A stretch of 64,000 nucleotides of DNA from Rhizomicrobium electricum (lineage in GTDB: Bacteria > Pseudomonadota > Alphaproteobacteria > Micropepsales > Micropepsaceae). The stretch lies in the NCBI RefSeq assembly GCF_011762045.1, contig NZ_JAASQS010000001.1, forward strand, positions 1 to 64,000. The letters are read 5' to 3'. The notes beneath the pieces were generated by a model that was not told the origin of the DNA, did not search any database, and saw only the letters and a list, made by a program, of their open reading frames with translations. Numbering within the stretch: position 1 is the stretch's first letter; each line of letters opens with the position of its first letter. The translations under genes were made by a program, and so were the position numbers. Below are positions 1 through 64,000 of the stretch, piece after piece.

Positions 1-428
1 TGTTCGAGTTGGTTGACCAGATCGACCAGATTGAAGAAGCGCCCCCTGGCGCGGCTGCGGATCACAGCGGAAGCCACGGCAATGCACAGATGGGTTTTGC
101 CGGTGCCAGTACCGCCGATGAAGATGGCGTTGCGCTTGGCATCGAGGAAGGTGCCGGTGGCAAGTTCGCGGACCAGCCCTTCATCAACCGTGGTGTCGGC
201 GAAGACAAACGCATCAAGGTCCTTGAGCACCGGGAACTTGGCGCCGGTGATGCGGTAGCTGATGGAGCGGGCCTGACGGTGAGTGCGCTCGGCCCGGATC
301 AGGCTGGCGATCAGGGGATAAATCTCATCGCGCCGGGCAAGGCCCTTGCCGGCAACCTCGTCGAAGCTGGCGCGCATGCCGTAAAGCTTCAGTTCGCTCA
401 TGGCTTCCAGAATCTCGTGACGTTCCAT
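1..428 (-). CDS. istB: IstB-like ATP-binding transposition helper, partial
   Basis: This is the N-terminal 142 codons of the AAA+ helper ATPase that loads and regulates the IS21 transposase on target DNA. The start ATG at 428 overlaps the istA stop in the arrangement ATGA, so the two genes are translationally coupled. An N-terminal helical region (MERHEILEAMSELKLYGM at residues 1-18) is followed by a Walker A motif GGTGTGKTH at residues 105-113. The rest of the protein, including Walker B and the sensor region, lies before base 1. The reading frame is intact in the visible part, so the element may still be active. Confidence 0.93.
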   Translation of the reverse strand, partial: MERHEILEAMSELKLYGMRASFDEVAGKGLARRDEIYPLIASLIRAERTHRQARSISYRITGAKFPVLKDLDAFVFADTTVDEGLVRELATGTFLDAKRNAIFIGGTGTGKTHLCIAVASAVIRSRARGRFFNLVDLVNQLE

Positions 429-1927
429 CAGGCGATCTTCCTTATGCTGTCGTAGCGGCCACAATCGGCCAGGGGTTCGATCTTCAAGCGCAACGCATCG
501 GGCGTGGTGATGCTGGGCGGCGGCGCGGGCTGGCGACGGCGTGCCAGCACGGTGAGGATCACGTCGCCGCTTGCGATCCCGGCCAACAGGGCCTCGTCGC
601 AGGCGGCCTCGACGGCCTCCAGCCCGTAATCGGGCACAGCGCCCAGCACCTTGACGAACTGGCGGTCGCCGTCGGCGTGGCTCTTCAGCTTGGCGCGGAC
701 TTGGCTCAGCGCGGGCGGCAGCGCCCAATCTTTGAAGGGAGCGCCGTTGCGCAAGGCGCCGGGCTTCTTCATCAGGACCGGCAGATAATGCCAGGGATCA
801 TAGACAATCTGGTCGCGCCGGAAGTTCCGCGGATGATCGGCGACAATCTCGTCGCCGAGCAGCACGACGATGTGTTCGGCGTGGGTGCGTACCAGCACCA
901 TCCGGCCTGCAGCCCGCGCATCGACGCTGTAGCGATTGTGATCGGCCATGATCAGGCAGGTGGTGGTGGCGCGTACCGCCTTCTCGACAAAGCCGTCGAA
1001 GGGGCCGCGCAGTTCCATCAGGCTGGCGCGCTCTTCCTGGTACACCTCCCAGATCGTGCGGTCCTTGAACTCCGGATGCTGGTTGCGCTTGGCGTAGGCG
1101 ATGCATTGATCTTCCAGCCAAGCGTTCAACTCGGCCAGGCTCTTCACCCGTGGCTTGGGCCGGAACAACTGGTCGCGCAGATTACCGACCTGGTTCTCGA
1201 CCTGGCCCTTCTCCCAGCCCGAGGCCGGGGTGCAGGCCACCGGCTCGATCAGGTGATGCGAGCACATCTGCAGGAAGCGGCGATTATACTGGCGCGCTTT
1301 GCCGATGAAGATCGCCTCCACCGCCGTCTTCATATTATCGTAGATGCCGCGCCGGCAGACCCCGCCATAAAACCGGAACGCCTTGTCGTGGGCGTCGAAC
1401 ACCAACTCCTGGGTCTCCCGGAAGTAGACGCGCACGAACGGCATGCGGCTGTGCGATAGCTTCATGTGCGCCGCCTTCACCGTGACCGGAAGGCCCTGCA
1501 GCGTGATCACCTCGTGGCTCCAGTCGAACTGGTAGGCCTCGCCGGGCGCAAAGCTCATCGGCACATAGGCGTGCGCGGGAACTCGGGCGCGCTCGTTGCG
1601 CCAAGCCTTCACAAAGCGATGCACGCTGTCGTGGGCGCCGTCGTAGCCGCGACCGCGTAGCTCTTCGAACAGGCGCTGGGTAGAACGCCGTTCCCGGCGC
1701 GGCAGCTTGGCTTCCTTCTCCAGGATCGCCGTCAGAACCTCGACCCACTCGCCAAGCTTCGGCGTCGGCTGGATCTCGCGCTCGTATTTGAACTCTGTCT
1801 CGTGGCCGCGGATGACCTTGCGAACCGTGCCGCGCGATACCGACAGCGTGCGCACGATCTCTTTGATCGGGCGATGTTCCTCAAAATACGCGCGCCGGAT
1901 CGCCCCGATCATGTCCACGCCGATCAT
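428..1927 (-). CDS. istA: IstA transposase of IS21 family
   Basis: The 499-residue product has the normal length of an IS21 transposase, which cuts and joins the element ends. An N-terminal helix-turn-helix (about residues 17-40, IKEIVRTLSVSRGTVRKVIR) binds DNA, and an rve-type DDE core follows. The likely catalytic residues are D135 in QFDWSHE, D197 in IYDNMK and E244 in GWEKGQVENQ. The C-terminal part is rich in basic residues. The frame is uninterrupted. The start at 1927 is followed closely by a second in-frame ATG (MIGVDMIGAIRR), so the true start could be five codons later. Confidence 0.95.
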   Translation of the reverse strand: MIGVDMIGAIRRAYFEEHRPIKEIVRTLSVSRGTVRKVIRGHETEFKYEREIQPTPKLGEWVEVLTAILEKEAKLPRRERRSTQRLFEELRGRGYDGAHDSVHRFVKAWRNERARVPAHAYVPMSFAPGEAYQFDWSHEVITLQGLPVTVKAAHMKLSHSRMPFVRVYFRETQELVFDAHDKAFRFYGGVCRRGIYDNMKTAVEAIFIGKARQYNRRFLQMCSHHLIEPVACTPASGWEKGQVENQVGNLRDQLFRPKPRVKSLAELNAWLEDQCIAYAKRNQHPEFKDRTIWEVYQEERASLMELRGPFDGFVEKAVRATTTCLIMADHNRYSVDARAAGRMVLVRTHAEHIVVLLGDEIVADHPRNFRRDQIVYDPWHYLPVLMKKPGALRNGAPFKDWALPPALSQVRAKLKSHADGDRQFVKVLGAVPDYGLEAVEAACDEALLAGIASGDVILTVLARRRQPAPPPSITTPDALRLKIEPLADCGRYDSIRKIA

Positions 1928-2044
1928 CCCCTCCAGTCCTTCCCGGCCTCAATGGCCTGCCGGAAGGACGCTGACACAATTGGTCAGAGGGGTCGGTTTT
2001 GGACGCGAAAATCACCCCTCAGGGGGTCAATATTGCAAGCGATT

Positions 2045-2395
2045 TCACAGGCTGACCTGTTCCAAAAAATGCTGAAAGCGATCCCGGCCTAAGGACTGGG
2101 CCATCGCCTGCTCATTGGCCGGTAATGGCGGCGTGATGCCGAGTTCGTAGCGGATGAAAAGTGCCAGACTCTCGATGGTGACGTGCTGGTTGCGCTCTAG
2201 CCGGTCGAGGCACTCGTTCATCCGCTCCAACCGCATCCGAAACATCCGCTCCAACTCGCTCGCGCCCTTCGCCGCGAAATAGGATCGGAGCGCGGCATTG
2301 ACGATCGCCGAACGGGTCGTCCCCGGCTCGCGACACAGCCGGTCGAGTTCTTCTTGAATCGGCGGGTCGAGATAGAATTGATGGCGCGGTTTCAT
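2045..2395 (-). CDS. Ribbon-helix-helix (CopG-like) protein of the conjugation operon
   Basis: A 116-residue protein that begins MKPRHQFYLDPPIQEELDRL, a beta-strand plus helix pattern typical of ribbon-helix-helix DNA-binding proteins, followed by a helical tail. The start at 2395 was chosen over a TTG at 2407 because GAGGA lies at the right distance before it. It begins nine bases past the stop of traG. In conjugative elements of alphaproteobacteria a small gene of this kind often sits between traG and trbB, so a role as local regulator or accessory of the coupling protein is inferred. Just past its stop the IS21 element begins, and no trbB is visible. Confidence 0.75.
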   Translation of the reverse strand: MKPRHQFYLDPPIQEELDRLCREPGTTRSAIVNAALRSYFAAKGASELERMFRMRLERMNECLDRLERNQHVTIESLALFIRYELGITPPLPANEQAMAQSLGRDRFQHFLEQVSL

Positions 2396-2403
2396 GGTTG
2401 TCC

Positions 2404-4443
2404 TCAAAAATCGGGAAGTAGGTCGTCATTGGCCCGGCGATGGCCATCGCCTTCGTTCATGGCATGCGCGACACCGATCACTCCCAGCCCGCGAATGCCC
2501 GCGCTGTCCGATGCCGGATCATCAGCGGGCTCAAGCTCATCGGGTCCGGCGGCTCCGGCTCCGTCACCTTCTGGAGCGGGAGATTGTTCGGGCAGGCCAG
2601 GATGGCGCTGTTGCTGCAGACCGCCCTCTTCCGCGAACAGTGGACCGGGATCGCTCGCGCGCTCCTCCAATACCGGGGCGGTATGGCGGACCTGGCCTGT
2701 CCAATCGTCTGGGCGCGCTGGTGGCCGGTCGCGATATGTACCGTCCGCCAATGTTGGGGCCGGGAGCACGCGTTTGGTGAAGTTGCGGTCGACGTAGTAG
2801 CGCAGCTTTTTCGCCCGGATCGGTGGCTGACCGGAGACCAGGACCAACTCGTCGCTGTGCGGCAGCTGCATCACTTCGCCGGGCGTCAGAAGTGGCCGCG
2901 CCGTCTCCTGGCGGCTCACCATCACATGGCCAAGCCATGGCGAAAGACGATGGCCAGCATAGTTACGTTGGGCGCGAAGTTCGGTGGCGGTGCCCAACGC
3001 ATCCGATATGCGCTTGGCCGTCCGCTCATCATTGGACGAGAACGCGATGCGGACATGGCAGTTGTCCAAGATGGCGTTGTTCTCGCCATAAGCCTTCGAA
3101 ATCTGATTGAGGGATTGGGCGATGAGATACGCGCGGATGCCGTAGCCGGCCATGAACGCAAGCGCGGTCTCGAAGAAGTCTAGCCGCCCCAAAGCCGGAA
3201 ACTCGTCCAGCATCATGAGGAGTTTGTGCTTCCGTCTCTTGGCCGGATCGCCTTCCAACCGCTCCGTCAAACGTCGGCCGATCTGATTGAGGACGAGGCG
3301 GACCAGCGGTTTGGTGCGCGAGATGTCCGACGGCGGGATCACGAGGTAGAGCGAGACTGGGCGCTGCGCATCCACCAGATCGGCAATCCGCCAATCGCAA
3401 GCTGCCGTGGTGCGCGCAACGGTGGGGTCACGGTAAAGCCCAAGGAATGACATCGCCGTCGACAAGACACCGGAGCGTTCGTTCTCGGATTTGTTGAGGA
3501 CTTCGCGAGCGGCCGAGGCCACGACGGGATGAACGACCGGGTGCTCGGGCGTGCCGAGATGGTTCGTCGCCATCATGGCGCGTAGCGTGTGCTCGAATGA
3601 GCGCAGCGGATCGGAGAGAAAGCTCGCCACCCGCGCCAGCGTCTTTTCTTTCTCGGCATAGAGGACATGCAGGATCACGCCAACGAGAAGCGAATGGCTG
3701 GTCTTGTCCCAATGATTGCGCCGCTCCAGCGCGCCTTCCGGGTCGACCAGAATGTCGGCGATGTTCTGGACATCGCGGACTTCGTTCTGGCCTTTGCGTA
3801 CTTCCAAAAGCGGATTGTAGCGGGCGCTTTTGTCCTCGGTCGGGTTAAACAAAATGCAGTGCGAGAACTTGGCGCGCCAACCGGCGGTCAAATGCCAGTT
3901 CTCGCCCTTGATGTCGTGAACCACCACACTGTCGGTCCAGGAGAGCAGCGTCGGCACGACCAAACCGACGCCCTTACCGGATCGGGTTGGTGCGAATGCC
4001 ATGACATGCTCGGGGCCATCATGACGGAGATAGTCTTCGCGGTAGCGGCCCAGGAACACGCCCGCCGGGCGGAAGAGACCGGCCGCTTCGATGTCCCGCG
4101 CATTGGCCCAGCGCGACGAGCCGTAGGTCGTCGATAGGCGTGCCTGCCGAGCCCGCCACAGAGAACCGATCACGGCCGCGATACAGCCAACGATCCCGCC
4201 GGCTGCAACCATCATTCCGGCTTTGTTGAAGATGCTCGGCGCATAGGCGTCGTAGGCATACCACCAGCCGAACAGCGACCACGGGTGATAGACCGGATGT
4301 CCAATGAACCCGAACCACGGTGCACCAAGTTGCGGCTGATAGCCGAGTTTCCAGGCTGCCCATTGGGTCGCAAACCAGAGGCCACTGACAACAATCGTCA
4401 GCACGATCAGGATCTGGCCGAGAAGGAATTTGGTTGGCGTCAT
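2404..4443 (-). CDS. traG: TraG/VirD4-type coupling protein
   Basis: This is the inner-membrane ATPase that hands the relaxase-DNA complex to the mating pore. The start at 4443 (MTPTKFLLGQ) is preferred over an upstream in-frame start because GAGGAG stands six to seven bases before it. With that start the protein has 679 residues, two N-terminal membrane segments (about 5-25 and 75-95), a Walker A motif PTRSGKGV at about 152-159 and a Walker B motif LLMMLDEF at about 408-415. The tail after residue 600 is rich in proline and acidic residues and probably disordered. The ribbon-helix-helix gene follows directly. The frame is intact. Confidence 0.95.
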   Translation of the reverse strand: MTPTKFLLGQILIVLTIVVSGLWFATQWAAWKLGYQPQLGAPWFGFIGHPVYHPWSLFGWWYAYDAYAPSIFNKAGMMVAAGGIVGCIAAVIGSLWRARQARLSTTYGSSRWANARDIEAAGLFRPAGVFLGRYREDYLRHDGPEHVMAFAPTRSGKGVGLVVPTLLSWTDSVVVHDIKGENWHLTAGWRAKFSHCILFNPTEDKSARYNPLLEVRKGQNEVRDVQNIADILVDPEGALERRNHWDKTSHSLLVGVILHVLYAEKEKTLARVASFLSDPLRSFEHTLRAMMATNHLGTPEHPVVHPVVASAAREVLNKSENERSGVLSTAMSFLGLYRDPTVARTTAACDWRIADLVDAQRPVSLYLVIPPSDISRTKPLVRLVLNQIGRRLTERLEGDPAKRRKHKLLMMLDEFPALGRLDFFETALAFMAGYGIRAYLIAQSLNQISKAYGENNAILDNCHVRIAFSSNDERTAKRISDALGTATELRAQRNYAGHRLSPWLGHVMVSRQETARPLLTPGEVMQLPHSDELVLVSGQPPIRAKKLRYYVDRNFTKRVLPAPTLADGTYRDRPPARPDDWTGQVRHTAPVLEERASDPGPLFAEEGGLQQQRHPGLPEQSPAPEGDGAGAAGPDELEPADDPASDSAGIRGLGVIGVAHAMNEGDGHRRANDDLLPDF

Positions 4444-4644
4444 CCGCGTCTCCTCACGGATGAGCTTCAGCCATCGTTCCCGGATTCCAAATCGCCTTTC
4501 TGCACACAAACGCCGCCAAACACCGCCACTGGCACTACGGTGGGGGCTTGGCCGGTCGACAATCGTCGCCTAGACTCGATTTTGGAAGGGAGCTGACTGC
4601 GCACGGTCGAGGCCAAAGAAGGCCTCGATCAGGAGTGATCGGCG

Positions 4645-5160
4645 ATGATCTTGGCTCTGTTGGGCATAGGCATCTTCTGCCTGCTGCTGGTCCGGTTTGC
4701 GATTTACGCCTTGCCGGCTTTTGTTGGGATCAGTGTCGGCTTTTGGGCTCTCAAGACAGGAGCTGGAGCGCTCGGCGCGATTTGTGCAGGTATTCTTGCG
4801 GGTTCTATTGCCTTCGGCATAGGGCAAGTAGTTTTCACCACTAGCCGTTCGATGGTGACGAGAACCGTGGTGGCCGGGCTCTATGTCATACCTGCGATTT
4901 GGGCTGGCTACAGCACAATACTTCAACTTTCAGAATTAGCAGGTACTACATCAAGCCTCTGGCGGCATGCCTTCGCCATCGTTGGCTCTCTCAGCATCGG
5001 CTACATGGCGTTTACCAGACTCGCCACACCGCTGGACGATATGCCCGCGCCAATGGCCAGTCCCCCGCCTCCACCAATGGAACCAGAAACACCTATCACG
5101 AAATTGACGGCCCGCCACGCTGACGCCCGAACGTCCAGGAGATGGTCTCGTCGCGCATGA
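4645..5160 (+). CDS. Small membrane protein beside traG, function unknown
   Basis: A 171-residue product with about four hydrophobic segments in the first 130 residues (for example ILALLGIGIFCLLLVRFAIY) and a short proline-rich, basic tail. AGGAG lies about ten bases before the ATG. It is divergent from traG across a 200-base gap and its last 65 bases overlap the 3' end of the relaxase gene on the other strand, so the two genes converge. I do not recognise the family. Its place between the coupling protein and the relaxase suggests a transfer or entry-exclusion related role, but that is only context. Confidence 0.6.
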   Translation: MILALLGIGIFCLLLVRFAIYALPAFVGISVGFWALKTGAGALGAICAGILAGSIAFGIGQVVFTTSRSMVTRTVVAGLYVIPAIWAGYSTILQLSELAGTTSSLWRHAFAIVGSLSIGYMAFTRLATPLDDMPAPMASPPPPPMEPETPITKLTARHADARTSRRWSRRA

Positions 5161-7054
5161 TCCCTGAGACCGGCTTGTTGACGGCGCGCTGAAGCACCGG
5201 GCGCCACGGCACCAGCGTGAACTCGCGGCTCTTCTCGATCACCGCAAACCGGCCGCTTTCAAGATCGATATGGCGACGGTAAATGCCGTCGATCCGCTCG
5301 CCAGACTTTGCCTCGGCATACGGCGCACCCAACTCACCCATCAGCGCCGTTCCTGCCCGCGTCAGCTCCCGCCGGCGGAGTTCGGCGAGGAGCCGCGCCC
5401 GATACACCGTCTGTCCTTGCTCCTCCCGAGCCAGTCCCTGCTCGATCAACCATTGCCGGCGTTGCTGAAGCGCTGCGGTCACCTCCCGCCCAAAACCCGT
5501 GTCGCGAACAGGCAGTTGGCTATCGCCGACCAGCTCGCGGTCAAGCCAAGTTGCGGCCACAACCCGCGCCTGATGGTTGGGCGGGGTTCGGGCTATGGTC
5601 TCGATGATGACCGGTGCGGCGCGCGACCGTCGCGCCTCCAATTCCCCCACCCGCTTGAGGTAATCCGGTGGAATGAACCAATTTCCATCGGCGTGGCGTT
5701 CAACAACGCCGGCCCGGCGCAAATCTTCGAGGCGGCGGACGTGGGCCTCGATATAGCCAGCCCGGGCTCGCGGATCGTGGTCGCGGTGTAGGTCGGCGCT
5801 GTAGGTTCCGTCGTGGTGTCCGGCGATTTCGGCAATCACCCTATCGGCTCGCCGGGGGCCGGTCTCCCGCGGCTGGACCGCCACCACCGTTCCCTCGCGC
5901 GCTGGCTCGTCGCGGTCGGCTTCGCCGATGTCGACATAGTGAGCGCAGCCATCGACGCCATCGACAATGAGGTAATAGCGGTCCTTAAGCTCGTCCGCCA
6001 AGCCGCGCGATACCACCCGGCCAACCACGGGGCTGGCGGTGTCGCCCTGCACCGCATAGCTCTCGAACGAGCGCTCCAGCCCTTTGGCCTTCATCTCGCG
6101 ATGGATCGTCTTGATGATGTCGCCTCGCTCGCCCAAATCCCGGAGCGCACGTTCCATCCCGCCGTCGAGACGCCATGTCCCCGGCGCGGTCTCTTCGGCC
6201 AACCCCAACCGTTCCAACTTCTGCAGCCGGCCGATCCGCACTGCGGTGCGGAAGGAATCCCGGCCGGCGGCATTCACGAGCCCGTTCTCGTCCCGGTCCC
6301 GTAACAGCTCCCGGTCGATGCTGGTGAGGCGTTCCTGGTCGATCTCCTGGCGCAGGCGGTTCTCGATCTCTCGGTCTGTGCGCAGCCCCAAATCGAGCGA
6401 GACGATCTCGACAGCCCGCTCGCGCATTCCATGGGCGATGTATTCTCTGGCGATGACGAGGTCCTCACCACGGTCATCCTTGCCGCGCACGACCACATGG
6501 GTATGGGGGTGACCGGTATTCCAGTGATCGACCGCCACCCAATCGAGCCGGGTGCCGAGATCCTTCTCCATCTGCTCCATCAGCCGGCGGGTCACCGGCT
6601 TGAGGTCGTCATAGGACGCACCATCCTCGGCCGAGACAATGAACCGGAACTGGTGACGATCGCCCTCGCCCCGTTCCAAAAATTCTCGGCCCTCCGCACG
6701 GTCGTTCTTGGCGTCATAGAGCTCACCAGCGAGCCCCTCTCGGGTGACGCCGTCCCGCTGAAGATAGCGAAGGTGCATCCGCGCCGCATTGAGCCCCGAG
6801 GCCTTAAGGCGGATGACACGCGCCTGGATCACGACGCGCCGGCCTCGAAACGCACCGAACCGATCGCGGGACTTGAGGATGCGCCCTGTCCCGCTGCCCC
6901 GCCCGATCCGGCTGCCGTCAAACTGAACGCCCTTGCGCTTCGTCGTTCCCGTCGTCCGCGCCACACCCCGGAGCACGCCGCTCAGATAGCGGTCCTTCGG
7001 AGCGTTCGACCTGATACGACCGAGCCGCGGTTCGAAGTCGTCGTCCTTCGCCAT
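5096..7054 (-). CDS. rlxS: Relaxase of the RlxS type, DUF3363-containing
   Basis: The product is expected to nick the transfer origin and lead the strand into the recipient. The start at 7054 (MAKDDDFEPR) has GAGG six bases upstream and was chosen over an in-frame start eight codons earlier. The 652-residue protein has the histidine cluster HPHTH at about 182-186, the metal-binding motif of relaxases, and a candidate catalytic tyrosine in HLRYLQRDG at about 97. The long region after residue 250 fits the DUF3363 domain of relaxases named RlxS in the Mesorhizobium symbiosis island. The lytic transglycosylase and TraF genes upstream match that island too. Confidence 0.88.
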   Translation of the reverse strand: MAKDDDFEPRLGRIRSNAPKDRYLSGVLRGVARTTGTTKRKGVQFDGSRIGRGSGTGRILKSRDRFGAFRGRRVVIQARVIRLKASGLNAARMHLRYLQRDGVTREGLAGELYDAKNDRAEGREFLERGEGDRHQFRFIVSAEDGASYDDLKPVTRRLMEQMEKDLGTRLDWVAVDHWNTGHPHTHVVVRGKDDRGEDLVIAREYIAHGMRERAVEIVSLDLGLRTDREIENRLRQEIDQERLTSIDRELLRDRDENGLVNAAGRDSFRTAVRIGRLQKLERLGLAEETAPGTWRLDGGMERALRDLGERGDIIKTIHREMKAKGLERSFESYAVQGDTASPVVGRVVSRGLADELKDRYYLIVDGVDGCAHYVDIGEADRDEPAREGTVVAVQPRETGPRRADRVIAEIAGHHDGTYSADLHRDHDPRARAGYIEAHVRRLEDLRRAGVVERHADGNWFIPPDYLKRVGELEARRSRAAPVIIETIARTPPNHQARVVAATWLDRELVGDSQLPVRDTGFGREVTAALQQRRQWLIEQGLAREEQGQTVYRARLLAELRRRELTRAGTALMGELGAPYAEAKSGERIDGIYRRHIDLESGRFAVIEKSREFTLVPWRPVLQRAVNKPVSGIMRDETISWTFGRQRGGPSIS

Positions 7055-7156
7055 GTCAGCCTCGCTATGATTGCGCACCCATCAGAAGACGGTATGCAGC
7101 ACAGATTCGCCATTGGCGGCATCAAATTGGCGGAATTCCGCGCCTTTCGCGGGTCA

Positions 7157-7185
7157 TGGCGGCAGGCGTTAAGCGCATGCCGCCA
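7157..7185. other. Imperfect hairpin upstream of the relaxase gene, candidate transfer origin
   Basis: TGGCGGCA (7157-7164) and TGCCGCCA (7178-7185) form a perfect eight-base inverted repeat. Inside it three further base pairs close a five-base loop after one mismatch. A separate 12-base palindrome GCGGAATTCCGC lies at 7130-7141. The stretch between the relaxase start (7054) and the transglycosylase stop (7298) holds no gene. Transfer origins often lie next to the relaxase gene and carry such repeats, so this is a candidate only. It could instead be a terminator-like or operator structure. Confidence 0.3.
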
Positions 7186-7297
7186 AACATTGAGATGTGC
7201 AGACAAGGAGATAGGCGCCCTTTGCCGCCATCGCTTTTATCTTGCCGACCATCTCTCTCCCGCCGCTAACCGCCATCTCTACGCTTCTCTACGATTG

Positions 7298-8062
7298 TCA
7301 GTTTTCCGGCTTGTGCAGATCGCGGCTCAAAGGCACGAACAAAACCGCCTCTGCTCGCGTGTTTTTGACCTGAGTTGGCGCTGTCACTTCTACATTTTCT
7401 GATGCGCTGCGCGCGCCAGATTGAACGAAAAACAGGGCGTGTTTCCCACCCGTTTCGTCCTTCTTGATCTTCGAAACCGGGAGCACTGGATCGGGTTCAA
7501 ACGGGTGAACTTTGCCGTCCAAACGGACGCCGGGCAGAATCTTTTCGACGTAAGCGCGCGTCTCGGATGGGAGGGGCTTACCGGTCTTGAGATAGGCGTT
7601 AAAGCGTCCCGGTCCCGCACTATATGCCTCGAACAAATGCGGATATCCGTAGCGCTCATACATCTGCCGCAGATAGGCTGCTCCGGCGGTGATATTGTCA
7701 TGCGGATCGTAAGGATTGGTGCCAAGGCCATAGCGCTGGCGCATATCATCATAGGTGCGCGGCATAAGCTGCATGAGCCCCATGGCCCCTGCTGCCGAGG
7801 TGATTGGCCGCCCATTCAGCGTCGTGTGGCCGCCGCTTTCCGCTCCCATGACGGTGCCGATCCAGGCCTCAGGCATGCGAAACTGTTCCGAGGCCTGCGC
7901 AATCTCGCCTTGCCATTTCGAGACGCCCGATTGGCCGTTGCCCACCGTAAGTTGGCGCTGACTGGGGGCTGATGCCTGCAATGATGAAGTGGCGCAACGA
8001 AGCCCCTCCGGTCCCGGCTGAAAAACTAGCGAGCAGGCCGTGAGGAGGCTCAGCGGGTCCAT
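7298..8062 (-). CDS. Lytic transglycosylase of the conjugation module (VirB1/TrbN-like)
   Basis: A 254-residue periplasmic muramidase that would open the cell wall for assembly of the mating apparatus. The SLT domain spans about residues 55-190: the catalytic glutamate is E75 in MGAESGG, followed by GAMGLMQLMP and NITAGAAYLRQMY, and AYSAGPG. The N-terminus is hydrophobic (LSLLTACSLVF) and may be a signal sequence. The gene overlaps the end of the TraF-like peptidase gene by 13 bases, so the two are co-transcribed. The C-terminal 60 residues have no clear domain. Confidence 0.88.
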   Translation of the reverse strand: MDPLSLLTACSLVFQPGPEGLRCATSSLQASAPSQRQLTVGNGQSGVSKWQGEIAQASEQFRMPEAWIGTVMGAESGGHTTLNGRPITSAAGAMGLMQLMPRTYDDMRQRYGLGTNPYDPHDNITAGAAYLRQMYERYGYPHLFEAYSAGPGRFNAYLKTGKPLPSETRAYVEKILPGVRLDGKVHPFEPDPVLPVSKIKKDETGGKHALFFVQSGARSASENVEVTAPTQVKNTRAEAVLFVPLSRDLHKPEN

Positions 8063-8610
8063 AACGGCACCAATCGTCCTTTGATTGTCGTAACTGGAAG
8101 TGGACCGAAATACCGCCCATCGAAAGAGCCCGGCACGTTCTCCATGGCCAAAAAGACTTCACCAGAGCCGAGACGATGACAGCCTGACCACGATGGCAGA
8201 GGCAGGAGTTGCCCATCCAGGCGTCGGCGTTTCAGGAACACTCTGCCGTCAATCCTGACGGTGTCGCCCGCGCCGCAGATAGTGCTTCCCGAGAGCGCCA
8301 TCACTCGCTTGATGAGCGACACTCCGAGGGGAAGATAGTGCCGTTTATCCGCAAACCGGGCCAAGTTGCGTGGTGGCTCGACCAACACAAGATCACCGAG
8401 AGATACCGCGCTCTCATCCCCGCGAATATAAAGTCCGACGGGCGCCGACGCGCTGGCATTCCAGACCAAGAGCGGCCGGGGGCTGGCGTAATTTCTGCAA
8501 ATAGCGGCGGCGAAGATGCCTGCCGATGCCAGCGCTACGACCGTCAACCATCGCCTCGATCCCTGTGAAATCGCGGGTGATGAAAGAGCGTCACGCACGA
8601 CGGCGCTCAT
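8050..8610 (-). CDS. traF: TraF-like S26 signal peptidase of the conjugation module
   Basis: A 186-residue membrane-anchored serine protease of the S26 family. In IncP-type systems TraF matures and cyclises the pilin TrbC. One N-terminal membrane segment (WLTVVALASAGIFAAAI) precedes the catalytic domain. The nucleophile should be the serine in NASASAPVGLY and the general base the lysine in LIKRVMALSG. The start at 8610 was chosen because a shorter, well-formed signal anchor follows it. The gene overlaps the upstream AlpA-like gene by 20 bases and the downstream transglycosylase by 13. Confidence 0.85.
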   Translation of the reverse strand: MSAVVRDALSSPAISQGSRRWLTVVALASAGIFAAAICRNYASPRPLLVWNASASAPVGLYIRGDESAVSLGDLVLVEPPRNLARFADKRHYLPLGVSLIKRVMALSGSTICGAGDTVRIDGRVFLKRRRLDGQLLPLPSWSGCHRLGSGEVFLAMENVPGSFDGRYFGPLPVTTIKGRLVPLWTR

Positions 8611-8848
8611 TATCACCACCGGGATTGTTGCTGGTCGAGTTACGCCTCTGCTCGGCCGACCAGATATCCAAATCGACGATGAGATAACGAACACTATTGC
8701 CGTGTTTGCAGTAGGCCGGGCCACATCCGAGCGTGCGCATGCGCTCCAAGGTGCGTGGCGAAAGGCCCAAATAGTGGGCTGCTTGGCCGGTGTTGAGATA
8801 AGGGCTGCCGGTCCGCGCTTGGGCCGCGCGGGCGCTGAGATCGTCCAT
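8591..8848 (-). CDS. AlpA/MerR-type small DNA-binding protein, candidate excision factor
   Basis: An 85-residue winged-helix protein: YLNTGQAAHYLGLSPRTLER is the helix-turn-helix and the wing includes RYLIVDLDIW. The start at 8848 is preferred over one four codons earlier because GGAGAGG lies at the right distance. In the Mesorhizobium R7A island the recombination directionality factor RdfS is a protein of this type at the head of an operon with traF, a transglycosylase and rlxS. The same order is seen here, which makes RdfS the best guess. It is equally possible that it is only a transcriptional regulator of the transfer operon. Confidence 0.7.
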   Translation of the reverse strand: MDDLSARAAQARTGSPYLNTGQAAHYLGLSPRTLERMRTLGCGPAYCKHGNSVRYLIVDLDIWSAEQRRNSTSNNPGGDNERRRA

Positions 8849-8929
8849 ACGCCTCTCCATTGTCGGGAAGCGCGGGCTAGGTCTTCGCGCCCCCAGCTAA
8901 AGAATCATGTGCGTAAATCTGGCGGCGCG

Positions 8930-9007
8930 GGACGGGCGAAAACGGCAATTGGCGATTTCGCCCGTCCGTGTACGGATAAGACCCAGCGCACCTTGCGATG
9001 CGCTGGG
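8930..9007 (-). terminator. Two hairpins downstream of the DUF736 gene
   Basis: Hairpin one pairs CCCAGCGCA (8982-8990) with TGCGCTGGG (8999-9007), nine perfect base pairs. It starts 11 bases past the DUF736 stop. Hairpin two pairs GGACGGGCGAAA (8930-8941) with TTTCGCCCGTCC (8956-8967), twelve perfect base pairs. Neither is followed by a strong U tract on the minus strand, so termination may be partial or depend on Rho. The pair separates DUF736 from the traF operon. Confidence 0.5.
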
Positions 9008-9017
9008 TAATCGGGTG

Positions 9018-9344
9018 TCAATCGGGCGGATTCCAGATGACGGCGAAGACGTTTTCATCGTCCTGACCGGCGGCCTGACCGAGATTGGCGAAGAGCTTGC
9101 GGCCACCAAAGGCGGGATCGGCAAGACTGAGACTGACGTAATCCTTGCCGGAGCTTTCTGCGGTTTTGATCCAGCCGGCGCCGATTTCGACGGATTGGCT
9201 GAAGATGCGGAAGTCGGGCTGGGCGTCGGCGGTCTTGGCGGTATTCGGCAGGATTTCAATCGGGGCGCGTACCGAAAGCGTCTTGATCTGGCCCTTGTAC
9301 GACTTGCCGTCCTTGGATTTCGTGACGTAACCGATAGCTGGCAT
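9018..9344 (-). CDS. DUF736 family protein of the ICE core
   Basis: A 108-residue protein of a small family found on integrative elements and plasmids of alphaproteobacteria, function not known. It begins MPAIGYVTKSKDGKSY, contains a middle stretch rich in short beta-strand patterns (ISVRAPIE-like and FRIFSQSVEIGAGW) and ends NVFAVIWNPPD. GGAG lies five bases before the ATG at 9344. Its leader (9345-9565) carries a small hairpin, GGGAGA-CCAT-TCTCCC at 9365-9380. The first 16 codons and the whole leader occur a second time at 24789-25058. Confidence 0.85.
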   Translation of the reverse strand: MPAIGYVTKSKDGKSYKGQIKTLSVRAPIEILPNTAKTADAQPDFRIFSQSVEIGAGWIKTAESSGKDYVSLSLADPAFGGRKLFANLGQAAGQDDENVFAVIWNPPD

Positions 9345-9565
9345 TGCTGGCTCCATTGAATTGCGGGAGACCATTCTCCCTTGCGATGGCAGACCGTTGT
9401 TGGGCGGCGGACGGGCACCCGAACCCGAAAGGGCCGCAGCATCGCGAAGGACCGGAGCGGCGGGAAATTTGAAGCGAAGCGGCCCGCGAGGAGCGCGTGA
9501 AACGCGCGGGGAAATTTCCCGTCCGCGATGGTTTCGGCAGGACCGGGCCCGCCCATAGGTCTTCG
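9296..9565. repeat. 270-base direct repeat, copy 1: DUF736 5' end and leader
   Basis: Aligned by eye, 9296-9565 and 24789-25058 match over their full length of 270 bases in the same orientation, with scattered substitutions and a few one-base indels. The repeat covers the first 16 codons of DUF736 and the non-coding stretch upstream of it. The region from 9566 to 9733 holds no gene that I can support. Copy 1 is attached to an intact gene and is the parent type. Its outer edge is where cargo block 1 starts. Confidence 0.85.
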
Positions 9566-9733
9566 CACCAGAGCAAAGGGGAATGGGCACAAGCAGGCAT
9601 TGGACCAGCAATTTGCGAAGAGACGGCGCGCTCCAATGGCAAGGAAGTTAAGGCAGCCAAGCACGCCCGCGCTATGACACAACTCATACAGCAACACCTG
9701 CTGCGTCGCTGTACGTCAAGCACCTTATGGAAA

Positions 9734-10357
9734 TCACCACCGGATGAGGCGCACCAACAGCATCCGGCTCGCCAGTGTCACCCAGGCTATCGGCAGGCCA
9801 TAGGCGACAACCACGAAGCTCGGGCTGTCGATCGGACAGTGGATGGAATAGCCGACAGCCCCAGCCGCGGCGGCGGCAAATCCGATGGCAGCGGCGGCGC
9901 GGCGCTCGTCGGCCGGGGCGTAGAACCGCATCAGTCCCGTCAAAGCACCGGCGGCAGCCGCGCCATAGATCGTCACCGCACCGAGGCAGAATGGAAAATT
10001 CGGCAAGACGAACGAATGCAGGATCGCGGTCGGCGCGGCGTGGCTCCATTCCCAACCGAGCGAACCTGCCACCAGTAAGGCGAACAGGACCGCAGCGATT
10101 ACGCCCTGGCCCGCCGTCGCGACGGGACGGGCAACGCGCGCCAGTATTCCACCCGCTATCACGGCAAGCGTCAGCAGCACGACACTCTTGTAGGCCATCG
10201 ATAGCGGCGGCATCGCAATATCGGGCCGCAATCCCAGCACCAAGGTGTTCACGACCATCGTCACCGCGATCGCGACTACGACAGCGAGGGATAACCGCAG
10301 CGGCGGCCGCCGCGGCGGCGTCTGGCTGAGAAGCGTGATCAAATCATCCGTTCGCAT
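9734..10357 (-). CDS. nrsF: NrsF-like (DUF1109) membrane anti-sigma factor
   Basis: A 207-residue protein with about six membrane segments and a short cytoplasmic N-terminus (MRTDDLITLLSQTPPRRPP), the build of DUF1109 proteins. In Caulobacter and Azospira this family holds the ECF factor SigF inactive at the membrane. It starts two bases past the stop of the sigma gene upstream, so the pair is one operon. A histidine, cysteine-containing stretch near the C-terminus (GYSIHCPIDSPSF) may be the sensing part, since cysteines are important in the family, but this is inference. Confidence 0.85.
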   Translation of the reverse strand: MRTDDLITLLSQTPPRRPPLRLSLAVVVAIAVTMVVNTLVLGLRPDIAMPPLSMAYKSVVLLTLAVIAGGILARVARPVATAGQGVIAAVLFALLVAGSLGWEWSHAAPTAILHSFVLPNFPFCLGAVTIYGAAAAGALTGLMRFYAPADERRAAAAIGFAAAAAGAVGYSIHCPIDSPSFVVVAYGLPIAWVTLASRMLLVRLIRW

Positions 10358-10359
10358 GA

Positions 10360-10917
10360 TCAGGCGCGCTCCTTTGCCATCATCTCGGCGAGGCGGCGTA
10401 ATCCGCGGTGAACAACGATCTTGATATTGCTTTCGCTCATGCCGTATTGCGCGGCCAAGGCCTTGACCGATGCTCCTTCCACTTTCAATGCCTGAATGAT
10501 CTCTCCGGCGGGCGGCTTCAATTGCGCAAGCAATTGCGCCAGATCGCGCTGTGCCAGCGGAGCCTCGCCACCGCCATCGACGACGTCTGCCGCTTCTTCA
10601 AGCGGCACGTGATGCATGCGCTCACGGCGCAGCGCATCGATGATCTTGTGCTTGGCAACAGCATAGAGCCAAGCGAGGAACGGCATGGCGTCGTCATAGG
10701 TATGCAGTTTCAGATGCACCGTCAGCATAATTTCCTGCACCATATCCTCGGCCCAATCGCCACGGCCGTACCGCGCCAACTGCGAGGCGCAATAGCGGCG
10801 GAGGAGCGGCACCAGTTCAGTGAGGAGAAGGCCCATCGCTGCGCCGCCGCCTGCAGCCGCTATGGCCAGGGCGCGCCAGCGCGCGTTGCCTCTCTCGTCG
10901 GTGTCGCTGCCTGACAT
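10360..10917 (-). CDS. sigF: ECF sigma factor of the SigF type
   Basis: A 185-residue sigma-70-like factor. Region 2 is at about residues 35-100 (YGRGDWAEDMVQEIMLTVH and FLAWLYAVAKHKIIDALRRE) and region 4 at about 130-180 (LKVEGASVKALAAQYGMSES then VHRGLRRLAEMMA). The start at 10917 (MSGSDTDERGN) was chosen because the longer open frame upstream has no family similarity. The anti-sigma gene follows directly. The divergent gene codes for a methionine-rich peptide, the signature target of SigF in Azospira. A role in a response to reactive chlorine or similar oxidants is inferred from that context. Confidence 0.87.
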   Translation of the reverse strand: MSGSDTDERGNARWRALAIAAAGGGAAMGLLLTELVPLLRRYCASQLARYGRGDWAEDMVQEIMLTVHLKLHTYDDAMPFLAWLYAVAKHKIIDALRRERMHHVPLEEAADVVDGGGEAPLAQRDLAQLLAQLKPPAGEIIQALKVEGASVKALAAQYGMSESNIKIVVHRGLRRLAEMMAKERA

Positions 10918-10972
10918 GATGACGTTGCGTCGTCCGTAACGGTTACATCGCGGCCAAAAATAAGTTCCAGCC

Positions 10973-11000
10973 GTAACTTTGTAACAGAGCCCTTCGTAAT
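10973..11000 (+). promoter_or_regulatory. Candidate SigF promoter before the first methionine-rich gene
   Basis: GTAACT (10973-10978) and CGTAAT (10995-11000) are separated by exactly 16 bases, the spacing and -35 core expected of an ECF promoter of the SigF type. Transcription from it would start near 11006 and leave a leader of about 50 bases. GGAGA stands at the proper distance before the ATG at 11057. Other GTAAC/GTTAC words occur nearby, so the exact element is not certain. Confidence 0.5.
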
Positions 11001-11056
11001 GCACAGCAGGAGATCACACGATCGTCCTCTGAAGTCATCCAAACTGGAGAATTGTC

Positions 11057-11365
11057 ATGTTCACGCCCAAACTCTTTCCCCTGTTCGCCGCGGCGTTCCT
11101 GACCTGTGCGTATGCCGTGCCGGCCAGCGCCAACGACAGCATGGCGACACCCGTAGCCCAATCATCGGCGATGACCGGCGGATCGGCACCGATGAAGGCT
11201 GCAGCGATGCCCCATAAAAAGAAGACCACCAAACCAATGGCCAAGGCCGGCGCGATGTCGACCTCAGCCGGCATGTCAACGGGCGCGATGGGCAGCATGT
11301 CGTCCGATCATATGGCGACCAAGCCCGCCGACACCGCAATGAAAAGCGACATGTCCTCTCATTGA
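11057..11365 (+). CDS. Secreted methionine-rich peptide, MrpX-like, copy 1
   Basis: A 102-residue protein with a signal peptide (about residues 1-25, ending PASA). The mature part has 12 methionines in 77 residues, plus many alanines, serines and lysines, and repeats of the type GAMSTSAGMS and SSDHMAT. In Azospira a peptide of this composition (MrpX) is made under SigF control and soaks up hypochlorite by methionine oxidation, after which YedY1/YedZ1 reduce it. The divergent sigF-nrsF pair and the reductase genes at 13704-15331 fit the same system. It is a composition-based call; the sequence itself has low complexity. A paralog lies at 17196. Confidence 0.75.
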   Translation: MFTPKLFPLFAAAFLTCAYAVPASANDSMATPVAQSSAMTGGSAPMKAAAMPHKKKTTKPMAKAGAMSTSAGMSTGAMGSMSSDHMATKPADTAMKSDMSSH

Positions 11366-11531
11366 CTTGTGCCGCGGTGGTGCCGCTGCCGCGGCCGCAT
11401 TCGTCGGAACATACGCAGCATGCGTGATGCCGGTTACAGCCGACGGAAATAAATATTCCAAGGGCCGGGTGGAACTGCACGACGCACCGGCCGTAGCAAA
11501 GACGCACTGAATTCAACAGGAGGTGGAACGT

Positions 11532-12365
11532 ATGGCACATCGAAAATTACTAGCTGCAGCCGTTGCAACGATTGCCTTGGCACTCGCACCGGCGGCACAC
11601 GCCGGTCAGATCAAAATCACCATCCGCAATCTTTCGGCGGTGGGGGGCGTAAACCTCTCACCACTATGGGTCACGCTGGGGAACGGGTCGTTCGACGTCT
11701 TCAATGCCGGCTCCTCGGCGACGCCGGGTCTCGAGCCGTTGGCCGAGATGGGCAATCCAAGCGGTCTCGCGGCACGACTGGCATCGACCGATCCGGGCGC
11801 CGTCACCGGCTTGATCCCTGTCCCCGGCGCGAGCGGACTGGCGCAAATCGAACCGGGCGAAACCGGCACCATCATTCTCAACGTCAATCCGAGTACCAAC
11901 CGCTTCTTCAACTTCGCGGCCATGGTCGTGCCATCCAACGACGCCTTTACCTCGCTCGACAATGCCCTCGCCTTGTTCGACAGCGCCGGGCATTTCCTGG
12001 GTGATAAGACCCTGACCCTGACCGGCAACGACATTTGGGATGCCGGCACCGAGGTGAACCAGTTGTTTGGCTCAGCCTTTGTCGTCGGCCAGAATGCCGG
12101 GCTCGGCGACACGGAGAACTTGGCGGTCGGATTACACCCTGGCTTTGGCACCTTTGACGGCCAGATCGAGCCCAACGGGCACACCTTCAATGCGGCCGAT
12201 GCCGACGTCGCCAAGCGGGGCGGCTTTACGTTCGCCAGCATTACCATCAGCGAGGTGCCGGAGCCGGCGAGTTGGACGCTGATGCTGGCCGCTACCATGC
12301 TGGGCGGCTTTGCTGTCAGCCGTCGCCGTCGGCGAAACGGGAGGCAAGACGCCCACGCGGCTTGA
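11532..12365 (+). CDS. Secreted spondin-domain protein with PEP-CTERM sorting signal
   Basis: A 277-residue protein. The signal peptide covers about residues 1-24 (ending AHA). The central region, with an IKITIRNLS start and several beta-strand patterns, resembles bacterial spondin_N domain proteins. The C-terminus carries VPEPASWTLMLAATMLGG followed by basic residues, a PEP-CTERM signal that is cut by an exosortase during export. AGGAGGTG lies six bases before the ATG at 11532; an in-frame GTG at 11523 overlaps this ribosome site and is not used here. A strong terminator follows. Its link to oxidant defence is unknown. No exosortase gene is visible in the window. Confidence 0.8.
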   Translation: MAHRKLLAAAVATIALALAPAAHAGQIKITIRNLSAVGGVNLSPLWVTLGNGSFDVFNAGSSATPGLEPLAEMGNPSGLAARLASTDPGAVTGLIPVPGASGLAQIEPGETGTIILNVNPSTNRFFNFAAMVVPSNDAFTSLDNALALFDSAGHFLGDKTLTLTGNDIWDAGTEVNQLFGSAFVVGQNAGLGDTENLAVGLHPGFGTFDGQIEPNGHTFNAADADVAKRGGFTFASITISEVPEPASWTLMLAATMLGGFAVSRRRRRNGRQDAHAA

Positions 12366-12387
12366 CCAACATCGCAACGACTACGAG

Positions 12388-12417
12388 GCGGCCGGGCACC
12401 TGCTCGGCCGCTTTTTT
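12388..12417 (+). terminator. Rho-independent terminator after the spondin-domain gene
   Basis: GCGGCCG (12388-12394) pairs with CGGCCGC (12405-12411) and is followed at once by six T residues (12412-12417). The stem is seven base pairs of G and C only. It starts 22 bases past the stop of the gene at 12365 and separates it from the glutathione transferase. Confidence 0.85.
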
Positions 12418-12537
12418 GGTCTGCCAACCAGCCACCATCACTACTTACCGTAGCGTGGAGGGCTGCAATCGTCGGCTTCGCTCTTTCCTCGGCAGGCCAA
12501 AGGTCCTCAAATAGGCCCCGACGAAGCGGGGGCTTTC

Positions 12538-13200
12538 ATGATCGCGTTGTGCGGCTTTGCCGTCAGCAACTACTACAACAAACTCAAATTGGTTCTCTTG
12601 GAAAAGACGATCCCATTCGAGGAAAGGCTGGTCTATCCCTGGCAGCGCAGCGCGTTTCGCTCGGCATCGCCGCTCGGCAAAATTCCCTATATCGAAACCG
12701 AGCATGGCTGTCTTTCCGAATCCCAGGCGATCCTGGAATATCTGGAAGACACCTATCCGCAGACGCCGCTCTATCCCGCCGACACGTTCGCGCGCGCCAA
12801 ATGCCGAGAACTGATCCAGCACCTCGAATTCAATGCGGAATGGGTCGCCCGCCGGCTGTACCGGGAAGCCTTCTTTGGCGGCACGGTTTCGGACGAGACC
12901 AAACATGACGTCCATAAACAACTGGCCGCCGGGCTGAAGGCCATCGCCAGCCTTGCGTCTTTTTCACCTTATATATTGGGACCGTTTTCGGCAGCAGACT
13001 GCGTTGCCTACGTGCATTTTTCGATGATCGCGAAGGCAACGGTGACGATCTATGGCGAGAACATGGTGGAACAGCACCTGCCGAATACCGGCGCCTTTAT
13101 GCAGCATATGGAGCAGCGCCCGCATGTGGCGGCGGTCAACGCCGATCGCGCCAAGGCCCTCGCCGCCTTCCAAGCACTGAAGGTCAAGTACAGCGGCTAG
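12538..13200 (+). CDS. Glutathione S-transferase family protein
   Basis: A 220-residue protein with the two-domain build of glutathione transferases. The N-terminal thioredoxin-like domain (about 1-80) begins [21 protein letters not shown] and includes the cis-proline region LGKIPYIET and the glutathione-contact motif [16 protein letters not shown]. The helical C-terminal domain follows. The catalytic residue is likely a serine or tyrosine in the SNYYN turn. The stop overlaps the 3' end of the DUF1348 gene on the other strand by four bases. A role in removing electrophiles during oxidant stress is inferred from the neighbours. Confidence 0.88.
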
Positions 13201-13673
13201 AAGCCGAACGCCGACAGCCCCGGATGATCCAAGGGCCTCGGCCCCGGCGCATCCCAAAAGAACTTGCGCTCGCCGGGCGCGATCGGCGCATCGTTGATGC
13301 TGGCAATACGCCGCCGCATCAGGCCATGCTCGTCGAATTCCCAATTCTCGTTGCCGTAACTGCGATACCACTGACCGCTGTCGTCGTGCCATTCATAGGC
13401 AAAACGCACGGCGATGCGATTTTCGCGGCAACCCCAGACTTCTTTGATCAGCCGGTAGTCGTGCTCCCGCTCCCATTTGCGGGTCAAAAACGCTTCGATG
13501 GCCTCGCGGCCTTGAAGAAATTCCGTCCGGTTACGCCACACGCTATCGGGCGTGTAGGCGCGAGCGACGCGCACCGGATCACGCGAATTCCAGGCATCCT
13601 CGGCAAGACGAACCTTTTCGGTCGCCGTCTCCAGCGTGAATGGGGGCAGTGGCGGACGGACTTCCTCAGTCAA
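13197..13673 (-). CDS. DUF1348 (NTF2-like) protein
   Basis: A 158-residue protein of the nuclear transport factor 2 fold. Typical stretches are [46 protein letters not shown] and [24 protein letters not shown]. The family has no settled function; members are often near redox genes. The gene lies between the glutathione transferase and the sulfoxide reductase pair and reads in the same direction as the latter, with its start 30 bases past the reductase stop, so it may belong to that operon. Confidence 0.85.
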
Positions 13674-13703
13674 TGGGACTTCTCCATCTAGGCAGTTGGG
13701 AGT

Positions 13704-14492
13704 TCAAATTCCGGCGTACCATTCATAACCGCGGTCTTCCCAATAACCGCCACGCCCGCCCGCGATGCCAGAGAGACGATCGGTGATATGAATGCGCTGA
13801 ACGTATTTGGCGCTTTTGTAGCCGAGCTGGCGTTCGATACGGATGCGCAGGGGTGCGCCGTGCGCGACCGGCAATGTCTGACCGTTCATCGCATAGGCAA
13901 TCAAGGTTTGCGGATGGAAGGCATCTACCAGCGCGATACTTTCGTAGTATTGGCCGGGGCTCTGCTCGCCACCCTTGGCAGGCTCGCCCTCGAGATTGTC
14001 GGCGCAGTAAAACACCACGTATTTGGCACCCGCCGCGACGCCAGCAGCCTTCAGCACCAGCCCGAGCGGCACGCCCGTCCACTGGCCGATCGCGCTCCAA
14101 CCCTCGACGCAATCATGGCGCGTGATCTGCGTTCGCGACGGCAGCTTGCGGATTTCGGCGAGCGACAACGCCATCGGATTGGCCACCATGCCGTCGATCT
14201 TGAGCCGCCAATTGACGAACCCCTCATCGACATGGCGCATATAGTCATCGCCGCCGGGGTTCAGTGTGCCGTTGGCCTTGAACTCTTTGGAAATGTCAGA
14301 AGGCTTGAATTCCCGAGCCATGCGATTGCCCGCGAGCAACAGCCGCTGGTTCATTCGCGTCCAGTCTTCCACGCTGCGGAAAATCCGTTGGACGTTTTGG
14401 CTTTGAGTAAGCCGGTCACAGCCCGACAAAAGAAGTCCGGCACCACTGAGACTGCCGATCAGCGCGGCGCGGCGCGACAAGAAAGAGGTCAT
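13704..14492 (-). CDS. Molybdopterin-dependent methionine sulfoxide reductase, YedY1/MsrP-like
   Basis: A 262-residue protein of the sulfite oxidase fold. The N-terminus SRRAALIG followed by LLLSGC looks like a Tat signal combined with a lipobox. The molybdenum-ligand cysteine is expected in TRHDCVEGWSAIGQWTGVPL (written here in parts: HDCVEGWS). PLRIRIERQLGYKSAKYV is typical of the C-terminal part of the family. It overlaps the cytochrome b gene by four bases, so the two are coupled, and should take electrons from it to reduce oxidised methionine in the periplasm. The methionine-rich peptides nearby are the likely substrates. This last point is inference from the Azospira system. Confidence 0.85.
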   Translation of the reverse strand: MTSFLSRRAALIGSLSGAGLLLSGCDRLTQSQNVQRIFRSVEDWTRMNQRLLLAGNRMAREFKPSDISKEFKANGTLNPGGDDYMRHVDEGFVNWRLKIDGMVANPMALSLAEIRKLPSRTQITRHDCVEGWSAIGQWTGVPLGLVLKAAGVAAGAKYVVFYCADNLEGEPAKGGEQSPGQYYESIALVDAFHPQTLIAYAMNGQTLPVAHGAPLRIRIERQLGYKSAKYVQRIHITDRLSGIAGGRGGYWEDRGYEWYAGI

Positions 14493-15331
14493 TTGTGGTC
14501 CTTGGGCACAGAAAAATAGCCTGTCAACATGGACCGCACTTCATTGATAGGCCCGGCGAGAATGACTTCCACCAGATGCACAAAAACAAACAGAACGATC
14601 AGCCATGCCGCGATGAAGTGTATGGTGCGAGCGGATTGGCGCCCGCCAAGCAAATCGGGCAGCCACGGCGCAAAGGCGTCAAACCCCGGCGACATTGTGA
14701 GGCCGGTCACGATCATTAGCGCGATCAAGGTCAAGACGCCGAGATAGGCGAGCCGCTGCAGGATGTTGTAGCGCTTCGCCGCCTCGCCGGTGGGATGCTT
14801 CAGCCGCAGATGATCGACCACAGACTGGCCGAAGGTTTTGAGGTCGCTGCGTGTCGGCCAGATATCGGTTTGGAGATGGCGCTTCCAAAGTCCCCAGGCG
14901 AGATAGGTTGCGCTGTTCAGCGCCAGGATCCAGGCAAACAAGAAATGCCAGTGGCGGGCATCGGCCAAATCTTGAAAGCTTGGAATGGTAATCCAGCTCG
15001 GCCACGCCCGCGCGGTATCGACGCCATCGACCTTGGACCAGCCGAGAACGCCGGTCGTGTTGATGTGCCAGGAACCAATGGCGATGAGACCCTTGGGGCC
15101 GGTTTCGGTATCGATCGCGCGAATGGCCAGGACCGGGGAATCGTACTCGTCGCCCTTGTCGCCCCAATAGAGTTGCGGATGCGCATTGAAGATGTTCAGC
15201 CCGCTGCCCAGAAGGAAGAACAGCGCCAGCACGTTGAGCCAATGCGTCAGCCGGACGACCAGCCGATGGCGATAAAACACCTCCGGCCTGGTGGGTACAT
15301 CGGTATTCGCGGTTTCGACATCCACGCTCAT
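14489..15331 (-). CDS. Membrane cytochrome b, electron donor to the reductase (YedZ1-like)
   Basis: A 280-residue protein with four membrane helices of the cytochrome b561/hydrogenase b type. Heme ligands are likely the histidines in RLTHWLNVLALF, ARHWHFLFAWI, TIHFIAAW and VFVHLVEVI. The start at 15331 (MSVDVETANT) has GGAG eight bases before it; the open frame upstream overlaps the LysR gene and is not used. It would pass electrons from the quinone pool to the periplasmic reductase encoded next. This build differs from E. coli MsrQ and matches the cytochrome partner of the YedY1 type. Confidence 0.85.
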   Translation of the reverse strand: MSVDVETANTDVPTRPEVFYRHRLVVRLTHWLNVLALFFLLGSGLNIFNAHPQLYWGDKGDEYDSPVLAIRAIDTETGPKGLIAIGSWHINTTGVLGWSKVDGVDTARAWPSWITIPSFQDLADARHWHFLFAWILALNSATYLAWGLWKRHLQTDIWPTRSDLKTFGQSVVDHLRLKHPTGEAAKRYNILQRLAYLGVLTLIALMIVTGLTMSPGFDAFAPWLPDLLGGRQSARTIHFIAAWLIVLFVFVHLVEVILAGPINEVRSMLTGYFSVPKDHK

Positions 15332-15455
15332 GACGGCTCCGCGTCGGGCTCGCCAATGGCATATAGAGTGCCGATGCCGGCGAACAGGGTCGCGCGTCCG
15401 CCGCCATGCAATAAAAGCAATGTAACAACGAAGCCGCCACAATCCCCAACGGCAA

Positions 15456-16361
15456 CTAATCGGCCAGTTCCGCAAGCCTGGCTTTCAGGCGCGGCGCCGC
15501 GAAGTCGATGAAGGCGCGGATCTTGAGCAGCAATGGTCCCTGCCCGACATAAACCAGGCTGACCGGCGACGGCACCGGCTCAAAGGACTGCAGCGCCGCG
15601 ACCAGCTTGCCGGCCCGCAAGGCAGCGACCGCTTGATAGGAGAGCACGCGAGTGATGCCGACACCGGCAATCGCTGCATCGACCGCGGCTTCGGCCGAAT
15701 TGACGATCAGCCGCGAATGAACCTCGACCGCTTCCTCGTCGTCGCTGCGCCGGAACATCCAGACTTCCGGCGACATCAGAACATCGAAGGTTACGCAGTC
15801 ATGCTTGGCGAGATCGTGGGGGGATTGCGGCATACCGTGCGCGGCGAAGTAATCAGGACTGGCGCACACCACACGGCGGATTTCTCCGACCTTGCTGGCG
15901 ACAAAGCTGCTGTCGGCAAGCTCGCCGACCCGGATCGCCAAATCGATGCGATCGTCGACGATGTGCGCATTGCGGTCCGACAAGGCCAGTTGCAGATCGA
16001 TATCGGGATAGGCTTTCAGAAAATCGACCGCGACGGGCAAGACATGCTGGCGGCCGAACGCAATCGGCGCTGCCAGGGCAAGACTGCCTTTCGGCGCACT
16101 GTATTCCCCCACCGCAACGCGCTCGGCATCGCTCACCAGATCCAGAATGCGTTTGCAGGCCGCGAAATAAATTTGACCGGCATCGGTCAGCGCCAGCTTG
16201 CGGCTCGAGCGATTGAGCAGCCGCGTTTGCAAGTGCGCTTCCAGATCGGACACTTTGCGGCTGACGGTAGCGAGCGGCGCATTGAGCCGTCGCGAAGCTG
16301 CCGACAAGCTCCCCGCTTCGACCACCGCGACCAACACCTTCATCGCTTCAAGCCGGTCCAT
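15456..16361 (-). CDS. LysR-family transcriptional regulator
   Basis: A 301-residue LysR regulator. The winged helix is at about residues 1-60 (MDRLEAMKVLVAVVEAGSLS, then RRLNAPLATVSRKVSDLEAH), followed by the linker helix and a periplasmic-binding-like effector domain from about 90. It is divergent from the AhpD-like gene at 16480, with 118 bases between the starts, the classic place for a LysR target. It is of the subgroup that often controls genes for small redox enzymes. The reductase pair lies downstream in the same direction, 125 bases away. Confidence 0.9.
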   Translation of the reverse strand: MDRLEAMKVLVAVVEAGSLSAASRRLNAPLATVSRKVSDLEAHLQTRLLNRSSRKLALTDAGQIYFAACKRILDLVSDAERVAVGEYSAPKGSLALAAPIAFGRQHVLPVAVDFLKAYPDIDLQLALSDRNAHIVDDRIDLAIRVGELADSSFVASKVGEIRRVVCASPDYFAAHGMPQSPHDLAKHDCVTFDVLMSPEVWMFRRSDDEEAVEVHSRLIVNSAEAAVDAAIAGVGITRVLSYQAVAALRAGKLVAALQSFEPVPSPVSLVYVGQGPLLLKIRAFIDFAAPRLKARLAELAD

Positions 16362-16479
16362 GATCCTTCCATTATTCGAGAGGAAGCTTACCGATGATCA
16401 TGGATATTCTCAAAGAATGGAAGCCCCTACCTTTCAAGCGTCGGCCAAACGGCCCCGCCCCATGAAAAGGAAGCCCTCC

Positions 16480-17031
16480 ATGTCTCGCCTCTCCATCCCC
16501 GCCACGATTGATGCCGCACCGGTCGCCTCGCGCTCCTTCCTTGAAGCGGTGAAGAAGCAACTTGGCCTCGTGCCGAACCTCTTCCGCCTCGTCGCCAATA
16601 GCCCGGCCGCACTCGAAGGCTATCTCGGTCTGTCCGGCGCCCTCGGCAAAGGCACGCTGCCGGCCCCGACACGCGAGCGCATCGCACTGGCTGTCGCCGA
16701 GGCCAACGGCTGCGACTACTGCCTGTCGGCACATACCTATCTCGCCAAGAACCTGGCCAAGCTCGACGACGCCGAGATCACCGCCAACCGCAGTGGCGCC
16801 TCGAATGATCCCAAGGCCGATGCCGCCCTCGCCTTCGCGGTCAAGGTCGTGCGCGCCCGCGGGCATGTTTCCGATGCCGATGTCGCGGCGGTCAAAGCGG
16901 CCGGTTACGACGATGCCCAGGTGATCGAGATCGTCCAGCACGTCGCGCTCAACACCTGGACCAACTACATCAACAGCGTTGCCGAGACCGAGATCGATTT
17001 TCCGGTCGTCACCGTCCGCAAGGCGGCCTGA
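16480..17031 (+). CDS. AhpD-like carboxymuconolactone decarboxylase family protein
   Basis: A 183-residue all-helical protein of the alkylhydroperoxidase D type. The motif around C78 and C81 with E74 and H85 (EANGCDYCLSAH) is the proton-relay and disulfide active site of the family, so peroxidase activity is likely. The start at 16480 was chosen for AGGAAG seven bases upstream; longer frames upstream run into the LysR gene. It is probably controlled by the divergent LysR regulator. It fits the oxidant-defence theme of the block. Confidence 0.88.
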   Translation: MSRLSIPATIDAAPVASRSFLEAVKKQLGLVPNLFRLVANSPAALEGYLGLSGALGKGTLPAPTRERIALAVAEANGCDYCLSAHTYLAKNLAKLDDAEITANRSGASNDPKADAALAFAVKVVRARGHVSDADVAAVKAAGYDDAQVIEIVQHVALNTWTNYINSVAETEIDFPVVTVRKAA

Positions 17032-17195
17032 CGGCCTGAGCCGGCAGCGCAAGCCCCCCCGCATGACGTTGCCGGCTCACTTATCTTCGTGCGGGTGCCT
17101 TCACCGCATACCGCGGTGCTACTCCTTCACTCAGCGACATTCCATATCGATACGAAACCAACGGCCGCCAACAAGCGGCTTTCAGGAGAACTCCC

Positions 17196-17513
17196 ATGAT
17201 CCGTTACCTCCAAATCACCGCCCTTTCGCTCGCCGTGTTCGTCGCCTCCTCCGCTGTGGCCTTGGCCGATCCGGCCGCGACTGGTGCGATGACCCATGCC
17301 GCAAAGTCGGACGACCATATGGCGACGGACTCCATGTCGAACGGCGACCACAAACCGGCCGCGACAGGCGGCATGACGAGCGGTGCCATGAGCTCCGATC
17401 ACATGGCAACCAGCGCGATGGCTCCGGACAAACACGCAGCCAAGAAGGACAAGAAATCCAAGAAGAAGGCGGCCACCGCCGGGATGTCGACGGACGCGAT
17501 GACGTCGCACTGA
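17196..17513 (+). CDS. Secreted methionine-rich peptide, MrpX-like, copy 2
   Basis: A 105-residue paralog of the product at 11057. A signal peptide ends near residue 24 (VALA). The mature part has nine methionines in 81 residues, several in DDHMATDSMS and SSDHMATSAM contexts shared with copy 1, and a lysine-rich stretch (KKDKKSKKKAA). CAGGAGAACTCCC precedes the ATG. I see no GTAAC-type box upstream of it, so its control may differ from that of copy 1. A weak hairpin built on GGCCGG/CCGGCC follows at about 17541-17566. Confidence 0.72.
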   Translation: MIRYLQITALSLAVFVASSAVALADPAATGAMTHAAKSDDHMATDSMSNGDHKPAATGGMTSGAMSSDHMATSAMAPDKHAAKKDKKSKKKAATAGMSTDAMTSH

Positions 17514-17594
17514 CACCACCTACCACTGAACCTACGAAAAGGCCGGGAGCGATCCCGCTTCCGGCCATCTCGCCCCACCGGTGGATGTTCGGTC

Positions 17595-18095
17595 ATGAGC
17601 GAAAGCGGCCAGTTTCATAGCCCGCGTAGGCAAACCGCAAACCTCGCCATCGCGCCGACCAGACTGCGCCGCGTCTGCGATTTCGTCCGCGCCCATCTTA
17701 CCGATGATCTCGATCTCGCAACGCTCGCCGGCATCGCCCGCTTGAGCCGCTATCATTTCAGCCGGGCCTTCAGCAAGAGTATCGGGCTATCGCCTTACGC
17801 CTATGTCACCGTCTGCCGGATCGAACAGGCGATAGCACTTTTGCGCGATCCCAACTTGTCGCTCAGGGATATCGCCCGTCAAACAGGTTTCAACAGCGTC
17901 GCGCAGCTCTCGGCGATGTTTCGCCGCCGAACCGGTGTGTCGTCGAGCCGCTATCGCGCCGCATTGCTACGCAACCAACCGGCTGCAGAGATCCTCCCAT
18001 CAGCGGTCGACCGAGCGAACAGCCTCGCCCGTCAGCCATCAGGCGACAGCGTTTTCTTTGACTGCAATCGCCAGGATGTAGTCAACGGCTTTTGA
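17595..18095 (+). CDS. AraC-type regulator, short, 3' end probably altered by insertion
   Basis: A 166-residue protein consisting almost only of the double helix-turn-helix domain of AraC/XylS regulators (about residues 20-125: DFVRAHLTDDLDLATLAGIA, SRYHFSRAFSKSIG, LSLRDIARQTGFNSVAQLSA). No ligand-binding domain is present. The last 57 bases lie antisense to the end of the ArdC fragment at 18039, so the final 18 or so residues are not native. The domain itself is complete and may be functional. Start by position after the stop of the preceding transcript; the ATG at 17595 gives the full first helix. Confidence 0.75.
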   Translation: MSESGQFHSPRRQTANLAIAPTRLRRVCDFVRAHLTDDLDLATLAGIARLSRYHFSRAFSKSIGLSPYAYVTVCRIEQAIALLRDPNLSLRDIARQTGFNSVAQLSAMFRRRTGVSSSRYRAALLRNQPAAEILPSAVDRANSLARQPSGDSVFFDCNRQDVVNGF

Positions 18096-18435
18096 CGCCA
18101 GGCTCGCGGCCTGGAAAATGGCGCGGGCATCGTTGCGAAGCGCGGTCAGCCACGCGCCGATATAATCTGCGTGACGCGCGGTTGGTGTGATGGATTGGCT
18201 GGCACAGAGAAACGCGCTTGCTATCTCCGCCACCAATTCCTCGCGGGCATATCCTTCGCTGCCGTGGCGATTGGCAAGATCGCGCGCTAGTCGCGATCCA
18301 TGGCCGGTCCAATGGCCAAGTTCGTGAAACACGGTGCGGTAATAGTTGATCGGATCGAAGAACGCGGTTTGCGGCGGCACCTGGATATAGTCGTCGATGC
18401 GGTGATAGAAGGCCTCGCTGCCAGCAAAAGCATTA
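18039..18435 (-). pseudogene. ardC: Truncated ardC, 3' part only
   Basis: The minus strand encodes the last ~130 residues of an ArdC-type antirestriction protein, with the zinc motif HELGHWTGH intact. It is close to the C-terminal part of the complete copy at 41831-42751: both share the stretches PPQTAFFDPINYYRTVF and AREELVAE. The match begins near 18435 (AGSEAFYHRIDDYIQVPP) and there is no upstream part, no proper start and no ribosome site. The last ten residues differ from the full copy. It is debris of an ICE core left at the border between cargo blocks 1 and 2. Confidence 0.85.
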
Positions 18436-19575
18436 CTATGGATCGAGCGGATCGGCGGGATCGATACGCGCAGATTCCGTAGCGGGACGAAAAGTCAGTT
18501 CCGTCGGAGACGAGCATTTTCCAATGGCGCCGGGTTGATAGCCCAGTTCGCGCGGATTGCGTTCATGGAATTCATCGCTGGTGATATAGGCAATCTGATC
18601 GGGATTGGAGACGATCAGCGCGTCCCGGTCGGCAGGGGCGTGCATGGCCGCGAGCAGCCGGCTCGCGTTGCGCAAATTAGTCGTCGTGTGGCGAGCATAA
18701 GGCTCCAGCACAATCGCCTCGGCCGGCACGCCGTAGCGCTCGATCAGGGCCCGACGCATTTCCACGGCTTCCGCAAAATGCGCTCCGCGCGGATGCACCA
18801 TGGCGCCCGTCACGATGATGAACGGCGCCATGCCATCGAAATAGCGCTTCGCAGCCAAGCGCACATTGAGCTTTCCCCCGGCACTCAACGGCGTCGTCAG
18901 ATCGTCCGGTCCAATACCCAAGAGGAGGATCGCCGTATAACGGTAACGCGACCAATCCAGCGTACGACTGCGCTCGATGACGGCGCGATTATGGGTCTCG
19001 TTGAGCGGCTCGAACGCCACGGCATCAAGCCGGCCGGCGACGTCGAGCAGCGACAGCGCCAGATCGATGCTTTTGTCGATGACCGGCACCGTACCACCGG
19101 CTTCGCTCAAAGCTGCCGCAACGGCGACCTCTTGGGCAAACCGCTCCTTGTCCTTCGCGGCATCCGGCCCGTCGATCTTGGGATAGCGCGGCACCGCGCC
19201 TTGGCCATAGACGCGCAGAATTGCGTTGAGACCATCGATCTCGCGCCGCAGACCGGCGCGCGCCTCGTTCTGCGCGATATGCTTGCTGCGCTGGAGCATA
19301 GCGGCACCGGCCTCGGCAAGTCCATCACGCTCTTGATCGCTCCAGATCGACGCCGACACTTTGCAGGCCGCATCGGCACCGCACGCTGCATATCGGTGAT
19401 GGCGCTCTTTCAGCATCGCATGCATGGAGCCGAGCATGCCGGAACCATCAAGTTGCGCCAAATCCGGAAACAACCGCGTCTCCAGCACACGAAGCGTTCC
19501 GTCGACAGCCGGAGCACAAAGCCCCGGCTGCGCGACCATAGCGGCGAAAACAAATGAGATGATTGCCTTTTTCAT
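18436..19575 (-). CDS. Secreted YdcF/SanA-like DUF218 protein
   Basis: A 379-residue protein with a signal peptide (ending LCA). The DUF218 domain covers about residues 210-350: AILLLGIGPDD, RYFDGMAPFIIVTGAMVHP, VPAEAIVLEPYARHTTTNLR. The N-terminal 200 residues are helical and specific to this type. The family is linked to envelope functions, but no reaction is proven. The ATG at 19575 overlaps the stop of the TonB receptor gene (TGATG), so it is part of the receptor operon. Its stop at 18436 directly abuts the ArdC fragment, so the last few codons may come from the junction. Confidence 0.82.
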   Translation of the reverse strand: MKKAIISFVFAAMVAQPGLCAPAVDGTLRVLETRLFPDLAQLDGSGMLGSMHAMLKERHHRYAACGADAACKVSASIWSDQERDGLAEAGAAMLQRSKHIAQNEARAGLRREIDGLNAILRVYGQGAVPRYPKIDGPDAAKDKERFAQEVAVAAALSEAGGTVPVIDKSIDLALSLLDVAGRLDAVAFEPLNETHNRAVIERSRTLDWSRYRYTAILLLGIGPDDLTTPLSAGGKLNVRLAAKRYFDGMAPFIIVTGAMVHPRGAHFAEAVEMRRALIERYGVPAEAIVLEPYARHTTTNLRNASRLLAAMHAPADRDALIVSNPDQIAYITSDEFHERNPRELGYQPGAIGKCSSPTELTFRPATESARIDPADPLDP

Positions 19576-22295
19576 CACCAGCTGGTCCCCACAATCAGAC
19601 GGAAGCTGCGGCCGAAGATGGGACGACCATAAACCGCCGTCTTGTTGCCCTGCCCGCTCAACACGTCGGTACGAGGATTACCCTCCGTCAGGCCGTGAGC
19701 GTTCGCCAGGTTGTCGCCGACAAGCTGGATCTTCCAGTCGCCGTGCGTTGCGGTGATACCGGCGCCAATCGTGTCATACGACGGCAAGGCCGTCTGGTTG
19801 AAATAGTCGACATAGCGTTTGCTGGTATACTCATAGCGCCCGTATATCTCGAACTGATTATTGCCCCAATCGAAATTCACAGTCGGGCGGATGTTACCGA
19901 AGATCTTCGGTTCGCGCACGATCTGCTTGCCGTTGACGGCGTGCGGATCGGCGCCGGCATTGTTGAAAAGATCCTGATACTGCGGATCGTTGATCGTCAG
20001 GGATCCGGCAAACGACAGCCAACTTAAGGGGCTGTAATTGCCGTCGATTTCGACACCCATGACGGTCGCGGTGCCGATGAAATCCTCGGTCTGATCGTTG
20101 CGGCCGGTTTGCGGGTTATACGCGGTGAACGACGCATCAAGCGGGTCGAACTTGGTATAGAAACCGGTCACGTAGAGATACGACCGCTCGAACGCGGCCT
20201 TGACGCCGAACTCATATTGGTTGGCCTTGGTGATCGTCGTCGAGGGATCGTCGCTGTAGGCCTCTCCCGACGACGGCGGAACCTCGGTGTGCGATGCACG
20301 CCCATAGGTGCCGAAATTTGCGTTGAAGTCGTAGTTGAGGCCCACCGTCCAGTTGGTGGCTTTCGGCTTCATGGTGTGCGCGTAGCTTGCGCCGGTGAAA
20401 TAGCGCGATGAATCGTCGGCCAGCGTCAGAGCGTTGCCGCGGTTCTGCGAGGCGACATCGGCACCAACACCGTTATAGTTGTACCACTCCTGACGAATGC
20501 CGGCGTCCAGGCGCAAGTTCGAAAAAACGTCCCAGGTGTCGTTGGCATAGAGCGCAATCATGCTCGCGTCGGTCTTTCCGGATGCGAGCGTACTGGCGTC
20601 GTTGAGAGCGCCGTGATCCGTCACATATCCCAGAACGCTGCCGTTCGCGGAATACGCCGCCAGGTCGAGCGTCCGCGGCTTACCGGCCACTTCGATAAGA
20701 TAGACTTGATAGGCTTTGAAATTGGCCAGATGCCAGACAGCGTCGTACACGCCGACCTTGATGTCGTGGCTGCCAAACCCGGTTTCGAATTTGTGTCCCA
20801 CGCTGAGGTCGGACTGACCGGAATAAAAGTTCGAGGTAATGGCGCGGTACTGCGCCTGCATCACCAGACCGGATGCCGTATAGGGATCATAGGGGACCGA
20901 ACCGTTCGTGCCGGCCAGAGCAAAGCCAAGGCGCGCCACGCTGCCTTGGGAGGCGAACGCCGCCTGGGCGCGGGGAAGAAAATTGGCCTCGAACGCATTG
21001 GCGTCGTAGGGATTGGTGGTTGAATAGAGCGCATCGAAATCCAGCTTACCGACCGTATAACCGGCCTTGAACGAAACCAGCCAATCGTTGAAATTGCCCT
21101 CGTAGGAAGCAGCAAGGTTGCCGAATGTGATGTGACGGCCGTTGGACAGATCGCGATTGAGGCTGCGGGTGACGCCATTTCCGTCTTGATACGAAATCGT
21201 CACGTTGCGGAACGCTGGCGAATTCATCGTGCCGCTGAAGTAGTTGATGTACTTGTCGAGCGACACCGACGGGTTGTTCGGGTCGGCGATCGGGATCGGT
21301 AGATAGAAGACGTTGTGGTCATTGAGATAGGTGGCGCTGACCTTCAGCGTGCCATTGCCGAGATCGCGTGTGATGTTGGCACGCAGCTGGCCACCTTTGT
21401 CGGTGGGAAAACCGTTATCGCGGTAACCCGAATTGTAGCGAATAAAGCCGCCGATGGCGTAATGGGTGTTGTCGGTGAGCGCGCCGGACTGCATCCCATC
21501 CAGACGGTAGAGGCCGGAATCGCCGAGCGTCACCTGCCCCTTGCCACGGGACTTGTCGCTGCCGGTCACGGTGATGTTGTTGGCAATGGCCGCCGCATCG
21601 CTCGCATAAATGGCCGACGGACCTCCGCGCACCACTTCGACGCGTTCCGTCATCAAGTCGTACCGGTTCATGCCATCGCCGGAATTGAAGAAGTAGCCGT
21701 CGATTTCCTGAAAGAACGGCAGTCCATCCTGCTGGAACACGAGATAGCCGCGGTCATCCGGAATGCCGCGGACGCGGGTGATGTTCTGAACCTCGCCGCC
21801 TGTCGCTTCGACCTGAATGCCGGGAAGCATGCCCAGCATGTCGGCGTAATTGATCGGCGCGAGTTTCGCCACCTGATCCTGAGAAAGGGAATTCACGGCA
21901 TAATCGACGTCGAACCGGCGCTCGGCGCGTGCCGTTCCGGTCACGATGACAGTCTCGGGCGTTTCCGCCGAACCCGACGTTTCGCGCTTCTGAATCATCA
22001 ACACGCCGGATGCGCTGGGCTCGCTTTTGAGATCGGTGCCGGCGAGCAACACACCGAGCGCCTTGCCGGCCGTGTAATTGCCGCGAAGGGCCGGCGCCGT
22101 GTGACCTTTGGTCAAATCTTCCGAATAGATGATCTGCTGCGCCGAGGCCTGCGAAAATTCGGTCAAAGCTTGGCTCAGCGGCTGAGCCTGAATATCGAAT
22201 TGATAGACCGGTTCGGTGGCGCCCATGGCACCGGTCGTTCCACAAGCCGTCAACGCGGTCGCAATCAATAATGCACTGCGCCAATTCCCAACCAT
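19575..22295 (-). CDS. TonB-dependent receptor with N-terminal signalling domain
   Basis: A 906-residue outer-membrane receptor. After the signal peptide comes a secretin/TonB short N-terminal domain (about residues 30-105, VYQFDIQAQPLSQALTEFS), the part that contacts FecR proteins in the periplasm. The plug starts near 125 (DYAVNSLSQDQVAKL, then VEVVRGGPSAIYASDAAA). The barrel ends FGRSFRLIVGTSW with a terminal aromatic residue. GAGGGG stands at the right distance before the ATG. The ligand is unknown; FecI/FecR-controlled receptors usually take siderophores or other iron complexes. Confidence 0.92.
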   Translation of the reverse strand: MVGNWRSALLIATALTACGTTGAMGATEPVYQFDIQAQPLSQALTEFSQASAQQIIYSEDLTKGHTAPALRGNYTAGKALGVLLAGTDLKSEPSASGVLMIQKRETSGSAETPETVIVTGTARAERRFDVDYAVNSLSQDQVAKLAPINYADMLGMLPGIQVEATGGEVQNITRVRGIPDDRGYLVFQQDGLPFFQEIDGYFFNSGDGMNRYDLMTERVEVVRGGPSAIYASDAAAIANNITVTGSDKSRGKGQVTLGDSGLYRLDGMQSGALTDNTHYAIGGFIRYNSGYRDNGFPTDKGGQLRANITRDLGNGTLKVSATYLNDHNVFYLPIPIADPNNPSVSLDKYINYFSGTMNSPAFRNVTISYQDGNGVTRSLNRDLSNGRHITFGNLAASYEGNFNDWLVSFKAGYTVGKLDFDALYSTTNPYDANAFEANFLPRAQAAFASQGSVARLGFALAGTNGSVPYDPYTASGLVMQAQYRAITSNFYSGQSDLSVGHKFETGFGSHDIKVGVYDAVWHLANFKAYQVYLIEVAGKPRTLDLAAYSANGSVLGYVTDHGALNDASTLASGKTDASMIALYANDTWDVFSNLRLDAGIRQEWYNYNGVGADVASQNRGNALTLADDSSRYFTGASYAHTMKPKATNWTVGLNYDFNANFGTYGRASHTEVPPSSGEAYSDDPSTTITKANQYEFGVKAAFERSYLYVTGFYTKFDPLDASFTAYNPQTGRNDQTEDFIGTATVMGVEIDGNYSPLSWLSFAGSLTINDPQYQDLFNNAGADPHAVNGKQIVREPKIFGNIRPTVNFDWGNNQFEIYGRYEYTSKRYVDYFNQTALPSYDTIGAGITATHGDWKIQLVGDNLANAHGLTEGNPRTDVLSGQGNKTAVYGRPIFGRSFRLIVGTSW

Positions 22296-22398
22296 TTTAT
22301 TCCCCTCAAAACAAAGCCGCCCGCGATGGGCGCGCTGCTTTCAAGGGATAAAAACGGACCCCAGTGATAAACCGCAGGGAATTTTTGCGAAGATTTCG

Positions 22399-23406
22399 TT
22401 ACGGCTTGGATTGCAACAGAATCTGATCGTCGGCCGTCGTCGTCGCCTGAACCGGAAAATAATTCGTCACGGCATTCACGAAAGCGGAGACGTCGCCGGC
22501 GTTGAAGACCCCGCTGATACGCAGGGTTGCAACCGAAGGATCTACCGCAATCGCTTTTTTTGTATAGCGATTTTCGCGCGCCGCGGCCTCTTCAAGCGAC
22601 ACATTCTTGAAGATCAGCTGCCCGGCTTCCCATGCCGTGGCCGTTTTCATATCGGCCTGTTTTACGACAGGATTGTTATCGCGCGCGACTTCGAACTCTT
22701 CACCCGCTTTGAGCGCCACCGGATTCTGGCGCGCCGTTTCCACTTTTGCTCCGGTCGAATTCTTGATCACCACCCGCCCCTGGATAAGGGTGACGAGCAC
22801 CTTGGATCCGATCTTCTCGACATTGAAGGATGTTCCGATCGCGACGACCATCTCTGATCCCGCAGTTACGGTGAACGGCCGCGTGGTATCATGGGCGACA
22901 TCAAATCGGGCGCGACCGTGCTCGAGAATGATTTTGCGAACGGCGTCGGTATAGCGGACCCGAACTTCGCTATCGGAATCGAGCGATATACGCGAACCGT
23001 CCGGCAGTGCCACGATGCGCCGCGTGCCGACGCCGGTTTCGTAGGTCACCGGCGAGACCATATACATATAGAGCGCGCTGCCACCGAGCACGCTGGCCAG
23101 GACCACCGCAGCCGCAGCGCGAAAGAGAAGCTTTCGTGGCAGTGTCCGGACCCTGCCCGGCTTTTGCATCTGGCGGATGGCCCGCGCCCGCAAGCCGAGG
23201 ATCTCCGGGGCCGCACTGTGTATCGCCAGAGCCGATCGCCCTCGTTCGACGGCAGAAAACGCGCGCCGGTTAGCCGGTTCGGCGATCCATTCCCGGAATT
23301 CCGACGACAGTTCGCACGAAGGCTCCCGTTCCAGGCGCAGAAGCCAACCGGCAGCCTCCTCAAGCGCCTGCTGCTCGATGGCGGCACGTGAATCGAATGA
23401 TGTCAT
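22399..23406 (-). CDS. FecR-type anti-sigma factor
   Basis: A 335-residue membrane protein. The cytoplasmic N-terminus (about 1-90) has the DUF4880 pattern AAGWLLRLEREP...FREWIAEPANRRAF, one membrane segment lies at about 95-115 (LLFRAAAAVVLASVLGG), and the periplasmic FecR domain follows (YETGVGTRRIVALPDGSRIS and DVAHDTTRPFTVTAG). It receives the signal from the loaded receptor and releases or activates the sigma factor. It overlaps the sigma gene by four bases, and the receptor gene starts about 100 bases downstream. Confidence 0.92.
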   Translation of the reverse strand: MTSFDSRAAIEQQALEEAAGWLLRLEREPSCELSSEFREWIAEPANRRAFSAVERGRSALAIHSAAPEILGLRARAIRQMQKPGRVRTLPRKLLFRAAAAVVLASVLGGSALYMYMVSPVTYETGVGTRRIVALPDGSRISLDSDSEVRVRYTDAVRKIILEHGRARFDVAHDTTRPFTVTAGSEMVVAIGTSFNVEKIGSKVLVTLIQGRVVIKNSTGAKVETARQNPVALKAGEEFEVARDNNPVVKQADMKTATAWEAGQLIFKNVSLEEAAARENRYTKKAIAVDPSVATLRISGVFNAGDVSAFVNAVTNYFPVQATTTADDQILLQSKP

Positions 23407-23948
23407 GGCTTGAGGAACCTGGCACCCAGATAGGCGATGGCCTTCATAACGTGTTTTTCCACGGCACTGACCGAAATGCCAAGCTGATCGGCGATATCAT
23501 GATGTTGCATGTTCTCGAGCCTGGACAGGATGAAGACCTCTCGCGTTCGCGCATTCAGATCGTTCAACCCCGTCAGAACCCTCTCCAGCGTTTCCCTAGC
23601 AACAAGAACGCGTTCCGGGTCTCGACCCTCAACCAGCTGTGGTACAAAATCGGCTCTTTCTAGAATTTCTCCCAGACTGTCGTGCTCTTTGGCCTTGCGG
23701 CTGCGTAAAGATCGCCCGCGGTCGGCCAAAAGATTGGCCGCAATCGTAAAGACATAAGCCTGCGCGCCGCCGCCATGCGGCTTATCGGGGTGCCGTGCGA
23801 GGCGCAGAAATGCCTCTTGTGTCAGATCTTCCGCTTCCGACCGGTTCTGCACCCGCCGCAAGAAGTACGCGAACAGAGGCGTCCGGAAGCGCAAATCCAG
23901 CTCCGCCCATCGCTGACTATCAAGATTGGCATCGATTGGCGCAGACAT
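23403..23948 (-). CDS. FecI-type ECF sigma factor
   Basis: A 181-residue ECF sigma factor. Region 2 lies at about residues 20-85 (LFAYFLRRVQNRSEAEDLTQ, then AYVFTIAANLLADRGR) and region 4 at about 125-175 (LNARTREVFILSRLENMQHH, DIADQLGISVSAVEKHVMKA). With the FecR-like and receptor genes downstream it forms a cell-surface signalling set. Upstream, between 23949 and about 24260, no gene can be supported. The tight overlap with the anti-sigma gene supports one operon. Confidence 0.92.
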   Translation of the reverse strand: MSAPIDANLDSQRWAELDLRFRTPLFAYFLRRVQNRSEAEDLTQEAFLRLARHPDKPHGGGAQAYVFTIAANLLADRGRSLRSRKAKEHDSLGEILERADFVPQLVEGRDPERVLVARETLERVLTGLNDLNARTREVFILSRLENMQHHDIADQLGISVSAVEKHVMKAIAYLGARFLKP

Positions 23949-24261
23949 GTGGTTCAGCCTGAGACGCCGCGTGAAATACGCGAGCCGGGGCTACATCTAA
24001 AGCGATAAATTTGTTGCGGTTTCACGACGCGCTGACGTTCTAGCTAAATTGGTCATCAAGTGGCCAGGCACCATCCTCCGTCTGATCACCCGGTTGCGAT
24101 GGCATCCCCGATGCCCACCATTGCGACGAACCAATGATATCGCAGGTGCTTCGTTCCCGAGATCAACCCGTTTATGCTGTAGTGATCCGGGGCTTCGGGT
24201 ACCGGGGAGCACGCGAACCCACTGCGCGCCGGTACGCGAAGCCCCATTTGATTGACGTGAA

Positions 24262-24788
24262 ACTCGACCCTTTTTCGCCGGCCTGCTGCCGGAAGAGAGC
24301 GTGCGTCAAGAGGTGGCCCGGGGCCTGGGACTATCCGAACACAACGATTTTGCGCTTCTGAAAGCGCTCGGTGGAGATATCACAGGCGCCCTCACGCTAT
24401 GGCCGGAAGGCGAGACACCGCCCGTCCATGACGGAACGGGCGACCGCGAGCCATTGGGTGCCAACGCGCTGATCGATCTCCTGGACACCTTGCCCAAGCG
24501 TCCATTCCTCGCCGGCCGCGCGGGCCTGCGGTTGTCGCTCGCCGGTGCGCAGACGAAGCTTCCCGTCGTCGTGATCGACGACCAGATCGCGCTGCCTGCG
24601 CCGGGCGAGCCCACGACGCACATCCTGAAGCCGCCGCTGCAGCGCTATCCCGCCTTGACCGAAAACGAGGCCTTTGTCATGCAGCTCGCAGCCGCGATCG
24701 GGCTCGATGTCGCGCAAGCCATCCCGCGCAAGGTGAAGGACAGACCCTATCTGCTGATTAGGCGCTACGACCGTCACGTCGACGAACA
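24262..24788 (+). pseudogene. hipA: hipA fragment, both ends missing
   Basis: The plus strand encodes about 175 residues from the N-terminal half of a HipA-type kinase, from PFFAGLLPEESVRQEVARG through SLAGAQTKLPVVVI and THILKP to YLLIRRYDRH. There is an in-frame stop at 24253 and no start codon with ribosome site. At 24789 the frame runs into the reversed DUF736 repeat. The fragment differs clearly from the complete hipA at 44524, so it came from another element. The catalytic half is missing, so it cannot be an active toxin. Confidence 0.82.
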
Positions 24789-25058
24789 TGTACGACTTGC
24801 CGTCCCCGGATTTCGTGACATAACCGATAGCTGGCATTGCTGTCTCCATTGAGGCGCGGGAGACCATTCTCCCTTGCGATGGCAGACCGTTTATGGGCGG
24901 CGGACGGGCACCCGAACCTGAGAGGGCCGCAGCATCGCGAAGGACCGGAGCGGCGGGAAATTTGAAGCGAAGCGGCCGCGAGGAGTGCGTAAAATGCGCG
25001 GGGAAAATTCTCATCCCGATGGTTTCGGAACGCCCCGGCCCCCGCCCATAGGTCTTCG
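24789..25058. repeat. 270-base direct repeat, copy 2: DUF736 fragment and leader
   Basis: This is the second copy of 9296-9565. On the minus strand the DUF736 start (ATG at 24837) and 16 codons (MPAIGYVTKSGDGKSY) remain; then the frame is cut by the junction with the hipA fragment. The leader hairpin GGGAGA-CCAT-TCTCCC is kept. A palindrome present in copy 1 (GGGAAATTTCCC) is lost here, so this copy is decaying. No gene is seen from 25059 to 25242. The outer edge marks the start of cargo block 3. Confidence 0.85.
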
Positions 25059-25242
25059 GCCGACGCAAAGAGAATGGTTGCGACGTTGAATCGGAGAGAA
25101 AACTGACAGCTATCCTATGATTATTCTTAAGTCCTGGAGCTGATCGCGGATATTGTATTTTGCCAACGTTATAGTCGCGGCGTTGCTGAAATAGTGCGCA
25201 TTTCCTAGCGTGCCCTGACCAAAGGCAATAAGGGGCACAGGA

Positions 25243-25800
25243 ATGTTCGGCAAATATATGGCTATCGCTTTGGCTGGATGTTTTGTTTCGCCTGCTGACG
25301 CCAATTCCAAGATCGAAACGGCCGGGACCGCAGTTGCCATTGCCATGCCGCTGGTGGCCGGTGGGATTACGGCCTACAAGCACGATTGGCAGGGCAGCGC
25401 ACAGCTAGTCGTATCGACCGCCTTGACGGTCGGAACCGTCTACGGGCTCAAGCATCTTGTCAAAGAATGCCGACCATTTGCAAAGCCGTGTACTCCGCAT
25501 GGAGATAATTGGGATTCATTTCCATCGGAAACGAGCGCTTTAGCCTCAGCGCCCGCAGGATTTTTGTGGCGGCGTTATGGATGGGAATATGGCGTCCCCG
25601 CTTTTGTCGCCTCCACCTTCGTCGGCTATTCGCGAGTAGATGCGAAAAAGCACCACTGGTGGGATACCGCGACCAGCACCGGCATTGCAATCATTTATAA
25701 TCGCTTGGTGACGACGAAGTACCACCGCCCAACCGGCTACTATTCAAGCCTGGATGGCGGAGCCGACGGCGCCTTTTTGACCGTCGGTTACCGCTGGTGA
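25243..25800 (+). CDS. PAP2-family phosphatase-like protein with altered second motif
   Basis: A 185-residue protein with a signal peptide or first membrane helix (ending near ADA). PAP2 motif 1 is present as KHLVKECRP, motif 3 as SRVDAKKHHWWD. Motif 2, normally PSGH, reads FPSETS, so the histidine is missing or replaced. Two to three hydrophobic helices support a membrane-associated enzyme of the lipid phosphatase kind. It is the first gene of cargo block 3 and stands apart from the operon that reads toward it. Activity is uncertain because of the motif 2 change. Confidence 0.8.
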   Translation: MFGKYMAIALAGCFVSPADANSKIETAGTAVAIAMPLVAGGITAYKHDWQGSAQLVVSTALTVGTVYGLKHLVKECRPFAKPCTPHGDNWDSFPSETSALASAPAGFLWRRYGWEYGVPAFVASTFVGYSRVDAKKHHWWDTATSTGIAIIYNRLVTTKYHRPTGYYSSLDGGADGAFLTVGYRW

Positions 25801-25806
25801 ACGCCC

Positions 25807-26604
25807 TCAAGGCGAAGAACTAACGTTTTCTGGATGTGATCCCGCGCGTTGAGGGATCAGAACGATACACCCGACCATGACGACTGCAATGATCGCTGTC
25901 GCCACCGGTCGTGAAACATTGAGCCCGCCTTGGGCAAAGGGTTTGTCGAAGAAATCGCCGACGGTGGCGCCGAGCGGTCGAGTAAGAATGAACGCCGCCC
26001 AGAACAACGCCACGCGCGACAGGCTGGTGGCGAAATAAGCCAGAGCAAGCAAGGCCAATCCCGCACCGAACACCGATGCGGCGCCAAGATAGCCAAGGCC
26101 CGAGGTGTCAGCCATCCAATCCCCCAACGCGGTGCCCAGCGTCTGGGAGAAGGTGATGGTCAGCCAATAAAACGCTTCCACCCGGGGCTTGTTGACCGAG
26201 GTGACCGAAACCGTTCCTTCGGCCCAATACCACAACGCCAGTGAAAGCAGAACGCACGCCAGCAGCACCGACGAGCCGCCGGTATAACCGATCCCGAGCG
26301 AGCGGTCGGCGAAATCAGCCAGGGTAGTGCCGGCCGTGGTCGAGGCAACGATGGTCGCCCAATAGAGGAAGGGATGAAACTTCCTGGCTATGATCTGAAT
26401 GGCGACGAAAGCGATCAGCAGGGAAAAGAAAATCGCCGTGCCGATCAGGTAGCCGTTGGGATTGGCGTGGGTCGTCGTCTCGCCAAGCCAGCTCATGGTG
26501 ACCGCGTCGCCGCCGGTTTCGCCCAAGGTGGTGGCGAGAATCTTGATGATCCAGAACCCGAGCGTAACCGCCGGAACCTTACTCAACACGGCATCTTTCG
26601 ACAT
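25807..26604 (-). CDS. DUF347-repeat membrane protein (COG4705 type)
   Basis: A 265-residue integral membrane protein. Four internal repeats, each with two membrane helices, carry related motifs: LGETGGDAVTMSW, AGTTLADFADRSLG, LGTALGDWMADTSG and LGATVGDFFDKPF. This fourfold repeat with acidic residues inside the membrane is the hallmark of DUF347. The start at 26604 (MSKDAVLSKV) has AGGGGTG just upstream; the longer frame overlaps the next gene and is rejected. Function is unknown; conserved acidic residues in helices would suit a cation transporter, which is only a guess. Confidence 0.82.
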   Translation of the reverse strand: MSKDAVLSKVPAVTLGFWIIKILATTLGETGGDAVTMSWLGETTTHANPNGYLIGTAIFFSLLIAFVAIQIIARKFHPFLYWATIVASTTAGTTLADFADRSLGIGYTGGSSVLLACVLLSLALWYWAEGTVSVTSVNKPRVEAFYWLTITFSQTLGTALGDWMADTSGLGYLGAASVFGAGLALLALAYFATSLSRVALFWAAFILTRPLGATVGDFFDKPFAQGGLNVSRPVATAIIAVVMVGCIVLIPQRAGSHPENVSSSP

Positions 26605-26615
26605 GGCACCCCTAC

Positions 26616-27344
26616 TCACAACGTGAAGAGAATGGACGAATACCAATTGAAACGGGCCGTTTCGGCGGTGTTCTGCAAGCCCGGTCCCGCATAAGCCAGC
26701 AGATGGACGTTTTCGCTGATGTCGTAGATCAAGCCGCCGCCGATGCCGCTTGACGCGCGCCCGTTTTTGGTGTCGGCGCCCTGATGGACGATCTCGGCAC
26801 CGATCAAAAGATCGGGCAACACGCGGCGGCTCAACGCCCAGCCCATCAGGCAATAATCTTGGCTGTCGCCGCCGCGGTTGATGACACATCCACCGCCGCC
26901 GAAGGTCGACCAGTCGCCCCAACTCCGTCCAGCCCAGATCGGCAACAGAAGCGAGAAGTGCTGGTCGCCGACATGGGCCGAAGCACTGGGCAGGAACAGT
27001 CGCGGGAAAATCGCCACGTCCCAGCCGATTTCTGCCTGATGCAGAAACCGGTATTTGGCGGCCAATTCGACATTGCCGATCCCCGCCACAGTCGGCCCGT
27101 CTGATGGCGCGGATACTTCCCACGGCACCACCGCGGTCAGTTGCAGATCGGGCGTGGCGCCATAGTTGAAATCGATGCCGTAAGACGATCCTGAGCCATC
27201 GAGCGCCTCGGAACCCTGCGCGAACGCGTAGATTTCATAGTGGCGGTAGTCAGTCGGCGCCGGATCATCCGAGACGAAAGGCGGCCCGGCAAAAGCAGCC
27301 GGCAGAATGCCAGCCAACGCAGCAGCGAAAACGAACCGACGCAT
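26616..27344 (-). CDS. Outer-membrane beta-barrel protein, MetA/phenol-pathway transporter-like
   Basis: A 242-residue protein with a signal peptide (ending AFA) and alternating beta-strand patterns through to a final ILFTL. Stretches such as FVSDDPAPTDYRHYEIYAFA and NVELAAKYRFLHQAEIGWD resemble outer-membrane proteins of the family that includes putative transporters of aromatic degradation clusters. It lies 11 bases upstream of the DUF347 gene and nine bases downstream of the YncE-like gene, so the three form one operon. The substrate cannot be named. Confidence 0.75.
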   Translation of the reverse strand: MRRFVFAAALAGILPAAFAGPPFVSDDPAPTDYRHYEIYAFAQGSEALDGSGSSYGIDFNYGATPDLQLTAVVPWEVSAPSDGPTVAGIGNVELAAKYRFLHQAEIGWDVAIFPRLFLPSASAHVGDQHFSLLLPIWAGRSWGDWSTFGGGGCVINRGGDSQDYCLMGWALSRRVLPDLLIGAEIVHQGADTKNGRASSGIGGGLIYDISENVHLLAYAGPGLQNTAETARFNWYSSILFTL

Positions 27345-27352
27345 GACCGCCT

Positions 27353-28375
27353 CTATTTCGCCGGCGCGAAGATCAACAGCTTGGCCGATCCGGGCTTGAC
27401 CGTATAGCGATGGCGCACGTCGCTCGCAGGCACCGCCTCATTGACTGCGTATTCGCCCGTCACGAGAAAGAGCCGCCCACTTTGGGGATCGATGGCCATC
27501 GTGCGCGCACCAATGGGAGTTTTGATCGGTGTCAGCGCTTCGAATTTGTCGCCTGACGTTTCCGCAATAACCGAAAGCGAACCATCGCGGTTGGAACTGA
27601 AGGCGCGATGGCGGACCGGATCGAACACCGCAAAATCGGTGCCCTCGCCAATGGGAAGGCTCGCCACCATCGCGCCGGTATCGGCATTGACGATGGCCAT
27701 CACCTTGTTCGCGCAACTGGCGAACAGGCGATGGTTGGAACGGTCGATGGCGAGCCCATGTGGCTTGAGACAGCCGGCCAGCGCCCAATGCGCGTCTACC
27801 GTGTTGGTGGCGGTGTCGATGCGAACCAGTTCATTCTTCTCGGCACCATCGACATAGAATTTGCCGTTCTCGCCCGACACACCGAATTCGAGACCGCCAC
27901 CCGCGTCTATGGTTGCCACCACGGTATCGCTTTTGGGGGCGATCACCGTCAGCTTGCCGGAATCGCCATCGATGACGAAGACGTGGCGGCTTGTCTGATC
28001 ATAGACGATGCCATCGGCATCCGGTTCGGCCTTCAGGGTTTTCAGCGGTTTGAAGGTGTTGAGGTCAAACACAACCGCCGTACCGGCCTTGCCGTCATCG
28101 GTATAGCCCTTTCCATCAACCACAGCGATCCCGTGTGGCCCGCCAGGTAGACCCTCGACCTCACCGATCCGCGCACCGCTCTGCCCATCCAGCACCGTCA
28201 CACGGTCACCATGCGCAACGTAGACGCGCCCGGATTCGTACACGACGTAGTCCCAGCGATCGGGCGCCCCGAGCGGCACAGTCTTGATCAGCCTGTATAA
28301 AGGGCCAGCCACGGCCGCCGAAACCAGCAGGCTCGTCGTTACAGCCAGGGCGAAAACGGTCAGAAGCTTTTTCAA
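27353..28375 (-). CDS. YncE-like secreted beta-propeller protein, copy 1
   Basis: A 340-residue protein. The TTG at 28375 is taken as start (LKKLLTVFALAVTTSLLVSA) because GAGGAG lies about eight bases before it and a signal peptide follows at once. Repeated blades include HGIAVVDGKGYTDDGKAG, FKPLKTLKAEPDADGIVYD and HGLAIDRSNHRLFASCANK. It is clearly related to the protein at 31057. YncE proteins are periplasmic seven-bladed propellers with DNA or ligand binding reported for E. coli YncE; the role here is unknown. It is divergent from the response regulator at 28519. Confidence 0.87.
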   Translation of the reverse strand: MKKLLTVFALAVTTSLLVSAAVAGPLYRLIKTVPLGAPDRWDYVVYESGRVYVAHGDRVTVLDGQSGARIGEVEGLPGGPHGIAVVDGKGYTDDGKAGTAVVFDLNTFKPLKTLKAEPDADGIVYDQTSRHVFVIDGDSGKLTVIAPKSDTVVATIDAGGGLEFGVSGENGKFYVDGAEKNELVRIDTATNTVDAHWALAGCLKPHGLAIDRSNHRLFASCANKVMAIVNADTGAMVASLPIGEGTDFAVFDPVRHRAFSSNRDGSLSVIAETSGDKFEALTPIKTPIGARTMAIDPQSGRLFLVTGEYAVNEAVPASDVRHRYTVKPGSAKLLIFAPAK

Positions 28376-28449
28376 GGCGGCGCACTCCTCAGGAGACCGC
28401 CCTTTGATACCCCAAATTGCCCGCGGTGCGACGGCGGGCGAACATTGTA

Positions 28450-28460
28450 TTTTCCCAACC
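28450..28460. promoter_or_regulatory. TTTTCCCAACC motif between yncE-like and response-regulator genes
   Basis: The 11-mer TTTTCCCAACC occurs here and again at 38279-38289, and its core recurs as GGTTGGGATATCCCAA at 35976-35991. All three stand in control regions of cargo block 3. Here it lies 58 bases before the response regulator start and 74 bases before the yncE-like start. It is a candidate binding site for one or both response regulators. Confidence 0.45.
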
Positions 28461-28518
28461 AGAAGACAGCAGCAGCCAACCAGCATAGAATCGCAACGCA
28501 ATCCCTTGGCCGCCTACT

Positions 28519-29199
28519 TTGAAGTTGCTGCTTATCGAAGACGATCAGGAAATGGCGCAGTTCGTCGCGACGGGCCTGCGCAAGGCCGGGCATTGGGTCG
28601 AACTCGCCAGCGATGGGGAAGCCGGGCTAACGCTGGCGCGAGGCAAGGCGTATGATCTGGCCCTGGTCGACCGGATGCTGCCAAAACTGGATGGCCTCAC
28701 CCTCGTCAAGACGCTTCGCGCGGAAGGTCTCGAAATCCCGATCTTGTTCCTGACCACCATGAGTGGCATCCGCGATCGGGTTGACGGCCTTGAAGCCGGC
28801 GCCGATGATTATCTCATCAAGCCCTTTGCCATGGCCGAGCTGATCGCGCGCGTCAGCGCCCTTTCCCGGCGCACCAAACGCGTAGGGGCGGAAATCCAAA
28901 CACAACTCAAGGCCGGTGACATCGAACTCGACACCTTGACGCAATCCGTGTCGCGCGCCGGCCAACGCGTGGAGTTGCAGCCGCAGGAATATCGCATTCT
29001 CGAATATCTCGCGCGCAATGCCGGCAAGGTAGTGACCCGCAGCATGCTGCTGCAAAACGTCTGGCAACTCCACTTTGATCCCCAGACCAACATCGTGGAA
29101 TCGCATATGAGCCGGCTGCGCGCCAAGCTCGACCGCGGCTTTGACACGGCAGCCATTCAGACGATCCGCGGAGAAGGGTATATTCTTCGTGCTGACTAG
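28519..29199 (+). CDS. OmpR-family response regulator 1
   Basis: A 226-residue regulator starting at a TTG with only a weak ribosome site. The receiver domain (1-120) has the acidic pocket EDD (7-9), the phospho-acceptor aspartate in LALVDRMLPKLDG (about 51) and the lysine in DDYLIKPFA (about 102). The winged-helix domain (about 130-226) ends IQTIRGEGYILRAD. It is encoded just before histidine kinase 1. It is similar in layout and wording to response regulator 2 at 37354. Confidence 0.93.
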   Translation: MKLLLIEDDQEMAQFVATGLRKAGHWVELASDGEAGLTLARGKAYDLALVDRMLPKLDGLTLVKTLRAEGLEIPILFLTTMSGIRDRVDGLEAGADDYLIKPFAMAELIARVSALSRRTKRVGAEIQTQLKAGDIELDTLTQSVSRAGQRVELQPQEYRILEYLARNAGKVVTRSMLLQNVWQLHFDPQTNIVESHMSRLRAKLDRGFDTAAIQTIRGEGYILRAD

Positions 29200-30592
29200 A
29201 CTGCACAAAAGCGAAAGCGTCCGCCTCACCGCCATCGTCGCCGCGGTCATCGTCGGGGCCATGATCGTATTGATGGCTCCGGTTTACATCATCATGCGCG
29301 ACGCTTTCCGCGCTGAACTCTTCAATGGTGTCAATCAGGACATTTCCGCGGTCGAAGCCGGATATCGACACGAGGGCCTCGCAGAAGCGCACGAAGTCAT
29401 AGATCAGCAACTTTCCAATCCCCGCACACGTGCCTTCATTGTGTTGCAACGCCTGCCGGCAGACAAAATCGCTGGCAACTTGCCGGCCATGGTGCAGCGC
29501 GTCGGCACCTTAACGCTCGATATGCCACCATCGCTTCTAGACGGCCGCAAGCAAAGCGATCACCGCATCCTCGGCAAGGGCGTCATGCTCGCTCCTGATC
29601 TATATCTCTTCGTGGGGCGCGATGCCTTTGTCGCCATTGAGGCGCGCGAGCATGTGTTGCAGACCTTCGCTTGGGTGCTGTTTGCCACGCTGTTGGTTGC
29701 CCTTGGCGGAGGCGCGCTGGTGAGCCGCAGCGTGCTGGGACGCATGGAAGCGATCACGCGGACCTGCCAGGCGATTATGGCCGGGCGCCTTTCGGACCGC
29801 GTCCCGGAACGCGGCAGCGAAAGCGAGTTCGACATGCTCGCCCGCGCCATCAATGCCATGCTCGACCGCATCAACGCGCTGATGGAAAACGTACAGCAGG
29901 TGTCCAATGATATTGCGCACGACCTGCGCACGCCGCTGAGCCGTTTGCGCAACCGGTTGGAACTGGCACTTTCGGAAGCGACGACGACCGACACTTACCG
30001 GCAAACCGTGACAGATGCCATTCGGGAATGCGAAACCATCCTGGCGACATTTACATCCCTTTTGCGGATCGGCCAGATCGAAGCCGCAGCAGGAACCACG
30101 CCGCGTGAACCGGTGGACCTTTCGGCACTGTTGAGCGAACTGGTCGAAATCTATCAGCCCGCCGCCGAAGACGGCGAATTCGCTCTGCAATCGCACATTG
30201 CGCCGGGTTTGACTGTGCCGGGCGATAGATCGCTGCTGTCCCAGGTCTTCGCCAATCTGATCGAGAATGCCATGGCACATACGCCAGCGGGCTCGACAAT
30301 ACTCGTCGATCTCGTGCCAGAAGAATCGGCAGTCACTGCCACGGTCGCCGACAACGGTCCGGGCATACCCGAGGACGAGCGCGAACACGCCCTGCGCCGG
30401 TTCTATCGCTGCGAACGCAGCCGGTCGACGCCAGGTAGCGGCTTGGGCCTGTCGCTCGTCGCCGCCATCGCGCGCTACCATGGCGCTGCACTCACGCTCG
30501 ACGACAATAAGCCTGGCTTGCGCGTGACACTCTCATTTCCCGTCATCGACAGGCTTGCCCTTACTGAGACGCCGCATGGATTATTGCACTAG
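29189..30592 (+). CDS. EnvZ-type sensor histidine kinase 1
   Basis: A 467-residue kinase. The GTG at 29189 is the likely start (VLTRLHKSESVRLT); it overlaps the regulator gene by 11 bases. Two membrane helices (about 12-35 and 155-178) enclose a periplasmic domain of only ~120 residues. A HAMP domain (TCQAIMAGRLSDRVPERG) precedes the H box DIAHDLRTPLSRLRNRLE, the N box in FANLIENAMAHTP and the G boxes ADNGPGIP and STPGSGLGLSLVAAI. The small sensor domain with GVMLAPDLYLFVGRD is shared with kinase 2 (QLAPGVYAFVGRD), which suggests related signals. Confidence 0.92.
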   Translation: MLTRLHKSESVRLTAIVAAVIVGAMIVLMAPVYIIMRDAFRAELFNGVNQDISAVEAGYRHEGLAEAHEVIDQQLSNPRTRAFIVLQRLPADKIAGNLPAMVQRVGTLTLDMPPSLLDGRKQSDHRILGKGVMLAPDLYLFVGRDAFVAIEAREHVLQTFAWVLFATLLVALGGGALVSRSVLGRMEAITRTCQAIMAGRLSDRVPERGSESEFDMLARAINAMLDRINALMENVQQVSNDIAHDLRTPLSRLRNRLELALSEATTTDTYRQTVTDAIRECETILATFTSLLRIGQIEAAAGTTPREPVDLSALLSELVEIYQPAAEDGEFALQSHIAPGLTVPGDRSLLSQVFANLIENAMAHTPAGSTILVDLVPEESAVTATVADNGPGIPEDEREHALRRFYRCERSRSTPGSGLGLSLVAAIARYHGAALTLDDNKPGLRVTLSFPVIDRLALTETPHGLLH

Positions 30593-30604
30593 GGAGAGAC
30601 GCTG

Positions 30605-31042
30605 ATGTCCAATATTGGCATGCCGCCGTGGCTCATTTGGGCGCTGCTGTCCGCAACCTTTGCGGCCTTGACCGCAATCTTCGCCAAGCTGGGCGTGGAG
30701 CGCGTCGATTCCGATCTTGCCACCTTCTTGCGCACCCTCATCATCGCGGCAGTCCTGGGGCTCGCCCTATTCATCAGCGGCAAGCTGCAGCCCGCAACCA
30801 GGATTGGTCCGCGCACGTGGGCCTTCCTTATCGCATCCGGCTTGGCCACAGGCGCATCCTGGTTCTGCTATTTTCGTGCTCTTAAGGTTGGGGATGCTGT
30901 ACGCGTTGCGCCCATCGACAAGCTCAGCGTGGTATTCGTCGCCATCATTGGCGTTGCACTGTTGGGCGAAAATTTGCCGCTGCGCGGCTGGGCCGGCATC
31001 GCCCTAATCGCCGCTGGCGCCGCCCTGGTGGCAACGGCATAA
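30605..31042 (+). CDS. EamA-family single-domain membrane transporter
   Basis: A 145-residue protein with about five membrane helices, equal to one EamA half. It starts PPWLIWALLSATFAALTAIF and ends RGWAGIALIAAGAALVATA, both typical. Such half-size members probably work as dimers. AGGGAGAGACGCTG precedes the ATG. It follows kinase 1 by 12 bases and may be in its operon. The substrate is not known. Confidence 0.85.
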   Translation: MSNIGMPPWLIWALLSATFAALTAIFAKLGVERVDSDLATFLRTLIIAAVLGLALFISGKLQPATRIGPRTWAFLIASGLATGASWFCYFRALKVGDAVRVAPIDKLSVVFVAIIGVALLGENLPLRGWAGIALIAAGAALVATA

Positions 31043-31056
31043 TAGACTAACAGAAT

Positions 31057-32082
31057 CTACGGCGCAGCCGGATCGAGCATCAGCAGTTTCGCCGATCCCG
31101 GCTTCAACGTGTAGCGGTGGCGCATATCGGCGGCGGACGGATTTTCTTCGAAATCGCCGGTGACCAGAAACAAGCGCCCAGTCTTGGGGTCGATCGCCAT
31201 GGTGCGGGCGCCATACGCCGTCTTTACCGGCGGCAAGGCAACAAAGGTGTTCGCGTCCTTCTCAGCAATCACTGACAACGTACCATCGCGATTGGCGCTG
31301 AAAGCCCATTTGCGGACCGGATCGAACACCGCAAAGTCGGTGCCCTCGCCGATCGGCAGACTGGCAAGTAGCGTACCGTTGGCCGCGTCCACCACCGTCA
31401 TCACTTTGTTGGCGCAGGAAGCGAACAGGCGCATTGCGGCCCGATCGATCGCCAATCCATGCGGCTTGATGCAGCCCTTCATCGGCCAGTGCGCATCGGC
31501 TTTGTTGGTTTTGACGTCGATACGAACAATCTCGCCCTTCTCGGCACCGTCGACATAGAATTTGCCGTTCTCGCCAGAGACGCCGAACTCGAGACCGCCA
31601 CCCGCGTCCACCGTTGCAACGACCGTATCGGTCCTGGGGTCGATCGCCGTAATCTTGGCGGAATCGCCGTCGATCACCAGGATATGACCGCTGACCGGAT
31701 CGTATACGATGCCATCGGCGTCGGGTTCGGCCTTGATGGTTTTCAACACCTTGAGCGTCTTGAGATCGAACACCAGAACCGTGCCAGCTTTGCCGTCATC
31801 GGTGTAGCCCTTGCCATTGGCAAAGGCGATCCCGTGCGAACCACCGTTCGTACCAAGAACATGGCCGACCACGGTGCCAGTCTTGTTGTCCACCACCGTC
31901 ACCCGGTCGCTGTGGGCAACAAACACGCGATCCTGGGCGGCGTCGTAGGACACATAATCCCACCGATCCGGCGCGTCGAGCGCAACCTCCTTGACCACAC
32001 GATAGGACAAACTCTGAGCAAAAGACGGGGAAAGGGCGAAGGCCACGAGCGCTGTGAAGGCAAGACACTTAGCGATGCGCAT
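31057..32082 (-). CDS. YncE-like secreted beta-propeller protein, copy 2
   Basis: A 341-residue paralog of the product at 27353 with a clear signal peptide (ending SFAQS). Shared stretches include GKGYTDDGKAGT, LEFGVSGENGKFYVDGAEK and LPIGEGTDFAVFDPVRK, so the two genes come from a duplication. It lies downstream of the phosphoesterase gene with about 30 bases between, in an operon with it and the TonB receptor at 33272. The pairing of a propeller with a phosphoesterase and receptor suggests a joint envelope function; what it binds is unknown. Confidence 0.88.
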   Translation of the reverse strand: MRIAKCLAFTALVAFALSPSFAQSLSYRVVKEVALDAPDRWDYVSYDAAQDRVFVAHSDRVTVVDNKTGTVVGHVLGTNGGSHGIAFANGKGYTDDGKAGTVLVFDLKTLKVLKTIKAEPDADGIVYDPVSGHILVIDGDSAKITAIDPRTDTVVATVDAGGGLEFGVSGENGKFYVDGAEKGEIVRIDVKTNKADAHWPMKGCIKPHGLAIDRAAMRLFASCANKVMTVVDAANGTLLASLPIGEGTDFAVFDPVRKWAFSANRDGTLSVIAEKDANTFVALPPVKTAYGARTMAIDPKTGRLFLVTGDFEENPSAADMRHRYTLKPGSAKLLMLDPAAP

Positions 32083-32111
32083 GAAAGTTTGTCCAAGCTG
32101 GGTTGATCGGA

Positions 32112-33233
32112 TCAGCGAGCGGTCCTGACGGCGAAAAGCGGAGACATCGAAACGACTCCCTTTTCCGTATCGCCAGCATGGCCTAAATGTTCGGGAATAC
32201 CAAAGGCGTCTTCAATGGTCCGGAGCAGAGAATAGTGATTGTAAGGCGTAGGATCCTTCGTCTGGTGCGGACCATGGTTGGTGATGACCAGTGTCATGAT
32301 CCGGCCGCCGCCGAAATTGGCCGCACTGTTCGGATCGTAGCCGCAGCATCCTTGCGGACCGGAGAGGCGCTCATCACCGCCATTCTCATCGAAGGAAACC
32401 ACGATGGCAGAGTTGCCCGGCGCGCTCCAGACCGGCGACGCCATGATGAGTTTCACCAAGCGACCGACTTCAGCATCGCCGCGGTGAATGAGGCCTTGCA
32501 GATTCCCGCTCCTGCAATCCTCCGGCACCACACCGCCGTCCTTGGCGCCTCGCCCGTGCATTTCATTGCACTGATTGGGCACGATGATCGCGAAATTCGG
32601 CATGGTACCCGAGGCGAGATCGGCATCGAGCTGGTTGAAGCCGACCAGAAGGGACATCAACTCGGAATAAGGCCGGCTGTTGACCGACCTGAAGTTGACA
32701 AACCCGCTATGTTTCGCGGCATAGAGCGCATTCGGCAGATTGGCGGCCGGATAGCCGGGCGACGGCCATGCCGGAACAAGAGAGCCCGGCCCGGGAATGT
32801 CCTCCATATAGGATTTCCAGGTGAGCCCTTTGTCGCCCAGTTGGTCCATCAAACTGCGCGCCGTGATGTTGTGGTCGACATAGCCGGACTGATCGGATTT
32901 GGCGCAAAACGCCGATTTCGGTCCCGGCTTGCAGAAGAACGCATCATCATCATGAACGCCAAAGGTGTCGCCGCCGAGAAGTGCGATGTAGTTGGCCTCG
33001 CTCGGATGCACTTCGGCATAGAATTGCGTGGCCAGGCCATACTCAGCAGCAAGCCTATTCAGATTAGGCGCCCAATCGGGATGCCCCATGATCTGCTCAA
33101 TGCCCTTGTTCTCCTCCATGAGGACGAAGATATGGTCGTAATGGGGAACGGCAGGCTTTGTTGCGCCCAAGGCTGCAGACAGGACAAGGCATGGGAGCGC
33201 ACCACACCGCCAGAGCCAATTTCGCAGTCCCAT
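32112..33233 (-). CDS. Secreted phosphoesterase, phospholipase C/acid phosphatase AcpA-like
   Basis: A 373-residue protein of the phosphoesterase family that includes bacterial phospholipases C and AcpA. The start at 33233 (MGLRNWLWRCG) has GGAGGGTGGGAC directly before it and is followed by a signal peptide. The nucleophile region near the N-terminus is HIFVLMEENKGIEQIMG, and the later metal site region includes VVSFDENGGDE and VITNHGPHQT. DDDAFFCKPGPKSAFC suggests a disulfide. The gene lies between receptor A and YncE copy 2. The phosphoester substrate is open. Confidence 0.88.
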   Translation of the reverse strand: MGLRNWLWRCGALPCLVLSAALGATKPAVPHYDHIFVLMEENKGIEQIMGHPDWAPNLNRLAAEYGLATQFYAEVHPSEANYIALLGGDTFGVHDDDAFFCKPGPKSAFCAKSDQSGYVDHNITARSLMDQLGDKGLTWKSYMEDIPGPGSLVPAWPSPGYPAANLPNALYAAKHSGFVNFRSVNSRPYSELMSLLVGFNQLDADLASGTMPNFAIIVPNQCNEMHGRGAKDGGVVPEDCRSGNLQGLIHRGDAEVGRLVKLIMASPVWSAPGNSAIVVSFDENGGDERLSGPQGCCGYDPNSAANFGGGRIMTLVITNHGPHQTKDPTPYNHYSLLRTIEDAFGIPEHLGHAGDTEKGVVSMSPLFAVRTAR

Positions 33234-33271
33234 GTCCCACCCTCCGGTTCGCTTGAAGACCAATTACAGGA

Positions 33272-35863
33272 TTACAGTTTCAGGCGGACGCCGCCCTCAA
33301 AAGTCTGATCGTAAAACTCGCGCTGGATCACCCAATTCGGCGCGCCAAGGAAGATGCGCAAGGGCGCATTGGTGATGTTCTTGACGTTGAAATAGGCCGT
33401 CACGTTGTCGGTGAAATCGTAACTCGACGTCCAGTCCAGCGTGAAGCGGGAGTCCTCGAACTGGTCCGTCGAGCGGTCCGTGCCCACCTGGTAAAGGCTG
33501 TGGGCGATGTACTGTGAGGCAAACCGGAGTTTCAGGCCGCAGGCCTCGTAGAACAGTCCCGCATTCATCGTAACCGGCGACGTACCCGGTAAGGAATGGC
33601 CTGCTTCACCCGTCCTCAGCGATCCGCTCGAGGTCACATAGGCGACATTTCCGTCGAAGCCAAAACCATCGAGAGGCTTGGGCAGGAACGTGAATTTCTG
33701 CTGGTAAGCGAACTCCAATCCGCGGGCGTACGAAGTGTCGAGATTGCCGTAGCTGATCAGTTTCACCGGTGTGGCGCCCGGAAGCCGCGGGTCGCCAGCA
33801 ACGGTCATCGACGAAGTATAGATGTAGTTCCGAAATTCCTTATCGAACGCACCCAATTCGATGATGCCCCCGTCTTCGAGATAATACTCGATATCGAGAT
33901 CGAAGTTGCTCCCCGTGACAGGCTTCAGCGTGGGATTGCCCATGGTAATGGTGTTGTTGTCGGAATTGACCGACGTGCCCAGCGCGACCTGCGCGAAGCC
34001 GGGCCGGCCGATCCCGGTCGAATAGGTCGCCCGGGCCTGAAGGTCGTCGGCAAAGCTGTAGCGCACCTGCACCGTCGGGAACACATCGACATAGTCGTGC
34101 CGCATCCGGGTATAGACCGTGTTGTCTCCGTTGGAGTCGGCATCGTAGAAAGCATACTTCGCGACAGTGTTCTCCACACGGACACCAGCGAGAACGCCCC
34201 ACGGCCCCGCCTCGCCGGTGTACATCGCATAACCGGCATAGATGTTTTCGTCGGCGTCGAACCAAGTCGAATTGTCGACACTGAAGCCGCCATAGGTGAT
34301 CGCGCTCGAGCCTTCCAGCGCCGGCATGTTGAGACCTGGGCCGTTGGTGTAACGACCATGATAGAACGAGGTGTCGGCTGCGAGCGGCGAAAGCGTGGCT
34401 AGAACCGGCTTGCTTCCGAACAAGGTGATCGATTGCGGCAATTCGTAAAAGGTCTTGTCGCGCAGACGAGCACTGAATCCGACCTTGATTTCATCTTTGT
34501 CGCTTAAGAAATCAACCGGAACCGCCACATTGGCGCTGTAGGCCCATTCCTCGTCGGCGCCCTTCGCCTTTTTGTTGCTGAACTTCGAGAGCTTGTAGAG
34601 TGATGGATCGTTGATGTCGGTTCCGTCGGTCACCGCCATGGCCGGAAAATTCGGGCTATCGATATTGTCATACGTGACAGCAACCGTCGGCCCTTTGAAC
34701 GTCGTACCATAGTTGCGGCCGGTCGACAGCGTCGCGCGCGAATAAGACACCCGGTAATCGAGCTTGAAGGCATGGAAATCGTCTTCGCCGCCGACCGCAT
34801 AGACGTTGTTGCGGACGATCTGGTCGACATCGGTCCCCTTGATGGTGAGATCGGAAGACGCCGAGACATTGTTTCCGGAGGCCGTCCCGCTCAGGGAATT
34901 GAAGATCAGATGATGCTTGATGATGGCTTCATCGTAGCCGAACATGTTGCCGCGGATGTACCAGCGATGCTCGTCATTCGGCGTGAAGTCGAATTCGCCG
35001 CCGACACCGAAACGCTTGCGGTGGGCATCGTAGAAGCGGAATTGGAGGTCGTCGTACACCTTCGCGGCAGCCGAGGTTGGGTTAGCCGGATTGTTGATGT
35101 AATCCTCTTCGATATCGTCGAAACCGCGCTTATCCTCCCGCCACGACGCATCCAATACGATGGAGAACGGCGTCGGATTGGAAACAAATCCCGGATTGAC
35201 CCGCCCAAGGCTTTGGCCGCGCTCCATCACGACCGCGCCGTTCTCGATGCCGAAACGGCCGCCGATCGCGATATCAGCATTGAACGGACCGCCGTGATCG
35301 TGGGCCGGCTCCAGACCGTAGCCCAAGCTCAAATCGACAAACGGCTCGGTGATGTTCGCGGCGGTGCGTGGCGTCAACTCAACCGTACCGCCAAGACCTT
35401 CCGCGTCGTGATCGGGCGAACCCGTCTTGGTGACGATGATGCCGTCGATCGCGCCACCCGGGATGGTATCAAGCTCGACCGCACGACCGCCGCCCCCCTG
35501 GTAAGTGCCACCCGGATCGGTGTTGAGCAGGACAACGCCGCCGTACGTCGTTCCGTTGAGATTGCCGTCGATACCGCGGATCATCACAAAGCGGCCCTCG
35601 CCGGTGTCGCTCATCAGCGCGATCCCGGGCATGCGGGACAACGATTCCGCAGCATTGACGTCGGGAAACTTGAGCATTGTTTCGGCCGGTTGCACATTGA
35701 CGATGTTCAACGCCGCCCGCTGTTGCAGTCGCGCCTGATCTTCGAACCGCGACGCCGACACAACAACGCTTTCAAAATCGGCCGACGTCTCGGCGAACGC
35801 CGGAGACAGTGCGATCAAGGCGCAGCCGCCAAGCAAAAAGCGGCTCATTTCCCTGAGATTCAT
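33272..35863 (-). CDS. TonB-dependent receptor A
   Basis: An 863-residue receptor, with the start placed at 35863 (MNLREMSRFLLGGCALIALS) where a signal peptide follows. The upstream open frame has no family match. The plug includes NAAESLSRMPGIALMSDTGEG and PGGAIDGIIVTKTGSPDHDA with a long glycine-rich insertion (YQGGGGRAVE), of the type common in Caulobacter-like receptors. The C-terminus is QTFEGGVRLKL. No N-terminal signalling domain is present, so control is probably by the adjacent two-component system. The phosphoesterase gene follows 38 bases on. Confidence 0.92.
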   Translation of the reverse strand: MNLREMSRFLLGGCALIALSPAFAETSADFESVVVSASRFEDQARLQQRAALNIVNVQPAETMLKFPDVNAAESLSRMPGIALMSDTGEGRFVMIRGIDGNLNGTTYGGVVLLNTDPGGTYQGGGGRAVELDTIPGGAIDGIIVTKTGSPDHDAEGLGGTVELTPRTAANITEPFVDLSLGYGLEPAHDHGGPFNADIAIGGRFGIENGAVVMERGQSLGRVNPGFVSNPTPFSIVLDASWREDKRGFDDIEEDYINNPANPTSAAAKVYDDLQFRFYDAHRKRFGVGGEFDFTPNDEHRWYIRGNMFGYDEAIIKHHLIFNSLSGTASGNNVSASSDLTIKGTDVDQIVRNNVYAVGGEDDFHAFKLDYRVSYSRATLSTGRNYGTTFKGPTVAVTYDNIDSPNFPAMAVTDGTDINDPSLYKLSKFSNKKAKGADEEWAYSANVAVPVDFLSDKDEIKVGFSARLRDKTFYELPQSITLFGSKPVLATLSPLAADTSFYHGRYTNGPGLNMPALEGSSAITYGGFSVDNSTWFDADENIYAGYAMYTGEAGPWGVLAGVRVENTVAKYAFYDADSNGDNTVYTRMRHDYVDVFPTVQVRYSFADDLQARATYSTGIGRPGFAQVALGTSVNSDNNTITMGNPTLKPVTGSNFDLDIEYYLEDGGIIELGAFDKEFRNYIYTSSMTVAGDPRLPGATPVKLISYGNLDTSYARGLEFAYQQKFTFLPKPLDGFGFDGNVAYVTSSGSLRTGEAGHSLPGTSPVTMNAGLFYEACGLKLRFASQYIAHSLYQVGTDRSTDQFEDSRFTLDWTSSYDFTDNVTAYFNVKNITNAPLRIFLGAPNWVIQREFYDQTFEGGVRLKL

Positions 35864-35975
35864 GACGACACCCCATATTGGGCGGCGCATGCCCGCCGCT
35901 CGTTCATCCCAAGGGCATAAATGGACCGGCCGTTTGCCGGATCGCAGACGGTTTGGTGAACGCTCAGAGAACTTA

Positions 35976-35991
35976 GGTTGGGATATCCCAA
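35976..35991. promoter_or_regulatory. GGTTGGGATATCCCAA motif upstream of receptor A
   Basis: This 16-base element contains the 14-base perfect palindrome TTGGGATATCCCAA (35978-35991). It lies 113 bases before the receptor A start, between that gene and the end of kinase 2. Its half GGTTGGGA is the reverse of the CCCAACC core found at 28450 and 38279. It is a likely operator for receptor A and the genes after it. Confidence 0.45.
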
Positions 35992-36005
35992 TGTGTGCGC
36001 ATGAA

Positions 36006-37370
36006 TTAGACAGATGCGCTGGACACGGGAAACCGGACGACAACACGCAAACCAGGGTTGTTATCCAGGAGTTCGAGTTCGGCCCCGTGCAATTCTACGA
36101 CGGCAGCCACCAGTGCGAGACCAAGACCGCTGCCCGGCTGGGTGCGGCTCTGCTCCAGCCGATAGAAGCGGCGGATCACTTTGGTTCTGTCCGGGACGGG
36201 AATGCCGGGTCCGCGATCCGCCACGATCAGAACCGGCCGACCGTTCTCCATGCCGGACATCACAGCGATATCGGTGCGATCAGGGGTGTGCGCGATGGCA
36301 TTGTTGAGAAGGTTCGATACCAGCTGCAACAGCAACTGTTCGTCGCCGCAAACTGCGACAGCTGCGCCTGCTTCCACCTTAAAATCGCGGACCGCATCTT
36401 CCATGACGGGCGCGTAGATATCGTGTGCCGATTTGATCACGTGCGCCAAGTCGACAGCGCGAAATTCCGAACGCCGGGCCCCCGCCTCGATCTGGGCAAT
36501 CCTGAGAAGCGCGGTGAAGATCGCGAGCAGCTTGTCGCATTCGGCTGTCGCGCCATCCACCGCCGCAGCATATTCGTCCTGCGTCTGCGCTTCGCCCCGT
36601 ATTCTGTCCAATCTGTGCCGCAAATGGGTCAGCGGCGTCCGCATGTCGTGGGCGATGTCGGTCGAAACCTGGCGAAGGGACTCCATCAGCGCTTGGATGC
36701 GATCCAGCATTTCGTTGATCGCCAGCCCGAGGCGGTTGAACTCGTCGCCGTGTTCGGCCGCCGGAATGCGCCTGCTCATCTGCCCGGCCATGATGCCGCG
36801 ACAGGTCTGGGTGACGGTGTCGATGCGCCGAACGAAGCTTCGGCTCAGCAACAATGCAAATAATGACGCCAATACCAAACTGACGAGAAGAACAACGCCA
36901 AATGCTCGCAACAAACGCGTTTCGGTGTCCTTCAGCTGCTGCAGATCACGCCCAACAAAGGCATAGACGCCCGGTGCCAACTGTGCGCCGCGCCCCAATA
37001 TTGTGTGACGCGAGGCCGGTACGGTCATCGCGAAAACACCCAAGCGAGGCGCCATAGAAGGCAAATTGCCGGCAACCCGCACGCGCCCCCGTTGCAGCAG
37101 GAAAACGTCGTCCGCATCGGGCGCCAAGAGCCGGTCCTCGACGATCTCCGCCGCTTCATGCAGCGCTTTTCCGGGCTTGGCGGTAAGGTACGCCGTTCGC
37201 ATCGACGTCAAGTCGTCGTCAATCTCACGCATGAGATTGGCTTTGAACGACTGGTTCAGCATTACATAGGTGATGCCGATCAGAACCGCCATCGACAGGC
37301 CGAACAGCCCGCCATACAGAATCGCGTGCCGGAAACTATCGGTGCGGAACAGCCTACGGGGATACGACAT
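36006..37370 (-). CDS. EnvZ-type sensor histidine kinase 2
   Basis: A 454-residue kinase built like kinase 1: membrane helix near 20-42, short periplasmic domain, second helix near 165-190, HAMP (TCRGIMAGQMSRRIP), H box STDIAHDMRTPLTHLRHRLD, N box LVSNLLNNAIAHTP, G boxes ADRGPGIP and TQPGSGLGLALVAAV. The ATG at 37370 overlaps the stop of regulator 2 by 17 bases. A GTG four codons upstream is also possible. It is encoded between receptor A and its own regulator and probably senses a substrate or product of the phosphatase-receptor module. Confidence 0.92.
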   Translation of the reverse strand: MSYPRRLFRTDSFRHAILYGGLFGLSMAVLIGITYVMLNQSFKANLMREIDDDLTSMRTAYLTAKPGKALHEAAEIVEDRLLAPDADDVFLLQRGRVRVAGNLPSMAPRLGVFAMTVPASRHTILGRGAQLAPGVYAFVGRDLQQLKDTETRLLRAFGVVLLVSLVLASLFALLLSRSFVRRIDTVTQTCRGIMAGQMSRRIPAAEHGDEFNRLGLAINEMLDRIQALMESLRQVSTDIAHDMRTPLTHLRHRLDRIRGEAQTQDEYAAAVDGATAECDKLLAIFTALLRIAQIEAGARRSEFRAVDLAHVIKSAHDIYAPVMEDAVRDFKVEAGAAVAVCGDEQLLLQLVSNLLNNAIAHTPDRTDIAVMSGMENGRPVLIVADRGPGIPVPDRTKVIRRFYRLEQSRTQPGSGLGLALVAAVVELHGAELELLDNNPGLRVVVRFPVSSASV

Positions 37371-38025
37371 AGCCGTGGCCACGCACCGTGTGAATCATCT
37401 CCGTGGAGTGGCCGCGGTCGATCTTGGAGCGCAGTCGCGACATGTGGGATTCGACAATATTGGTTCCGGGATCAAAATCGAGATTCCAGACGTTCTCGAG
37501 CAGCATCATGCGCGTGATCGTCCGTCCCGCGTTCTGCATCAAATATTCTAGTAATTTGAACTCCTGCGGCTGCAACTCGACCTGGCGACCCTCGCGCGAA
37601 ACTGTACGCTCCAACAGGTCCATCTCGAGCGAGCCGGCCTTCAGGCGCGTCGACGTGCCATTACGACTCGTACGCCGGACGATGGCATTCACCCGCGCCG
37701 CCAGTTCCGACATCGCGAATGGCTTTGTGAGATAGTCATCGGCGCCGGCATTCAGCCCATCCACCCTGTCATCGAGGCCGCTCATCGTCGTCAGCATGAG
37801 CACCGGCGTATCGCAGCTTTCAGCCCGCAGCATACGCACCATCGACAGTCCGTCCATGCCCGGAAGCATGCGGTCGACGATCATCAGCGCGTAGTGCCCG
37901 GCGCGCGCCTGGCAAATTCCGTCCTTGCCGGTCGTGGCCCAATGCACTGCCTGCCCGAGCTTCTGCAAACCCTCCGTGACATAGAGAGCCGTCTCAGGAT
38001 CATCTTCGACAAGCAGGATATCCAT
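37354..38025 (-). CDS. OmpR-family response regulator 2
   Basis: A 223-residue regulator with a receiver domain (EDD at 7-9, aspartate in LMIVDRMLPGMDG, lysine in DDYLTKPFA) and a winged-helix output domain ending IHTVRGHGYVVSP. It is similar to regulator 1 over the whole length, down to LTTMSG and ENVWNLDFDPGTNIVESHMS. It is divergent from receptor B, with 394 bases between the starts. The two regulators may bind the same TCCCAACC-type sites. Confidence 0.93.
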   Translation of the reverse strand: MDILLVEDDPETALYVTEGLQKLGQAVHWATTGKDGICQARAGHYALMIVDRMLPGMDGLSMVRMLRAESCDTPVLMLTTMSGLDDRVDGLNAGADDYLTKPFAMSELAARVNAIVRRTSRNGTSTRLKAGSLEMDLLERTVSREGRQVELQPQEFKLLEYLMQNAGRTITRMMLLENVWNLDFDPGTNIVESHMSRLRSKIDRGHSTEMIHTVRGHGYVVSP

Positions 38026-38278
38026 TGTGCGAGGCGCGACAGGAAAGTCACAGTGGGTGAGAAACTAGAATTATGTGATAGAGATCGATCTTGGCAGTTT
38101 TGTTACAGCGCCAACTCGGATTGCGCCGGAAGGCTCAGCCCCGCGTTCAGCCGGCGGGCAATGGTATGCATTTCAATTGATTGACTGCACTTTCGATATG
38201 CAGTTGACGGACATTACAAGAGAAGCCGCGCCGATTCTCCGATGCCGGCCATGACCGTCAAATCGGCTGCCGGTTAAA

Positions 38279-38289
38279 TTTTCCCAACC
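38279..38289. promoter_or_regulatory. TTTTCCCAACC motif in the 394-base gap before receptor B
   Basis: The gap 38026-38419 between regulator 2 and receptor B holds no gene. It contains the 11-mer TTTTCCCAACC, identical to that at 28450-28460, 130 bases before the receptor B start. AGGGGT serves as the ribosome site at 38409-38414. The rest of the gap shows no clear hairpin. Confidence 0.45.
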
Positions 38290-38419
38290 TTCTGCCAAAA
38301 AAGCTTTGAAGAGCCCCTTTAGTAACCGCTGCGTTCCGCGAGCCGACGTTCAGTCAATCCAATGAACGGCGGCAGTGGACGTTCATCGCGGCAGGGACCG
38401 CATAACGAGGGGTAAAGTA

Positions 38420-40888
38420 ATGTTTGCACGCAGCGATGCTGCGCGCCGTTTGGCGCGCACGACGTCCACTTTGGCTATTACGGCGGCCTGGTTCGCCACA
38501 GCGGCTTGCGCGGCCGAAACCCTCGGCGGCGTTGGTACCGGCGTCGAGACCGTGGTCGTGACGGGCACCCAATTCGACCCCGAAGTGGCCCCGGCCAAGG
38601 CCTCGCTCGACACCACCGAACCGCAGACCATCCTGACGCGGACCTATATCGAGAATTCGGTGGCATCGACTGCCGACTACACGACGCTTCTCGCCATCGT
38701 GCCGTCGCTCACGGGTCTTGATGTCAATGGACCGGGCCTGTCCGACGGCAACGTCAAGAACACCCTGCGCGGCATGCCAGACGGCAATTTCGGCATGACC
38801 TATGATGGCATTCCGTTCGGCGACACCAACGGTCCGACGCACCATTCCGCCTCCTATTTTCCGAGTGCGGTAATCGGCAGCGTCAATGTCGAACGCGGTC
38901 CCGGCAATGCCGGCAATCTCGGTGCCTCCACCTGGGGCGGCTCGATCAACATGTATTCCGAGGCACTGAACGACGATTTCGGGTTCAAGGCTAATCTGAC
39001 GCGCGGCTCCTGGGCCACGACCCAAGTCGGTCTGAACCTTCAATCGGGCGACATCCCTGGTCTTGGCAAAACCCGCGTTCTGGCGAATGTGAACGGACTT
39101 CAGAGCGAAGGCTACCTCAGCAACCAGGGGCTGATGAAGGACAACGAACTCATCAAGATCGAAAGCGAATTCGCCCCCGGTTGGACCCTTACCCTGTTCA
39201 CCAACCGCAACCAGTTGCATCAGCACGTCAACGACAAGAACGGCGCTACGGCCATTCAGATCGCCGATTTCGGCAAGCAGTATGCGCTGCAGAAGACCGA
39301 CCCCACCCGGCCCGATTACTATTACTACAACTACGCCGACAAGATCACCGACATGGACTACATCCGCCTGCACGGCGCGGTCACCGACTGGCTCAGCATC
39401 GACGACCAGGCCTATACTTACGCTTACGTCAACAAGACGGTGACGACCACCAGCACGCAGCAGACGATCAGCAAGGGCAAGCTAACCTGGAAGACAATGG
39501 GCACGACGGTGGTGGATCCGGTCACCGGTGTCGTTACGCCGTCAGCCAATACGGCAAGCGACATTCCCGGCTACACCAAGCTCAACGCCTACCGGGTTTG
39601 GGGCAACGTGTTCCGCGCCACCGCCGATTTCGACGCCGGCTGGTTGACGGGCCAGGTGCGCGCCGGCGTATGGTGGGAAGGTCAGGCGACCGAGCGCCAG
39701 CGCTTCTATTACGACGTGACCCAATGCGCCGCCGCGGGCTGCAATCCCTGGAAACAGGCGTGGAACTTTGCCGATATCTCGAACAAGAACGCCTCCAACG
39801 ATCCTTCGCTCGTTGCGGGCCGCTATGGCGTCGGCTATTACGAACACACCGGCTGGAACCAGGTCGAACCGTTTGTGGAAGTCGAACTGCACCCGCTGCC
39901 GGACCTGACGATCACCCCCGGCTTCAAATACATCGATTGGGATCATACCGTTGATCCCAACTCGGTGATCTCCGGCACCGCGACGGCGGCCACAAAGGGG
40001 TGCGCCGGCAAGTGCCAGGGCCCCACGCTCTACAACGGCAAGGTCGACACCTACACGACCAGCCGGCCGCTCTATTTCACGACGGTCAATTACAAGATTC
40101 AGCCGAGCTGGAGCGCCTATTTCCAGTATGCCACCGGCATCTACGTTCCCGACATCACCGATTTCGAACAGCAGAAGCCGGATTTATCCAAAGCGCCGTC
40201 GCCGATGACCACGGCCAACTACCAGTTCGGCACCGTCTATTACGCCGATGATTTCTCGGTTGACGCCGATGTCTACTACATCGCCGCCAAGCACAACTAC
40301 ACCTACGGGCCTTGCTCCTACGATACGAGCCTCACTTGCCCGACTGACACCGGCAATGCGACCTACAAGGGCATCGAGGGCGAAGCGAGCTTCAAGCTCG
40401 ACGCACTTGTGCCCGGCATCACCGACGGCCTGCTGGCGTTTGCCAACGGCTCGGTCAATTCGGCCAAGTCCAGCTTTGCCCAGTTGAAAAACGCGCCGTA
40501 TTGGACCGCGGCGGCGGGCCTCATCTATAAGCGCGACGGCTTCTCCTTCTCACTGGTCGACAAGACGGTGGGCCAGCAATATCTGGACAATGCGGACGCA
40601 ACCGGCCATCGCACCACAATCGGCCAGGACGGCATGCCGTTCTTCCGCCTGCCCGCCTATTCGACCGTCAACTTCATCACCGCTTATGACTTCGGCAAAT
40701 GGGAGCTGTCGGTGGCCGTCAACAATCTGCTCGACGACCGCAGTCTCGTCAGCATGAGCGGCACGGACGGGAAGGATACCGCCACTGCCGCATCGGCGTC
40801 GGATTACATGAATCGTCCAACCAGCTCCGATCAGTACTATTTCCAATCTTCGCGCAGCTTCCAGGTGACCTTGAAAGCGAAGATCTGA
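38420..40888 (+). CDS. TonB-dependent receptor B
   Basis: An 822-residue receptor. The start at 38420 (MFARSDAARRLART) follows AGGGGTAAAGTA. A signal peptide ends near AACAAE, and the segment ETVVVTGTQFDPE may be the TonB box region. The plug has TLRGMPDGNFGMTYDGIPFG and VIGSVNVERGPGNAGNLGAS. The barrel is rich in tyrosine and ends FQVTLKAKI. No signalling domain is present. The acid phosphatase gene lies 58 bases downstream in the same direction, so receptor and phosphatase are probably made together. Together they suggest uptake of a molecule released from a phosphoester, or of the phosphoester itself. Confidence 0.93.
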   Translation: MFARSDAARRLARTTSTLAITAAWFATAACAAETLGGVGTGVETVVVTGTQFDPEVAPAKASLDTTEPQTILTRTYIENSVASTADYTTLLAIVPSLTGLDVNGPGLSDGNVKNTLRGMPDGNFGMTYDGIPFGDTNGPTHHSASYFPSAVIGSVNVERGPGNAGNLGASTWGGSINMYSEALNDDFGFKANLTRGSWATTQVGLNLQSGDIPGLGKTRVLANVNGLQSEGYLSNQGLMKDNELIKIESEFAPGWTLTLFTNRNQLHQHVNDKNGATAIQIADFGKQYALQKTDPTRPDYYYYNYADKITDMDYIRLHGAVTDWLSIDDQAYTYAYVNKTVTTTSTQQTISKGKLTWKTMGTTVVDPVTGVVTPSANTASDIPGYTKLNAYRVWGNVFRATADFDAGWLTGQVRAGVWWEGQATERQRFYYDVTQCAAAGCNPWKQAWNFADISNKNASNDPSLVAGRYGVGYYEHTGWNQVEPFVEVELHPLPDLTITPGFKYIDWDHTVDPNSVISGTATAATKGCAGKCQGPTLYNGKVDTYTTSRPLYFTTVNYKIQPSWSAYFQYATGIYVPDITDFEQQKPDLSKAPSPMTTANYQFGTVYYADDFSVDADVYYIAAKHNYTYGPCSYDTSLTCPTDTGNATYKGIEGEASFKLDALVPGITDGLLAFANGSVNSAKSSFAQLKNAPYWTAAAGLIYKRDGFSFSLVDKTVGQQYLDNADATGHRTTIGQDGMPFFRLPAYSTVNFITAYDFGKWELSVAVNNLLDDRSLVSMSGTDGKDTATAASASDYMNRPTSSDQYYFQSSRSFQVTLKAKI

Positions 40889-40946
40889 TCACCGGCGACT
40901 TAACGGGGGCGGCTTGGCCGCCCCATCTTCCTTGAGAGGACCTGAC

Positions 40947-41636
40947 ATGATGAAGCGCACAATCTTGGCGGCCGCAACGGCTCTCGTCCTGATGCTGCCG
41001 GGTTTCGCTGCGGACACACAGCTCCTGCCGGCAACGCCTCCAGCCCAACTGCTGCCTTCACCGCCCACCGACGGCTCGGCAGCACAAAAGCGCGAACTTG
41101 ACGAAATCCATCAGGCCCAGCAGGGCATGACGGATGCCGACTTTGACCAGGCTGCCGCCGACGACAAAACCGAAGACGCCTCGGTCTTCAATGGCGTTGT
41201 CGGCATTGATCTCAAGACCCTGCCGAAAACCTGGGCGCTGCTCGCCACGGTGCGCAACGAGGAGAAAACCGCCGCCAAAATTGCCAAGAACACTTTTTTG
41301 CGCAACCGGCCCTGGGTGCTCGATCCGGCGCTCAAGACCTGCACCCGCGGCGATGCTCCGCGGTCGTCCTATCCCAGCGGTCATTCCACCATGGCCTACA
41401 GCATGGCAGTCATCTTGGCCGCGATGATTCCGGAAAAGGCGCCGGCCATTCTCGACCGCGCCAAGGCCTACGCCGAAAACCGCATCGTCTGCGGCGTGCA
41501 TTATCGCAGCGACATCGTTGCCGGTCAGGTGCTCGGCACGACCGTTGCTGAGGAGTTACTTACAGTTGGTGCCTTCCAAGCCGATTTCAAGCTCGCGCAA
41601 ATGGAATTGCGGACGGCCCTCAAGAGCGGCAGATAG
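40947..41636 (+). CDS. Periplasmic class A acid phosphatase, PAP2 family (PhoN-like)
   Basis: A 229-residue secreted enzyme with a signal peptide ending near FAAD. All three motifs of the PAP2 phosphatases are present: KNTFLRNRP (K x6 RP), PSGHS and RIVCGVHYRSD (R x5 H x3 D). GAGAGG precedes the ATG at 40947. The length fits bacterial class A non-specific acid phosphatases, which remove phosphate from many organic esters. It is in a likely operon with receptor B. It closes cargo block 3; nothing can be supported between 41637 and 41830. Confidence 0.92.
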   Translation: MMKRTILAAATALVLMLPGFAADTQLLPATPPAQLLPSPPTDGSAAQKRELDEIHQAQQGMTDADFDQAAADDKTEDASVFNGVVGIDLKTLPKTWALLATVRNEEKTAAKIAKNTFLRNRPWVLDPALKTCTRGDAPRSSYPSGHSTMAYSMAVILAAMIPEKAPAILDRAKAYAENRIVCGVHYRSDIVAGQVLGTTVAEELLTVGAFQADFKLAQMELRTALKSGR

Positions 41637-41830
41637 CGGATACAGAAACGGCACAGTATTAGCATAGATCCTATCTGTTACCTTTCGGGGCGATAATAAC
41701 TTCGATGCACCTCGCTGAAATACTGCGCGCGCAGGATGCCCCGCGCCCGCAGAACGGTAGCGCTCACGCAAAAATGACCATCGTTGTAATAGCGGGATGG
41801 GCATTTGGCGGGCGCACCGCCCGGAATTTG

Positions 41831-42751
41831 TCAGGCGAAGGAGTCGCTTCGCACCTCACCGGCAGCGCATCCAAGGACAAAATCAGCCGATTTCGAGGCC
41901 ATACTGGCGGCCTGGAAGATGGCACGGGCATCGTTGCGCAGAACGGTCAGCCACGCGCCGATATAATCTGCGTGGCGCACGGTCGGCGTGATGGATTGGC
42001 TGGCACAGAGAAAGGCGCTTGCCATCTCGGCCACCAATTCCTCGCGGGCATATCCTTCGCTGCCGTAGCGGTTAGTAAGGTCGCGCGCCAGCCGCGATCC
42101 GTGGCCCGTCCAGTGGCCAAGCTCGTGAAACACGGTGCGGTAATAGTTAATCGGGTCGAAGAACGCGGTTTGCGGCGGCACCCGGATATAGTCCTCGGTG
42201 CGATGATAGAAGGCCTCGCCTCCGCCGGTACGGATATCGGCCCCGGTTGCGGCAATCACGGCTTCGGCAGCGGGAACGATCTCGGCTTCGCGCAAGCTGG
42301 CCTGTGTGTTCGCGGCCGTCTCCGGCAAATTCTCACATTGCTCCACATTAAACACCGTAAAGCGCTTCAAGAACGGAATGGCGGCGGGTTCCTCGCCACT
42401 TTCGGCGGCGCGCTGGCGTTCGTCGCGCGGAATGAAGCGGTCAGCATAACAGATGGTAGTGCCGCGCTCGCCCTTGCGCACATTGCCACCCGCGGCCAAG
42501 GCTTGGCGAAATGTCAGCCATTGCTGGGCGGCAAAGCCGCGAACAATCACCGCATCCCAGAGAATAAGCACATTGATGCCGGAATAGGTCCGACTGGTGA
42601 CGGCATTGCGCGGCAAACCGAGACTACAGCTTGCGCCATCCCAAGGCTGCACCCAAGGCACCCGCCCCTCTTCCAACTCACGAATGATGCGGTCGGTGAC
42701 GTCCTGATAAAGCGTGTTCCGTCCCGATGAACTTTCCAAAGAGTTGCGCAT
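41831..42751 (-). CDS. ardC: ArdC-type antirestriction protein
   Basis: A 306-residue protein with the N-terminal ssDNA-binding domain (about 10-140: YQDVTDRIIRELEEGRVPWV, SRTYSGINVLILW) and a C-terminal zinc metallopeptidase-like domain with HELGHWTGH at about 210-218. ArdC proteins protect incoming conjugative DNA from host restriction. AGGAGACGCCGC precedes the ATG at 42751. It is complete, in contrast to the fragment at 18039. It is part of the ICE core on the right side of the cargo. Confidence 0.92.
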   Translation of the reverse strand: MRNSLESSSGRNTLYQDVTDRIIRELEEGRVPWVQPWDGASCSLGLPRNAVTSRTYSGINVLILWDAVIVRGFAAQQWLTFRQALAAGGNVRKGERGTTICYADRFIPRDERQRAAESGEEPAAIPFLKRFTVFNVEQCENLPETAANTQASLREAEIVPAAEAVIAATGADIRTGGGEAFYHRTEDYIRVPPQTAFFDPINYYRTVFHELGHWTGHGSRLARDLTNRYGSEGYAREELVAEMASAFLCASQSITPTVRHADYIGAWLTVLRNDARAIFQAASMASKSADFVLGCAAGEVRSDSFA

Positions 42752-43253
42752 GCGGCGTCTCCTGCCTCGATCTCAAAACCACCGCGCCTTCCCCGGAAAT
42801 GCGGAGCGGGCGGCGAAATGCGACCGAAGAGGCCCGCCATCGAAGGCGGGCCGCACCTAAAAGGCCGAAATGCAATGGAGGACACGCGATGAGCGTGTTG
42901 CGGCCTGCCGCGGCGGGCCTACAAGGGAGCGCCGCCTGCCCCGCGGTTCAGGGGAGGCCCTTAAAAGAAAAGTCCCACTTTCGCGGTACGCGAAGGTGGG
43001 TCCTGATGAGGATCGCGTCCGTCAGCGCTGCGACAGAAGCCGACAGTGTCGGTCAAACCGCCATGTCTGCGCAGCGCTGGCGGGAACTGGCACCCAGCCT
43101 ACAACGACAGATTGGAGAGAACGCTCGCGGGAATTCCGTGGAAAACTTTGAAAATCGCCTATTCGTTGATCGCACCAACCGCGCAAACTGATTATCGTTC
43201 GCTTCACTGACTATATATGCAGTCCGCCTACGGACTGTCTGTCGTGGGGCACA
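42752..43253. other. 502-base intergenic stretch with two strong hairpins
   Basis: No gene is supported here. GGCCCGCC (42831-42838) pairs with GGCGGGCC (42845-42852). A larger hairpin at 42974-43000 has a twelve-base stem with one G-T pair and a three-base loop; on the minus strand it is followed by a CTTTTCTTTT tract, so it could end a minus-strand transcript. A third hairpin, CAGTCC/GGACTG (43220-43237), lies 17 bases before the next start. The stretch may hold a leader of ardC or a small RNA. Confidence 0.4.
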
Positions 43254-43508
43254 ATGGGACGCAGGATCGAGATCGCAGACGATGTTCCCATGTCGGATCA
43301 CGTCACCGACTATGACCGCGAACACTTCACGATTTACATCCGTTTGCTCGATGCCGAGCGTGACGGTGTCTGCAACGAGGATATGGCGCGCGGTATCCTC
43401 GGCATCGACCCGGTTGCAGAGCCGACCCGAGCCAAGCGAGCGCTCACCAGTCACTTGAACCGTGCACACTGGATGACCACACAAGGCTACAAAGACTTGC
43501 TCAAGTAG
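43254..43508 (+). CDS. Small DUF2285 protein, QseM-like candidate antiactivator
   Basis: An 84-residue protein that is nearly only a DUF2285 domain: HFTIYIRLLDAERDGVCNED, MARGILGIDP, RAKRALTSHLNRAHWMTTQG, YKDLLK. DUF2285 is a helix-turn-helix variant known from conjugative elements, where the short protein QseM blocks the activators TraR and FseA in Mesorhizobium R7A. The length and the place beside an FseA-like gene support that role. It converges with that gene, with one base between the stops. A second ATG at 43290 could also be the start. Confidence 0.72.
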   Translation: MGRRIEIADDVPMSDHVTDYDREHFTIYIRLLDAERDGVCNEDMARGILGIDPVAEPTRAKRALTSHLNRAHWMTTQGYKDLLK

Positions 43509-43509
43509 A

Positions 43510-44283
43510 TCAGTCGAGCAGCCGGCGGTAACCGCTTTCCATCATTTCACGTCCGCTTAAGACGGCGCGACGGATATGATCGCGCATGTGATTGCCTGGG
43601 TCTGACCACTCCGTCGCAACCCGCTGGGCGCCGAATAGTCGGATTGCAATATCCCGGTAATGGGCCTTTGCGAGCCAACCATCGAGCGCCAGAAGCTTGG
43701 TTGCCAAGCGCACGGCGCGCCCTTCTGGCGGATAGAGCTCTGGCCGCAGGACACCATGGGTGACCACATCGTTCAAGCGCTTCATCGCTGTGAGCCGCCC
43801 GCTGGCGGTCTTACTGAGAAACAGCGCCGGGGTCAGAAGCACGGCTCCGGTCATGGGGCCATGCACTTCCAACTGTAGCCATCGGCCTTCCTGGCTAAGG
43901 AGCACGTGATGGACGTCCCCTTCGTCGATCACTGTGACGCGACACTGCACGCCATCAAGCGACAAGGAACGCGCTAGCTCGTCTGACGAGCGCGGCGCAC
44001 TTGCGAGCGGCAGTACCGAGACACACGCCTCTTTGCGCCAAAAAACCTCGGCGAAGAGCGCATCCTGTGAGGGATCGGTCAGCCGCAGCAGTGGCCAACA
44101 CGAAGGTTCCGCAGCTACGGGCGCATCCCCATGCCCGGCAGAGAAGTCCGCGCGATATTTGGGGTTACGGCGCAGAAACTCCCAAGCCCAGGCAAGACTG
44201 GGTAGCTTGTGTGTCCACTCATAAGGAGCAGGATCGGTTTTATCGGCAGCTCCCGCGGGCTGCCCATGTCGATGGATACTCAT
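43510..44283 (-). CDS. FseA-like activator: DUF6499 and DUF2285 fused in one frame
   Basis: A 257-residue protein. The N-terminal part (about 15-60: YEWTHKLPSLAWAWEFLRRN, then PKYRADF) matches the DUF6499 type and the C-terminal part (about 175-257: TKLLALDGWLAKAHYRDIAI, RDHIRRAVLSGREMMESGYR) is DUF2285. In Mesorhizobium R7A these two parts are separate frames joined by a programmed frameshift to give FseA, which turns on excision. Here they form a single open frame with no shift. A role as excision activator is inferred. The converging QseM-like gene would be its partner. Confidence 0.75.
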   Translation of the reverse strand: MSIHRHGQPAGAADKTDPAPYEWTHKLPSLAWAWEFLRRNPKYRADFSAGHGDAPVAAEPSCWPLLRLTDPSQDALFAEVFWRKEACVSVLPLASAPRSSDELARSLSLDGVQCRVTVIDEGDVHHVLLSQEGRWLQLEVHGPMTGAVLLTPALFLSKTASGRLTAMKRLNDVVTHGVLRPELYPPEGRAVRLATKLLALDGWLAKAHYRDIAIRLFGAQRVATEWSDPGNHMRDHIRRAVLSGREMMESGYRRLLD

Positions 44284-44449
44284 GCGCCACGCTCACCATT
44301 TCCCGTTTCAGGTTGGTTGCACGGCAATGTTGTTGATGACTGCTGCGATGCCAGCAAGACAGTAACCGTACAACGCCGCCATCTATACGAATTTTAACCT
44401 GCGAAGCCAAGATGCGCACGATTGTAAGTACAACATTTTATGCGAAATT

Positions 44450-44462
44450 AGTCCGTAGACGG
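44450..44462 (+). promoter_or_regulatory. AGTCCGTAGACGG, candidate shared operator
   Basis: The 13-mer AGTCCGTAGACGG lies 167 bases upstream of the FseA-like start. The same word with one change (AGTCCGTAGGCGG) stands on the minus strand at 43236-43224, 17 bases before the QseM-like start. A common regulator of the two genes could bind both. The gap 44284-44523 otherwise shows nothing. Confidence 0.35.
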
Positions 44463-44523
44463 CATAAACCGCCTATCGGTCGCCCAGCAGACGCGGGTAT
44501 CCGGCGTAAACGTACAGCCGCTT

Positions 44524-45801
44524 TTAGTCGGAACTAGATTCCGTGTCGTTGGCATCGTCGCGCTGGGCATTGTTCATGACAGTCTCGGCGCGTTCTTTGA
44601 TGGCCGCGGCGAACGTGTCGACCCACTCCGTGCCCGTCGGCATGGCCGTTACTTCTTCGATTGCAGCAGGCAATTCGGCAAGCAGCTTCGACACCAATTG
44701 GCCGACGCGGCGCACGGTGCCGGTTTCCGAGAGACCCGCCGCTGCTGCCATCCGCCGCCAATGGCGCTGATAGATATGCCGGCCTCGGCGCTGCCCGCCG
44801 ATATCTTGGGCGTGATTTAGGGTAATGTTCGCCCAGACCATGCCGGACATCAGATCGTAAAGTGGCGCCAACTCAGCCCGCTTTGGCTGCAGAAGGATGG
44901 AATAGTTCTTGGCGTGGGAATCGACGTTGCCGATGGCGATGTTGAAAACCACCGCGTCGAGCAAGCGGGTGATATCGCGCGCCGTCATATGCGCCCGGAC
45001 GAGCGCGAACATGTCGGCAAGGGATGGCCCCGCTCGCCCGGTTCCGTTGTGCTCATATTTGGCGGCGGGAGCCCTACCAAGTGCTTGGCAGAAATCCTCT
45101 TGATGCAGGCGCGAAATCCGCTCGCCGTCGCGGCCACGATCAAAGCGCTCCACGAGGAGATAGCTGCGGGCCCCAGCGCGCCCCGTTGTCACGTGAGCCA
45201 CCGAGAGACCGCAGCGCCGCGCCAGCACCATACAAAGCGCTTCGTTCGGGACACTGCCCGCGAGCCGCGGATTATCGGGCTTCAAGATGTGGGTGGACGG
45301 CGTTCCGTTAACCGGGATGGCGAGCTTGCCGTCGAGCAGCGCGAGCGGCAGCTTCTCCTGCGCCCCGGCAAGGCTCATCGACACACCCTCTTCGCCAACC
45401 AGAAACGGCTTGGCGGGAAGCTCTTCGATAATGCGTTCGAGCTGATCGGCCCCGGCAATGGCGATTGTTTCATCCTTCTCCACAGGGCGAGGCTTGCCGA
45501 TGGTCAGCGCGCCGGCGAGATCTCGCCCGGTCTCGGCAATAAGCCCCATGACGTCGTCCTGGGAGACCCCGAGGGCTTGGGTCATGGCGCGCAACGGCTC
45601 GCCTTCCGGCAAGAGGTTCATCAGCCAGGGCGTTGTGACCGATGGCCCCCAATCGGCGGCGCTGAGCGGCATGCTCAATGAGATCGGAAAAGTACCGGCC
45701 GCGCTTCGCCAATCGGCATCGTAGCGAATGTGCAGACCGTCGTCGGAGGCAGCAATCGTCGCCACTAGCGTTTGGCGGAAGAAGATGGGCGTGTCGGTCA
45801 T
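44524..45801 (-). CDS. hipA: HipA-type serine/threonine kinase toxin
   Basis: A complete 425-residue HipA. The N-terminal subdomain ends near 105. Conserved marks follow in order: SMSLAGAQEKLPLALL, PSTHILKPDN, YLLVERFDR, HQEDFCQALG, the catalytic loop NIAIGNVDSHAKNYSI and the metal-binding DxxSG in APLYDLMSGM. E. coli HipA phosphorylates the glutamyl-tRNA synthetase; related kinases hit other synthetases, so the target here is open. The start overlaps the hipB stop by four bases. It serves the ICE as a maintenance or persistence module. Confidence 0.92.
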   Translation of the reverse strand: MTDTPIFFRQTLVATIAASDDGLHIRYDADWRSAAGTFPISLSMPLSAADWGPSVTTPWLMNLLPEGEPLRAMTQALGVSQDDVMGLIAETGRDLAGALTIGKPRPVEKDETIAIAGADQLERIIEELPAKPFLVGEEGVSMSLAGAQEKLPLALLDGKLAIPVNGTPSTHILKPDNPRLAGSVPNEALCMVLARRCGLSVAHVTTGRAGARSYLLVERFDRGRDGERISRLHQEDFCQALGRAPAAKYEHNGTGRAGPSLADMFALVRAHMTARDITRLLDAVVFNIAIGNVDSHAKNYSILLQPKRAELAPLYDLMSGMVWANITLNHAQDIGGQRRGRHIYQRHWRRMAAAAGLSETGTVRRVGQLVSKLLAELPAAIEEVTAMPTGTEWVDTFAAAIKERAETVMNNAQRDDANDTESSSD

Positions 45802-46004
45802 GACTGCGCCCGCCCATCAACGAGATGGATACCAACTGCCTGCGCGGCGGCGAGCGCCTTGCCGAGCTGCGCGGTGGGCTTTCCGGCTTCCAGATCGACG
45901 ATGAAACGTTCGCCAGTGTTGATGGCCAAAGCCAAGTCGCGCTGTGTCAGACCCAACGCCTTGCGGGCCCGCGCGACCATTCTACCGAAAGCTTGTGCAT
46001 CCAT
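45798..46004 (-). CDS. hipB: HipB-type antitoxin and repressor
   Basis: A 68-residue Cro/CI-type helix-turn-helix protein: VARARKALGLTQRDLALAIN and ERFIVDLEAGKPTAQLGKAL. The start at 46004 (MDAQAFGRMV) was chosen because the upstream extension contains an operator sequence. It should bind HipA and repress the operon through the three palindromes upstream. A close relative stands at 52382-52588 with matching operators. Confidence 0.92.
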   Translation of the reverse strand: MDAQAFGRMVARARKALGLTQRDLALAINTGERFIVDLEAGKPTAQLGKALAAAQAVGIHLVDGRAQS

Positions 46005-46017
46005 GGAAGTTTCTTTT

Positions 46018-46133
46018 CTTACCGATCGGTAAGATAAACACATGGGAGGCACTGCGCAAGAAGTATTCTTCCCGATCAGTAAGAAATTGGAGCGTCAGCA
46101 CTCCAAAATCGCCATTTCTTACCGATCGGGAAG
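46018..46133. promoter_or_regulatory. Three HipB operators at exact 50-base spacing
   Basis: CTTACCGATCGGTAAG (46018-46033) is a perfect 16-base palindrome. CTTCCCGATCAGTAAG (46068-46083) and CTTACCGATCGGGAAG (46118-46133) are near-perfect copies. Start-to-start distance is 50 bases in both steps. The first copy lies 14 bases before the hipB start. The same palindrome type with the same 50-base step stands upstream of the broken hipBA at 52601. Confidence 0.8.
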
Positions 46134-46181
46134 CATTCCCAAATAAAACAGACGAATAGGCCCACGGTTTCGATCATCGGA

Positions 46182-46445
46182 CTTCTTGAAAGATGGCCAA
46201 TCCGCCATTGCGACCACCAATTGTTTACTGACCAAAATGGCAATGTTTTTTGTGAAGCACACCACATTCAGCCACTCTCCGAAGGCGGCGCGGATACACC
46301 ATCAAATATCTCCTGCATTTGCCCGAGCCACCATCGCGAAGCGCACTTCGGAAAGCACGCCCGTGAAATTCGCCCTGCGCTCGAAGGCATCAGGGCGGCG
46401 GAAAATGGAACGCATGTGCCTCCTCCGGTTACAGAAAGCACGTAG
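46182..46445 (+). pseudogene. HNH endonuclease C-terminal fragment
   Basis: The plus strand encodes a typical HNH core: FCEAHHIQPLSEGG, then DTPSNISCICPSHHREAHFG. It lacks the N-terminal part of any HNH protein I can name and has no ATG or ribosome site, since the open frame runs back into the operator region of hipB. The fragment ends with a stop at 46443-46445. It could be the tail of a restriction or homing-type nuclease gene cut when the element end formed. No gene is seen from 46446 to 46544. Confidence 0.6.
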
Positions 46446-46544
46446 TGTAGGCGCTTTTCGTGACTTTCGTAACGTGTTGATCCAACTGGGTCTGCACTAC
46501 TCCAGTTTTTCCTGTAAAGGCCCGTGCGCAGTCGAGACTTCGCC

Positions 46545-46590
46545 GCTTCCCAAGCTGCATACGAGGGTTCGCTTCCCTTCGCCCGCTCCA
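46545..46590 (+). repeat. tRNA-Gly(CCC) 3' fragment, likely ICE attachment site
   Basis: The 46 bases read like the anticodon loop, variable loop, T arm and acceptor 3' strand of a glycine tRNA: GCTTCCCAAGC around anticodon CCC, CGAGGGTTCG, and CCCTTCGCCCGCTCCA with encoded CCA. The 5' half is absent. The normally invariant A of the T loop (TTCGA) is C here, so it is not a working tRNA. This is how the 3' end of a target tRNA is left at the far end of an integrated element. Confidence 0.78.
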
Positions 46591-46819
46591 TGGCTTAGCT
46601 GAGAACGAACCGAGTTTTTAACTGCGGATTTAACAGCTTTTGTTCCGATTTCGCCCCCGCGTGCGCCCCGGCGGACCATCGTTAGAACCCATATCGGCTC
46701 AGGGCCGCCGATTAGAAACGTTCATGCCGCGCTCGGGCTGTCGCGGCGGGGTCGTGGACGCAATTCCCGTCGCTGACGCAAGGTCTGCCAGCGCGCGTAC
46801 CTGTGCGGCTTGCAAGCGA

Positions 46820-47563
46820 TCAAGGACCGAGGTGAGTCTTCGGGAAAATTCGCAGTCCCTTGCGCCATAACTTAAGCGCTTGCCAGTGAATGGCGGCGGT
46901 TACCTTAAAGGTTTGCAGGGGAATGGCGAAGAACAGCTTCAGCAGATTGCGATCGGTCAATGGCTGATGTTCGCCGGTCAGCACGGCACAAAGCATTAAC
47001 TGATCGTCGTGGCTGACATTGATGCCGATGTTAATCCGATCATCATCCTGAGCGACGCGGAAATCATATCTCATTGCCATGCCAAGAAACGGCGAAACAT
47101 AAAAACTTTTGCGGCAGGTTTGCTTGACCGGTCCCGATGCGCCGTCGACCGGCAGAAGATAGGTGTGCCGTTCGCCAAACGTATTGTGCACTTCGTAGCG
47201 GATAGCGGTTAGTACGCCGCCGGCGTCGTAACAGAAGAATGTGCTGAGGGGATTGAAGGTGTATCCAAGCACCCGCGGCATCAGGAGAACGAAAATCTTC
47301 TCGGCGGCAATGCCGGCATTTTTCGCCTCTTCGCGAATTTGATCGGTCAGCGGCACGGAGCTGCCGTTGCCATGGTCGCGGTCGTAGAGGCTGAAGAGAT
47401 TGGGCTTGTTATAGGAGAACCACCGCAGCGAGCGGCTATGGGCGGGAATTTCATCGAGATCGAGAAACAGCCAGAACGCCTTATAACGGAAATGATGGCG
47501 GCGCGGCGCCAACCGCCGGTGCATCACCGAACCCACACAAAGCGTCGAGGCAAATGCCATCAC
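46820..47563 (-). CDS. DUF1365 family protein
   Basis: A 247-residue protein of a family that is regularly encoded beside an FAD oxidoreductase and a cyclopropane-fatty-acid synthase. Typical stretches are RRHHFRYKAFWLFLDLDEIP, RVLGYTFNPLSTFFCYDAGG, FGERHTYLLP and KSFYVSPFLGMAMRYDF. It overlaps the FAD oxidoreductase gene by four bases. In Rhodobacter a like gene belongs to the RpoE-ChrR singlet-oxygen regulon and takes part in unusual fatty-acid formation. The reaction itself is not settled. The 229 bases between 46591 and 46819 hold nothing I can name. Confidence 0.88.
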   Translation of the reverse strand: MMAFASTLCVGSVMHRRLAPRRHHFRYKAFWLFLDLDEIPAHSRSLRWFSYNKPNLFSLYDRDHGNGSSVPLTDQIREEAKNAGIAAEKIFVLLMPRVLGYTFNPLSTFFCYDAGGVLTAIRYEVHNTFGERHTYLLPVDGASGPVKQTCRKSFYVSPFLGMAMRYDFRVAQDDDRINIGINVSHDDQLMLCAVLTGEHQPLTDRNLLKLFFAIPLQTFKVTAAIHWQALKLWRKGLRIFPKTHLGP

Positions 47564-48873
47564 GCGGGCTCCAAAACGTCTTTCGAGGCAATGACGATGC
47601 GGCTCGATTCATTGGCGACCTGCCAAGGCCGGCGTACGCCGCCGAGCTGTTCGGCAACGGCCAGTCCGGCTTGCAATCCGTCCTCGTGGAAGCCGGCGCC
47701 GAAATGGGCGCCGCAGAACCAGGTGTTGCGCTTGCCCTGCAAATGCCAAAGCTTGCTTTGAGCGGCATGGGTGTTGGCGTCGAACAGCGGGTGCTCGTAG
47801 ATTTGGCCGTGTATAAGCGTTCCGGCGCGCGGTGGCCGTATGGGGTTGAGGGTTACGAAGTATTGCCGGTTGCCCTTGATGTTTTGCAGTCTGTTCATCC
47901 AATAGGTGACGCAAAGCCTGCCGTTCTCCTCGCCCATATAATTCCAGCTCGACCATAGCTGTCGCCGAGTCGGCATCAGGCTTTCGTCACTGTGCAAGAC
48001 GGTGTGATTTCGGCTGTAGCGGAATGCCCCGAGCAACCGCTGTTCGTCCGCGTCGGCGTCGGCAAGCATGGCGAGCGCCTGATCGGCGTGCGACGCAACG
48101 ACGACATGATCGAAGGTTTCACTTTGTCCGGCGCTGTCCTTGATGGTGACGACGCCGTTCTGGCGTGCAATTGCTTCGACGCCGGTATTGAGGCGGATGC
48201 GGCCGGCAAGCGGCTTCATCAAGCGGCGCACATATTCGCGCGAGCCGCCGCAGACCGTTTCCCACGGAGGGGCCTTGCCAAAGCGCAGCAATTGATGATT
48301 GGCCTGAAAGCGGACGAAAGCGATGGCGGGATAGGCGAGCATTTCACCGGGAGCGCACGACCAGATCGCGCTCGCCATCGGCAGCAGGCAATTGTCGCGA
48401 AACGCATCGCTGAAGCCGCGCAAACGAAGATAGTCGCCGATGCTGAGCGGTTCGGCCGCAAGCAGGGCGATATCGGATTGGGCTTGCTGGTGGAAGCGCC
48501 TGAGGTCGTAAAGCATTTGCCAGAAGCGCGGCTGGACGAAGTTGTGGAGCTGCCCCCAAAAGACTTCCGAGGAGTATTCCAGCCGGCCCTGGTTCAGGGA
48601 TACGGAGAACGACATCTCCGACAATTCCGTCTTCACCTCCAAATGCCGGAAAAGGGCCGAGAGATTGGGGTAGGTGACGTGGTTAAAAACGATGAAGCCA
48701 GTATCGATGGGCACCTCCTGGCCGTCGCTTTCAACACTCACGGTATTGGAATGGCCGCCCACCCGGTCGGCGGCCTCAAAAACGGTAACCTCATGCCGAG
48801 ACGACAGCAGCCATGCGGCTGAGAGACCGGAAATTCCGGTCCCGACCACGGCAATCTTGAGCGTCGAGGGCAT
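47560..48873 (-). CDS. FAD-dependent amine-oxidase-like oxidoreductase
   Basis: A 437-residue flavoprotein. The N-terminal Rossmann motif is IAVVGTGISGLSAAWLLSSR, followed by VFEAADRVGGHSNTVSV. The C-terminal flavin motif region is FCGAHFGAGFHEDGLQAGLA. Proteins of this kind work with DUF1365 and fatty-acid-modifying enzymes in the response to singlet oxygen. The start at 48873 lies about 50 bases from the divergent TGATCC element. The pair may form one operon with genes outside the visible set; no cyclopropane synthase gene is present downstream in the window. Confidence 0.9.
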   Translation of the reverse strand: MPSTLKIAVVGTGISGLSAAWLLSSRHEVTVFEAADRVGGHSNTVSVESDGQEVPIDTGFIVFNHVTYPNLSALFRHLEVKTELSEMSFSVSLNQGRLEYSSEVFWGQLHNFVQPRFWQMLYDLRRFHQQAQSDIALLAAEPLSIGDYLRLRGFSDAFRDNCLLPMASAIWSCAPGEMLAYPAIAFVRFQANHQLLRFGKAPPWETVCGGSREYVRRLMKPLAGRIRLNTGVEAIARQNGVVTIKDSAGQSETFDHVVVASHADQALAMLADADADEQRLLGAFRYSRNHTVLHSDESLMPTRRQLWSSWNYMGEENGRLCVTYWMNRLQNIKGNRQYFVTLNPIRPPRAGTLIHGQIYEHPLFDANTHAAQSKLWHLQGKRNTWFCGAHFGAGFHEDGLQAGLAVAEQLGGVRRPWQVANESSRIVIASKDVLEPA

Positions 48874-48925
48874 CGAGCATCCTTCTTCCCATTAGGCCCG
48901 CTTAGAACGTGGGCTGGTTCCCACT

Positions 48926-48949
48926 GGATCACTGCTGGTCCGGTGATCC
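48926..48949. promoter_or_regulatory. Divergent TGATCC elements of RpoE type
   Basis: GGATCA at 48926-48931 (TGATCC on the minus strand) and TGATCC at 48944-48949 face away from each other. TGATCC is the -35 element of the RpoE promoters known in Rhodobacter. On the plus strand a TTATTG hexamer follows after 18 bases, and on the minus strand TTCTAA follows after 18. The -10 parts are only moderate matches. They would drive rpoE-chrR to the right and the FAD-DUF1365 pair to the left. Confidence 0.5.
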
Positions 48950-49058
48950 GATGTCCGCAAGCCCCCGTTATTGGAACATGGAGCCAGCGCTAAAACAGGA
49001 TATTCTGCCGGCGTCGTCCGTGATACGCCCGTATGTGCCGTCTTGGGACAGGACGCTG

Positions 49059-49646
49059 ATGGGACAAGGGATGGGCCTGGACAGGGATGCCATTCGGCCG
49101 GATTGGGCCGTCCTGATCGTGGCGGTGTCCGCTCGCGGCGACCGCGCCGCGTTTGCCGAACTGTTCGCCTTTTTCGCGCCCAGGATCAAATCCTTCATGC
49201 TGCGCTCGGGCGAAAGCGAGGTGCAGGCCGAAGAGCTCGCACAAGAGGCGATGCTGATGGTGTGGCGCAAGGCGGCCTTGTTCGATCCGGCTGGCGCGAG
49301 CGCCTCGGCGTGGATTTTTACGATCGCCAGAAACCTACGGATCGATGCCAAGCGGCGCACCCGGCGCGAAAGTGCGCTGGTGGCGGGCGATGTCGATGAC
49401 GAGTTTCACATCGACGAGGCCCCATTGCCCGATGCCCGCCTCGCCGAAACACAAACCGAGGCCAACGTGCGCAATGCTCTGGCCCAGCTACCGCCCGACC
49501 AGCTCCGGGTGGTGGAAATGTCGTTCTTCCAGGATCGGCCGCATGCGGAGATCGCCGATGCGCTGAAAATTCCGCTTGGAACAGTGAAGTCCCGTTTGCG
49601 CCTTGCCATGAGACGTCTGCGTTCTCTTCTGGGTGAAGAAACATGA
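49059..49646 (+). CDS. rpoE: ECF sigma factor RpoE of the RpoE-ChrR type
   Basis: A 195-residue ECF factor. Region 2 includes AAFAELFAFFAPRIKSFMLR, SEVQAEELAQEAMLMVWRKA and SASAWIFTIARNLRIDAKRR. Region 4 includes LPPDQLRVVEMSFFQDRPHA and IPLGTVKSRLRLAMRRLR. The start at 49059 (MGQGMGLDRDAIRP) has AGGA at the right distance; earlier ATGs at 48951 and 48978 would lie in or at the promoter. It overlaps chrR by four bases. In Rhodobacter this factor answers singlet oxygen and organic peroxides. Confidence 0.9.
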   Translation: MGQGMGLDRDAIRPDWAVLIVAVSARGDRAAFAELFAFFAPRIKSFMLRSGESEVQAEELAQEAMLMVWRKAALFDPAGASASAWIFTIARNLRIDAKRRTRRESALVAGDVDDEFHIDEAPLPDARLAETQTEANVRNALAQLPPDQLRVVEMSFFQDRPHAEIADALKIPLGTVKSRLRLAMRRLRSLLGEET

Positions 49647-50287
49647 GTATCGCTCATCATCCGTCCGAGGCGTTGCTCGCCGCGTATGGGGCGGGCCGGC
49701 TTGATGCTGGCGAACATATCGCAATCGCAACGCATCTTTTGGCGTGTGCGCAATGCCGCGCCTTCGTCCGGGCGGTGGAACAGGCCGGTGGTTCCGTTTT
49801 GGCGGAGCTGACGCCGGTGCCGCTGTCCGCCGATGCCTTGGCCTCGGTAGAAGCACGCTTGCAGCAGGCGCCGGAACGCTTTTCGCCCGCCAAGGCGCCT
49901 CCGCATCAAAAGATGGCGGGGTTGCCGCGCTTTGTGCAGACGTATCCATTCGACGAATGGCGTTCTGTGGCGCCGGCGCTGCAGGCCCGCACCATCCGCT
50001 TGCCGCATGCGAGCCTAGCGCGCGTTTTCCTGCTCAAGGCGGGACCGGGAACGCGGCTTTTGGAACATACCCATAGCGGTGTTGAAATGACCTGCGTGCT
50101 CGAAGGCGGCTTCAGTCACAAGGATGGTCATTTCGGTCCTGGTGATTTCGATTTCGGCGATAGCAGCGTTGATCACCGGCCGCTGATCGACGACGGCGTC
50201 GATTGCGTCTGTCTCGTGGCGATGCGCGGCAGGCTCGATATCAACGGCATTCTGGGCCGGCTGATACAGCCTTTCGTGCGCTTATAG
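49643..50287 (+). CDS. chrR: ChrR-type zinc anti-sigma factor with cupin domain
   Basis: A 214-residue protein. The N-terminal anti-sigma domain has HLLACAQC, which with an upstream histidine (residue 5 or 6) should bind zinc. The C-terminal cupin domain has the usual metal-site pattern LEHTHSGVEMTCVLEGGFSH and later FGPGDFDFGDSSVDHRPLID. ChrR holds RpoE until singlet oxygen acts. The ATGA overlap with rpoE means both are made together. All residues expected of the family appear to be in place. Confidence 0.92.
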   Translation: MSIAHHPSEALLAAYGAGRLDAGEHIAIATHLLACAQCRAFVRAVEQAGGSVLAELTPVPLSADALASVEARLQQAPERFSPAKAPPHQKMAGLPRFVQTYPFDEWRSVAPALQARTIRLPHASLARVFLLKAGPGTRLLEHTHSGVEMTCVLEGGFSHKDGHFGPGDFDFGDSSVDHRPLIDDGVDCVCLVAMRGRLDINGILGRLIQPFVRL

Positions 50288-50294
50288 GCGTCTC

Positions 50295-51107
50295 ATGGAT
50301 GCTGCCAGATTAGCCTTGCTCGTAGTGTCGGCCGTTGCCGGCATGGCGGTCCTGATGGCCGCCGCTTGGCTGGTCCAGCAGCGGCATCAAACATCGCGTT
50401 GGGTGGACTCCAGTTGGACGTTTTCGGTCGGCTTGGTCGGCGCCATTGTGGCGCTCGTTCCCTTTGACGCTGATCCCCTCCGGCAAGTGTTGCTGGCGGT
50501 TGTCGCGCTGTTTTGGTCGGTCCGCCTCGGCGGCCATTTGATGAAGCGCAACGCCAAAATTGCCGATGATCCGCGTTATGCCCATCTGGCGCGGCAATGG
50601 GGGGCGGCGGCGGCGCAGCGGATGTTCTTCTTTTTGCAGTCGCAAGCGCTGGTCGGTGCCGTGTTGGCCATCGCCGTGGGGCTTGCGGCGCATCATCCCG
50701 GCCGGTTTGGACGGGTGCAGGACATCGTCGGTGCCGGGTTGGCGCTGATCGCGGTCGGCGGCGAGGCGCTGGCCGATTACCAGCTGGCGCTGCACCGGCG
50801 CAGCGGCAATGGCGCGATCTGTGAACGCGGGCTGTGGTCCTGGTCGCGCCACCCCAATTATTTCTTCGAATGGCTCGGCTGGCTGGCGATCGCGATCATC
50901 GCCGCGGATGGCGATGGGTCCTATGTTTTCGGTTCTCTGGCGTTCGCCGCGCCCGCGGTGATGTATTGGACGCTGGTCTACGTGTCCGGCATCCCACCGC
51001 TGGAAATGCACCTGCAGAAAACTCGCGGCAGTACTTTTGCGCACTATCAATCGCGGGTTTCGCGCTTTTTTCCCTGGCCGCCTAAGCGGGGGCGAGACGC
51101 AAGCTGA
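50295..51107 (+). CDS. DUF1295 membrane protein, steroid-reductase-like
   Basis: A 270-residue protein with about seven membrane helices. Characteristic stretches are TSRWVDSSWTFSVGLVGAIV, LWSVRL-like FWSVRLGGHL, QALADYQL-like EALADYQLALHRR and CERGLWSWSRHPNYFFEWLG. The C-terminal part resembles 5-alpha-steroid reductases and isoprenylcysteine methyltransferases. Such genes are common in RpoE-ChrR regulons. It lies seven bases after chrR, so it is in the same operon. The substrate is unknown; a lipid is likely. Confidence 0.88.
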   Translation: MDAARLALLVVSAVAGMAVLMAAAWLVQQRHQTSRWVDSSWTFSVGLVGAIVALVPFDADPLRQVLLAVVALFWSVRLGGHLMKRNAKIADDPRYAHLARQWGAAAAQRMFFFLQSQALVGAVLAIAVGLAAHHPGRFGRVQDIVGAGLALIAVGGEALADYQLALHRRSGNGAICERGLWSWSRHPNYFFEWLGWLAIAIIAADGDGSYVFGSLAFAAPAVMYWTLVYVSGIPPLEMHLQKTRGSTFAHYQSRVSRFFPWPPKRGRDAS

Positions 51108-51489
51108 TCGCGTAAGAAATTGCCGAACTGGCGGCGATCAGGACACTGCCCCACAGGATATCGATCAGCGACAATTGCCACGTCCAATTCCGCAAGGTTG
51201 CTTGATTGGTCAGATCGTAAGTGCCGTAGGTGAAGGCGCCAAAAAGTGCCCCCAAATAAAGCGCTTGCTGCCAGGATTGCGATTTTAAGCTGGGATTGAC
51301 GACGAACAGCACCATGCCGATCGGAAACAGCAGATAAAACGCGACGGCGGGCAAAATCCGAAAGCCGGACAGCGCAATATCATTCATGATCGGCTTGTAG
51401 AAGCGCGGCGCCATTTGGCCCAGCCAGATCATGTCAATCAGGAAAAATGGCACTAGCGCCGAGATATAGCGGGTCAGGAAGCTGCTCAT
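51082..51489 (-). CDS. DUF2177 membrane protein
   Basis: A 135-residue protein with four membrane helices, typical for DUF2177: FFLIDMIWLGQMAPRFYKP near the start and LYLGALFGAFTYGTYDLTNQ followed by WQLSLIDILWGSVL. It converges on the DUF1295 gene with a 26-base overlap. DUF2177 genes often accompany the RpoE-ChrR and DUF1365 sets. The function is not known. AAAGGAGCGCGATAAGCT precedes the ATG at 51489. Confidence 0.88.
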   Translation of the reverse strand: MSSFLTRYISALVPFFLIDMIWLGQMAPRFYKPIMNDIALSGFRILPAVAFYLLFPIGMVLFVVNPSLKSQSWQQALYLGALFGAFTYGTYDLTNQATLRNWTWQLSLIDILWGSVLIAASSAISYAISLRLAPA

Positions 51490-51788
51490 AGCTTATCGCG
51501 CTCCTTTAGTTGGTTTTTTTACGAATGTCGGGCATTCCCCGGCGGACATAGTCTCTTTTCCGGACGCTAGAACGAGTTTGGGCGTCGATTGGATCAGTGC
51601 CGACATAATCGTGGAATGGCCGGCATAGGCGGCTCATTTTGTTGATCCAACCGTATCCCGCCGCCGTTATAATTCTGTGTTGGACGTCATGCGGAGCAAC
51701 GCGAATGTGATCTGCTCCCCGCAAATTGGATTGTTTTGAGGTAGAGTTTTCCGGCAACTTCCGAAGGGCTTGGGAGGAGCGGAAGACG
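51490..51788. other. 299-base stretch without a supported gene, near the edge of the second island
   Basis: No reading frame here resembles a known protein. The AT-rich part at 51490-51530 may carry the promoter of the DUF2177 gene. The left border of the tRNA-Asp island probably falls in this stretch, but I could not find a copy of the tRNA-Asp 3' end in it. The last ~60 bases before 51789 belong to the IS3 remnant. Confidence 0.35.
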
Positions 51789-52140
51789 ATGAATGCCTCG
51801 AAGTTCACGGACGCCCAGAAGGCGTTTATCCTGAAGTAGGGTGCGGATGGGATGCCGGTCGCGGACATCTGTCGCAAGGCCGGGATCAGCCAGGCGACCT
51901 ACTTCAATTGGAAGAAAAAGTACGATGGCTGCTGCCGGACGAGATGCGCCGGCTGAAGCAGCTTGAGGATGAGAACACGAAGCTGCGGAAGGTTGTGGCC
52001 GATCTGAGCCTCGACAATGCCATACTGCAGGATGCCCTTCGCCGAAAACTTTGAAGCCTGCCCGGAGGCGGAAGCTGGTCGACGAGATGCGTGGGGAGTG
52101 GGACGTATCCATCAGGCGGGCGTGTCGTGTGTTCCTGTGC
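51789..52140 (+). pseudogene. IS3-family orfA and start of orfB, decayed
   Basis: The plus strand encodes an IS3-type OrfA: MNASKFTDAQKAFILK, then GMPVADICRKAGISQATYFN, KKKYDG, and the leucine-rich DEMRRLKQLEDENTKLRKVV. An in-frame TAG replaces a codon after residue 16, and one base is missing after the KKKYDG region, so the frame breaks. The first ~30 residues of OrfB (KPARRRKLVDEMRGEWDVSI) follow in a further frame up to about 52140, where sequence switches to the broken hipA. It is a dead remnant. Confidence 0.82.
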
Positions 52141-52385
52141 ATCATCCGGGGAGACACCAAGCGCTTGGGTCATGGTCCGCAATGGCTCGCCTTCTGGCAG
52201 TAGATTAATCAGCCAGGGCGTCGCGATGTCCCCCAATCGGGGGCGCTAAACGGCATGCTGAGCGAGATCGGAAATGCACCGGCTGCGCCCCGCCAATCGG
52301 CGTCGTAGCGGATACGCGGACCCGCATCGGAGGCCGTGATTGTTGCCACCAGTGTTTGGCGGCAGAAGATGGGCGTGTCGGTCAT
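52141..52385 (-). pseudogene. hipA: hipA 5' fragment with frameshift
   Basis: The minus strand starts at 52385 like the complete hipA at 44524 (MTDTPIFCRQTLVATITASD against MTDTPIFFRQTLVATIAASD). After about 50 codons (SAPDWG) a frameshift occurs; the continuation TPWLINLLPEGEPLRTMTQA lies in another frame. Similarity ends near 52140 (LGVSPDD), where the IS3 remnant begins. The start overlaps the hipB stop as in the complete copy. Confidence 0.88.
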
Positions 52386-52588
52386 GACCGAGCGCGATCA
52401 TCCACCAGACGAATGCCGACCGCGTGGGCGGCGGCGAGCGCCTTGCCGAGCTGGGCGGTTGGCTTGCCGGCTTCGAGGTCCACAATGAAGCGCTCGCCGG
52501 TATCGATGGCCAAAGCCAAGTCGCGCTGTGTCAGATTCAATGCCTTGCGGGCGCGCGCGACCATTGCGCCAAAAGCCTGAGCGTCCAT
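52382..52588 (-). CDS. hipB: Orphan HipB antitoxin
   Basis: A 68-residue protein nearly equal to the HipB at 45798 (MDAQAFGAMVARARKALNLT, then QRDLALAIDTGERFIVDLEA). It is intact although its hipA partner is broken. Since its helix-turn-helix and operators are kept, it could still bind DNA and might cross-regulate the complete hipBA of the ICE. The start at 52588 matches that of the other copy. Confidence 0.88.
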   Translation of the reverse strand: MDAQAFGAMVARARKALNLTQRDLALAIDTGERFIVDLEAGKPTAQLGKALAAAHAVGIRLVDDRARS

Positions 52589-52600
52589 TTTGGGCTCCAT

Positions 52601-52666
52601 CTTACCGATCAGTAAGATCGGCAATGATGGCGGGACTTTACAAGCAATTTCTTCCCGATCGGTAAC
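52601..52666. promoter_or_regulatory. Two HipB operators at exact 50-base spacing
   Basis: CTTACCGATCAGTAAG (52601-52616) and CTTCCCGATCGGTAAC (52651-52666) are copies of the palindromes at 46018-46133, again with a start-to-start step of 50 bases. The first stands 13 bases before the orphan hipB start. The third operator seen upstream of the other copy is not found at 52701. Confidence 0.75.
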
Positions 52667-52716
52667 ATTCCAGAACCAAAGACCTGCTCGTCTTAAGCTC
52701 GTCGCGGTGGTGCAGC

Positions 52717-52810
52717 TCATTGAATTTTATGCCTAGTTCGTACCTTAGCACCTATTTGAGTGTATTTTTTGATGCACTCCTGGTTATCATTGAATTTTAT
52801 GCTATATTCG
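52717..52810. repeat. Direct repeat upstream of the AbiE genes
   Basis: TCATTGAATTTTATGC occurs at 52717-52732 and again at 52787-52802; both are followed within a few bases by TTCG. The distance is 70 bases. The second copy ends 12 bases before the AbiEi start and overlaps any promoter there. AbiEi antitoxins repress their own operon, so these are likely binding sites. The AT-rich stretch between the copies could hold the -35 and -10 elements. Confidence 0.55.
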
Positions 52811-52814
52811 CATC

Positions 52815-53582
52815 ATGACTACGTTTCCACAGCATAAACTGAAGACTGTTTTGCAGGACTGGACCCCGCATGCCGTGGTGACCCACGCGTGGCTCAAACA
52901 GCGGGGGGTCTCGCACGATCTGGCGCGTGAATACGTCAACAACGGTTGGCTGGAGCGGCTTGGGCCCGGCACCTTCAAACGTCCTAAGGATGCGGTGACG
53001 TGGCAAGGCGCACTCTCCAGCCTGCAGACCCAACTCGGGCTCAAAGTCCATGTCGGCGCGTTGACAGCTCTCACGGCCGACGGTGGCTCGCATTATGCCC
53101 GCCCCGGCGGCGAAACCGTGTTTCTCTTTTCTCAAACCGGCACCACGCTGCCGAAGTGGTTTCGCGAACACGCCTGGCCCGCTCCAATAAGCCTGACCCA
53201 GACCAACCTGCTGCCGCCCGACATGGGCTTGCGGGAAGGAGCCAACGCCGGCTTTCAACTGCAAACCTCGGCCGCTGAGCGCGCCGTCCTCGAGGCGCTT
53301 CACCTCGCCCCTAAGGACATCGATCTCATCGAACTTTTCCAGATCGTCGAGGGGCTTCGAACACTGCGCCCCAAGCTGATGCAATCGCTTCTCGAGGCCT
53401 GCAACTCGATCAAGGTGAAGCGATTATTCCTGTTCATGGCCCAAAAAGCATCGCTCCCTGTTCTGGCCCATCTTGACCACAAAGCGATCTCGCTGGGGAG
53501 CGGCGATCGCATGCTCGTACCCGGCGGAACCTATGTCGCCGAATTCGGTCTGATCGTACCGAAGGAGTTGGCCCCGGCATGA
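52815..53582 (+). CDS. abiEi: AbiEi-type antitoxin and repressor
   Basis: A 255-residue protein. The N-terminal winged helix (about 10-60: HAVVTHAWLKQRGVSHDLAR, VNNGWLERLGPGTFKRP) and the C-terminal antitoxin domain (SAAERAVLEALHLAPKDIDL, KVKRLFLFMAQKASLPVLAH) match type IV AbiE antitoxins. Its last bases overlap the toxin gene by four. It should repress the operon and counter the nucleotidyltransferase. It is the main cargo of the small island next to tRNA-Asp. Confidence 0.88.
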   Translation: MTTFPQHKLKTVLQDWTPHAVVTHAWLKQRGVSHDLAREYVNNGWLERLGPGTFKRPKDAVTWQGALSSLQTQLGLKVHVGALTALTADGGSHYARPGGETVFLFSQTGTTLPKWFREHAWPAPISLTQTNLLPPDMGLREGANAGFQLQTSAAERAVLEALHLAPKDIDLIELFQIVEGLRTLRPKLMQSLLEACNSIKVKRLFLFMAQKASLPVLAHLDHKAISLGSGDRMLVPGGTYVAEFGLIVPKELAPA

Positions 53583-54505
53583 ACGAGACCTATCGCGCCC
53601 AGGTTCGCCTCCTTCTGGATGTCTTGCCGTTGATTGCCGAAGAAGACGTCTTCGCATTGAAAGGCGGAACGGCGATCAATCTCTTTGAGCGTGATCTGCC
53701 GCGCCTCTCGGTGGATATCGACCTCACCTATTTGCCGCTTGCAGACCGCGACACGGCGCTGTCGAACATTGCTGCGGCGCTTACCCGGATCAAGGGGCGG
53801 ATTGAGGCGAGTTTGGCCGGCGGCCGGACAACCTTGGTGCATCAAGAGGGCGGCCTGGAGGTGAAACTCCAAATCCAGCGCGCGCGCACGCAGATCAAGG
53901 TCGAAGTGAACCCAACCTTGCGTGGGGCCCTCTTGCCCATTCGGACCACGGCCTGCGCCAAACGTGTCGAGGATATGTTTGAAGCCTTCGTCGAAATGCC
54001 CGTTCTGGCGCACGGCGAGTTGTTCGGCGGCAAAATCTGCGCCGCGCTGGATCGCCAGCATCCGCGCGATCTCTTCGACGTGCGCTATCTGCTCGATGAA
54101 GAAGGCCTCACCGACGATGTCAAATACGGGATGATCGCCGCGCTTGCGAGCCACAACCGCCCGATCGCCGAACTCCTCGCGGCACACCTGCAGGACCGCC
54201 AAGCCGCGTTCAATGCCGAGTTTTCCGGCATGACGCTGGAGCCGTTCGACTACGACTGCCATCAGGCGACGTTTGAGCGGCTTCGCCATGACATCCATGC
54301 CGCACTCAACACCGAGGATCGCGCCTTCCTAATGAGTTTCGAAGCGGGCGAGCCGGACTTTTCTTTGTTTCCCCTGCCCGGCCTTCAGGCCCTTCCCGCC
54401 GTACAATGGAAGCTGCTCAATATTCGAAAGCTCAAGCAATCCAACCCGACAAAGCACGCAAAGACCCTCACCGCCTTAAAATCCGTCCTGAGCAACACCG
54501 ACTAA
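53579..54505 (+). CDS. abiEii: AbiEii-type nucleotidyltransferase toxin
   Basis: A 308-residue protein of the MNT/DUF1814 type. The nucleotidyltransferase signature is FALKGGTAINLFERDLPRLS followed by VDIDL, with the metal-binding aspartates at about 46 and 48. A later conserved motif is GELFGGKICAALDRQHPRDL and FDVRYLLDEEG. AbiEii proteins stop growth upon phage infection; relatives add nucleotides to tRNA. It is translated with AbiEi through an ATGA overlap. The gene is intact. Confidence 0.9.
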   Translation: MNETYRAQVRLLLDVLPLIAEEDVFALKGGTAINLFERDLPRLSVDIDLTYLPLADRDTALSNIAAALTRIKGRIEASLAGGRTTLVHQEGGLEVKLQIQRARTQIKVEVNPTLRGALLPIRTTACAKRVEDMFEAFVEMPVLAHGELFGGKICAALDRQHPRDLFDVRYLLDEEGLTDDVKYGMIAALASHNRPIAELLAAHLQDRQAAFNAEFSGMTLEPFDYDCHQATFERLRHDIHAALNTEDRAFLMSFEAGEPDFSLFPLPGLQALPAVQWKLLNIRKLKQSNPTKHAKTLTALKSVLSNTD

Positions 54506-54682
54506 TATCCGCGCGCACGCGGTGTTGACGCCAGCCCTACGATCCCGCCACACACCGCCATCAGGCACCTAATACCGCCAAACACCCGCGCGGCCGGCCT
54601 CAGCGATTGACCGCATGGGGCCTGGTCGCGCAGGGTTTTGGTGGGAAGGGATTAGCGCGCCAAAAAGCGGGAGAATGAATCT

Positions 54683-54964
54683 ATGCGGCGTCCACAAAAC
54701 CCAATGGCCCATCAAGAGGCGCGGGTCTTCGCCAACCCGCAAAGCAACGGACCAGCAGCAACATATGCGGGACTGAACGCTCGCTATGTCCGCATCAACA
54801 AGTTTGCGGAACTTACAGGGTATACGGACAAAGCCGTTCGCTGCAAAATCGCCGAAGGCGTCTGGCTGGAAGGCCGGCAATACCGACGGGCGCCGGACGG
54901 TGCAATTCTCGTTGATTTGGCAGGATACGAACAATGGGTCGAGGGAAATCTGGCGCCGGTGTAG
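54683..54964 (+). CDS. Excisionase-like protein upstream of the integrase
   Basis: A 93-residue protein with a winged-helix pattern: YVRINKFAELTGYTDKAVRC, KIAEGVWLEGRQYRRAPDGA and ILVDLAGYEQWVEG. It ends 31 bases inside the integrase gene, so it is translated together with it. The order and overlap fit an excisionase. A start seven codons later (54704) is also possible. The 177 bases before it hold no gene. Confidence 0.72.
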   Translation: MRRPQNPMAHQEARVFANPQSNGPAATYAGLNARYVRINKFAELTGYTDKAVRCKIAEGVWLEGRQYRRAPDGAILVDLAGYEQWVEGNLAPV

Positions 54965-56154
54965 AAGTCCGTACGACCTCTATCCGGCTTCGTTTCTATT
55001 TCGAAGGCAAGCGCCGCACCGAAACCCTCAATCTGAAGCCCACGGCCACCAACATCCAGGCGGCGTATCGCCTTGCTCACGAAATCCGCCAAGATATTGA
55101 TCGCGGCATCTTCGACTACGCTGCGACCTTTCCGGACTCAGAGTATGCGCTCGCGCGCAAGCGTGAGCTTGAGGCGCTGCAGCAAAACGAAGAGTTGGCG
55201 CGCAAAGAGGCCGAAGAGAGGATGCCCCTGTTCTCGGACTATGTTGCGACATGGCTCGCCACCCTTGCCTGTGAAAAGGCGACCGCGGACGGCTATCGCA
55301 CCCAACTGACGAACTTCTGGATTGCGGAGTTCAAGGCTAAGCGCCTCGACGAGATCAAGCACACCGACATCGCCAAGGCGGCGGCGAAGAAGGCTCTGGA
55401 AGTGAGCGCCAAGACGGTCAACAACCTCCTCATTCCTCTGCGCGCCTTGTTCGCAGCGGCGGTTGCCGACGACTTGGTCGAAAAATCACCTGTTGACCGG
55501 GTTCACAACCGCAAACACCAGCGTCCACCCATCGACCCATTCGAGCGCGAGGAGATGGAAATGATCGTGACCCGGATGCGCGAGTGCTATCCGGAGGTCG
55601 TCTATGCCTATTACGAGTTCGCCTTCTCGACCGGGCTTCGGACGAGCGAACTGATCGCCCTGCGGTGGGGGAGCATCGATTGGCATCGCAAGAAGGCGAT
55701 GATCTCGCGCGCCCGGGTGCGCCACAAGGACAAGGGAACCAAGACCCATCACGCCCGCGAGATTGACCTGCACGAACGGGCCATCGCCGCACTCGTGGTG
55801 ATGAAGAAGCACACGCTCCTCAAAGGCATGAATGAGCCGGTCTTCTGCCACCCCAATGGCAAGCCCTGGCCCAGCGACCGCATCCAGCGTGAGGAGTATT
55901 TCTACCCCGTCCTGAAGGATCTGGGGCTGCGCCAACGCCGGGCCTACAACACACGGCACACCTACGCCACCCTCGCCCTGATGAGCGGTGTGAACCCTGC
56001 CTACGTCGCAAAGCAACTTGGCCACACCGACACCACGATGCTTTTCAAACATTACGCAAGGTGGATTGAGGGGGCGGACAAGGGGGCCGAGGCCCGCAAA
56101 ATGGACGCTGCTTTGGCTAAGAAATTAGTCCTGCCCGAAAGCGGCACGCGATGA
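54934..56154 (+). CDS. Tyrosine recombinase (integrase) next to tRNA-Asp
   Basis: A 406-residue integrase. An arm-type N-terminus (TSIRLRFYFEGKRRTETLNL) precedes a core-binding domain (about 95-190) and the catalytic domain. The catalytic residues are likely R236 (FSTGLRTSEL), R341 (YNTRHTYAT, with Y in place of the usual H), H364 (QLGHTD) and Y374 (FKHYAR). The gene ends 101 bases before the 3' end of tRNA-Asp, the usual place for an integrase that targets this gene. It is complete, so the island may still move. Confidence 0.92.
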   Translation: MGRGKSGAGVEVRTTSIRLRFYFEGKRRTETLNLKPTATNIQAAYRLAHEIRQDIDRGIFDYAATFPDSEYALARKRELEALQQNEELARKEAEERMPLFSDYVATWLATLACEKATADGYRTQLTNFWIAEFKAKRLDEIKHTDIAKAAAKKALEVSAKTVNNLLIPLRALFAAAVADDLVEKSPVDRVHNRKHQRPPIDPFEREEMEMIVTRMRECYPEVVYAYYEFAFSTGLRTSELIALRWGSIDWHRKKAMISRARVRHKDKGTKTHHAREIDLHERAIAALVVMKKHTLLKGMNEPVFCHPNGKPWPSDRIQREEYFYPVLKDLGLRQRRAYNTRHTYATLALMSGVNPAYVAKQLGHTDTTMLFKHYARWIEGADKGAEARKMDAALAKKLVLPESGTR

Positions 56155-56255
56155 GAAATCGAAGGGATTTGAGATCGGGACGGTGGGCAATATCCCCAGC
56201 ACGTCCCCAGCGCCTATTTTACAATCGCATAAAACCAGGTTTTCCCTGGAATTTA

Positions 56256-56332
56256 TGGCGGGAGCGACGGGGCTCGAACCCGCGACCTACGGCGTGACAG
56301 GCCGTCACTCTAACCAACTGAGCTACGCCCCC
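56256..56332 (-). tRNA. tRNA-Asp (anticodon GTC)
   Basis: The minus strand folds as a full cloverleaf of 77 bases with encoded CCA. The acceptor stem pairs GGGGGCG with CGCTCCC (one G-T pair), the anticodon loop is CTGTCAC with anticodon GTC between stem ACGGC/GCCGT, and the T arm is CGGGTTCGAGCCCCG. Its 3' end points toward the integrase gene, so this is the probable attachment gene of the small island. Confidence 0.95.
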
Positions 56333-56724
56333 GCGGGCGTTTCGCGAGCCGGGAAAGCCGGACACCGCGAAAGGACGGCCGATGTAGGGCGCCGGCTTTG
56401 CTAAGTCAAGCCGGGCAGTTGCGGGTTTTTGTCAGGTGTCCAAAACGCCGCTACCCGGCCCTGCCGGGGGTCTGGTTGGGGCCTCCGGCGGTCCGGCGCG
56501 AAAGGCAAATTCGCCAGGGCGGCGCTGTCCGATTGGGCGGAAATCGCCCCGGAACGAAGCAGACCGCCTGCACAACTTCTTGAAGTCCGAAGGCGCGTTG
56601 GGCGCCCCCTTGGCGCAGGGCTGTGCTCACGTCTTGAAGCCGACCGGGGCAAATGCCGCTCCGGCTATCGCGCGTTCGGACGCGCCAAGCAGCCGCTGTT
56701 GGCGGGCCGTCTATCCCGAAGTCT
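56333..56724. other. 392-base stretch without a supported gene
   Basis: Very GC-rich sequence upstream of tRNA-Asp on its own strand, so the tRNA promoter should be at its left edge. Open frames exist on both strands but none has a ribosome site or a family pattern. I see no repeat or strong terminator in it. Confidence 0.4.
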
Positions 56725-57261
56725 TCAGTTGCCGCCCGGAGGTCCGCGGCGGTCGCCGTCGGGACGCCCGCCCCGCTCGCCGCCCTGGCTGGGTTGACCA
56801 CCCTCGCCCTTATTGCCCGGTTCGGGACCGAGGCCGCGCGCGGCGCGCAGCCGGTTGACCGACAGCACGCCGGTGTGTTCGGGATCGAGTTCGTTGAACA
56901 AAGCCCGCGCCGCGGCGGCGTATTCGCTGAAGTCGATCACGCCGTCGCCGTTCCAGTCCTGCAGCGGCGAAACGGCGGAGCGGTCGTCGTTCCAGCGCTG
57001 CTGGTTGACGGCACGCGCCTCGTCGGGCTCGAGCACGCCGGAATGGTTGAGATCGGCGACCGCAAAGTCGCGGCGCAGGCCTGCTTCCATCTGGGTGCGT
57101 GTCAGGCGGCCGTCGGGCCCCACGTATTTCAAGAGAAGCTGCGACACCGGCGCGTGCCATTCCTCTTCGCGATGGCCGGGCATGGGAAAGTCCGGACGCC
57201 CGCCGCCGCAGGCGGTGACGATCAGGCACAAAAGCGAAACGCCGACAATGGTGACGCGCAT
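56725..57261 (-). CDS. EF-hand lipoprotein
   Basis: A 178-residue protein with a lipoprotein signal (CLIVTAC; cysteine at about 18). Two calcium-binding EF-hand loops are visible, DLNHSGVLEPDE and DWNGDGVIDFSE, and a degenerate third, DPEHTGVLS. The C-terminal 30 residues are a glycine-, arginine- and aspartate-rich tail (QGGERGGRPDGDRRGPPGGN). It probably binds calcium at the membrane surface. The role is unknown. Confidence 0.82.
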   Translation of the reverse strand: MRVTIVGVSLLCLIVTACGGGRPDFPMPGHREEEWHAPVSQLLLKYVGPDGRLTRTQMEAGLRRDFAVADLNHSGVLEPDEARAVNQQRWNDDRSAVSPLQDWNGDGVIDFSEYAAAARALFNELDPEHTGVLSVNRLRAARGLGPEPGNKGEGGQPSQGGERGGRPDGDRRGPPGGN

Positions 57262-57376
57262 GGTCTGGTCCTTCCCCTGACCTACCCTAACCAGAAAAAA
57301 GCCCGCGAAGATACGTTAATCGCGGTTCACCATTCGCACTGAGCGGTTGTTAAGACCGAGGCACTAGCCTTGCGGC

Positions 57377-58390
57377 ATGGTCCTGCCTCCGGTCACCGCG
57401 ATGCCCGTACCAGGCCCTGCCGCGAGTCCGGCCGGGTCTGCGACCGGCGCTGCCGCCGCAACCGCAGCCCCCGTGCCTCCGGCGACCGTCCCGGCCCCAG
57501 GGCAGGCATTGCAGGCGACGCTCGCAGCCGTCCGGCTCGAAGCCGCGGCCACGCAGGACGGTCTGGCGAGCCTCATGGCGAACGTGCTGCGCGCCACGGC
57601 GGCGGGAAATCTTCCGCCGGCGGTGCAAACCGCGATGCAGCAGTTGATGGCGCTGCACATCGCGACCGACAAAACGCCCGACGCGGCCGCGGTGAAGAAC
57701 GCGATGCTCAACTCGGGTCTGTTTACCGAAGCGATGCTGGCCGCGGGAATGGCTCCGGCCGATCTCAAAGCCGCGCTCGGGCAACTGCAACAGGCCGCGC
57801 AACGCTGGCTCGGCAAGGCGCAGGCCAACGCCCAGCAGTCCGGCGCGCCCAACGTGCCGCCGCCGGTCCGGGGCGGAGCGCCGATGGCGCAATATCCGGC
57901 GCAACCGAGCCTGCCGGAGAATGCCGATCCGGCGCTGACGGCAACGCTGCTCGCCAACGGCAGCGAGGCGGCGCTGGCGCGCGAGACCCTGATGCAGATG
58001 GCGTCGCTGCCGGAGCAGAACAAGCCGGGCGAAACCCGCTGGATGTTCGACGTTCCACTGATGACGCCGCACGGCGCGGCGGTGGCGCAAATGATCGTCA
58101 CCCGCGATCACAAAGGTTCGTCGCCCGACGCACCCGACCCGGTATGGCGGGTCGGTCTCGCCATCAACATCGAGCCGCTGGGACCGGTACGCGCCAACCT
58201 CGCGCTGTCGGGCGATCATGCCTGGGTGACGATCGGCGCCGACCGGCCGGAAAGTCTCGACAAGCTTGCGCGCAATTCGTCGTGGCTGACCGATGCACTG
58301 ACCGCCGTGACGCTCGACGCCGACATTGCGTTCCAGTCCGGCGCAGGCACGCCGCGGGCCTATGGATCGCTGGTGGATCGCGCGTCATGA
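57377..58390 (+). CDS. fliK: Flagellar hook-length control protein, FliK-like
   Basis: A 337-residue protein. The first 200 residues are alanine-, proline- and glutamine-rich and probably unfolded, as in the ruler part of FliK. The C-terminal domain (about 215-320) is the conserved part: VWRVGLAINIEPLGPVRANL and ALSGDHAWVTIGADRPESLD. FliK measures the hook and switches export by acting on FlhB. The FlhB-like gene overlaps by four bases, which supports the call. No other flagellar genes are seen nearby. Confidence 0.78.
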   Translation: MVLPPVTAMPVPGPAASPAGSATGAAAATAAPVPPATVPAPGQALQATLAAVRLEAAATQDGLASLMANVLRATAAGNLPPAVQTAMQQLMALHIATDKTPDAAAVKNAMLNSGLFTEAMLAAGMAPADLKAALGQLQQAAQRWLGKAQANAQQSGAPNVPPPVRGGAPMAQYPAQPSLPENADPALTATLLANGSEAALARETLMQMASLPEQNKPGETRWMFDVPLMTPHGAAVAQMIVTRDHKGSSPDAPDPVWRVGLAINIEPLGPVRANLALSGDHAWVTIGADRPESLDKLARNSSWLTDALTAVTLDADIAFQSGAGTPRAYGSLVDRAS

Positions 58391-58653
58391 CGGCACCGAA
58401 GCCCAATCCGATCGCCGTCGCGCTGAAATACGAGCGCCAGCATGCCCCGCGCGTGGTGGCGTCGGGACGCGGCGCGGTGGGTGAAGCGATCATCGCCAAG
58501 GCCAAGGAAGCCGGCGTACCGATCCAGCAGAACCCTGCGCTCGCCGAAGCGCTGGCGACGATCGAAATCGATCAGGAAATTCCCGAAGCGCTCTACAAGG
58601 CGGTAGCCCAGGTGCTCGCCTTCATCATGCGCACCGCCGGACATTTGCGCTGA
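58387..58653 (+). CDS. FlhB C-terminal-like export switch protein
   Basis: An 88-residue protein equal to the cytoplasmic part of FlhB after the autocleavage site. It begins MTAPKPNPIAVALKYERQHA, where the NP-(T)H site of FlhB would be NPIA, followed by APRVVASGRG, AGVPIQQNPALAEALATIEI and IPEALYKAVAQVLAFI. The normal NPTH motif is not present. Such short paralogs (FlhX type) can replace the FlhB tail in some bacteria. The ATGA overlap with fliK indicates coupled translation. Confidence 0.82.
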   Translation: MTAPKPNPIAVALKYERQHAPRVVASGRGAVGEAIIAKAKEAGVPIQQNPALAEALATIEIDQEIPEALYKAVAQVLAFIMRTAGHLR

Positions 58654-58663
58654 TGCCTGCCCG

Positions 58664-59524
58664 TCAAATCGGATTTCCGCCGCCGTCGAGATAGCCGAAG
58701 CGCGCCATCGCGGACCCGTGCACATCGATCAGTCTACGGACGAGATCGGGAGGCAGCTCCTCGCGCCACGATCCGATGCGTCCACGGCGAAAGAAGAGCG
58801 AGCGCGCCTGCGACGGCCGTTCGCAGAAGCCGAGGTCGCGCTCGCGCTGCTGCAGGCGCGCGAATCCGGCCACTTCGACGGCTCGCGCAATGGTCTCGCC
58901 ATTGGCGGACCAGCCGAGAAATGCCAGCACATCCGCCAGCACGTGCGCGGCATCGGCGATGAGATCCTCGTAGCGCACGACCAGCAACCGAAGTCCGGAT
59001 CTCTCTACCCAGCTTGCGGCGTGATCGCTCCAGCGCCCCGGCACCTGCCGCAGTCCTGGCGCCAGCGCATTGGGATCGGCCATCAACGCGAAATCCGGAT
59101 CGCACAGACGGCGGACCGCTTCGGCGCAATCCACATTCCAGTGATCGGCGGCCGACGGCACCACATCGAGCACGTTGCGCACGATGTAGATCGCCCCGGT
59201 GGTGATATCGGGCGGGAACAGCGGCTCGCCCTTGGGCGTGAACCGCCAAGCGTCGTGAACCTTGAGAACCAGCGGAATCGGCACATGCGCAGCAAGCACA
59301 CGGAAGATCTGCGGCCGCAGGTTTTCGTATGCGGCAACCGGCAAATTCGAAGACTTGAAGCCGCAATACTGGTCGAACACGACGCGCGAAAAGGCGCCCG
59401 ACAGTCCGTATTGCGGTAGCGCGTCGATGTCGGCCTCGCCTCCGGCGCGGACATTGGCGAGCAGGATACGCAGCCAGGTGTTGCCGGATTTCGGATAGGA
59501 GGCGAGCCAGAAGATTTCAGCCAT
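58664..59524 (-). CDS. Sulfotransferase family protein
   Basis: A 286-residue cytosolic enzyme. The start at 59524 (MAEIFWLASYPKSGNTWLRI) gives the 5'-phosphosulfate loop right at the N-terminus; the 3'-phosphate site follows at IYIVRNVLDVVPSAADHWNV, and RYEDLIADAAHVLADVLAFL is a further conserved stretch. It would move a sulfo group from PAPS to an acceptor. It overlaps the HprK-like gene by eight bases, so the two are one operon. Sulfotransferases of this type are found in some peptide-modification clusters. Confidence 0.88.
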   Translation of the reverse strand: MAEIFWLASYPKSGNTWLRILLANVRAGGEADIDALPQYGLSGAFSRVVFDQYCGFKSSNLPVAAYENLRPQIFRVLAAHVPIPLVLKVHDAWRFTPKGEPLFPPDITTGAIYIVRNVLDVVPSAADHWNVDCAEAVRRLCDPDFALMADPNALAPGLRQVPGRWSDHAASWVERSGLRLLVVRYEDLIADAAHVLADVLAFLGWSANGETIARAVEVAGFARLQQRERDLGFCERPSQARSLFFRRGRIGSWREELPPDLVRRLIDVHGSAMARFGYLDGGGNPI

Positions 59525-60359
59525 GAGACAAATCCGCGATGATGCGCTCCGCGAGATCATCCATTTCGGTCACGGCCGTTTGCGGGAAGGCGAGCGTGCG
59601 TGTCTCTCCGATCGCGTGGCGAAGGCGGGATAAGGCCGCCGGATCGCTCAGTGCCACCGCGAGTTCGGGCTGATACGGCAGCAGCGCGTCCACGCCGTTG
59701 CTCTCCGCGGCGCCTTCGAGACGTTCGGGCCGGAGCATATAAAGCCGTTTCAACGGCATCGGCTCGCGGCAATAGCGCTCGCGCGCGATCGTGCGCCGGG
59801 GGATTTCGCCGGCCGCATCGCCGAGCCATGCCGGCGCGCGACCGAACAGGATATCGACCGCTTCCTGCCACAGGATCATTTCCGGCCATACGGGATAGAC
59901 GCTTACCGTTCCATCGGGATCGACAACGAGCGGAGCGGCATCGTCGGCCATCAGGCGCCAGCCGCGCTTCATCAAAGCCGCCGCCAAGGTGGACTTGCCG
60001 CTCACGGTACGTCCCATCACCACGATGGCACCGTCGGGACCGGCCAAGGCCGCTGCGCTGGTGCCGAAGCCGCCCCGCAACAGCATCAGCACCATCAAAG
60101 GCGTGCTGCGCAGATACGGCCCCAGCACCGCGGCGATGTCGTGGCCGAGCGGCTGGACCGTGAGGACATCGCGGCGAATATGAAGACGCGCAATGCCGGG
60201 CACATCGAGCAGGGCTTCGGATCTGCTGGCCTCGTACAGCACGCCGCGCACGATCGCGTCCGGCAGATAGCGCGGGACGTCGCCGTAAACGACCCGCACG
60301 TCCGCAACAACGGCGGGAAGCTCCGCGGCCAGATCACTGCCAGCACATGGCGATGTCAT
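59517..60359 (-). CDS. HprK-like serine kinase of peptide-modification type
   Basis: A 280-residue protein. The start at 60359 (MTSPCAGSDLAAELPAVVAD) was chosen because the longer frame has no similarity. Near the middle is a P-loop GRTVSGKSTLAAALM preceded by GPDGAIVVM and followed by GWRLMADDAAPLVVDPDGTV, as in HPr kinase C-terminal domains. It has no N-terminal HPr kinase domain. Kinases of this type modify the precursor in some lasso-peptide clusters. The lasso-type protease gene nearby supports that context. Confidence 0.8.
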   Translation of the reverse strand: MTSPCAGSDLAAELPAVVADVRVVYGDVPRYLPDAIVRGVLYEASRSEALLDVPGIARLHIRRDVLTVQPLGHDIAAVLGPYLRSTPLMVLMLLRGGFGTSAAALAGPDGAIVVMGRTVSGKSTLAAALMKRGWRLMADDAAPLVVDPDGTVSVYPVWPEMILWQEAVDILFGRAPAWLGDAAGEIPRRTIARERYCREPMPLKRLYMLRPERLEGAAESNGVDALLPYQPELAVALSDPAALSRLRHAIGETRTLAFPQTAVTEMDDLAERIIADLSHG

Positions 60360-60531
60360 CGACGAAGTATCCTGCGCCGGAGGGATAGCGCCAATCCCGC
60401 TCGATGCGCCCCGAATAAGAAGTGGAATCACTCTAGTTCCTGATTTTCACTCTCATAACGCGAATCATTGGACACGATGCACGTACAGGTATATTCCGTA
60501 TAGTTAATTTCCTCCTGGATGGAGCACAAGC

Positions 60532-61062
60532 ATGAGTGATCCCTATATCGGTCAGATCCTATGTGCCGGGTTCGACTATGCCCCCACCGGATACGCGCTC
60601 TGTAACGGAGCGAGCATGCCGATAATGCAGAACCAGGCTCTCTATTCGCTACTGGGTATCGCCTACGGAGGCAGCGGGACCAACTTCAACCTTCCCGATC
60701 TGCGCGGCCGCACCTTCTTCGGCTGCGGCACGAGCCCGCTGTCGGGGGCCGTGTACGCGCGCGGACAGTCCGGCGGCGCCGAAGCGGTGACGCTGATCGA
60801 CGCGCAAATGCCGGGGCATCAGCACACGGTGATTGCGTCGTCGGCAGCGGGAACGGTGGCGCCTCCGGGCAACATCTATTCCTCGGTCGGCCCGGTGCAG
60901 AGCGGATCGACGTATCCGCTGTATGCGGTACCGCAAACCGTCGTTCCGCTGGTCAATCCGGTTTCGACGTCCGGCGGAAGCCAATCCCATCCCTCCATGC
61001 AGCCGTTCCTGGTCGTGAATTTCGCCATCGCAACGAACGGCTATTACCCGCAGCGGACCTAG
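60532..61062 (+). CDS. Tail-collar (MdpB-like) protein 1
   Basis: A 176-residue protein that starts SDPYIGQILCAGFDYAPTGY and has the collar pattern LCNGASMPIMQNQALYSLLG, GSGTNFNLPDLRGRTFFGCG. The middle QMPGHQHTVIAS and the C-terminus SHPSMQPFLVVNFAIATNGY are also typical. Such proteins are known from phage tail fibres and as microcystin-dependent protein MdpB in bacteria outside phages. GGAGCACAAGC precedes the ATG. No other phage gene is near. First of three tandem paralogs. Confidence 0.88.
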   Translation: MSDPYIGQILCAGFDYAPTGYALCNGASMPIMQNQALYSLLGIAYGGSGTNFNLPDLRGRTFFGCGTSPLSGAVYARGQSGGAEAVTLIDAQMPGHQHTVIASSAAGTVAPPGNIYSSVGPVQSGSTYPLYAVPQTVVPLVNPVSTSGGSQSHPSMQPFLVVNFAIATNGYYPQRT

Positions 61063-61077
61063 CCGGGAGGAAACGCC

Positions 61078-61632
61078 ATGTCCGATCAATTCCTGGGCGA
61101 AATTCGCCTCTTCGCGTTTCAAAGAACGCCGGTCAACTGGCTTCCCTGCAACGGGCAGTCGATCAGCATCGCCACCTACAATGCGCTTTACGCTCTGCTC
61201 GGTACGACATACGGCGGCGACGGCAGCACGACCTTCGCACTGCCGAACCTGAACGGCCGCGTGCCGGTCGGCCAAGGGCAGAACACCGCCACGGTGCCCC
61301 CGCTCACCGCGCGCACGATCGGTCAGTCCGGCGGGACCGACTACGTGACACTCACCACGGCGCAAGTACCCGCACATACCCACGCGCTGCAAGCGACGAC
61401 CGCCGGCGACAGCACCGGTACATTGGGTCCGACGGTGACGTTCGGGTCCGATACGACCAACACGGAGAAGCACTACCTTTATCCCGTGCCAACCGGAATT
61501 ACCTTCAAAGATCTCGCGTCGACGGCCGTGGACATGCAGGGCGGCAGTGCAGCCCATCTCAACGTCATGCCGGGGCTGGGCTTGATGTATTTCATCTGCA
61601 CCCTCGGCGGTGTCTATCCGACCAGGTCGTGA
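61078..61632 (+). CDS. Tail-collar (MdpB-like) protein 2
   Basis: A 184-residue paralog: FLGEIRLFAFQRTPVNWLPC, YNALYALLGTTYGGDGSTTF, ALPNLNGRVPVGQGQNTATV and TAQVPAHTHALQ. GGGAGGAAACGCC stands before the ATG. It follows copy 1 by 15 bases. The three copies differ mostly in the middle loops, as would be expected if each binds a different partner. Confidence 0.88.
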   Translation: MSDQFLGEIRLFAFQRTPVNWLPCNGQSISIATYNALYALLGTTYGGDGSTTFALPNLNGRVPVGQGQNTATVPPLTARTIGQSGGTDYVTLTTAQVPAHTHALQATTAGDSTGTLGPTVTFGSDTTNTEKHYLYPVPTGITFKDLASTAVDMQGGSAAHLNVMPGLGLMYFICTLGGVYPTRS

Positions 61633-61645
61633 CAGGAGAGCGGAA

Positions 61646-62200
61646 ATGTCTGATCCCTACGTTGGTGAAATCAAGATCTTCCCGTACGACTTCGTGCCTT
61701 ACGGCTTCCTGGCGTGCCAGGGTCAAAGCCTTAGCGTCAACCAGTTCCAGGCATTGTTCAGCCTGCTCGGTGCCAATTTCGGCGGCGACGGCCGGACCAA
61801 TTTCAACACGCCCAACCTCGCAGGGTTGGCGCCGGTCGGTCTCGGCGTGGCGCCGAATGGTGGCACGTACAACTGGACGCTGGCCGCGGTGCACGGTCAG
61901 GAGAAAGTGGCGCTCGTCGCCAGCCAGTATCCGGCCCACAATCATACGATCTCGCAACCCGGCGGACCGACCGCCGCCGCCAACGCCTACGCTGCGCAGG
62001 CCGGTTCGCTGATGACGAACGCCAATCCGGCTCAGTACTTTGCCGCACCGCCGACAGCCGCCAATACGACGATCCATCCGGCGGCGCTGGCACCTTACGG
62101 CGGCGGAGCAAGCGCCGTACAGCCGCACGAAAACCGCCAGCCATTCCTCGTGCTGACGCCGTGCATTGCCTGGGCGGGCGTTTATCCCATCTTCACCTGA
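61646..62200 (+). CDS. Tail-collar (MdpB-like) protein 3
   Basis: A 184-residue paralog starting at 61646 (SDPYVGEIKIFPYDFVPYGF) with CAGGAGAGCGG before it. The pattern LACQGQSLSVNQFQALFSLL, GDGRTNFNTPNLAGLAPVGL and QYPAHNHTISQPGG repeats. The C-terminus HENRQPFLVLTPCIAWAGVY is close to that of copy 2. It is directly followed by the acetyltransferase gene, so the four genes form one operon. Confidence 0.88.
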   Translation: MSDPYVGEIKIFPYDFVPYGFLACQGQSLSVNQFQALFSLLGANFGGDGRTNFNTPNLAGLAPVGLGVAPNGGTYNWTLAAVHGQEKVALVASQYPAHNHTISQPGGPTAAANAYAAQAGSLMTNANPAQYFAAPPTAANTTIHPAALAPYGGGASAVQPHENRQPFLVLTPCIAWAGVYPIFT

Positions 62201-62204
62201 TACC

Positions 62205-62774
62205 GTGCGTATTCCCGCCTCCCCTCAGCAGCCCCCCGCTGCTCTCTTCGCCGACCTGCCCGTCGTCATAGGGCAGGTCGCGCTTTTGCGGGAGACGGCC
62301 GAGGACGTGCCATTCCTGCGCCGCCTCTACCGCTCGACGCGCGAGGAAGAACTCGCACTGACGGGCTGGCCCGAGACGATGAAGCAATTGTTTTGCGACA
62401 ATCAGTTCGATCTGCAACGCGCCCATTACCGGCGCCAGCATCCGCTGGGCGAATTCCTCGTCATACGCGCCGGCGCCGAACCGGTGGGGCGGCTTTATCT
62501 CGATGCCGGCGGCGAGACGGTCCACCTCATCGACATCGCACTTCTGCCGGCGTGGCGCGGCTGCGGCATCGGCTCCTCGCTGTTGCAGTGCCTGCAAGCG
62601 CGCGCCGCGGCGGCGGGAAAAGCGATGAGCCTGAACGTCCTCACCCGGAACCGGCGCGCCATCGCGCTCTATCGCCGTCTCGGCTTCGCCGACGAAAGTG
62701 TCGCCGCATCGCACATGAGCATGTGCTGGCGCGAAACGGCTGCCGGACAGATTCAGTTGAAGACCGCCTCGTAA
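62205..62774 (+). CDS. GNAT-family N-acetyltransferase
   Basis: A 189-residue enzyme. The GTG at 62205 lies four bases after the stop of collar protein 3 and is the likely start. The acetyl-CoA binding motif is LLPAWRGCGIGSSLLQCLQA, followed by NVLTRNRRAIALYRRLGFAD, both standard GNAT elements. The N-terminal half (EDVPFLRRLYRSTREEELAL) is shared by relatives encoded beside collar proteins. The acceptor may be one of those proteins; that is inferred. Its 3' end overlaps the DUF6916 gene on the other strand by 22 bases. Confidence 0.88.
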   Translation: MRIPASPQQPPAALFADLPVVIGQVALLRETAEDVPFLRRLYRSTREEELALTGWPETMKQLFCDNQFDLQRAHYRRQHPLGEFLVIRAGAEPVGRLYLDAGGETVHLIDIALLPAWRGCGIGSSLLQCLQARAAAAGKAMSLNVLTRNRRAIALYRRLGFADESVAASHMSMCWRETAAGQIQLKTAS

Positions 62775-63046
62775 ACGATGCCGTCGCGGTCGCGGCTTCT
62801 GGGAACGATGAAGATCGCAAGCGTCCCCAGAGCGTCGTTTTTGAAGGAGTAGATGCGCTGAGGAAGAATGGTCTGCATGGCGCATTTGAAGATGAGGCTG
62901 AACGGATCGCGGCGCATGCCCGGATACGGATGGGGCGTGAGCCGGGCGACGTGCACCAGCCGCATGTCGATATTCGAGTCACCGAGCTCGAGCGAAAACA
63001 CTTCGTTGGCGCGCGGGGCGAAAGTCTCAAACTGCAGGAGCTGCAT
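62753..63046 (-). CDS. DUF6916-type small protein
   Basis: A 97-residue protein starting MQLLQFETFAPRANEVFSLE and including HPYPGMRRDPFSLIFKCAMQ and LPQRIYSFKNDALGTLAIFI. These match a small family that I know only by its number; its members stand next to tail-collar genes. A lone strand-rich domain of this kind could be a chaperone or partner of a collar protein. It converges on the acetyltransferase gene. The 271 bases to the next gene carry nothing clear. Confidence 0.7.
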   Translation of the reverse strand: MQLLQFETFAPRANEVFSLELGDSNIDMRLVHVARLTPHPYPGMRRDPFSLIFKCAMQTILPQRIYSFKNDALGTLAIFIVPRSRDRDGIVYEAVFN

Positions 63047-63317
63047 GGTTCCGCAATCCGGTGGATTCGATCACGGCCAATGCTAATCCAAAGGAGTACC
63101 GTCAAAAAGAAAGCCACGATTTTTATTTGAACTGAACATCGTTACATTTGATCTATCTCACAGAATACTTACGCCTTGTCCGGCACCAAACCCGGCAAGA
63201 CCCGGTGGATGTTTGTGCCGATTTTTGTGCGCGCTTGTCCGCCGCGCTCGGAATTCCGCCAAATCGTGTTAGGTTCCGGACACGACGGGACCTCTCCCGT
63301 TACGAAGAACGGACGGC

Positions 63318-63740
63318 ATGATCGCAAAGATCCGATACTGGCTTGGCGCAGCGGAGACGGTTCCGACCTTGGCCATCGCATGGGCGCTGGTGTTCGTCGT
63401 TCCGTTCCGGTGGACGGCGCGCTGGTTCGGCGGAGCGGTTGCGCCGTCGATGCAAATGGCGATGTCCGAACGGCGGATCGCCAATGCCCGCTATGTCGCG
63501 CGACGCCTACAGCGGGTTGCCGCGCATATGCCGTGGCGAACGACCTGTCTGGTGCGGGCGATCGCCGGCGCACTCATGCTGAAGCGCCGCGGCATTCCCT
63601 CGACGATCCGGTTCGGCGTCAACCGAGCCGACGGCGGACTTTCCGCGCACGCCTGGCTGCTGGTCGGCGATACCATCGTGTTGGGCGGCGAAATCGCGCC
63701 CGAATACCAGCCGCTGGCCGATATGGGAGACAAATCGTGA
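63318..63740 (+). CDS. Lasso-peptide biosynthesis B2-type transglutaminase-like protease
   Basis: A 140-residue protein of the B2 family, which cuts leader peptides of lasso peptides. The catalytic cysteine is in WRTTCLVRAIAGALMLKRRG, the histidine in GLSAHAWLLVGD and the aspartate should be in the same loop. The N-terminal half (RWTARWFGG and IANARYVARRLQRVA) is the usual helical part. It overlaps the ABC exporter gene (GTGA). No PqqD-like B1 protein or asparagine-synthase C protein is in the window, but the cluster continues past the end. Confidence 0.87.
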   Translation: MIAKIRYWLGAAETVPTLAIAWALVFVVPFRWTARWFGGAVAPSMQMAMSERRIANARYVARRLQRVAAHMPWRTTCLVRAIAGALMLKRRGIPSTIRFGVNRADGGLSAHAWLLVGDTIVLGGEIAPEYQPLADMGDKS

Positions 63741-64000
63741 GGTTCGCGGCCGGAGAAGGACTGGCGGCCTCGCTGACCGTTCTCGTTCGCGACGTCTCCG
63801 CCTACGCCGGCCGCAAAGGCATTCGCGCCGGTGTTCTGGTCCTGTCCGGCGCGATGCTGGAAGGCATCGGACTGGCGCTGATCGCCCCCATGCTGGCGGT
63901 CTTGTTCGGCGGCAGCAACGGCAACGGGCGGCTGCAGCGCGTCAGTGCAATGCTGTTCGACTGGACCGGCCTGACCACCCTGCCCGCACGGCTTGCGCTC
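63737..64000 (+). CDS. ABC-transporter permease/ATPase, N-terminal part
   Basis: The GTG at 63737 starts a frame of 88 codons that is open to the end of the window. It contains a first membrane helix (VLVLSGAMLEGIGLALIAPM, then LAVLF), as in exporters of the peptide type that have a fused ATPase. The translated sequence was read from the bases because it is cut at 64000. Its place next to the B2 protease suggests export of a modified peptide. Confidence 0.7.
   Translation, partial: MRFAAGEGLAASLTVLVRDVSAYAGRKGIRAGVLVLSGAMLEGIGLALIAPMLAVLFGGSNGNGRLQRVSAMLFDWTGLTTLPARLAL

Follow-up and report, generated by a model that had tools for sequence, protein, structure and literature searches.

What could a block of genes that joins two sensor-regulator pairs, two TonB-dependent receptors, secreted propellers and phosphatases do for its carrier? 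In the 64,000-nucleotide stretch of the Rhizomicrobium electricum genome analysed here (the window), such a block spans positions 25243-41636. A preliminary description, made from the letters alone, had listed two OmpR/EnvZ pairs, two YncE-like proteins, two TonB receptors, phosphatases, a PAP2 protein, a DUF347 protein, a barrel and a half-size EamA transporter, and Pfam and NCBIfam profiles recovered all of these gene classes. An isolated plus-strand gene at the left end (25243..25800) encodes a PAP2-superfamily protein (PF01569, 2.9e-10) with a weak match to LpxE (5.6e-6). In the first of two divergent pairs, which is compactly laid out, the minus strand carries the secreted beta-propeller YncE1 (27353..28375; TIGR03866 1e-14, YncE 5e-9), an outer-membrane barrel of the Phenol_MetA_deg family (26616..27344; PF13557, 6.5e-7) and an MmfC2-like DUF347 membrane protein of 265 aa (25807..26604; PF03988, 9.3e-53). 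Opposite them, on the plus strand, lie the OmpR-family response regulator RR1 (28519..29199; Response_reg, Trans_reg_C), the sensor kinase HK1 (29141..30592; HAMP/HisKA/HATPase), with an EAHE sequence of the ExxE type in its periplasmic domain, and the EamA half-size transporter of 145 aa (30605..31042; PF00892, 6.3e-25).

The second divergent pair sets a minus-strand group against a plus-strand one. On the minus strand are the OmpR-family regulator RR2 (37354..38025; 67% identical to the RR2 that adjoins TBDT2-PhoC in genome G026), the sensor kinase HK2 (36006..37382; a profile match and an EAAE, hence ExxE, motif), TonB-dependent receptor 1 (TBDT1, of the TonB-Xanth-Caul family; 33272..35863; TIGR01782 4.9e-114, above the cut-off), a PF04185 phosphoesterase of the PLC/AcpA kind (32112..33233; 8.9e-29) and the secreted beta-propeller YncE2 (31057..32082; 76% to the G026 copy). 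On the plus strand, receptor 2 (TBDT2, 38420..40888; PF07715 1.7e-7, Pfam seeing the plug only; 76% to G026), for which no solved-structure relatives were found, precedes a PAP2 enzyme of the class A acid-phosphatase type (PhoC/PhoN; 40950..41636; NF045654 6.8e-21, and 2.4e-22 to acid phosphatase 7f18). These coordinates include corrected starts for DUF347 (26604; the listed reading frame, extending to 27123, was mis-started), YncE1 (28375), receptor 1 (35863) and receptor 2 (38420). Several names hold at family level. At 35-48 bits against a cut-off of 400 for the NCBIfam YncE equivalog, the propellers are YncE-like only, and the PhoC protein, at 74.9 bits against 430, is a relative of PhoC rather than PhoC itself. 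Both regulators score best with the CopR/CzcR subfamily model TIGR01387, at 223.5 and 227.7 bits, below its cut-off of 279.2, and they also fall below the PhoB cut-off.

The block sits on an integrative conjugative element, in agreement with the mobile setting described earlier: genes for the coupling protein TraG, a relaxase and SLT/S26 proteins lie on its left side (2404-8724), and a RovC-type regulator, an integrase (54934-56154) and tRNA-Asp (56256-56332) on its right. The window begins at a contig end, apparently within the element, and the tRNA end was not found a second time, as direct repeats would require; nor did we find a close plasmid or phage copy of the whole block. Other genes share the element. 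A HipA-type kinase and an AbiEi/AbiEii toxin-antitoxin pair (44524-45801, 52815-54505) lie between cargo and integrase, and a set at 46820-51107 (DUF1365, an amine oxidase-type flavoprotein, an ECF sigma factor with a ChrR cupin anti-sigma, DUF1295) resembles the singlet-oxygen (SigE-ChrR) operon. A sigma factor with an NrsF-type anti-sigma and a molybdopterin oxidoreductase occupy 9734-14492; by analogy to Caulobacter, whose copper core response includes NrsF and sulfoxide reductase genes (PMC8224329), this hints at a wider metal-stress cargo. Directly left of the block, and omitted from the preliminary description, is a FecI-FecR-TonB receptor unit with an STN domain (19575-23948, minus strand). 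It may belong to the module, since FecR is found no more than a few kb from barrel-DUF347 in G026 (L092), G010 (L097) and a Phenylobacterium locus (L046). On the chromosomal side, an EF-hand reading frame (56728-57315) adjoins tRNA-Asp; in G026, YncE2 is followed by a similar EF-hand lipoprotein (L066, 5809-6366), which we considered as a lanmodulin-type protein and rejected, for it is an ordinary EF-hand lipoprotein lacking the lanmodulin signature.

How did the two halves come together? The block had been described as a set of paralogous pairs, one unit duplicated and then diverged. Pairing holds for the propellers (65% identity), regulators (60%) and kinases (41%); it fails for the receptors, which show no mutual match at E 1e-3, and for the two PAP2-superfamily proteins, which differ at the catalytic PSGH motif. 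Duplication of one block is contradicted by the trees, which place each copy beside different outside relatives: YncE2 groups with the G026 and G010 copies (support 100/98) and YncE1 falls outside, and RR1 groups with L030, L079 and L081 (96/96), RR2 with G026 (100/99). The copies therefore parted before the present arrangement arose, and since the two halves have separate relatives, each with a distinct gene order, the joining of two related modules appears likelier than the copying of one block in place. In G026, TBDT1-phosphoesterase-YncE2 and TBDT2-PhoC each have their own kinase, the two being 61% identical, whereas in the window one sensor pair lies between both units.

Recurrence elsewhere identifies the gene set as a real, recurrent mobile module with sensing, TonB-uptake and phosphatase parts. 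The set is met again, piecewise, in further soil bacteria, across the genus, Caulobacterales and sphingomonads. A Caulobacterales contig (L048) holds nine of the families in ~12 kb (PhoC, receptor 2, EamA, HK, RR, phosphoesterase, YncE, DUF347 and barrel), and the Phenylobacterium locus combines HK, RR, receptor 1, phosphoesterase, YncE, DUF347 and barrel in 9 kb. The order HK2-TBDT1-phosphoesterase-YncE2 is found in G026; PhoC-TBDT2 divergent from RR2-HK2, the order of the window's right half, is found in G026, G016, G031 and G009, where these loci often run on into YncE or an RND pump. The barrel pairs with DUF347 in several genomes, and either or both stand together with YncE in G013, G021 and G035. 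A further version, HK1-RR1-PepSY-YncE plus an RND pump (G020, G024, G030; loci L079, L081 and the S. paeninsulae plasmid L058), resembles the window in its regulator-kinase pair and YncE and, within the genus, in its promoter box, but carries PepSY and a tripartite RND pump, both missing from the window. A Paraburkholderia FT54 plasmid (L115, 1465-10885) encodes AcpA, a TonB receptor, YncE, ExbB, ExbD and TonB consecutively, a self-contained energised version. The gene set is thus not confined to this genome, contrary to the outcome that the preliminary description had named as refuting it. Among the genus and sampled class-mates, 10 of 32 phosphoesterase, DUF347 or receptor matches lay ≤10 kb from a YncE match, as against ~0.24 expected from random placement in 3.5-Mb genomes with contig breaks ignored.

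Could this be a gathering of independent operons on a conjugative element, with no joint function? Single operons do stand alone in some genomes, and the separate ancestry seen in the trees fits that idea; clustering far above chance, the nine families together on L048 and a shared box at two promoters, its exact copies unique in the genome, speak against it, and we regard it as quite improbable. This box, ATTGTATTTTNCCAAC, occurs in exact form within the 4.73-Mb genome only upstream of the PAP2 gene (ATTGTATTTTGCCAAC, 25152..25167, plus strand) and of regulator 1, between YncE1 and RR1 (ATTGTATTTTCCCAAC, 28444..28459, plus strand). The consensus ATTGTATTTT[G/C]CCAAC has exactly these two genome copies (25152, 28444) and three further sites at two mismatches, the reversed control giving 0. 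A variant with three mismatches to the RR1 box, GTTAAATTTTCCCAAC (38273..38288, plus strand), was footprinted against G026 in the RR2-TBDT2 intergenic region. The box is kept upstream of RR1 in L077, L079, L081, L138 and L147. Allowing one mismatch, 12 genomes of the genus hold 19 sites (reversed control, 1), and 12 of these stand upstream of module genes, a count that tells of the box's location and not its frequency, as some of the genomes were picked for carrying the module. The genes concerned are RR1/PepSY (twice in G005; G020, G024, G030), YncE (twice in G005; G020, G024), barrel-DUF347 (G010, G026) and, in G005, a TolC-type efflux gene adjoining HK1. From its position, we infer that RR1 binds the box. 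In the Phenylobacterium locus, a different exact 16-mer, TTGCGAAATTGCAAGG, at 5763 and 9785, is common to the RR/TBDT1 and phosphoesterase/YncE promoters and is likely the operator of that version. UzcR-like CATTAC boxes were rejected, being scattered without promoter repeats.

We agree with the preliminary description that no named system has the whole content, and a literature search for the combination of YncE, PAP2, TonB and two-component genes found no paper. Of the systems described so far, none comes closer than the mmf cassette of Tn6048, known from Cupriavidus metallidurans and the IncP plasmids pAKD16 and pHB44 and reported to be zinc- and lead-induced; it comprises PepSY, a UPP phosphatase, two DUF347 proteins, MmfD, MmfR/MmfS and EamA. 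Operons of DUF347 with UppP are reported to be up-regulated by lead (PMC4531530), and the mmf-bearing plasmids pHB44 and pBS64 did not confer resistance to any of the heavy metals assayed (PMC4914505). Shared between cassette and block are PAP2/UPP, DUF347, an OmpR/EnvZ pair and a half-size EamA on a mobile element, with 63.6% identity of the window's DUF347 protein to MmfC2 and 58.5% of its EamA protein to the 143-aa EamA of Tn6048. In contrast, mmf has no TonB receptors, YncE, PF04185 phosphoesterase, PhoC or barrel, PepSY and MmfD gave no tblastn match in the window, and the regulators (RR1 34%, RR2 36% to MmfR) fall far outside in the tree and are no orthologues. Given these non-orthologous regulators and the missing PepSY and MmfD, the block is not an mmf member; we have filed it as a mobile two-component-controlled envelope/metal cassette related to mmf.

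The sensors bear on what such a cassette might respond to. The ExxE motif (E82, E85) is invariant in all 10 close kinases although most of the sensor is variable, and it is missing in more distant kinases. ExxE is the Fe3+/Zn2+ ligand of PmrB, ColS and VgrS: in ColS, it is required for Fe3+/Zn2+ sensing (PMC4074579); in VgrS, a kinase with control over a TonB receptor, it binds Fe3+ (PMC5231390). By analogy, the motif in HK1 and HK2 points to metal cations. ColRS, PmrAB and VgrRS likewise carry ExxE in a periplasmic sensor and control a TonB receptor (tdvA) or envelope phosphate genes, but their regulons differ from the one proposed here, and in ColS the motif adjoins TM2 (PMC4074579) rather than lying mid-domain as in the window's kinases. 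The DUF347 protein has eight predicted helices and an acidic residue in each repeat, with E29, D33, D97, D162 and D217 invariant; its confident model (pLDDT 89) retrieved nothing from Foldseek at E<=0.001, and in VIA Z did not exceed 7, a background level, so that no fold was assigned. We discarded heavy-metal RND pumps as proof of a metal role, since the pumps of the relatives score below both the heavy-metal and the multidrug cut-offs.

The window's PhoC keeps the KX6RP...PSGH...RX5H...D motifs, as do 12 relatives; the isolated PAP2 protein has its PSGH histidine replaced (PSET in the alignment). The PF04185 phosphoesterase scores 101 bits against a gathering score of 23, its presumed active site (E51, N52, D292, E293, H343) is invariant in eight relatives, and profile matches include PlcH (9gye) and AcpA (2d1g). 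Its model, used for superfamily assignment only owing to low confidence (pLDDT 61), shows an alkaline-phosphatase-like fold akin to those of phospholipase C, LtaS and the MCR/EptC enzymes. The phosphatase slot beside receptors and propellers varies by genome between PAP2-type PhoC, PF04185, a metallophosphoesterase (N. pentaromativorans) and AcpA (Paraburkholderia FT54, next to receptor-YncE-ExbB-ExbD-TonB), with PAP2 in N. capsulatum. Because unrelated phosphatases fill the same slot, hydrolysis of phosphate bonds probably matters to the module, the phosphate feeding the cell or binding metal.

These observations lend themselves to different readings. The preliminary description favoured acquisition of an organic phosphate, whereby the receptors would import an ester, PhoC and the PF04185 enzyme would free phosphate in the periplasm, and the sensors would detect the ester or phosphate shortage. 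The varied phosphatases beside receptors, in one case with a full ExbB-ExbD-TonB set, speak for it; so does PhoC, found directly 3' of TBDT2 in most close loci with its active site kept. Caulobacter UrpRS, a uranium-responsive sensor pair that has a phytase under its control (PMC8963506) and is likened to the window by description only, offers a precedent. However, the regulators fit the CopR/CzcR type better than PhoB, no Pst/Pho genes were recognised near the block, RND efflux, PepSY, DUF347 and EamA are ill-suited to phosphate uptake, and half of the cassette is common to the zinc- and lead-induced mmf genes. Acquisition of organic phosphate is still a serious rival, if clearly less likely than not. 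Remodelling of lipid A or phospholipids in the fashion of PmrAB or ColRS, in which the PAP2 and PLC-type enzymes would modify envelope lipids as a protection from cationic peptides or further toxins that attack the envelope, seems unlikely to us. The weak LpxE match, the predicted fold of the phosphoesterase and the LPS and phospholipid genes in the ColR regulon (PMC4074579) would fit, but such remodelling needs neither two TonB receptors nor secreted propellers, and the PAP2 protein is without its PSGH histidine. Defence against a phosphorylated toxin, also raised earlier, found no positive evidence.

We favour, tentatively and at a little under even chance, a mobile envelope regulon that has two sensors, responds to metal cations (Fe3+, Zn2+, Pb2+ or similar) and includes TonB-uptake and phosphatase arms, given the half of the cassette shared with mmf and the conserved ExxE sensors. 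HK1 and HK2 would detect a cation through their periplasmic ExxE. Targets of RR1 would be its own gene, YncE1-barrel-DUF347 and PAP2, plus PepSY and RND efflux in relatives, and their activation would lead to cation export or an altered envelope. RR2 would drive TBDT1-phosphoesterase-YncE2 and TBDT2-PhoC, by which a metal-bound phosphate ester could be imported, or freed phosphate could bind metal outside the cytoplasm; the net direction might be either uptake or detoxification. The mmf kernel, ExxE, the RR1 box and the acidic DUF347 repeats favour this metal regulon. Against it stand the 34-36% identity to MmfR, the position of ExxE relative to ColS, RND pumps below cut-offs, the failure of pHB44/pBS64 to confer resistance to the metals tested and the block itself, in which no P-type ATPase, CDF, czc or other classical metal-resistance genes were recognised. 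More speculatively, and with rather low probability, the YncE propellers might be the periplasmic link between TonB import of a metal-phosphate-ester complex, its dephosphorylation and cation export, all under paired ExxE sensors and related operators and exchanged by conjugation among soil bacteria.

Three elements are new: the regulon box, sensors with an ExxE motif and kinship to mmf. So far, no job is known for YncE-like propellers, for DUF347 proteins or for many TonB receptors; the gene set, together with its promoter box, provides a first testable context for them, and it offers a reading for the mmf genes of Tn6048, which had been left as function-unknown.
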